A model generated the notes under the pieces. It searched no databases. It was not told the origin of the DNA and saw nothing but the letters and a program-made list of their open reading frames with translations. From positions 1 to 20,613 of IMG/VR virus record IMGVR_UViG_3300013126_000306: a DNA stretch of 20,613 bases; one strand, 5' to 3'. Numbering within the stretch: position 1 is the first letter of the stretch; each line of letters begins with the position of its first letter. Position numbers and translations under genes: made by a program. Origin of the DNA: a virus. Shown piece after piece: positions 1 through 20,613 of the stretch.

Positions 1-777
1 CTACCGCTCTTTGGTGCGATCTCTATGCTTTACAGCGCGTTCAAAGATGATGACGAAGAAGATCTTGAGTCCATTATGCGCCGTGGGGTGGGTGAGATAG
101 CTTACAAGGGGATGTTGAACTACACCACAGGTTTAGAGATTGCTTCTCGCATGGGCTTGAGTGATCTCATCATGCGCGATGTAATAAACGAGAACGAAAA
201 AACTTTGCCCGTTCGCCTGTTGGAAGCCTTCGGTGGTCCTGTGTATGGGACTTTTACCAAGTTTGAACGTGGGGTAGACCAGCTAAAAGAAGGGCATTAC
301 TACCGTGGCATCGAAACCATGCTGCCTTCTGCCCTTGCTAACGGTATGCGTTCTTTCAGGTTTGCTACTGAAGGTGCAAACACTTTGCGGGGTGACCCAA
401 TCATTGGTGATATAAGTCCCTTTGGGGTTGGTGCACAGCTCTTGGGCTTTGCTCCGGCAGACTACACCCGACAGCTTGAAATCAACTCAGTTGTGAAAGG
501 TATTGATAAAGCTGTAACTGACGAAAAAGTTAAGCTGTTGAAGCGTTACTACCTAGCTACCAGGATGGGAGATTTAGAAGAGCGACAAGATGTTAGGGAT
601 GATCTTGTGTCTTTGGCACGCAAGTACCCCGGTATGTTTAAGGAAGGTGTCGAGTCCTCTATCCAACGGTCAATGGCGCAGCACATGCGTACCACCAAAG
701 AAATGTATGCGGGGGTCACGCTATCAAAAGGTATGCGCGATGAACTACTTGCGCTTGCTAGAGAGTACGAGGAGTGA
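1..777 (+). CDS. Large virion-associated protein, PLxRFG type (C-terminal part)
   Basis: The frame is open from base 1 with no stop, so this is the last ~258 residues of a longer protein that begins outside the window. At the edge it reads PLFGAIS, followed by an acidic DDDEED patch. Features such as 'TGLEIASRMGLSDLI', 'FRFATEGANTLRGD' and a final charged helical tail match my memory of the C-terminal region of the very large PLxRFG/polyvalent proteins carried in podovirus-like virions. These are thought to be internal or ejected proteins. It is the only clear + strand gene here, so it probably closes the structural region. Family assignment is by recall of pattern, not alignment. Confidence 0.7.
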   Translation, partial: LPLFGAISMLYSAFKDDDEEDLESIMRRGVGEIAYKGMLNYTTGLEIASRMGLSDLIMRDVINENEKTLPVRLLEAFGGPVYGTFTKFERGVDQLKEGHYYRGIETMLPSALANGMRSFRFATEGANTLRGDPIIGDISPFGVGAQLLGFAPADYTRQLEINSVVKGIDKAVTDEKVKLLKRYYLATRMGDLEERQDVRDDLVSLARKYPGMFKEGVESSIQRSMAQHMRTTKEMYAGVTLSKGMRDELLALAREYEE

Positions 778-807
778 AAAAAATCCCGGCAAGGAGTTGG
801 CCGGGAT
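777..807 (-). terminator. Intrinsic terminator of the leftward operon
   Basis: On the - strand, an 8-bp perfect stem (783-790 pairs with 800-807, ATCCCGGC/GCCGGGAT) with a 9-nt loop is followed directly by a run of seven T (complement of 777-783). The T run is only on the - strand side, so it stops transcripts of the leftward replication genes before they read into the + strand structural gene. It overlaps the stop codon of that gene. Confidence 0.85.
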
Positions 808-810
808 AAA

Positions 811-853
811 TGTTGGGAAGTCCAACAGAGGAGAGTAGATGGACAACATCTAC
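811..853. other. Two further hairpins next to the terminator
   Basis: 811-816 pairs with 822-827 (TGTTGG/CCAACA, 5-nt loop), and 835-841 pairs with 847-853 (GTAGATG/CATCTAC, 5-nt loop). With the terminator stem this gives three hairpins in about 75 nt between converging genes. Read on the + strand, GGA triplets fall in or beside the loops and in the linker. No T run follows either hairpin, so they do not look like terminators. Function unknown. Confidence 0.45.
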
Positions 854-922
854 GGGGCGAAATGTATCACACTATTCTCCAAATGCGAAGTCCTAGTTTG
901 CCACCCTCAACTCTCCCCCTAA
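839..922 (+). CDS. Possible 27-aa mini-ORF with a strong ribosome site
   Basis: ATG at 839 is preceded by GAGGAGAGTAG, the same extended ribosome site that stands before many of the - strand genes. The reading frame is short (starts MDNIYGAKC) and its second half overlaps the end of the convergent gene at 867. Either a real small peptide or the stub of a + strand gene that once followed the structural gene. The peptide itself resembles nothing I know, so support rests on the ribosome site only. Confidence 0.25.
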   Translation: MDNIYGAKCITLFSKCEVLVCHPQLSP

Positions 923-1097
923 ATTCAAGCTGCCAATTCTTACGTCGGGCAACCTGCCTTAGCTGACTTTTTAACTTTTTCAGGTTCAGTGCGGGAACAA
1001 ATACTGACATACCTACCTCCCATTTATGGTAGGGAATCTTAATAACCACCCCATCAGGGTTTACTTCAGGTAGTGGTTTGGGTGGTGGGCTCCACAT
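867..1097 (-). CDS. Small conserved phage protein, DUF7303-like
   Basis: 76 residues, overlapping the end of the primase gene by 32 nt. The core 'IPYHKWEVGMSVFVPALN' and the end 'GKLGLRIWRIV' follow a pattern I recall from small phage proteins (IPF..mevGdSFFVP ... gvRVWRI), now called DUF7303. The middle is basic (LKKLKSQLRQVARRKNW), which would fit nucleic-acid contact. An internal ATG at 1010 has a much better ribosome site (GGGAGGT), but starting there would cut off the conserved IPYHKW part, so the longer form is preferred. Role unknown; its place suggests replication. Confidence 0.6.
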   Translation of the reverse strand: MWSPPPKPLPEVNPDGVVIKIPYHKWEVGMSVFVPALNLKKLKSQLRQVARRKNWQLEFRGRVEGGKLGLRIWRIV

Positions 1098-3903
1098 CGG
1101 TCATGGCATCCATGTTGTAAAGCACAATGGCGCTTGTCGGCGGGATGTTCATACGTGTACCTTTTGCCATGCGCTTGCTTTTGATTTCTGCTTTTGCGCT
1201 GCTTTGCATCAGAGCTTTGACAAACGGGTCGTAAACAATTGACTTCCTACCGCACCACTCTCTAAAAGAGTCAACTGCAATAAAAAGTGTTTTTACGTCG
1301 TACTCATAACGTAGCTTCAACGCCATGCGCGGTGTACTGTCTGGCATAACAATTTGCTCAAGCAACTCGTTCTTATCTTTGCGAGCGTCCTCGGTGCTGC
1401 GGATTGACAGTGTGTTGGAGAAGTTCTCTGCCCAATACTGACCAATAACACTTAGTGGGTCGATCTTGGTTTCTTCTCTGGTAGCTGATGCGTTGCTTAT
1501 AATCTTTACAACCCATCTAAAAACTTCTGGTATGTTCCATTCAATAAGCCCAATCTTCTTGGCGATAATTAGTCCGGTTAGTGCAGAGGCGCACCCTGCT
1601 GAGTAGAATCGATCCTGATAAGTAAGGCTAGCTTCGTTATCAAGTTTTAGTCTGACCTGCGACCAGAGTTCTTCAGTCTCTTTTAAGTTACGCATGACCC
1701 ACTGAATGAACGGGATGTGCGCGTGACCGTAGTTGGTGTTGATGTCTTTAGCCAGTATGTCGGTATCTTCTTTTGACAACTTCAAACCCCTGACCGCCTC
1801 AATCTCCAGTATGCGATACATCTCTGCGTTGGGGGATGCCTTCTCCATACGCATACGGTCAGATAGTTTTGTGTTGCCTGTCGATATGGCTATCGTTTTC
1901 CAAGGCATACCGCGCCACCGTTCCTTGTTGCTTGATGCTTCCATACGTGCGCGTTGCAGACCGTTTGGAATTGAGTACGCATAGTGGCTCGCCTCTTTAC
2001 CATCGATGTTGGTCATCTCATCGAAGTACATACAGATGTTCTTAAAAATTTCTGTACGGGCCATACGGCTTGCATGGGTGTCATCGTGCTTCATCATTAC
2101 AAGCATTGGATCGCCCCAGATAGACGCACCCGCTAGCATGGCAGTTGTTTTTCCGTAGCCTGTGTCCGGGCTGTATACATGAACCCCAAGCCCGTTAACC
2201 GCAGAGAAGTCCATGAACAGTGAACCAAACCCACAGCCAATAACGAACTTGTGCATCTCACTGTTAGGCTTGTCATTGAAAAAGCGCATGGTTTCTTTCC
2301 ACTTATCCAACGTGCCCGCTTGTGTAAAGAAGTGCATGTAATCAAGTGTCTTGCTTGACGGCGGGCTGTGCTCAATACCTTGTGGAAAAAACTCTCTGTT
2401 GCCTACTACAAAACTTAGCCTGTCATCCCCTTTCTTTACCCAACCAAACTGCATGTGTGTCATGCCTGATTTCTCCATGAACTGTAAGTAGTTAACCCAA
2501 GCAACAACATATTCTTTTAGCTCGTCAATCTTATTTACCGCTATACCTTGCATAGCTAGCTTTTTGCGAAGCTCCTCTGTTGATAGGGCGTTTGAAATCG
2601 TGAACTCTCGCACACCGTCCTTGGGCATATGCAGCCGCATGACAATACACTCACCTAGTTCTGCGTCCATCAGCCGCTTCACCACATAAAAGTCATTGTG
2701 GTATATGGGTTTTTCATACTCGACATACGCACCGTCTGGTGCTTTCTTTGCTTCACGCTTAAAGATGCCACCATTTGCCCCACGAAAATAAGGCGGAGGA
2801 TATTTGGGTATGGTGTATTGCTGTGAGTATTCTTCAGATAGTTCAGTAGGATGATCTGTTACAATATTTGCTGCTTCTGATGCTTCCTGTACAGAGCGTC
2901 CTAACGCTATGGGGGAGCGGATATTACCGCGATGCACACACCCTTCACATTTGCCGGGGTTGTATTTTTCAAAGGTATCGCACAGGAATGGGCCTTTGAT
3001 TAGTGCAGCTTTCTGTTCAGTTTCGGCCGGGTCGTATTCAGGGTGGTTGCGCGATACGATGTGTATGGCTTTGTCTGCTTCACTGGTAAACGCTGCGATA
3101 GATAAGGCTGCTCGCCACTTGGGTTCATCCATTGTGGCTTGATTTGCTATGAGATCTTCAAGTTGCTTGCAACCTACGCCGTCTTTAGTTTTTTGCAAAA
3201 TGAGTTTGAAACTGCTTGTGTAGCTACCAAGTATCGCTTTAGATACAGGGTCCATTTCTTTTGGCTTATACAATTGCTTTTGCCGAACCTCTTCTCCAAT
3301 GAGTGATTGGTAAAAGAAAAATGGTCGAGGGGTGCATACACTGTTAATTATTTCAACAGGCTTGGGTTCGTCTTTGAAGTGCAAGGTTCCCGGTATACGC
3401 AGTACCGACGCAGCATTACAAGTTATAGAAGTATCAACTATAAAGTTTGCCGCTGCTATGATGGTATCGAACTTCCACGCAACCTTCTGCCAATCATCCT
3501 TGGCAACATCTTCAGTAAAAGGCCAATAGACGTGCACCCCTCTGCCGCTACTTGTCATGATGGGCTTGGGCATCTTGTGCGTTTTACAAAAGGCAAGCAA
3601 GGCACGGATACCATCTTCGCGTGTGGCGTAAGGCTTACCTTCCCCACAGTCCACATCTAAAAACAAGCTCTTTAAGTAGGCTGCGTCTTTGGCTTTGCGT
3701 GTCCCCCTGACCGGGAAAGTGGCTAGTGCAAAGTAAGCGTCCCAACCAATCTGTTTTACATCGTCGCCTCTGATGATGAGTTCATGAAGTTTTTCGTGGT
3801 AGGTCTGTTTATATACGTTATTTTTCTTTGGGCCTTTAGATGTGTACGCAACGTATACACCCTTGGTGGGTAATACTGTCTCTAAAAATTGTAGTGTGTT
3901 CAT
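1066..3903 (-). CDS. Primase-helicase (AEP primase fused to SF3/DUF927-like ATPase)
   Basis: 945 residues. The N-terminal part has the archaeo-eukaryotic primase signature: DVD at 83-85, SSGRGVHVYW at 118-127 and LRIPGT near 168. A zinc-type cluster follows (C308, C319, C322, H324). The C-terminal half is a P-loop ATPase with SPDTGYGKTT (578-587), Walker B ICMYFDEM (623-630) and ISTGN (673-677), like the DUF927 helicase class. It should lay primers and unwind DNA at the phage fork. The start at 3903 is chosen because GGAGGA lies 8 nt upstream; the frame extends to a TTG at 3966 with no ribosome site. It sits downstream of the SSB-like gene and upstream of the terminator. Confidence 0.9.
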   Translation of the reverse strand: MNTLQFLETVLPTKGVYVAYTSKGPKKNNVYKQTYHEKLHELIIRGDDVKQIGWDAYFALATFPVRGTRKAKDAAYLKSLFLDVDCGEGKPYATREDGIRALLAFCKTHKMPKPIMTSSGRGVHVYWPFTEDVAKDDWQKVAWKFDTIIAAANFIVDTSITCNAASVLRIPGTLHFKDEPKPVEIINSVCTPRPFFFYQSLIGEEVRQKQLYKPKEMDPVSKAILGSYTSSFKLILQKTKDGVGCKQLEDLIANQATMDEPKWRAALSIAAFTSEADKAIHIVSRNHPEYDPAETEQKAALIKGPFLCDTFEKYNPGKCEGCVHRGNIRSPIALGRSVQEASEAANIVTDHPTELSEEYSQQYTIPKYPPPYFRGANGGIFKREAKKAPDGAYVEYEKPIYHNDFYVVKRLMDAELGECIVMRLHMPKDGVREFTISNALSTEELRKKLAMQGIAVNKIDELKEYVVAWVNYLQFMEKSGMTHMQFGWVKKGDDRLSFVVGNREFFPQGIEHSPPSSKTLDYMHFFTQAGTLDKWKETMRFFNDKPNSEMHKFVIGCGFGSLFMDFSAVNGLGVHVYSPDTGYGKTTAMLAGASIWGDPMLVMMKHDDTHASRMARTEIFKNICMYFDEMTNIDGKEASHYAYSIPNGLQRARMEASSNKERWRGMPWKTIAISTGNTKLSDRMRMEKASPNAEMYRILEIEAVRGLKLSKEDTDILAKDINTNYGHAHIPFIQWVMRNLKETEELWSQVRLKLDNEASLTYQDRFYSAGCASALTGLIIAKKIGLIEWNIPEVFRWVVKIISNASATREETKIDPLSVIGQYWAENFSNTLSIRSTEDARKDKNELLEQIVMPDSTPRMALKLRYEYDVKTLFIAVDSFREWCGRKSIVYDPFVKALMQSSAKAEIKSKRMAKGTRMNIPPTSAIVLYNMDAMTDVEPTTQTTT

Positions 3904-3929
3904 AGCCGCTTCCTCCGCAGTGAAAAGTA

Positions 3930-3985
3930 GGGCGACAGGACTCCCTGCGGCACGGAGCCTTTTCAATCCGTCGATCTAGTCGCCC
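3930..3985 (-). other. Branched RNA fold in the leader of the primase gene
   Basis: In the 94-nt gap between the SSB-like and primase genes, 3930-3936 (GGGCGAC) pairs with 3979-3985. Inside it, 3952-3956 pairs with 3967-3971 (ACGGA/TCCGT), and a short CAGG/CCTG hairpin spans 3936-3947. The fold ends about 10 nt before the ribosome site of the primase. No T run follows, so it is not an intrinsic terminator. It could tune primase translation or be an mRNA processing site. Confidence 0.3.
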
Positions 3986-3997
3986 GTAGGCTACAAC

Positions 3998-4819
3998 TTA
4001 CTCGTCATCAAACTCATTGAGTAAGTCAGACAGTTTAGTGTCCGGCTCAGTTTTCTTTGCTACTACCTTTGGTTCAGGCAGTGCAGCAGGGGCGTTGCGT
4101 ACCCCATCAGTTTGAGCCACTGTCATTGTGATTGCTGCAAACGCTTCAGGTGCATCCTTGGCTTCACGCACCATGTTGAACTCGTCCTCAGTGATAGGAC
4201 GCACAGGCTTAAATACAAGTTTTGGTGTGGGGCTTGAAGTATCAAACCGCATCTCGGTGACCACACCCGTGATAGGTGCGCCATGTGCCTCAAGGTGTTT
4301 TGCATAAGCAATCAGAGGCCACTTGTTCTTATCACCATCTCCAAAAATACTCGTAGCTGGTAGCGTAAGCTGATAAATAAAACCGTTAGGTTCGTTCTCA
4401 GGGATCACTGCAAGACGGCGTTGGAAGCGACACGCACGGCTATCGCCCTGGCCAGAACCCTTAGCGTTCTGGGGGCAGTCAGCACATTTATTAGCCTGAC
4501 GGTTACGTGCTTTAGCATCAGGGGTGATGCCATCGTTTGACCAGCAGTCGGGTGCAGATACCTGCCCCTTCACATAACTACCTGCGTAAAACATCCGACT
4601 GTTCTGCGCCGCAGCTTTGACAATGATGATGTTCATCGAGCGGTCTTCGTTGACAGCAATTTCTTTACCGCCCACCAACATACGGAACACACCACCTTCA
4701 ATGGAGATACGTTTTGCACCATTTGTGCTGCTGCCACCAGCCAAGGCACTTGTTGCTTCGTCTTGCATATCTTTGAGATATGCGGGGAGCCCACCTTTGA
4801 ATAAAGTCAGTTCAGCCAT
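3998..4819 (-). CDS. Single-stranded DNA-binding-like protein with zinc cluster
   Basis: 273 residues. A central beta-rich part surrounds a four-cysteine cluster (DCWSND, then KCADCP, then RACRFQ), which could hold zinc, as in phage SSBs of the gp32 type. The C-terminus is a long flexible linker ending LLNEFDDE, the acidic tail typical of SSBs that recruits replication partners. It lies directly upstream of the primase gene and downstream of an HTH gene whose TAG stop overlaps its ribosome site (TAGGAGTATTAAATG), so translation is coupled. I infer SSB from the tail, the cluster and the context; no clear OB-fold motif can be proven by eye. Confidence 0.6.
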   Translation of the reverse strand: MAELTLFKGGLPAYLKDMQDEATSALAGGSSTNGAKRISIEGGVFRMLVGGKEIAVNEDRSMNIIIVKAAAQNSRMFYAGSYVKGQVSAPDCWSNDGITPDAKARNRQANKCADCPQNAKGSGQGDSRACRFQRRLAVIPENEPNGFIYQLTLPATSIFGDGDKNKWPLIAYAKHLEAHGAPITGVVTEMRFDTSSPTPKLVFKPVRPITEDEFNMVREAKDAPEAFAAITMTVAQTDGVRNAPAALPEPKVVAKKTEPDTKLSDLLNEFDDE

Positions 4820-4828
4820 TTAATACTC

Positions 4829-5080
4829 CTAGAGGTCTTTGTCTGGGTTGAAATCAAGTTCTAACTGTCGAGGATCTTTTTTCTGTTCCTCTTCTTCCTT
4901 TGCCTTGCTGTAATGCTTCAGTGCTGCGTCAACATCAGACAGCTTAAAGCGATACACGTTGGCAATTTTTAGTGCGGGGATGATGTCAGCTCTCATCCAT
5001 GAGCGCACGGTTGAGATGGACACTGAGTAATGCTTCGCCACATCTTCAATCGTGATGTACTTCTCATCAACGACTTCCAT
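4829..5080 (-). CDS. Excisionase/MerR-type helix-turn-helix protein
   Basis: 83 residues. Residues 8-54 follow the HTH_17 (excisionase-like) pattern: 'ITIEDVAKHYSVSISTVRSW' is the helix-turn-helix and 'YRFKLSDVDAAL' the wing and last helix. A highly charged tail (KAKEEEEQKKD) follows. No integrase is in view, so it is more likely a small DNA-binding regulator or origin factor than a true excisionase. Its ATG overlaps the stop of the gene upstream (TAATG), with GGAGAA as ribosome site. It is in the transcript from the promoter at 5521-5549 and could act back on the palindrome there. Confidence 0.8.
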   Translation of the reverse strand: MEVVDEKYITIEDVAKHYSVSISTVRSWMRADIIPALKIANVYRFKLSDVDAALKHYSKAKEEEEQKKDPRQLELDFNPDKDL

Positions 5081-5490
5081 TAATTTCTCCTGCGTTGAAC
5101 GGTTACGGAGTATTCGCTGTCCACATTCAGTCCCGGTGGCAGCAGATCGGGGTTGCTCTCTAGGAACTCTTTCAAATTAGTTTGGTGCACTCGCTTCTCT
5201 AGCACCTGTGGGATGTTGTGCTCCATGATGAAGTTATAAAAATTGTCCCAATCGCTCGTCCAGTATTTTTTACTCATCGTGCGGTAGACCAAACCTTCAG
5301 TCGTGCGAATGCTTTCAACATTTGCAGACCTCATCTGGTCAAGTAGGGCGTTTTTCACCAAGCGCATCTTTTCGCTTATCGATTCGTACTCGGTGTCGTA
5401 GGTGCGCGTAAGTTCTTCGCGCTTTTCCCGCATCTTAATGTAAGCGCGGACTAGCTTATCGACGGAAATACCGTCCTCTTTATCAGTCAT
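5080..5490 (-). CDS. Conserved phage protein with coiled-coil N-terminus
   Basis: 136 residues, function unknown. The first 55 residues are a charged helix (MREKREELTRTYDTEYES...). Then comes 'ESIRTTEGLVYRT', 'YWTSDWDNFYNFI' and 'HQTNLKEFLESNPDLLPPGL', ending with 'SEYSVTVQRRR'. I recall this layout in many podovirus proteins annotated only as hypothetical, usually next to replication genes. First gene after the promoter at 5521-5549, with ribosome site ATAGGAGAGTACG. The next gene overlaps its stop by one base. Confidence 0.7.
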   Translation of the reverse strand: MTDKEDGISVDKLVRAYIKMREKREELTRTYDTEYESISEKMRLVKNALLDQMRSANVESIRTTEGLVYRTMSKKYWTSDWDNFYNFIMEHNIPQVLEKRVHQTNLKEFLESNPDLLPPGLNVDSEYSVTVQRRRN

Positions 5491-5514
5491 CGTACTCTCC
5501 TATCGTTGTGTTAT

Positions 5515-5531
5515 GTCGCTAATATAGTGAC
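5515..5531. promoter_or_regulatory. Candidate operator palindrome over the -10 box
   Basis: GTCGCTAATATAGTGAC is an imperfect 17-bp palindrome centred on 5523, with six of eight arm positions matching. It covers the -10 box of the promoter below, where a bound repressor would block RNA polymerase. The gene for a small HTH protein lies in the same transcript. Inference only. Confidence 0.4.
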
Positions 5532-5549
5532 ATTAGATGCTCTTGTCAA
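5521..5549 (-). promoter_or_regulatory. Sigma70-type promoter, leftward
   Basis: On the - strand TTGACA (5549-5544), a 17-nt spacer and TATATT (5526-5521). The -35 box is a perfect match and the -10 is close to consensus. The -35 box lies inside the last codons of the SNF2 helicase gene. Start of transcription should be near 5514, giving a short leader to the ATG at 5490. It would drive the coiled-coil, HTH, SSB-like, primase and DUF7303-like genes down to the terminator at 777-807. Confidence 0.7.
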
Positions 5550-7095
5550 GCACTTCCTTGTATAAGGATACAAGTTGTACGTGGGCATCAATTTTACTAT
5601 CAAGAAGTTTGTATAAATGTTTTTCTGCGTTACTGCCTACCAGCCTCACGACGGTAACCTTGTTTGTTTGCCCTGCACGGTGCGCCCGTGCGTTGGCTTG
5701 GGCGTATATCTCATGAGAAGGGGTCGGCCCCCACCACACAATCGTATCGGCAGCGGTGAGCGTTACACCATGCGCGGCAGCTTGCGGCTGCACAATCAGC
5801 ACTCGAATGTTTGCGGTGTTCTGAAAGTCGTGAAATAGCTTGGTGCGGTTAGCCGCAGTCACTTCCCCGCTGATGACCCCCACACTGATACCGTCGCCTG
5901 TAAGCTTTTCTTCCAATACCTCAATGGTGTGCTTGAATGGTACGAAAACAATAACCTTGTGGTTAGATTCCTCAATGACTTCTTGCAATACGCTGTAGCG
6001 GTTCTTGATGTCAAAGATAACGGTTTCACCTGAGTCGGTGTATGCCGCACCACATGAAATTTGCAGCAGTTTGTTAAGACCCACGGCTGCGTTGACTGCT
6101 GTAATTTCTTCTCCGGCTGCTGTGACAACCATCTGCTTGCGAAGTGTTTCGTAATACTTTTTTTGTTGTGCCGTTAGCTCGATGTCACGGGTTGCGTACA
6201 CAATGTCTGGCAGGTCAAGGCATTCGTTTTTTGTAAACCGTATGGCAGGTTGCAGTGCGTTGTACACAGTTTGGGTTGCGTTATCTTTCGGAACCCATCG
6301 GAACTTACTTATTTGGTACATCACCATGTCGCGGTAGGCAGCAAAGATTTTTGGTACACCTAGCGGGTTAACTAATTTACCCAACCCATACGCATCAAGG
6401 GGTGACTGTGCAGCGGGTGTGCCCGTCAGCATCCACAGCCATGTGTGAGGTTTGAGCAATCGATATAAAGTTTTCCACCGTACAGTGGTTGTATTTTTAT
6501 AAGCGTTCGCTTCATCGATCACAATCAGGTCAAAGTTAGCCGCAGCTATCTCGTCTTTGGCAATCGGTATGCCATCGTAATTAATAATTACAAATTCTGC
6601 ATCGCTCTTAATAATCTTCTTGCGTTTTTCTGACTGCCCATAGGCAATGTCAACGCTGCGGTGCATGGCAAACTTAAACAAATCGTTGCGCCACGCCGAG
6701 TCCATGATCGATAGTGGGCAGATAACAAGCACCCGCTTGATGACCCCTAACTTCATCAAATAGTCAGCAGCCCATATCACTGACCCTGTCTTACCTGTAC
6801 CCTGCTCGTTAAGGCAGAAGGCTCGCTTGTGTAGTGTCAGAAACGCCGCTGTGGTTTTCTGATGTTCAAAGGGTTTGTGCATACCCTCCCACTTGTAGTC
6901 ACGCAGTATGGGGGATGGTACGTTGCGTATCTTCAGGGTACGCAGTGCTTGGGCTTCGGGCAGCTCCCAATCTACAAGAACTTGTGTGGAACCAGAAGGT
7001 TCTTTACCAACGATACGGCTAGCTGGTATGTGTGCTGTAACTGTCTGTGGGTTTTTTAGACGCAATAAGAGCGCCCTATTGTCGATGATTTCCAT
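5533..7095 (-). CDS. SNF2-family DEAD-like helicase/ATPase
   Basis: 520 residues, a full SNF2-type two-lobe motor. Lobe 1: FEHQ (76-79, Q motif), Walker A EQGTGKT (97-103), Walker B VIDEAN (192-197), TGTP (224-227). Lobe 2: 'HKVIVFVPFKHT' (379-390), 'AAAHGVTLTAADTIVWW' (motif V region) and the arginine-finger motif QANARAHRAGQ (466-476). Phage enzymes of this kind move on double-stranded DNA during replication or recombination. The GGAGAG ribosome site is only three bases from ATG. The gene is preceded by a 12-nt gap after the HNH-like gene, and its 3' end carries the -35 box of the next promoter. Confidence 0.93.
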   Translation of the reverse strand: MEIIDNRALLLRLKNPQTVTAHIPASRIVGKEPSGSTQVLVDWELPEAQALRTLKIRNVPSPILRDYKWEGMHKPFEHQKTTAAFLTLHKRAFCLNEQGTGKTGSVIWAADYLMKLGVIKRVLVICPLSIMDSAWRNDLFKFAMHRSVDIAYGQSEKRKKIIKSDAEFVIINYDGIPIAKDEIAAANFDLIVIDEANAYKNTTTVRWKTLYRLLKPHTWLWMLTGTPAAQSPLDAYGLGKLVNPLGVPKIFAAYRDMVMYQISKFRWVPKDNATQTVYNALQPAIRFTKNECLDLPDIVYATRDIELTAQQKKYYETLRKQMVVTAAGEEITAVNAAVGLNKLLQISCGAAYTDSGETVIFDIKNRYSVLQEVIEESNHKVIVFVPFKHTIEVLEEKLTGDGISVGVISGEVTAANRTKLFHDFQNTANIRVLIVQPQAAAHGVTLTAADTIVWWGPTPSHEIYAQANARAHRAGQTNKVTVVRLVGSNAEKHLYKLLDSKIDAHVQLVSLYKEVLDKSI

Positions 7096-7107
7096 TTACT
7101 CTCCATA

Positions 7108-7413
7108 TTATTTTTCGCGCTTACTCGTTTCAGATACAAGTGCGCTTTTTGAACTACGTTTGAATGATCTATTCTTTGATGCGTTTTGAATAAAGTACCC
7201 GTCTTTATTTGATCCTCCGTTACTAAGTGCTTTGCGGTGGGCCACATCTTTACCTTCACGACGGTCTGCTTTCCCGTCGTGGTCTTTATCCGCACCTGTC
7301 TTGTCGATGGCGCGTCGAGCGCGTTGGCGTTCTAGCTTACCTGCTATGTCGCCCCTAGCTAGTTGTTGTTGATATTCTTTCTTGTACGGTCTGGGTTTGT
7401 TGACGTAAGGCAT
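7108..7413 (-). CDS. HNH-fold-like small basic protein
   Basis: 101 residues, very basic. 'ERQRARRAIDKTG' followed by 'GKDVAHRKALSNGGSN' and 'NASKNRSFKR' follows the order of small phage HNH proteins (VDH..PLS.GG.N ... S.sNRSf). The first catalytic position normally reads D-H; here it is A-H. There are no cysteines for the zinc seen in larger HNH enzymes. It may be a DNA-binding or packaging-type HNH relative with altered activity. Its start codon shares one base with the stop of the nuclease gene upstream. Confidence 0.55.
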   Translation of the reverse strand: MPYVNKPRPYKKEYQQQLARGDIAGKLERQRARRAIDKTGADKDHDGKADRREGKDVAHRKALSNGGSNKDGYFIQNASKNRSFKRSSKSALVSETSKREK

Positions 7414-8126
7414 TATTTGTTCTTCCCATTATGAGTGCAGCTCACTACAGGACACCAATTACGGCACAAATTATTCGGCTTGGGGTTCCACACATTGGTT
7501 TCATACGCAGTGGTTAGTCGGTCGTACTGACCGAGCCACTTTTCCCAAGTCTCTTCTTGCTGCTCTTGGTGGTACTTGTCTTTCACAAACGCATTACAGA
7601 CAACAAAAAGCAATCCTGCATTGACGCTTGTGATCTCTGGAAAATGCTTAAAGATCGCCAACGACATCAGCTCTAACTGGTCTTTGTCTGCGTACTGTGA
7701 ACTTTTACCCGTCTTGTAATCAACAACGAACGCCTTACCCCGCTCTTTGTCAATGATCGCCAAGTCCACAATCCCACGCCACCACACATCCCTAGCCCCA
7801 AACCCGCACGGTCGCAAGTCACGGGTGATTCCCATGCGGTACTCGCACAGCTTATCGCCGTTTATCTCGTTGAGCTTATCGAGCGCAGCCTTGGCGAAGT
7901 TGAAGTACGGTGGTAGCGCAGTACCGTTTTTGATGTACTCCTCAGCCGCGCTATGAAACTTTCCACCATAAATAGTGGCCTCGGTGGGGTACTCGACGAT
8001 GTCCTTGGCTACCTTAAGGTGGAAGTATTTTTTAGGGCATTGCTCAAAGAGCTTTATGCTGCTGTAACTCCACGCCGGGGTCGGCTTGGGCGGAGGGGAT
8101 CGAAGCTGCGATGATGTTTTTTGCAT
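7413..8126 (-). CDS. Cas4/AddB-like PD-(D/E)XK nuclease with possible Fe-S cluster
   Basis: About 237 residues from ATG 8126; the frame is open to another ATG at 8162 and neither has a clear ribosome site. Counting from 8162: SYSSIKLFEQCPKKY (32-46) opens the domain; G130-IVDL with D133, then VVDYKTG (147-152) with D148 and K150, then Q162 form the RecB-family active site. One early cysteine (C42) and three late ones (C233, C237, C242) copy the layout of the Fe-S nucleases Cas4 and AddB. Such phage enzymes process DNA ends in recombination. The start overlaps the upstream gene by 83 nt (or 119). Confidence 0.88.
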   Translation of the reverse strand: MQKTSSQLRSPPPKPTPAWSYSSIKLFEQCPKKYFHLKVAKDIVEYPTEATIYGGKFHSAAEEYIKNGTALPPYFNFAKAALDKLNEINGDKLCEYRMGITRDLRPCGFGARDVWWRGIVDLAIIDKERGKAFVVDYKTGKSSQYADKDQLELMSLAIFKHFPEITSVNAGLLFVVCNAFVKDKYHQEQQEETWEKWLGQYDRLTTAYETNVWNPKPNNLCRNWCPVVSCTHNGKNK

Positions 8127-8268
8127 GACGTAAGGTAGTAAGTGCGGTAAGGATATGACCATACGCCATTATTGGGTCGTTTTCAAGTAGTCTTCTTTTA
8201 GCTAATGCCAGTTCTTTTTCTGCGTTGATAAACGGCACAATGTAATCATTCAGTTCAGCAATCACCAT
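8044..8268 (-). CDS. Small helical protein of unknown function
   Basis: 74 residues, mostly helical (NDYIVPFINAEKELALAKRR, then ALTTLRHAKNIIAAS). The ribosome site is good (GGAGAAACTTATG), and the ATG overlaps the end of the polymerase gene by 14 nt. Its last third overlaps the nuclease gene in another frame. I do not recognise a family. It could be an accessory subunit of the polymerase or nuclease, but only gene order suggests this. Confidence 0.55.
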   Translation of the reverse strand: MVIAELNDYIVPFINAEKELALAKRRLLENDPIMAYGHILTALTTLRHAKNIIAASIPSAQADPGVELQQHKAL

Positions 8269-10075
8269 AAGTTTCTCCTATCCCAGATTCACAATTAATA
8301 GGTAAGCCTTGTGCCCAATCAGGAACCCAACGCATACATTCCTCAACGTAGTCCCGTGCAGCGTACTTCTCAGTCATGGGTGCAACGCAAGCAATCGCAT
8401 CATGCACGGTCAGCACTACCCGATACCGCTTGGAGATACGAACCATCTGCTCGCCTATGATGCACCGCGCAACGGCTTGGCACACGTTCTCTATAACCTT
8501 ACCACCGTAAATTTTAATCTGTCCTTTGCGGGTCTTGTACTGAAACTCATCGCCTTCACCTGCCGACAGTTCGTTGTATCGCATCAATAACTTATTGGGT
8601 AACTTGATAGCCTTGTGCTTGCCTATGATCTTCAACAGCCCCGGTCTGCCTAACGTGCCGTCGATGTTGTCTTTCATAAGCCCCAGAGCAAACTGTGCTT
8701 CGCGCCACAACGCCACGATGTGCGGATTTGTTTTACGGTAAATCTCAATGATGCGACGGCACTCATCGAGTTCTGTCTCTACCCCAAGCACCTTGAGTTG
8801 TGCCTGAAACTTGGCTGCACCCATGCCATACCCTGCACCGAGAATTGTGGTCTTGCCTACAAACCGCTGCTCCTTGGTAACCTGATCTTCATGCACACCA
8901 TAAATGGCGCTTGCCATCTTCTTGTAAACATCTTCTTTATTTGCAAACGCTTCAACCAAATCATCTTGTTGTGCTATCCATGCAAGCACCCGTGCTTCGA
9001 TCTGTGATGAGTCTGAGTCAATAATGACCTGACCCTTGGGTGGCAGGATAGATGTCTTGAGCTTGTTGGCGTTAGCCCCTCGGCTTGGAAGATTTTGTAG
9101 GTTCAGGTTATCCGACCCACCCCATCTGCCTGTATGCGCTGCGTAATACTTTAGGGGTACAGGCATCAATCCACGTTCGGCAATACCTATAAAGCGTTCA
9201 GTGCGTGTTTCTTCCAATGTAGATTTTGTGCCGATCCGCGCAGCAACCAGAGCTTGCACACGCTCATCGTCATGCTCAAGCAAAGCCTTGAATTCCTCAT
9301 CATTCTTTGCCATCGCGTAGGTTTCTTTGCCCGTCGTTGGGCTGATTTTCATCGGGGGGTCCACACCCAAAGAACGTAGCAGTTCAGCAAACTTCGGGTT
9401 GCTCATCAAGTCATCGCGGTTTGCCGCTGCATCAGTCAATAACTTTTCTTTGCGTTCACGCACTTCGGCTAAGTGTTGTTCTAATAATTCTTTATCGAGT
9501 CTTAGCACAGGCTCAGTAAACATACGTAGCGTTAAGTCAATGAGCTTGATCTCTCCTGTGGGAAAGTTTTTACCCATCATCAGTCTATCGAAGAGCGCGT
9601 AGGTCAGGTCAACGTCGTTGATGCAGTAGTCGCCATACGCCGCCAAACCTTCTTCAGTGAATTCGGTGCGGCGCACACCCATCGCGTTGATAACTTCAGT
9701 GCCCTTGACCCCAAGGTTATAGCGTTCAGCAAGGGCTTTTAACGAACCCCCCACTTCAACACCGTGCAAAGCCCTCGCCATAGATAACGTATCAAGCCAT
9801 AGCTTAGGGCGAATATCAAACACCCAATTAAGAATGGCACCATCAAACATAGCATTGTGAGCAAGGCCAGCACTCCCCTCCCAATCGAACTGTATGAGCC
9901 AAGTCTTGATCTGTTCATGTGTACCACTTGCCCACTCCGTTTGGTTGTCGTCTACCTTTACTGCTACACCAATCACCTCAAAGAATGGACTGCGTATGTA
10001 CTCCTCAGTTGTCATCTTGCTCAGTGAATATTCGCGGTTGTAGTAGGTTTCAAAATCAATCGTTATTATTTTCAT
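8255..10075 (-). CDS. Family A DNA polymerase with 3'-5' exonuclease
   Basis: 606 residues. N-terminal DEDDy exonuclease: DFET at 7-10, HNAMFDG 73-79, and YCIND 150-154. Polymerase domain: DSDSSQIEARVLAW 353-366 (motif A), K408 and YGMG 416-419 (motif B), VHDA 557-560 (motif C). This is the phage replicase. The start at 10075 (MKIITIDFET) has GAGGTAAGG just upstream; the frame runs on to 10174 but without a ribosome site and into the next gene. It overlaps the preceding gene by 20 nt. No uracil or extra insert is seen; length fits podovirus polymerases of the T7 type, slightly short. Confidence 0.95.
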   Translation of the reverse strand: MKIITIDFETYYNREYSLSKMTTEEYIRSPFFEVIGVAVKVDDNQTEWASGTHEQIKTWLIQFDWEGSAGLAHNAMFDGAILNWVFDIRPKLWLDTLSMARALHGVEVGGSLKALAERYNLGVKGTEVINAMGVRRTEFTEEGLAAYGDYCINDVDLTYALFDRLMMGKNFPTGEIKLIDLTLRMFTEPVLRLDKELLEQHLAEVRERKEKLLTDAAANRDDLMSNPKFAELLRSLGVDPPMKISPTTGKETYAMAKNDEEFKALLEHDDERVQALVAARIGTKSTLEETRTERFIGIAERGLMPVPLKYYAAHTGRWGGSDNLNLQNLPSRGANANKLKTSILPPKGQVIIDSDSSQIEARVLAWIAQQDDLVEAFANKEDVYKKMASAIYGVHEDQVTKEQRFVGKTTILGAGYGMGAAKFQAQLKVLGVETELDECRRIIEIYRKTNPHIVALWREAQFALGLMKDNIDGTLGRPGLLKIIGKHKAIKLPNKLLMRYNELSAGEGDEFQYKTRKGQIKIYGGKVIENVCQAVARCIIGEQMVRISKRYRVVLTVHDAIACVAPMTEKYAARDYVEECMRWVPDWAQGLPINCESGIGETYGDC

Positions 10076-10394
10076 CCTTACCTCTGTAAATAGTTGAACG
10101 CCATTTTGTAACGACCATCCCATGCACCGAACGGCTGTTGGCTCTAGCCCACCCATCTGCCACAACAACCCCATCGCGCTTAGCTTGTAGTGCTACAGCC
10201 CCCCATGCCCTTTCGTCCGGGGGGAGGGGCATATCTAAATTACTTTTACGTACTTCTTCTGTCATAAAAAATTGATTGTGTATGGCATGTTTTCTGAACG
10301 CTGCATAGGCTTCAGCCTTCCATGCTTCCCCCGCATTATCTGCGGCTACTTCTGCCATTGAATGCCCAATGGCTAGACCTTCGTGGTTGCTCAT
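10056..10394 (-). CDS. Conserved phage protein with RAWG motif
   Basis: 112 residues, function unknown. 'HNQFFMTEEVR', 'PPDERAWGAVALQAKRDG' and 'HGMVVTKWRS' form a pattern that I recall from many phages and prophages (hN..F..edvR ... p.d.RAWG.v ... h....WrS), usually beside replication genes. Ribosome site AGGAGAGATAG before ATG. It overlaps the polymerase start, suggesting coupled translation and a replication-linked role. Confidence 0.7.
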   Translation of the reverse strand: MSNHEGLAIGHSMAEVAADNAGEAWKAEAYAAFRKHAIHNQFFMTEEVRKSNLDMPLPPDERAWGAVALQAKRDGVVVADGWARANSRSVHGMVVTKWRSTIYRGKDENNND

Positions 10395-10403
10395 CTATCT
10401 CTC

Positions 10404-10646
10404 CTAAAAGGGTGCTTCTTCTACATCTTGCAGGTTATGATTCTTTTCTCGTTTTATTATTTGTATTTGATTGCGCGGCAGGAATACATAGTGCGGGAAA
10501 GGCCAGCCGTTGGTAGAAGGTACGCGCAAGCACACGAACCCATCCTCATCTACCTTAACAACGTAGCCAATCTCGCCCGTCGATTTGATTTTTACTTTTG
10601 TATCAGGGCTCACGGATTTTTCCCCCTGCTTCTTTCCAACCATCAT
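10404..10646 (-). CDS. Small SH3-like protein
   Basis: 80 residues. 'DTKVKIKSTGEIGYVVKVDE' through 'YVFLPRNQIQII' reads as a five-strand SH3/KOW-like barrel. ATG at 10646 is chosen for the GAAGG ribosome site and small overlap; the frame goes up to 10703 without one. The stop TAG forms part of the ribosome site of the next gene (TAGGAGAG). No known family recognised. Confidence 0.6.
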   Translation of the reverse strand: MMVGKKQGEKSVSPDTKVKIKSTGEIGYVVKVDEDGFVCLRVPSTNGWPFPHYVFLPRNQIQIIKREKNHNLQDVEEAPF

Positions 10647-10836
10647 AAAAACCTTCACGCCAAGCCTTCTCCCAAGCGATACACCACAGGTCATACGACC
10701 CATCGAGTGGGAACTTGAAATCTTCTTTGCCTTTCATCATTGCCTTAGTATCTTTTCGCTTGATGAATGCTTCCCAAGCTTTGTCTCTGTCAGGGTTACT
10801 AATGGGTATGTCGTCAAACAATCCTTTCTTGCTCAT
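10603..10836 (-). CDS. Hypothetical small protein
   Basis: 77 residues; GGAG seven bases before ATG. Rich in tryptophan: 'AWEAFIKRKD', 'WCIAWEKAWREGFYDGW'. The last motif (W..AW..G...GW) is seen again in looser form in the gene at 11532 (FAWERGFVDGM), so the two may be distant relatives. Overlaps its neighbours by 23 and 44 nt. Function unknown. Confidence 0.6.
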   Translation of the reverse strand: MSKKGLFDDIPISNPDRDKAWEAFIKRKDTKAMMKGKEDFKFPLDGSYDLWCIAWEKAWREGFYDGWKEAGGKIREP

Positions 10837-11023
10837 TGCTTACTCCTTGACTCTCGTTAAATATCGTTGGAGAGATTTTCGACAGCATCTCCGCTGCTTT
10901 TAACCGATCTCTTGCGGCGTTAGCATCATCATGCATAATGTTTAACAAAGTTTTTATCACAGCCATTTGAAGATCGACTTTGCACTGCTTCAGTATTTCA
11001 TTTTGTTTAAGATCCCCGTTCAT
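10814..11023 (-). CDS. Hypothetical small helical protein
   Basis: 69 residues from ATG 11023, which overlaps the stop of the gene upstream as ATGA, with AAGGGG as ribosome site. The longer frame to 11074 lacks support. 'MHDDANAARDRLKAAEMLSK' is an amphipathic helix of the kind found in small phage proteins, including terminase small subunits, but the protein is too short to be one. Function unknown. Confidence 0.6.
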   Translation of the reverse strand: MNGDLKQNEILKQCKVDLQMAVIKTLLNIMHDDANAARDRLKAAEMLSKISPTIFNESQGVSNEQERIV

Positions 11024-11346
11024 GTGTTTCCCCTTGCTCGGATAATGTTCTTGATCCGATCTTCGATCTGCCACTCAAGTTCTTTCAGCAAGTCTTCAAT
11101 GCTCTCGCCGTGTCCTGTAGCGTAGCCCCGCTCAAGCATCCAGTGGGTTACCTTCTCACGCTCGGCAGCAAGCGTCTTAATGTGCGCGTTTATCTTCTCA
11201 ATTTCTGGGGCATTCTTAGTGATGATGCGCTGACGCTCATGCTCGGCAACAAGGGCGGCGAAGCTTTCAAGTGTTGTCAGAGACGTAAACTGCCAACTTA
11301 TGTACCCCGCCTCCCGCGCTATGCGGATGATGTCTTCTCTATCCAT
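11020..11346 (-). CDS. Hypothetical phage early protein (DREDIIRIAREAG family)
   Basis: 108 residues. 'MDREDIIRIAREAGY' and 'LESFAALVAEHERQRI' form an opening common to many phage accessory proteins of unknown role. The rest is a coiled-coil region (ITKNAPEIEKINAHIKTLAA) and 'HWMLERGYATGHGESIEDLL'. Overlaps the next gene by four bases (ATGA) and the previous by eight. Confidence 0.65.
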   Translation of the reverse strand: MDREDIIRIAREAGYISWQFTSLTTLESFAALVAEHERQRIITKNAPEIEKINAHIKTLAAEREKVTHWMLERGYATGHGESIEDLLKELEWQIEDRIKNIIRARGNT

Positions 11347-11539
11347 GATTCTTCTCCTTCTTGGGATTAATCACCGTCTTAGCTGCCTTGGAAGCAGGCC
11401 ACAAAACTGCGCGTTGATCGATAGTGAAATCCATACCGCCATGACGCATGGCATGTAGCAACCTTGGAGTCAGTGCTGTAAATTGCTTAGGCGCTGGCTC
11501 ATCAGGGCAAATCGTAAATGTGTAAGGTAATTTAGCCAT
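11339..11539 (-). CDS. Hypothetical small protein
   Basis: 66 residues from ATG 11539 with GAGGAG upstream; the frame continues to 11566 without a ribosome site. 'MAKLPYTFTICPDE', 'LTPRLLHAMRHGGMDFTIDQ' and a basic end. No family recognised. Overlaps each neighbour by eight bases, as part of the continuous small-gene run. Confidence 0.6.
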   Translation of the reverse strand: MAKLPYTFTICPDEPAPKQFTALTPRLLHAMRHGGMDFTIDQRAVLWPASKAAKTVINPKKEKNHG

Positions 11540-11888
11540 TGTTTTTCTCCTCAAGAAACGCATCAATAGCGTGAATCAACTCTTCTCTGTCCGTGTACTT
11601 TTCATAAAACTTTCGGGCTTCGTCGCCAGTCAACCCCTGCCATTCACGCTTTTTGTAAAACCCTGCGCGATTAAGGATCTCCTCAAGATTTGGGCCAAAG
11701 ATCTTGGTTGGTTCTTTGTTAATTTGTACGCTTAATTTCATTTGGTGCTGCATACCGTCAACAAACCCACGCTCCCAAGCAAAACTAAACGCCTTGCCGT
11801 GGCTTGACTGCTCAAGCGTGAAATCTGTTGCAAAGTCTGGCGTACCTGCGATCTCACACCATGCCTTCCATGCTTTTAGTTTGGTCAT
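11532..11888 (-). CDS. Hypothetical protein
   Basis: 118 residues. Starts 'KLKAWKAWCEIAG', contains 'FSFAWERGFVDGM' (compare the gene at 10603) and ends in a helical 'REELIHAIDAFLEEK'. Starts at an ATGA overlap with the gene upstream, with GAGGGAG as ribosome site. Function unknown. Confidence 0.65.
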   Translation of the reverse strand: MTKLKAWKAWCEIAGTPDFATDFTLEQSSHGKAFSFAWERGFVDGMQHQMKLSVQINKEPTKIFGPNLEEILNRAGFYKKREWQGLTGDEARKFYEKYTDREELIHAIDAFLEEKNNG

Positions 11889-12268
11889 GTGTTCTTCTCC
11901 CTCAAGGCTTGTTCAATGGCTTGGGCTATCCACCAATCCAATTGATCGCGCTGGCCTAACTGTTGCCCGCGAGTCGCGTGCATATATCTTTCGTGGTCAC
12001 GCTCGGCTGCAATCGTGCATTCTTCAATATCATCATCCGTAAGCCCAACCCATTGCCGAGCAACAACCGCAACACCGTCCTTATCCACACGGTCGTCGTA
12101 GCAAGCACAGCCACGCTCATAGCAGCCTTTGTCGATTATGGTCATGTGTTCTTTCTCTAGTGCTTGTTGCAACGCGGTGATGACTTCTTCTACTCTTTGA
12201 TCGCAATACACTTCATCCGCAATTTCGTTCAACATATCAAGCGCCATCTTCATAACTTCACGGCTCAT
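11885..12268 (-). CDS. Hypothetical phage early protein
   Basis: 127 residues, strong ribosome site GGAGGTGGAG. 'MSREVMKMALDMLNEI' and 'VITALQQALE' make a start I recall in phage proteins of unknown function. A middle section holds three close cysteines (KGCYERGCACYDD), then 'ARQWVGLTDDDIEE', and a helical end. The cysteine group could bind metal. The upstream gene overlaps by four bases. Confidence 0.65.
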   Translation of the reverse strand: MSREVMKMALDMLNEIADEVYCDQRVEEVITALQQALEKEHMTIIDKGCYERGCACYDDRVDKDGVAVVARQWVGLTDDDIEECTIAAERDHERYMHATRGQQLGQRDQLDWWIAQAIEQALREKNT

Positions 12269-12477
12269 TTCTCCACCTCCAATAACATTTTCTTCATACG
12301 CTCAGCTAACCACAGCACTGTGCCACCATCAGCATAGGTTGACGCAAAATATTCTTCTCCATCTGTCGTGTAACCCATGATGACAACCCCTTCCAGAGTT
12401 TCTTTTGCTGCATCAAGTACCGTGTCTGGGGGTAAATCCAACCTAGTTATTCCCGTAAAGTTAATGATCTTGCTCAT
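12265..12477 (-). CDS. Conserved small phage protein
   Basis: 70 residues. 'FTGITRLDLPPDTVLDAAKE', 'VVIMGYTTDGEEYFAST' and 'GGTVLWLAERMKKMLLE' fit a small conserved phage family without a known role (GITR.dlpPD.vL ... FAS..aDgg.vLWL). Compact alpha/beta by appearance. GGAG ribosome site; four-base overlaps with both neighbours. Confidence 0.7.
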   Translation of the reverse strand: MSKIINFTGITRLDLPPDTVLDAAKETLEGVVIMGYTTDGEEYFASTYADGGTVLWLAERMKKMLLEVEK

Positions 12478-12659
12478 GCTCTATCTCCTTCTCTATCTCT
12501 CCAACTGTCATTGCCTTTAGTACGCTGCTCGTACACTTCCATCAGCAGTTCTGCTGCCTCCTTTATTTTGAATTTTTCTGTTGTGCAGTAATCTGGCAAA
12601 CCTTCAGAATAGCCCTCAAGCCATGCGGCGAGCATGGCAAACTTATAGTCAGGACTCAT
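12474..12659 (-). CDS. Hypothetical small protein
   Basis: 61 residues, acidic and helical ('FAMLAAWLEGYSEGLPDY', 'KEAAELLMEVYEQ'), with a GGGG-type ribosome site. Lies between two conserved genes and overlaps both. Function unknown. Confidence 0.55.
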   Translation of the reverse strand: MSPDYKFAMLAAWLEGYSEGLPDYCTTEKFKIKEAAELLMEVYEQRTKGNDSWRDREGDRA

Positions 12660-12870
12660 TCTTTTCCCCGTTCAATATCCGTGCAATCTCACGGTCGATA
12701 TACCAACGTGCTTTGCGTAGGTCTTCAATCTGCTCGCCTTTCAAACCAGCTCGCCACAAATATTTTATAGCGTTACCCACGCAGAAATTCATGTGCTCGG
12801 TAACTTCTATACACTCCACCCCTGAAGGGTGGTTCGTGTAATGTTTGGGGTGATTGACGTTGTCATTCAT
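12649..12870 (-). CDS. DUF3310 protein
   Basis: 73 residues. 'NHPKHYTNHPSGVECIEVTE', 'FCVGNAIKYLWRAGLKG' and 'EDLRKARWYIDREI' are the hallmark of DUF3310, a small phage family sometimes called nucleotide kinase-like without firm proof. ATG at 12870 overlaps the upstream stop as ATGA. An alternative ATG at 12888 has a stronger ribosome site (GAGGAGGT), so the protein may carry six more residues. Confidence 0.9.
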   Translation of the reverse strand: MNDNVNHPKHYTNHPSGVECIEVTEHMNFCVGNAIKYLWRAGLKGEQIEDLRKARWYIDREIARILNGEKNES

Positions 12871-13127
12871 ACCTTGTACCCCTTCCATCCTTTGACCTCC
12901 TCAGTCCACGAACGTTTCCATAATTGCCTCGTTGTAAGACGTGCTTGCATGTCAAACATTTGTACGGTGGTGTACTCTTTGCGTTCGTGTTCTCGCCCCG
13001 GCCCTACCCATGTATGCTTACCTTGCCCTTTAGCATTAAGATGTTTTGGGTAATACGGTATACCATGTAGAATGAACACAGGCTGCGTTTCCTTTTCTGC
13101 TAATTTATTTTGATCCATTATCGACAT
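12867..13127 (-). CDS. Hypothetical basic protein
   Basis: 86 residues from ATG 13127, with AAGGAGAGT upstream. The frame is open to 13298, but that part is the shadow of the next gene. 'FILHGIPYYPKHLNAKGQGK' and 'QARLTTRQLWKRSWTEEV' are rich in lysine, arginine and tryptophan. No family known. Confidence 0.6.
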   Translation of the reverse strand: MSIMDQNKLAEKETQPVFILHGIPYYPKHLNAKGQGKHTWVGPGREHERKEYTTVQMFDMQARLTTRQLWKRSWTEEVKGWKGYKV

Positions 13128-13368
13128 CTTGTACTCTCCTTCTGAGCATGGCATCTGCCACACGATATGCAAAGTCAGCAAATGCTTCCTCTGGTTTTCT
13201 ATTGGGCATCTGCCCCCAACGCCCTGCAAGTATTCCTGTGATGGCAGCTTTGGCAAAGTCATCACGCAGGTTTTCCTCGTACTCCTCAGCCTCTGCAAGT
13301 TCCCTGTGCATCCGTTCTATTTCTTCATCAGTCATGTCCCCGTAAAGGGCTTTCTTCCAATCACTCAT
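13105..13368 (-). CDS. Conserved small phage protein
   Basis: 87 residues. A charged helical start ('DEEIERMHRELAEAEEYEEN') leads to 'RDDFAKAAITGILAGRWG' and 'FADFAYRVADAMLRRR'. The second half follows a small phage family that I recall with the pattern DD.AkaAltGlLa ... yeiADAML..R, of unknown role. Good ribosome site (GGAGATGAATCATG). The ATG overlaps the stop of the 42-aa gene upstream. Confidence 0.65.
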   Translation of the reverse strand: MSDWKKALYGDMTDEEIERMHRELAEAEEYEENLRDDFAKAAITGILAGRWGQMPNRKPEEAFADFAYRVADAMLRRRVQDVDNGSK

Positions 13369-13493
13369 GATTCATCTCCGCTTAGTCTGAAGTCAATCCT
13401 TGCCCGATCAAGGGCAGCTATTCTCCGACGCTCGGCAACCACCTTGGGATCTTTCCAAGGATAGGGTTGCTTCAATAACTTCCACTGACGCAT
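13365..13493 (-). CDS. 42-aa basic small protein
   Basis: A short gene filling the 132-nt gap here: it starts MRQWKLLKQPYPWKD, is rich in arginine (AERRRIAALDRARIDFR) and ends at a TGA that overlaps the next ATG (ATGA), as elsewhere in this run. No strong ribosome site; a 6-bp hairpin (13503-13518, AAGCAC/GTGCTT) sits just upstream over the stop of the previous gene, so reinitiation is likely. Function unknown. Confidence 0.5.
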   Translation of the reverse strand: MRQWKLLKQPYPWKDPKVVAERRRIAALDRARIDFRLSGDES

Positions 13494-13500
13494 GAAAGTT

Positions 13501-13902
13501 TTAAGCACGTTTGTGCTTTCGCTTGTTGTTTTTATCTGCATCTCTTTCTCCTGTTATGTTAAATGGATCACTGAAAAAAGGCTCGGGTATGGTCACCCTT
13601 GCCTTGGCAAACTTTCTGGAATACAAACGATCTTCTTGTTTCTGGAATAGCTTCTCCTGTTTTGTGGGTTCCATCGTTATGAATTTGTAGTGCCGCTCCG
13701 CCGTGATGTACGGCCTGTTGGGGTCTTTCTTCAAAAAACTTTCAACACACCCCCACCGCACAAGTCTGGTCATAACAGCATAAACAGTGCTCTTATCGAT
13801 CTTCGTCTGCAAGGCTATGTCTCTGACAGTGGGTGGTGTGACCCGCTTCTTGATGTACTTAAGCGCCTTGAGTTGTAGCGGTGTTAGCTTAATTTCTTCC
13901 AT
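13501..13902 (-). CDS. Winged helix-turn-helix regulator
   Basis: 133 residues from ATG 13902 (AGGTG upstream; a GTG at 13911 is also possible). Residues ~4-55 are a MarR/LexA-type winged HTH: 'LTPLQLKALKYIKKR', 'TVRDIALQTKIDKSTVYAVM', 'LVRWGCVESFLKKDP'. The rest is basic with no effector domain or LexA-type protease site. It may be the phage's own transcription factor and is a candidate binder for the palindromes on the right. Confidence 0.75.
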   Translation of the reverse strand: MEEIKLTPLQLKALKYIKKRVTPPTVRDIALQTKIDKSTVYAVMTRLVRWGCVESFLKKDPNRPYITAERHYKFITMEPTKQEKLFQKQEDRLYSRKFAKARVTIPEPFFSDPFNITGERDADKNNKRKHKRA

Positions 13903-14254
13903 ACATATCACCTGTCACGCCAAGGTATCGACATAAAGAAATCGCGCACCGCTGTAAAAACGTAGGGATGGGAACCTGCTCCTGATCTGGCACAGCTTCG
14001 CTAAACATGGGAACAAACGGCTGCGGCTTGTCCTCTTGCTTGGGAACTACTATCGGGGGCGGGGTAGTTTGTGTAGCGCGGCGTTTGCGCTCGATGTCAA
14101 CAGCACGGTATATGGTTGACCGCGCACGACCCGTCAGTGATCCTATGACATCGACGGTAATACCTGATTCATACATGCTATAAATCTTACGCACTTCTGA
14201 ACGGGGCATACGCCTACGGCGGGAAGCTGTGGGCGAGTAAGTCTTTGAGTTCAT
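13889..14254 (-). CDS. Resolvase-type helix-turn-helix protein
   Basis: 121 residues. 'MPRSEVRKIYSMYESG', 'VIGSLTGRARSTIYRAV' is an HTH like the DNA-binding part of resolvases/transposases (HTH_38/HTH_23). A proline-rich linker (TTPPPIVVPKQEDKPQP) joins it to a short C-terminal helix. No catalytic domain, so a regulator or DNA-bridging protein is likelier than a recombinase. Ribosome site GAGGAG; 41-nt overlap with the VRR-NUC gene. Confidence 0.7.
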   Translation of the reverse strand: MNSKTYSPTASRRRRMPRSEVRKIYSMYESGITVDVIGSLTGRARSTIYRAVDIERKRRATQTTPPPIVVPKQEDKPQPFVPMFSEAVPDQEQVPIPTFLQRCAISLCRYLGVTGDMYGRN

Positions 14255-14507
14255 CTATATTCTCCTCGTTGATTACGATTGCTAAACCCCCTGCACTTCT
14301 TATTTGTGCAAGGTTCTTCTCCTGTAAGGCTGTGGTCTTTCCTTTACCTGCCTTACATTCGATTCCTATAAACGCACTGTTAAAACACACCACAAAGTCT
14401 GGTGCACCTGAGTTGCCATACCCACCTGTGATGGGCATGACGTAGTAAGCGCCAAGTGCTTGAAGCACCTCGCGTACTTTCTTTTTAACTTTCGCTTCCG
14501 GTGTCAT
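14214..14507 (-). CDS. VRR-NUC nuclease
   Basis: 97 residues from ATG 14507 (GAGGAGAATC before it). 'GAPDFVVCFNSAFIGIECKA' holds the PD..(E)xK active site (D37, E50, K52), with Q62 after TTALQ as in stand-alone VRR-NUC enzymes. These small phage nucleases act on branched DNA or flaps and probably serve replication or recombination. Second PD-(D/E)XK nuclease in the window. Confidence 0.9.
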   Translation of the reverse strand: MTPEAKVKKKVREVLQALGAYYVMPITGGYGNSGAPDFVVCFNSAFIGIECKAGKGKTTALQEKNLAQIRSAGGLAIVINEENIDELKDLLAHSFPP

Positions 14508-14757
14508 GATTCTCCTCAAAATAAATCCAAAAGATGTTGTCGCTGATACGCCGCCCTATGCCTTCTACAAATTCAGTCGGTGCAACCATCATGAGCACAG
14601 CAAGTCTGCGCTGTATCCACTCAGGTATTTCCGACATATCGGTTGTAGTGATTGGTGGGTCTAAGTCCCACCGCAAAGGATCAAACGGGCAAAACATTAA
14701 CTTACCCTTGCATACTTCAACTCGCACGATGTTGGTCATACGCATGGGTTCTTTCAT
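14485..14757 (-). CDS. Small protein sharing a C-terminal motif with its neighbour
   Basis: 90 residues; start at 14757 chosen as the first ATG after the upstream stop, behind GGAGAAGGA. After a short beta-rich start, the end reads 'FVEGIGRRISDNIFWIYFEE', which matches 'YVEGLGVRLDDTHFWIERDE' at the end of the gene upstream. A preceding stretch also lines up (IPEWIQRRLAVL against LPHDIAAKIATL). It looks like a stand-alone copy of that C-terminal domain. Function unknown. Confidence 0.65.
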   Translation of the reverse strand: MKEPMRMTNIVRVEVCKGKLMFCPFDPLRWDLDPPITTTDMSEIPEWIQRRLAVLMMVAPTEFVEGIGRRISDNIFWIYFEENHDTGSES

Positions 14758-14764
14758 GATGGGT

Positions 14765-15727
14765 TTATCCTTCTCCTTGTTCGTCGCGTTCAATCCAAAA
14801 ATGTGTATCGTCTAGTCGCACACCAAGCCCCTCCACATAAGATCCATGATCTGTAATTGATAAAGTTGCAATCTTTGCAGCGATGTCGTGCGGCAAGTCA
14901 TCGAGCTTAAAGAGTTGTTTCGGTCCATCGGTCACGATGTGTCCGTTCTGCCTGACGTTCATAGCCGTGATGACTGTGGCCCACTGCACACCACGCACAT
15001 CGTTGACCCATATGTAATACATATTTGTACTTCGCATACGCTCATACCTAAGATCACGTATCAAATCCCCAAACACTTCGGCTAATTTCTGGAACGCTGC
15101 TGTTTTAAATTTCACACCGCAGTCCACCAGATGTTCAAACTCCTCGATGATGGTTGACGGGCCGAAGGTAGCTTTGTCGTAAAACAAGTTGGTCTTGCGA
15201 TCAAGCACATGCCGCAGGGTGCGGTTGGGTACGTACATTGACATGGCTGCATCGTCCTCGGGTGTGTACGGTATAAGTTTTGCAGAGGCAAGCTTTGCCG
15301 CACGATCAAGACTCGTGGTGAGCATGGTGTAGTACATCAGTGTGCCTTTCTTGTAGCGTGAGTTCTTGATGCGCGTTGACCGCACCATGTACACATAGGC
15401 ATCTGAGTTCTGCATGTACTGACCAAACCCGATCAACCCCATACAGTGGAGTGCGCCTTCTCGATAAACAGCAATCTCCCGGTGTGTCTGTACTTCATCT
15501 CTCCCAAATTTCGCAGTGGGCATCGCAGTGTTGATCTCGTGCATCAGGGATGCAAGGCGTTTATCTACATGCAAACCTTGGTATTCCTGAAACATAGGGT
15601 CATAAAATACGCCAGCCACGTCCTCTTTGGCTTTCAACAATCTGTCGGTGAACTTCTTAACAGTCGATACACGAGGTGGTTGAAACCCCGCCGCTGCATG
15701 TTGGTTTGCTTGTTGGTTAACTTCCAT
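14765..15727 (-). CDS. 320-aa unknown protein of the VWA-MoxR module
   Basis: 320 residues, ribosome site TAGGAGAGTTAG, 12 nt after the VWA gene. No known family recognised. It has a long helical N-terminus, 'QTHREIAVYREGALHCMGLI', 'YVYMVRSTRIKNSRYKKGT', and the C-terminal motif shared with the gene downstream. The 'ALHCMGLIGFG...YVYMVRS' part reads like a globular alpha/beta fold. Its steady position behind the VWA gene suggests it is a client, adaptor or target-binding part of the module. It has no signal peptide or membrane segment. Confidence 0.75.
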   Translation of the reverse strand: MEVNQQANQHAAAGFQPPRVSTVKKFTDRLLKAKEDVAGVFYDPMFQEYQGLHVDKRLASLMHEINTAMPTAKFGRDEVQTHREIAVYREGALHCMGLIGFGQYMQNSDAYVYMVRSTRIKNSRYKKGTLMYYTMLTTSLDRAAKLASAKLIPYTPEDDAAMSMYVPNRTLRHVLDRKTNLFYDKATFGPSTIIEEFEHLVDCGVKFKTAAFQKLAEVFGDLIRDLRYERMRSTNMYYIWVNDVRGVQWATVITAMNVRQNGHIVTDGPKQLFKLDDLPHDIAAKIATLSITDHGSYVEGLGVRLDDTHFWIERDEQGEG

Positions 15728-15739
15728 CTAACTCTCCTA

Positions 15740-16912
15740 TTAAATCTTTATGTGTAACGTAGAACCTATCGGCGCTTTGATTGTCTTTGATGTAATGCAC
15801 CACAACACGGGGCAGCGCCACGTACCCCACGTACCACCGAGATGACCATCGGTGAACACCACAACAACTTCGGGATTGATTGCGTACTCATCCATGTAAT
15901 GCCCGACGCACTCAACCATCGTGCCGCCACCACCAGCAGGTTTAGTGGATTCGATCATGTCATCATAATCGCCCTGCTCATATTTTTCCTCACGACATAC
16001 CTCTGTATCCCAATACATTAGTCTTACTGCTTCAGGATTCATTAGATGTGCAATGCTGTTAATCTCTGTGAGAAAAGTTTGTATATGTTTCTGGCTTATC
16101 GAACCTGACGTATCGATGGCAATGACGATCTCTCCCATCTCCTCGGCAATCTGCCCCGGCATACGCATACCATGTGGCAACAGCTTGCGGTTGAACTTGC
16201 GCCACGTTGATACCCCACGCCCCTTGTTGTAAGAAAGCAGGAACTCAGCAAGCTGAGTGCGCCAATCAACCTTGGGTTCAAGTAACTTCTCAACAGTCCG
16301 ATCACCACCCGTGCCTGTCTTACTTGCAAGCAGTGCACCCTGACGCAGTGCTTCGTTGATCTGCCGCTCAAACTCTTTGGCTTCATCGGGTGAGAGTTCC
16401 TTGGCTGACTCCCAATCGTGATCGTCCATGCTGTCCTCTTTCGGATCATCAGGCAGCAGCGCATAGATCTCATGCACATCAAGGTTGGTTGCATCAATAC
16501 CAAAGAGCGCACCAGACATACCGCCATCGGGTGGTCGCTTGATGAAGTCAGGATGTTGCTTGGCTATGGGATCAAGCCAGTTGTCGTTGATCATGATGTC
16601 GCAAGCTATGTTCGCTCGCCTGTGATTCTCCTCATACAGGTGATGCCATGCAGTGAGATGCCTGTACATCTTGTGGCCTGTCTCATGCAGGATCAGATAG
16701 CGGAACTCGGGATCGTTCAATCCTTCTACAAACTTCTCACCGTATCCTTCGTCAACCCCGTTAGTCCATGCGGTTGAGCAGTCAGCGATTGACTTGCTGC
16801 CAAGCAGTAGCACAGGGCCGGTTGCTATCACGGCAGGGTGCGACATGATGATCTGCACGTTACGCTCTAAGCGTTGTGATGCGGTTAGTGGTTTGCCAAA
16901 TACAAGTGCCAT
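15740..16912 (-). CDS. VWA domain protein with HExxH metallopeptidase-like part (DUF2201 type)
   Basis: 390 residues. N-terminal part: LHETGHKMYRH (75-85) gives the zinc-binding HExxH, and 'NIACDIMINDNWL' (101-113) supplies the next conserved stretch. An acidic linker follows. The C-terminal von Willebrand A domain has a complete MIDAS: D267, S269, S271 (IDTSGSIS), T331 (GGGGT) and D355 (VFTDG). Such proteins work with MoxR-type ATPases, where the metal site grips a partner that the ATPase then remodels. It lies two genes behind the ATPase and has its own palindrome upstream (16929-16945) and a TAGGAGAGTTAC ribosome site. Confidence 0.9.
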   Translation of the reverse strand: MALVFGKPLTASQRLERNVQIIMSHPAVIATGPVLLLGSKSIADCSTAWTNGVDEGYGEKFVEGLNDPEFRYLILHETGHKMYRHLTAWHHLYEENHRRANIACDIMINDNWLDPIAKQHPDFIKRPPDGGMSGALFGIDATNLDVHEIYALLPDDPKEDSMDDHDWESAKELSPDEAKEFERQINEALRQGALLASKTGTGGDRTVEKLLEPKVDWRTQLAEFLLSYNKGRGVSTWRKFNRKLLPHGMRMPGQIAEEMGEIVIAIDTSGSISQKHIQTFLTEINSIAHLMNPEAVRLMYWDTEVCREEKYEQGDYDDMIESTKPAGGGGTMVECVGHYMDEYAINPEVVVVFTDGHLGGTWGTWRCPVLWCITSKTIKAPIGSTLHIKI

Positions 16913-16921
16913 GTAACTCTC

Positions 16922-17116
16922 CTAAAGATTTCCTACGGTAGGAAAAATGTTTTTAATTTCTGTCGGTCTACCGGTTAACCCGATGGGTGGGGGATAAAGC
17001 AGATTGCACGTCCCCCTCGTGCCTAGGCGTATGTGGATGTCATGACCACCACCCCCGCACACCCACATACTGAACCCGACGCTCACATCTGCCATGCTAG
17101 TCAGGCTCATTGTCAT
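16922..17116 (-). CDS. Possible 64-aa small protein between ATPase and VWA genes
   Basis: Fills the 213-nt gap. Starts MTMSLTSMADVSVGF, has a glycine run with two cysteines nearby (WVCGGGGHD ... GTRGTCNLL), and ends FPTVGNL, which is coded by the palindrome itself. The stop TAG lies in the VWA gene's ribosome site. The ribosome site for this ORF is weak (AAGGTG, 12 nt away). It may be real or only an open leader; codon use cannot decide by eye. Confidence 0.4.
   Translation of the reverse strand: MTMSLTSMADVSVGFSMWVCGGGGHDIHIRLGTRGTCNLLYPPPIGLTGRPTEIKNIFPTVGNL
16929..16945. promoter_or_regulatory. Palindrome copy 1, upstream of the VWA gene
   Basis: TTTCCTACGGTAGGAAA, perfect 8-bp arms around one base. 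It ends 17 nt before the VWA start codon, next to its ribosome site. Identical to the copy at 20269. Likely an operator for a phage regulator; as RNA it could also fold into a 7-bp hairpin. Confidence 0.75.
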
Positions 17117-17125
17117 GATGCGGGG

Positions 17126-18250
17126 TTACACCTTGTCTGATGTTGTGAGGTAATTATTAGCAAGCGCCCATGTCTGGAACTTACTGTTTGTCATCACAAT
17201 GCTGCGCTTGTGGTAGGTATCTTTCTTAGCAGTCATAGCGAACATACCCTGTACTGACTTGGGTAACCGTAGCATGTACTCCATCCATGAGTCCATCCAG
17301 TTGCGCTCGATGATGGACAGTGTGCGGTGCACCACCATACATGCTGCTGCCATGTTGTTCGGTACATGCGCCGTCTTGGGCGAAGTCTTGATGTCGTTGA
17401 GCTTTGGCAGATCGTTGAGCATTGCCAAGTAAGTAGCCAGACTCTGCGCTGCGGGTGCACCGATTGTGCCAATCAACGCAGCAGTTATAACCTTGTCGGT
17501 CACTTTGTTTTCCAGCGCATGTACTACATCGCTCGCAGCTTCCAAGCTACGACCTGTGACAAAGGCTTCCCTGTTTACATCACCGGGGATGTAAATCATG
17601 GTGTTGCTTTCGCGGTTGGCTTTGGAGATCTCACCCTTGTCGTCCATGAGATCGGTAAAGGATTGGAATACTTCGGGGTGCTCGCCCACCCATGAGATCA
17701 CCGCAGGGTGAATGTTTGCAGCGTAGGCAAACCCCTCGATCCACTCTAGTTGCTGTGCCTTACGCATGTTCACGACAACCAATCGGTTGCGGTGGTGGGG
17801 CATCAGGATGTCGCCCACTTTCTCAAGTGCAAGGTTAGTGGTTGCAAAGATCATGCTACCAAACGGTAGCCGATCACGCTCAAGCATGTCACGCATCAGT
17901 GCGTTCTTTACACCCTTTTCTGCCTTGCCGATCTCATCAACACACAACACCACAGGTTTGCTGTGATGTATGCCGTACTCTTCAGTAGGTACGTATCGCA
18001 CGTAGTCCACGCCATCGGCGGTCTTCTCAAAGTTGGGCAGGTGAATGTCGCCCGAGTCCATCTTGGTGGTGCAGTCAAAGTACGCATACGCATACTTGTC
18101 GCCAAGACGCTGCTTAAGAATTTTAAGGATAGATGTCTTACCCCAACCCATGTCACCACGTACAACGACGGTACGTTTTGGGCTTACATACTCAATCAAG
18201 GTTGCACACTCGTTGATGTTAAGTGCGTACATAGATGATGCTGTCAACAT
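17126..18250 (-). CDS. MoxR-like AAA+ ATPase
   Basis: 374 residues from ATG 18250 (GGAGAG upstream; a GTG six bases earlier is possible). Walker A GDMGWGKTS at 32-40, Walker B VVLCVDEIGK at 100-109, sensor 1 FATTN at 135-139 and arginines in HHRNR near 152-156. The order and the spacing fit MoxR/CbbQ-type AAA+ chaperones. The C-terminal 200 residues are helical and have no extra domain. It should power the VWA protein to remodel a target complex. Two palindromes and a terminator-like stem lie between it and the DUF3150-like gene. Confidence 0.9.
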   Translation of the reverse strand: MLTASSMYALNINECATLIEYVSPKRTVVVRGDMGWGKTSILKILKQRLGDKYAYAYFDCTTKMDSGDIHLPNFEKTADGVDYVRYVPTEEYGIHHSKPVVLCVDEIGKAEKGVKNALMRDMLERDRLPFGSMIFATTNLALEKVGDILMPHHRNRLVVVNMRKAQQLEWIEGFAYAANIHPAVISWVGEHPEVFQSFTDLMDDKGEISKANRESNTMIYIPGDVNREAFVTGRSLEAASDVVHALENKVTDKVITAALIGTIGAPAAQSLATYLAMLNDLPKLNDIKTSPKTAHVPNNMAAACMVVHRTLSIIERNWMDSWMEYMLRLPKSVQGMFAMTAKKDTYHKRSIVMTNSKFQTWALANNYLTTSDKV

Positions 18251-18275
18251 GATCACTCTCCTATTTATATAAAGA

Positions 18276-18292
18276 TTTCCTACTGTAGGAAA
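18276..18292. promoter_or_regulatory. Palindrome copy 2, upstream of the ATPase gene
   Basis: TTTCCTACTGTAGGAAA, perfect arms, 25 nt before the ATPase start. On the - strand it is followed by TCTTTATATAAATAGGAGAG, so a TATATA box may sit beside it. An A-rich tail (AAAAAAGAAAAAGGG) adjoins it on the + strand and is repeated at copy 3. Confidence 0.75.
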
Positions 18293-18322
18293 AAAGAAAA
18301 AGGGTAGAATAAGTGGTAGAGT

Positions 18323-18339
18323 TTTCCTACTGTAGTAAA
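18323..18339. promoter_or_regulatory. Palindrome copy 3, degenerate, tandem with copy 2
   Basis: TTTCCTACTGTAGTAAA, one mismatch in the right arm. It lies 47 bp from copy 2 centre to centre and shares the same A-rich tail, so the pair is a ~30-bp direct repeat. Two sites at one promoter suggest cooperative binding or looping. Confidence 0.65.
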
Positions 18340-18376
18340 AAAGAAAAAGGGGTGGGGGGTACTGCTACACCCCACC
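18336..18376 (-). terminator. Terminator or attenuator after the DUF3150-like gene
   Basis: On the - strand GGTGGGG (18376-18370) can pair with CCCCACC (18357-18351), followed by CC and TTTTTCTTTTTT. A second pairing, GGTACT (near 18386-18381) with AGTACC (near 18363-18358), would break this stem, so the two folds exclude each other. This would lower read-through from the DUF3150-like gene into the ATPase gene. Confidence 0.55.
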
Positions 18377-18385
18377 TTGTAGTAC

Positions 18386-19267
18386 CTACCAAGCGATCTC
18401 TTTGAGGATCGCATCTACCTTGCGCTTCACGTCATGCCTGAACCCGTCGTCCTCACGCAAGGCATCGGGTGTTACTCCATCGAGTGCGTCCATCAGCTTG
18501 ACTCGCGCACGTTCCATACTGTCATCGCCCGTCAGGTTGAACTCAGACAACAGACTCACCATATCCCGAGCGTTCTCGACCAGACTATCCCTAAAGATCT
18601 TCTTGTCTTCCTTGCCCATATAGTCAAGGCGCTCGGACATATTGCTCAACGCTTTGTGCACCCGCTCCCATGCGTCGTTCATTGCAGTCAGGATCAGATC
18701 ACCGTAGTGCTTGGTGTACTCCTGCTGAATATACTTAGCCGCTTCGTCCATGATGTCGGTGCGAAAGTCCGTGGCAATCGGCACAGGTGCTATGACAAAC
18801 CTAAACTTTGTGCTGATCACATCGCGTGATGGGTAGTCATCCCGCTTGAACATATCGCCTAGTGCAAATGCTGCACCGCTCACCGCTGTGTCGTACTCAT
18901 CCACAAACTGCTTGACCATGCCCCAAAAAGTTTTGCCATGTGCATCCATGATCGGCACGTACTTGTTGAAGAACAGATCGTTCTTGATAACGCGAATCGC
19001 AGACCACGGTTGGGTTAGTGAGTAATGCTCGTTGCGAACATTGGCTATGAACTTGTGGATCTCACTGAGCGTGGGGTTGTCTGCCAAAAGATCTTTGGTC
19101 ACGCTCGCTGTGTTGTCCTTGGCGCGGTTAGCCCTGCTCAGCGCAGTGCTGATGTCCTTATCCTTCTTGCGCCCTGTCCATACAGAGAATGAAAAGTCCA
19201 CGCCGATGAACGACGATTGAAGGGTTGGGATTGATTGAAGCTTTGGTGCATCTAGATTTAGAACCAC
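18386..19267 (-). CDS. DUF3150-like protein
   Basis: 293 residues from a GTG start with CAGGAGAGTAATC before it. 'GVDFSFSVWTGRKKDKD' at the start, a helical middle ('VPIMDAHGKTFWGMVKQFVDEY'), and a long helical end fit the DUF3150 family as I remember it. That family is often coded next to MoxR-like ATPase and VWA genes in phages and bacteria, which supports the call. It may connect the ATPase to its target. First gene behind the promoter at 19327-19356; no membrane segment or enzyme motif is seen. Confidence 0.65.
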   Translation of the reverse strand: MVLNLDAPKLQSIPTLQSSFIGVDFSFSVWTGRKKDKDISTALSRANRAKDNTASVTKDLLADNPTLSEIHKFIANVRNEHYSLTQPWSAIRVIKNDLFFNKYVPIMDAHGKTFWGMVKQFVDEYDTAVSGAAFALGDMFKRDDYPSRDVISTKFRFVIAPVPIATDFRTDIMDEAAKYIQQEYTKHYGDLILTAMNDAWERVHKALSNMSERLDYMGKEDKKIFRDSLVENARDMVSLLSEFNLTGDDSMERARVKLMDALDGVTPDALREDDGFRHDVKRKVDAILKEIAW

Positions 19268-19299
19268 GATTACTCTCCTGTGTTATAAAAAAATAATGA

Positions 19300-19337
19300 A
19301 CTACAACGAATCACAACTACAACTACATTGTACTACA
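19300..19337. repeat. Four ACTACA repeats around the promoter start
   Basis: ACTACA begins at 19300, 19316, 19322 and 19332 (steps 16, 6, 10). Two copies touch the -10 box of the promoter below and the others lie just past its start point. They may be half-sites for a regulator or simple low-complexity sequence. Confidence 0.4.
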
Positions 19338-19356
19338 GAACAATTACTCCTGTCAA
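19327..19356 (-). promoter_or_regulatory. Sigma70-type promoter, leftward
   Basis: On the - strand TTGACA (19356-19351), an 18-nt spacer and TACAAT (19332-19327). The -35 is perfect and the -10 has one mismatch. The boxes overlap the 3' end of the 28-aa membrane peptide gene. It would start the DUF3150-like/ATPase/VWA transcript. Confidence 0.7.
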
Positions 19357-19419
19357 TATAAGTGACAGCAACAAACCAAACACCACGGCTACGCCTATGG
19401 CTACTTGTTCATCGTTCAT
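19333..19419 (-). CDS. 28-aa one-helix membrane peptide
   Basis: MNDEQVAIGV then a run of hydrophobic residues (VVFGLLLSLILTGVIVL) to the end: an acidic N-terminus and one membrane-spanning helix. Ribosome site GGGAGGGG is very strong. Overlaps the 58-aa gene by 11 nt. Such tiny phage membrane peptides can be holin-like, signal-arrest or host-inhibiting; nothing here decides which. Confidence 0.6.
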   Translation of the reverse strand: MNDEQVAIGVAVVFGLLLSLILTGVIVL

Positions 19420-19585
19420 CTACCCCTCCCATCATGAATTGAAAATGTCCGTTACGCTTGAAGTAAATATGCAGCCAACGCAGTGTGTGCGGGCTGGCTC
19501 TTTTCATCATCCAATCTACCTTCTTTGGATCAACGCCGATCTCGATGAACATGCGCCTGAGATCTTTCTTGTACGCCCATGTCAT
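19409..19585 (-). CDS. 58-aa basic protein
   Basis: Starts MTWAYKKDLRRMFIEIGVD, then 'KKVDWMMKRASPHTLRWLHI' and ends GGVDER. Strong ribosome site AAGGAGGG eight bases upstream, inside the last codons of the HNH gene, whose stop overlaps the ATG as ATGA. Small, basic, probably two helices. No family recognised. Confidence 0.6.
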   Translation of the reverse strand: MTWAYKKDLRRMFIEIGVDPKKVDWMMKRASPHTLRWLHIYFKRNGHFQFMMGGVDER

Positions 19586-20010
19586 TTAACTAGCCCTCCT
19601 TGCTTTAAATAAATTGTTCCTTGGTCTCGCAATCGGGCTTTCAAAGTTTGGTAGGGAACCCCCGACTCTTCTGCCCACTGCGCTAATGGTTTACCGTCAA
19701 AAACTAAAGCCCTTCTTGTGTTTCGCATCTGCTCACTTTTCGTAGACCATTTGCAGTTTTCGGGTTCGTAGTTTTTGTTTGAGTCGATTCGATCTAGCGA
19801 CTTACCTTCAGGACGTTCACCCATGTCCAATAAGAAGTTGTCAAACAATTTCCATCGCTCGCATACAGTTATTCCACGCCCTCCATACTGTGAATATTTA
19901 GCGTGCCGTGGGTAACTGCATCGTTGAATCATCCCTACCCAAGACATATAAGTGGGGCTCCATTTCGCACGCGTCGCGTGTCCATGACGAAGTGTGGTAA
20001 AGGCTTTCAT
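19582..20010 (-). CDS. Stand-alone HNH endonuclease
   Basis: 142 residues. 'YMSWVGMIQRCSYPRHAKY', 'YGGRGITVCERWKLFDNFL', 'SLDRIDSNKNYEPENCKW' and 'SEQMRNTRR' are the well-known order of phage HNH proteins found free-standing between genes; the C-terminal 'LAQWAEESGVPYQTLKARL' is an HTH for DNA binding. Often a mobile homing-type nuclease. The ribosome site AGGAG lies in a perfect CTCCTAGGAG palindrome. The stop is fused to the next gene (ATGA), so if it was inserted, it is now well settled. Confidence 0.85.
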   Translation of the reverse strand: MKAFTTLRHGHATRAKWSPTYMSWVGMIQRCSYPRHAKYSQYGGRGITVCERWKLFDNFLLDMGERPEGKSLDRIDSNKNYEPENCKWSTKSEQMRNTRRALVFDGKPLAQWAEESGVPYQTLKARLRDQGTIYLKQGGLVK

Positions 20011-20037
20011 GTCTAAATCTCCTAGGAGGTTAAACCC

Positions 20038-20250
20038 TTACTTTACCATACCGCCTTTACAATTCAACCCTGCGAGCAGGGATTTGTCTGTTATCAGCAT
20101 GTAGTTGCTCTTGTGCATGGGAGCCACGCACCACGAACTGCGAACTTCTTTTGCAGCGTCCTCCCTGCAATCCCAACACAACCCATTGAGCATCCCAATG
20201 GGTTCGGCAATGTCATCGCCACATACTCTACAGTGCATCCATCGTTTCAT
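20038..20250 (-). CDS. Small zinc-ribbon protein
   Basis: 70 residues. C-x2-C (HCRVCGDD) and C-x2-C (GLCWDCRED) give a short zinc knuckle pair; the remainder is unremarkable and ends GGMVK. Ribosome site ATAGGAGAGTGAT, with a palindrome copy just upstream, so it belongs to the same regulated set as the ATPase and VWA genes. Possibly a transcription or adaptor protein; not known. Confidence 0.65.
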   Translation of the reverse strand: MKRWMHCRVCGDDIAEPIGMLNGLCWDCREDAAKEVRSSWCVAPMHKSNYMLITDKSLLAGLNCKGGMVK

Positions 20251-20268
20251 ATCACTCTCCTATAAAAA

Positions 20269-20285
20269 TTTCCTACGGTAGGAAA
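20269..20285. promoter_or_regulatory. Palindrome copy 4, upstream of the zinc-ribbon gene
   Basis: TTTCCTACGGTAGGAAA, identical to copy 1, 18 nt before the start codon. The - strand reads on as TTTTTATAGGAGAG, so the flank next to the ribosome site is conserved among copies as well. Confidence 0.75.
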
Positions 20286-20307
20286 ATTGTTTTCATAACT
20301 CTCGGTT

Positions 20308-20613
20308 TTACCTAAGGTCCATCGGGCACAACACTTCATCACCTAGCTTGCTTGCAACGTAACAGCGCATGGCTGCAATCAGGGGTGTGGGGCCGTATGA
20401 GTCGGTATCGTGCATTGATACGGCGTACCACGCATTACCCATCCCCTCTTTGCCTATTTCTGGCTGTATCCAGAGACGCTCCCGCTCAATGATCGGCCCA
20501 CCTTGTGCCCAGTCGGTTGACCATTCGGGATACATCCCGCCGTAGTTGATGCGTATGGTTCCGTCAATGTCGGTGTCCACGCTTTGGGTATATGCCCCTT
20601 CACACTTCGCCAC
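20308..20613 (-). CDS. DUF2591 protein, partial
   Basis: About 102 residues to the window edge. 'WSTDWAQGGPIIERERLWIQ' and 'PTPLIAAMRCYVASKLGDEV' are the hallmark of DUF2591, a phage/prophage family of unknown function. The edge reads VAKCEG; in relatives this follows a short start (..LDYWVAkaEG), so the true start lies just beyond the window. Palindrome copy 4 lies downstream. Confidence 0.85.
   Translation of the reverse strand: MAKCEGAYTQSVDTDIDGTIRINYGGMYPEWSTDWAQGGPIIERERLWIQPEIGKEGMGNAWYAVSMHDTDSYGPTPLIAAMRCYVASKLGDEVLCPMDLR

Follow-up and report, generated by a model that had tools for sequence, protein, structure and literature searches.

A MoxR, metallopeptidase-VWA and DUF3150-like gene block of phages, a putative and so far undescribed machine for protein processing in mobile DNA

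Introduction

MoxR-VWA pairs are already known in phages, from gp24/gp25 of phage N4 and from jumbo phages. A 2007 paper reported a phage MoxR pair (PMC2147016). For group 2.2 jumbo phages, a pair of MoxR and a metallopeptidase-vWA protein was described and virion assembly was proposed as its role (PMC7824862). MoxR-vWA ternary conflict systems have a third component, that is, VMAP, FtsH, a beta-propeller or iSTAND (PMC7159879). Hundreds of sequenced phages, N4 among them, carry a MoxR-VWA pair.

The window analysed here is a 20.6-kb virus fragment (20,613 nucleotides, IMG/VR record IMGVR_UViG_3300013126_000306). The genes of a DUF3150-like protein, a MoxR ATPase, a metallopeptidase-VWA protein and two further proteins, p320 and p102, form a single minus-strand block that adjoins replication genes. 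An initial annotation of the window had placed the first four on this strand and at this site, which was confirmed. Its framing of the set as an isolated oddity fails, as the MoxR and metallopeptidase-VWA pair is present in N4 and VWA relatives occur in 579 phage records. The gene set resembles a so far undescribed machine with which mobile DNA processes proteins, probably early in infection.

Results and Discussion

Gene block and core proteins

The block starts with the DUF3150-like helical protein of 293 aa (18386..19267, minus strand), which has a GTG start after AGGAGAGT. The MoxR-type AAA+ ATPase follows (17126..18250, minus strand). Its longest ORF begins at GTG 18256, and the likely start is ATG 18250, again after AGGAGAGT. 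The third gene codes for a 390-aa protein with a DUF2201_N metallopeptidase and a VWA domain with MIDAS (15740..16912, minus strand), as defined by Pfam and conserved residues. A 64-aa ORF between MoxR and VWA (16922-17116) was dropped; no relative was found. The phage-specific partner p320 (14765..15727, minus strand) and p102, a standalone copy of its C-terminal domain (most likely extent 14485..14757, minus strand), complete the block. The conserved next gene (14214..14519, minus strand) encodes a nuclease-like protein without a Pfam match of its own; it is treated as VRR-NUC-like, and its Rhizobium phage relative is annotated as VRR-NUC. The neighbouring replication cassette includes a family A DNA polymerase (8255..10174, minus strand; Pfam DNA_pol_A, E 1e-36). 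The full window had no megablast match among phages, and neither an Rfam family nor a tRNA was found within it.

The MoxR protein matches PHROG 1297 (E 2e-36); its Pfam AAA_5 match, taken alone, is under the cut-off. G34, G37 and K40 of the P-loop, D107/E108, N141 and R236 are invariant in 31 sequences. With Walker A/B, sensor and arginine residues in place, the window MoxR is predicted to be an active AAA+ ATPase.

In the VWA protein, both Pfam DUF2201 (E 1.4e-15, 57.9 bits against a cut-off of 26.4) and DUF2201_N (E 5e-9, 36.5 bits against 23.2) exceed their cut-offs; NCBIfam and PADLOC had no match. The combination of an HExxH-type motif with an intact MIDAS, pointed out in the initial annotation, was verified at the residue level. 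The HExxH residues H76, E77 and H80 together with D105, and the MIDAS residues D267, S269, S271, T331 and D355, are in place and do not vary across the phages and plasmids compared, which include N4, a Thermus phage and a cyanophage. Both the peptidase and the MIDAS activity are therefore probably in use. PHROG-based annotation labels the second protein of the pair 'HNH endonuclease'.

MoxR-VWA proteins can serve as metal-insertion or cofactor-loading chaperones of a metalloenzyme, like CobST, NorQD and CbbQO. Such a function is very improbable here: the MoxR profile does match NorQ in the PDB and the MIDAS is intact, but this match (E 0.005) is far weaker than that to Midasin (E 1e-16), the peptidase site of the VWA protein is invariant, and the module is not accompanied by a gene for a metalloenzyme client.

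The name DUF3150-like was chosen because the window protein itself has no PF11348 match over the Pfam cut-off. Among 38 relatives, 30 match PF11348 (E up to 0.1; best 5e-10), and a full-length hhalign alignment to a plasmid DUF3150 protein reached 99.85% probability. The AF2 model (pLDDT 83) is helical, and its structure search returned generic helical bundles only. Searches against PDB sequences gave no relevant match, and NCBIfam and PADLOC gave none. DUF3150 is rare in bacterial genomes, with 2/398 in a phylum sample and 3/300 in an order sample, the weakest match being marginal. The phage DUF3150 profile had no match in a first scan of genome contigs, and no paper naming DUF3150 was found among the open-access papers searched.

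The phage-specific proteins p320 and p102

For p320, Pfam, PHROG, NCBIfam and PADLOC had no match, tblastn against phages gave none, and PDB sequences gave none of relevance. The AF2 model (pLDDT 85) had no PDB match with Foldseek and VIA-align (best E 0.46; Z <=4.5), and its structural matches were limited to predictions from uncultured Caudovirales. The small protein p102 comprises about 90 aa from ATG 14757, whose ribosome-binding site overlaps the p320 stop, or 102 aa from TTG 14793. It had no NCBIfam or PADLOC match. Its hhalign alignment to the p320 C-terminus (97.8%, E 7e-13) indicates homology. Genes downstream of the VWA gene of phage MinM2 were considered as p320 relatives and rejected; they are not related.

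With a median identity of 27%, p320 is less conserved than its neighbours (48-67%), a pattern expected if the protein meets a variable target. Weak constraint is an alternative cause of its fast evolution. Together, p320 and p102 are a new, fast-evolving, phage-only family without a PDB match. This agrees with the suggestion that the 320-aa protein and its small relative, now p102, may be the specific part. The family is a candidate targeting subunit and a handle for finding the client.

Conservation across phages

The set stays together across about 80 IMG/VR contigs from uncultured marine and freshwater phages. MoxR and DUF3150 accompany the VWA gene in 58/58 loci, p320 comes after the VWA gene in 52 of the 52 testable loci, and p102 is kept in 49 of 52; the loci were partly defined by DUF3150, and p320 was not used to define them except for L018-L021. 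The co-occurrence of the five genes exceeds chance. In L004-L017 the order is permuted to MoxR-VWA-DUF3150-p320 and the set is still together. The module idea of the initial annotation thus held: in relatives, the genes form a group and are not dispersed.

In nearly all loci, the module lies directly before the VRR-NUC-like gene, PolA, a Cas4-like gene and an SNF2 gene. This position would fit a factor that matures or remodels the phage's own DNA-metabolism complex (PolA, PD-(D/E)XK and VRR-NUC-like nucleases, SNF2, DUF927 primase), which may, for example, assemble, recycle or clip a replication or recombination protein. Rhizobium phage TM27B, with a different terminase and the same replication genes, keeps MoxR and VWA upstream of PolA. 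N4 and Vibrio phage D520 also have the pair before helicase, polymerase and primase. However, KPP25 carries homologues of the PolA, exonuclease, SNF2 and SSB-like genes while its whole genome lacks MoxR, VWA and p320, the triad of MinM2 comes with other replication genes, and the plasmid triads described below are not near replication genes. Overall, a DNA-metabolism client is rather unlikely.

Virion assembly or maturation would involve the pair as chaperone and cochaperone with peptidolytic processing of structural proteins. It was proposed for the related MoxR and metallopeptidase-VWA pair of jumbo phages with reference to a precedent in Acidianus two-tailed virus (PMC7824862), and in cyanophage S-TIM5 the pair is located among genes of which some are annotated as structural. 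Four complete phages, HTVC027P, HTVC023P, DSL-LC04 and 023Pt_psg01, have terminase, portal, capsid (about 61-66%) and neck proteins in common with the module-bearing phage G009, and MoxR, VWA and p320 are absent from their whole genomes. This argues against virion assembly, as do the location of the module within the replication block and the presence of the triad on plasmids, which make no virions. A virion function is improbable.

The triad on conjugative plasmids

MoxR, DUF3150 and VWA genes are contiguous on conjugative plasmids of Burkholderiales and on Rhodovastum plasmids, a finding that is new here. The hosts are Cupriavidus, Burkholderia, Caballeronia and Rhodovastum, and Simplicispira with MoxR further off. 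The order is MoxR-DUF3150-VWA, mostly contiguous and on one strand. The surrounding genes belong to PRTRC or to type IV secretion and transfer, and p320 or p102 were not found with the plasmid triads. The core therefore functions outside virions. The link between phages and conjugative plasmids suggests a function that is useful to any incoming DNA element. A 'cobS' link to SXT/IncC-type elements was unsupported; the plasmid search yielded Burkholderiales and a few others.

Palindromes upstream of the module genes

The 17-bp palindrome TTTCCTACGGTAGGAAA (16929..16945) lies upstream of the VWA ribosome-binding site and the 17-bp palindrome TTTCCTACTGTAGGAAA (18276..18292) upstream of that of MoxR. 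A second copy with one mismatch (18323..18339) is also upstream of MoxR, and another copy (20269..20285) precedes a 70-aa gene (20038-20250). In 51 of 81 loci, which are not independent of one another, the triad genes share lineage-specific palindromes 16-25 nt upstream, just before the ribosome-binding sites. Shared palindromes were undetected in the other 30 of the 81 loci. They were found in 0/33 control gene sets and numbered 0 or 1 per shuffle set; many palindromic sites were seen in total. For comparison, in stoperator or immunity-repressor regulons a repressor binds many sites scattered over the phage genome. Scans for sigma-70 promoters and terminators were not above chance. The shared palindromes indicate that the triad may be a co-regulated early gene set, which provides a testable prediction for the module genes.

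The lineage-specific palindromes also resemble diversified regulatory specificity, which could fit an anti-competitor or superinfection-exclusion system of the element, analogous to the bacterial ternary systems. These were proposed as anti-invader systems (PMC7159879; PMC12839542), and the module is found on plasmids and phages alike. Yet no effector domain, VMAP, iSTAND or FtsH-type component was recognised with Pfam and PADLOC, and such a system is expected to come and go, whereas no testable locus of the clade lacks the module. An exclusion function is improbable.

Proposed function

The best reading, with a probability of roughly 0.4, is a complex that uses ATP for remodelling and proteolysis early in infection and is aimed at a host protein by p320 and p102. 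The five gene products would form one intracellular machine that acts at this stage. MoxR subunits would assemble into an ATP-driven ring, on which the VWA protein docks while its MIDAS metal site grips a partner. The zinc-peptidase domain of the VWA protein could then cut or trim the protein remodelled by the ring. DUF3150 may complete the core as a third subunit, whose helical structure serves as scaffold or adaptor to connect the ring with the VWA protein. The proteins p320 and p102 would be phage-specific targeting factors with a common C-terminal docking domain, and the fast-changing N-terminal part of p320 may recognise the client. This client would most likely be a host protein complex that has to be disabled or reshaped before the incoming element can establish.

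The nearly universal position beside replication genes stands against this reading and fits a replisome client equally well. None of the five proteins matched a known anti-phage defence model in PADLOC-DB. The initial annotation had named host RNA polymerase, a defence complex and the phage's own replisome or capsid as targets. The capsid is the least likely of these because the module is absent from phages whose virions are homologous; the other three are indistinguishable from sequence.

A wider reading is tentative and somewhat doubtful. MoxR, DUF3150 and the VWA peptidase may constitute an undescribed ATP-driven machine for targeted proteolysis or remodelling, with which phages and conjugative plasmids overcome a new host. 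In phages, p320 and p102 would be an exchangeable targeting arm, and the palindromic control sites of this early gene set may diverge from one phage lineage to another, as those of immunity systems do.

Comparison with known systems

RavA-ViaA, NorQ-NorD, CbbQ-CbbO and Midasin/Rea1 likewise have a MoxR ring that works with a MIDAS-bearing VWA domain. They act on respiratory enzymes, Rubisco or pre-ribosomes and are not known to have a DUF2201_N peptidase domain.

The plasmid triad has the same three proteins as the window, without p320 and p102. The VWA and MoxR profiles find N4 gp25 and gp24, which are homologous to the two module proteins and encoded by adjacent genes. These pairs (PHROG 1297/1314; Schitoviridae and other phages) resemble the window in the position of MoxR beside DUF2201_N and VWA, just before replication genes. 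They differ by the lack of DUF3150, p320 and p102 and by a VWA protein with about 21% identity.

The ternary conflict systems combine MoxR and VWA with a third protein (PMC7159879), but in the window a DUF2201_N metallopeptidase forms one protein with the VWA domain. A VMAP, FtsH-like, iSTAND or beta-propeller third component had no significant match with the Pfam models; bpX5 matched with only E 0.17, and this to the ATPase. The group 2.2 jumbo-phage pair has the same domain architecture as the window pair (PMC7824862). Assembly was proposed there, whereas the gene set and the comparison of phages with homologous virions argue otherwise; this comparison bears directly on the published proposal.

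Gene organisation

The window, a virus fragment from IMG/VR with 20,613 bases, carries the MoxR, VWA, DUF3150-like and 320-aa protein genes in a single minus-strand block, as the initial annotation had described. In the 5'→3' direction, a DUF3150-like gene (18386–19267) is followed by MoxR (17126–18250), the VWA/metallopeptidase (15740–16912), the 320-aa partner p320 (14765–15727) and the small protein p102 (14485–14757), all on the minus strand. A VRR-NUC-like nuclease gene (VRR), small genes and PolA continue this order, and after PolA come a Cas4-like PD-(D/E)XK nuclease, an SNF2 helicase, an SSB-like gene and a DUF927 primase. DUF3150, MoxR, VWA and p320 have the ribosome-binding site AGGAGAGT in common, with the start codon a few nucleotides behind; the p320 stop codon is overlapped by the p102 ribosome-binding site. 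With eight copies of AGGAGAGT as ribosome-binding site against 0.38 expected, the initiation signals of the window are unusually uniform. An HNH endonuclease gene just upstream of the block (19582–20010; PHROG 3377, E 4e-45) is absent from all other loci compared and likely a recent homing insertion.

Conservation in phages and plasmids

About 100 loci were collected by IMG/VR searches and their ORFs scanned by iterated HMM searches. The queries were VWA, p320 and DUF3150. In loci with enough sequence room, MoxR was present in 58 of 58, as was DUF3150, whose presence is partly guaranteed by this selection. p320 was found in 52/52 loci, a presence guaranteed by selection only in L018–L021, together with p102 (49/52) and VRR (51/52). 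Most loci have the order DUF3150-MoxR-VWA-p320-p102-VRR-PolA-Cas4-SNF2; most of the L004–L017 group have MoxR-VWA-DUF3150-p320-p102. A set retained despite a changed order is better evidence of a functional set than mere neighbourhood. The proposed module is a real, tightly conserved gene set whose members stay together even when reordered. In 26 loci, an extra conserved gene for a protein of ~310 aa without Pfam match lies between VWA and p320 (e.g., L024 4711–5682); the window does not have it.

Between 29 and 42 plasmids carry DUF3150 relatives; most belong to Burkholderiales and many are conjugative. On plasmids of Cupriavidus, Burkholderia, Caballeronia and Rhodovastum, DUF3150 is flanked by MoxR and VWA, all three on the same strand. 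On a Simplicispira plasmid, the ATPase is ~3 kb away from DUF3150, and on the Candidatus Manganitrophus plasmid (L117 5830–8852) an AAA ATPase, DUF1257 and DUF2997 precede DUF3150 in place of MoxR and VWA. Because the triad of MoxR, DUF3150 and VWA is found on plasmids and in phages and DUF3150 is rare among sampled genomes, mobile elements carry the triad as an accessory.

Protein families and active sites

The VWA protein exceeds the Pfam cut-offs for both DUF2201 and DUF2201_N. It also matches PHROG 1314 (E 1e-67), labelled 'HNH endonuclease', a name propagated to N4 gp25 (L110 2165–3307) and many phage records. By Pfam, N4 gp25 has a metallopeptidase (E 3e-87) and a VWA domain (E 1e-46); despite the label, these proteins are DUF2201 metallopeptidase-VWA proteins. 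MoxR matches PHROG 1297 and, in a profile search, Midasin and NorQ. The DUF3150-like protein of the window is below detection by the Pfam DUF3150 model, which 30 of its 38 relatives match, and it aligns over its full length with plasmid DUF3150.

The MIDAS and HExxH motifs noticed in the VWA protein are both intact. Together with an Asp further downstream that probably acts as third metal ligand, they are invariant among 31 relatives and in a 20-sequence set with N4, Thermus phage phiFa, cyanophage S-TIM5, MinM2 and plasmids. The MoxR P-loop, D107/E108, N141 and R236 are likewise invariant (31 relatives). This invariance of active-site residues reflects selection to keep the ATPase, the peptidase and the metal-dependent binding site working. 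By analogy with MoxR-VWA systems in general, we infer that the three act jointly.

p320 and p102 had no family match in Pfam, PHROG, PADLOC and NCBIfam searches. p102 is a homologue of the last ~80 residues of p320, and the initial annotation had rightly seen a small relative there. The common domain keeps one Pro, one Leu and one Gly and ends, near the C-terminus, with V-x-G-x-G-x-R...(F/Y)(W/Y). An AF2 model of p320 from 44 sequences (pLDDT 85, pTM 0.81) had no PDB match with Foldseek and VIA-align; four models from uncultured phages matched (E < 0.001). Since neither protein was found in N4, MinM2, TM27B or the examined plasmid loci, they are a phage addition to the triad. Median pairwise identity in the same genomes is 27% for p320, 38% for p102, 48%–59% for the triad and 63%–67% for VRR and PolA. 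The low p320 identity fits a part that tracks a changing target; weak constraint would give the same picture.

Shared palindromes

The 17-bp palindrome TTTCCTACNGTAGGAAA has four copies in the window (0.09 expected): at 16929 upstream of VWA, at 18276 and 18323 upstream of MoxR and at 20269 ahead of a small gene farther upstream. The copies directly precede ribosome-binding sites of triad genes and other upstream genes. The nearest relatives have 12–13 copies. These lie ahead of DUF3150, MoxR, VWA and genes that come before them; the sequence downstream of VWA has no copy. In a systematic test, two or three triad genes had a palindrome of at least 12 nt in common in their start regions in 51 of 81 loci, which are not independent; the other 30 show none. 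Dinucleotide-shuffled sequences yielded at most one such locus in each replicate (0 or 1), and for the start regions of VRR, PolA and Cas4 the count was 0/33. The sequence varies by lineage (23 strings, ~14 dissimilar types by eye); the position, 16–25 nt before the ORF start, is constant. Other upstream genes also have these sites ahead of them, so the palindromes mark a gene set including the triad, not the triad alone, as candidate DNA operators or RNA hairpins. The pattern resembles stoperator systems (e.g., PMC6550527), an analogy without a claim of membership.

In the nearest relative L139, palindromes are likewise upstream of the triad and other upstream genes (762–7888). Six lie within ~1.5 kb without a long ORF (762–2300), a stretch that may have a regulatory role or serve as replication origin. 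DUF3150 is preceded there by a Peptidase_M28-like gene (4049–5050), which has a palindrome of its own and is absent from the corresponding place in the window.

Possible clients

Host RNA polymerase, a defence complex and the phage's own replisome or capsid had been named as candidate targets. For a MoxR-VWA pair with fused metallopeptidase, jumbo-phage genomics proposed virion assembly and structural-protein processing (PMC7824862). The terminase, portal, capsid, neck and stabilisation proteins of the triad-bearing 58.9-kb phage contig G009 have relatives in the Pelagibacter phages HTVC027P and HTVC023P and in 023Pt_psg01 and DSL-LC04 (capsid ~61%–66%, terminase 45%–50%). The complete genomes of these four lack VWA, MoxR and p320, and HMMs did not find DUF3150 in the portions read. 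Such a virion can thus be built without the module. This speaks against virion assembly in this lineage alone; the jumbo-phage pair may have a different role.

A replisome client would suit Rhizobium phage TM27B, in which relatives of PolA, the nucleases, SNF2 and the primase are encoded, with MoxR and VWA upstream of PolA, and in which no match to the terminase or capsid of G009 was detected. The link to replication genes has exceptions: KPP25 carries these genes but neither MoxR nor VWA, and MinM2 has the triad beside different replication genes. A host client is modestly preferred, since plasmids share the triad and phages with related replication genes can do without it. Most likely, the VWA peptidase would cleave while ATP-powered remodelling proceeds, with DUF3150 as core adaptor and p320/p102 as targeting factors, in a machine acting early and inside the cell.

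Relation to known systems

The core MoxR-VWA pair is already known. VWA relatives are present in 579 phage records, and a Bacillus phage MoxR pair was noted in 2007 (PMC2147016). The open-access papers searched do not mention DUF3150. The triad with DUF3150, found across phages and plasmids, and its extension by p320/p102 appear to be undescribed. N4 gp24/gp25 are the same MoxR-VWA pair as in the window, but without DUF3150.
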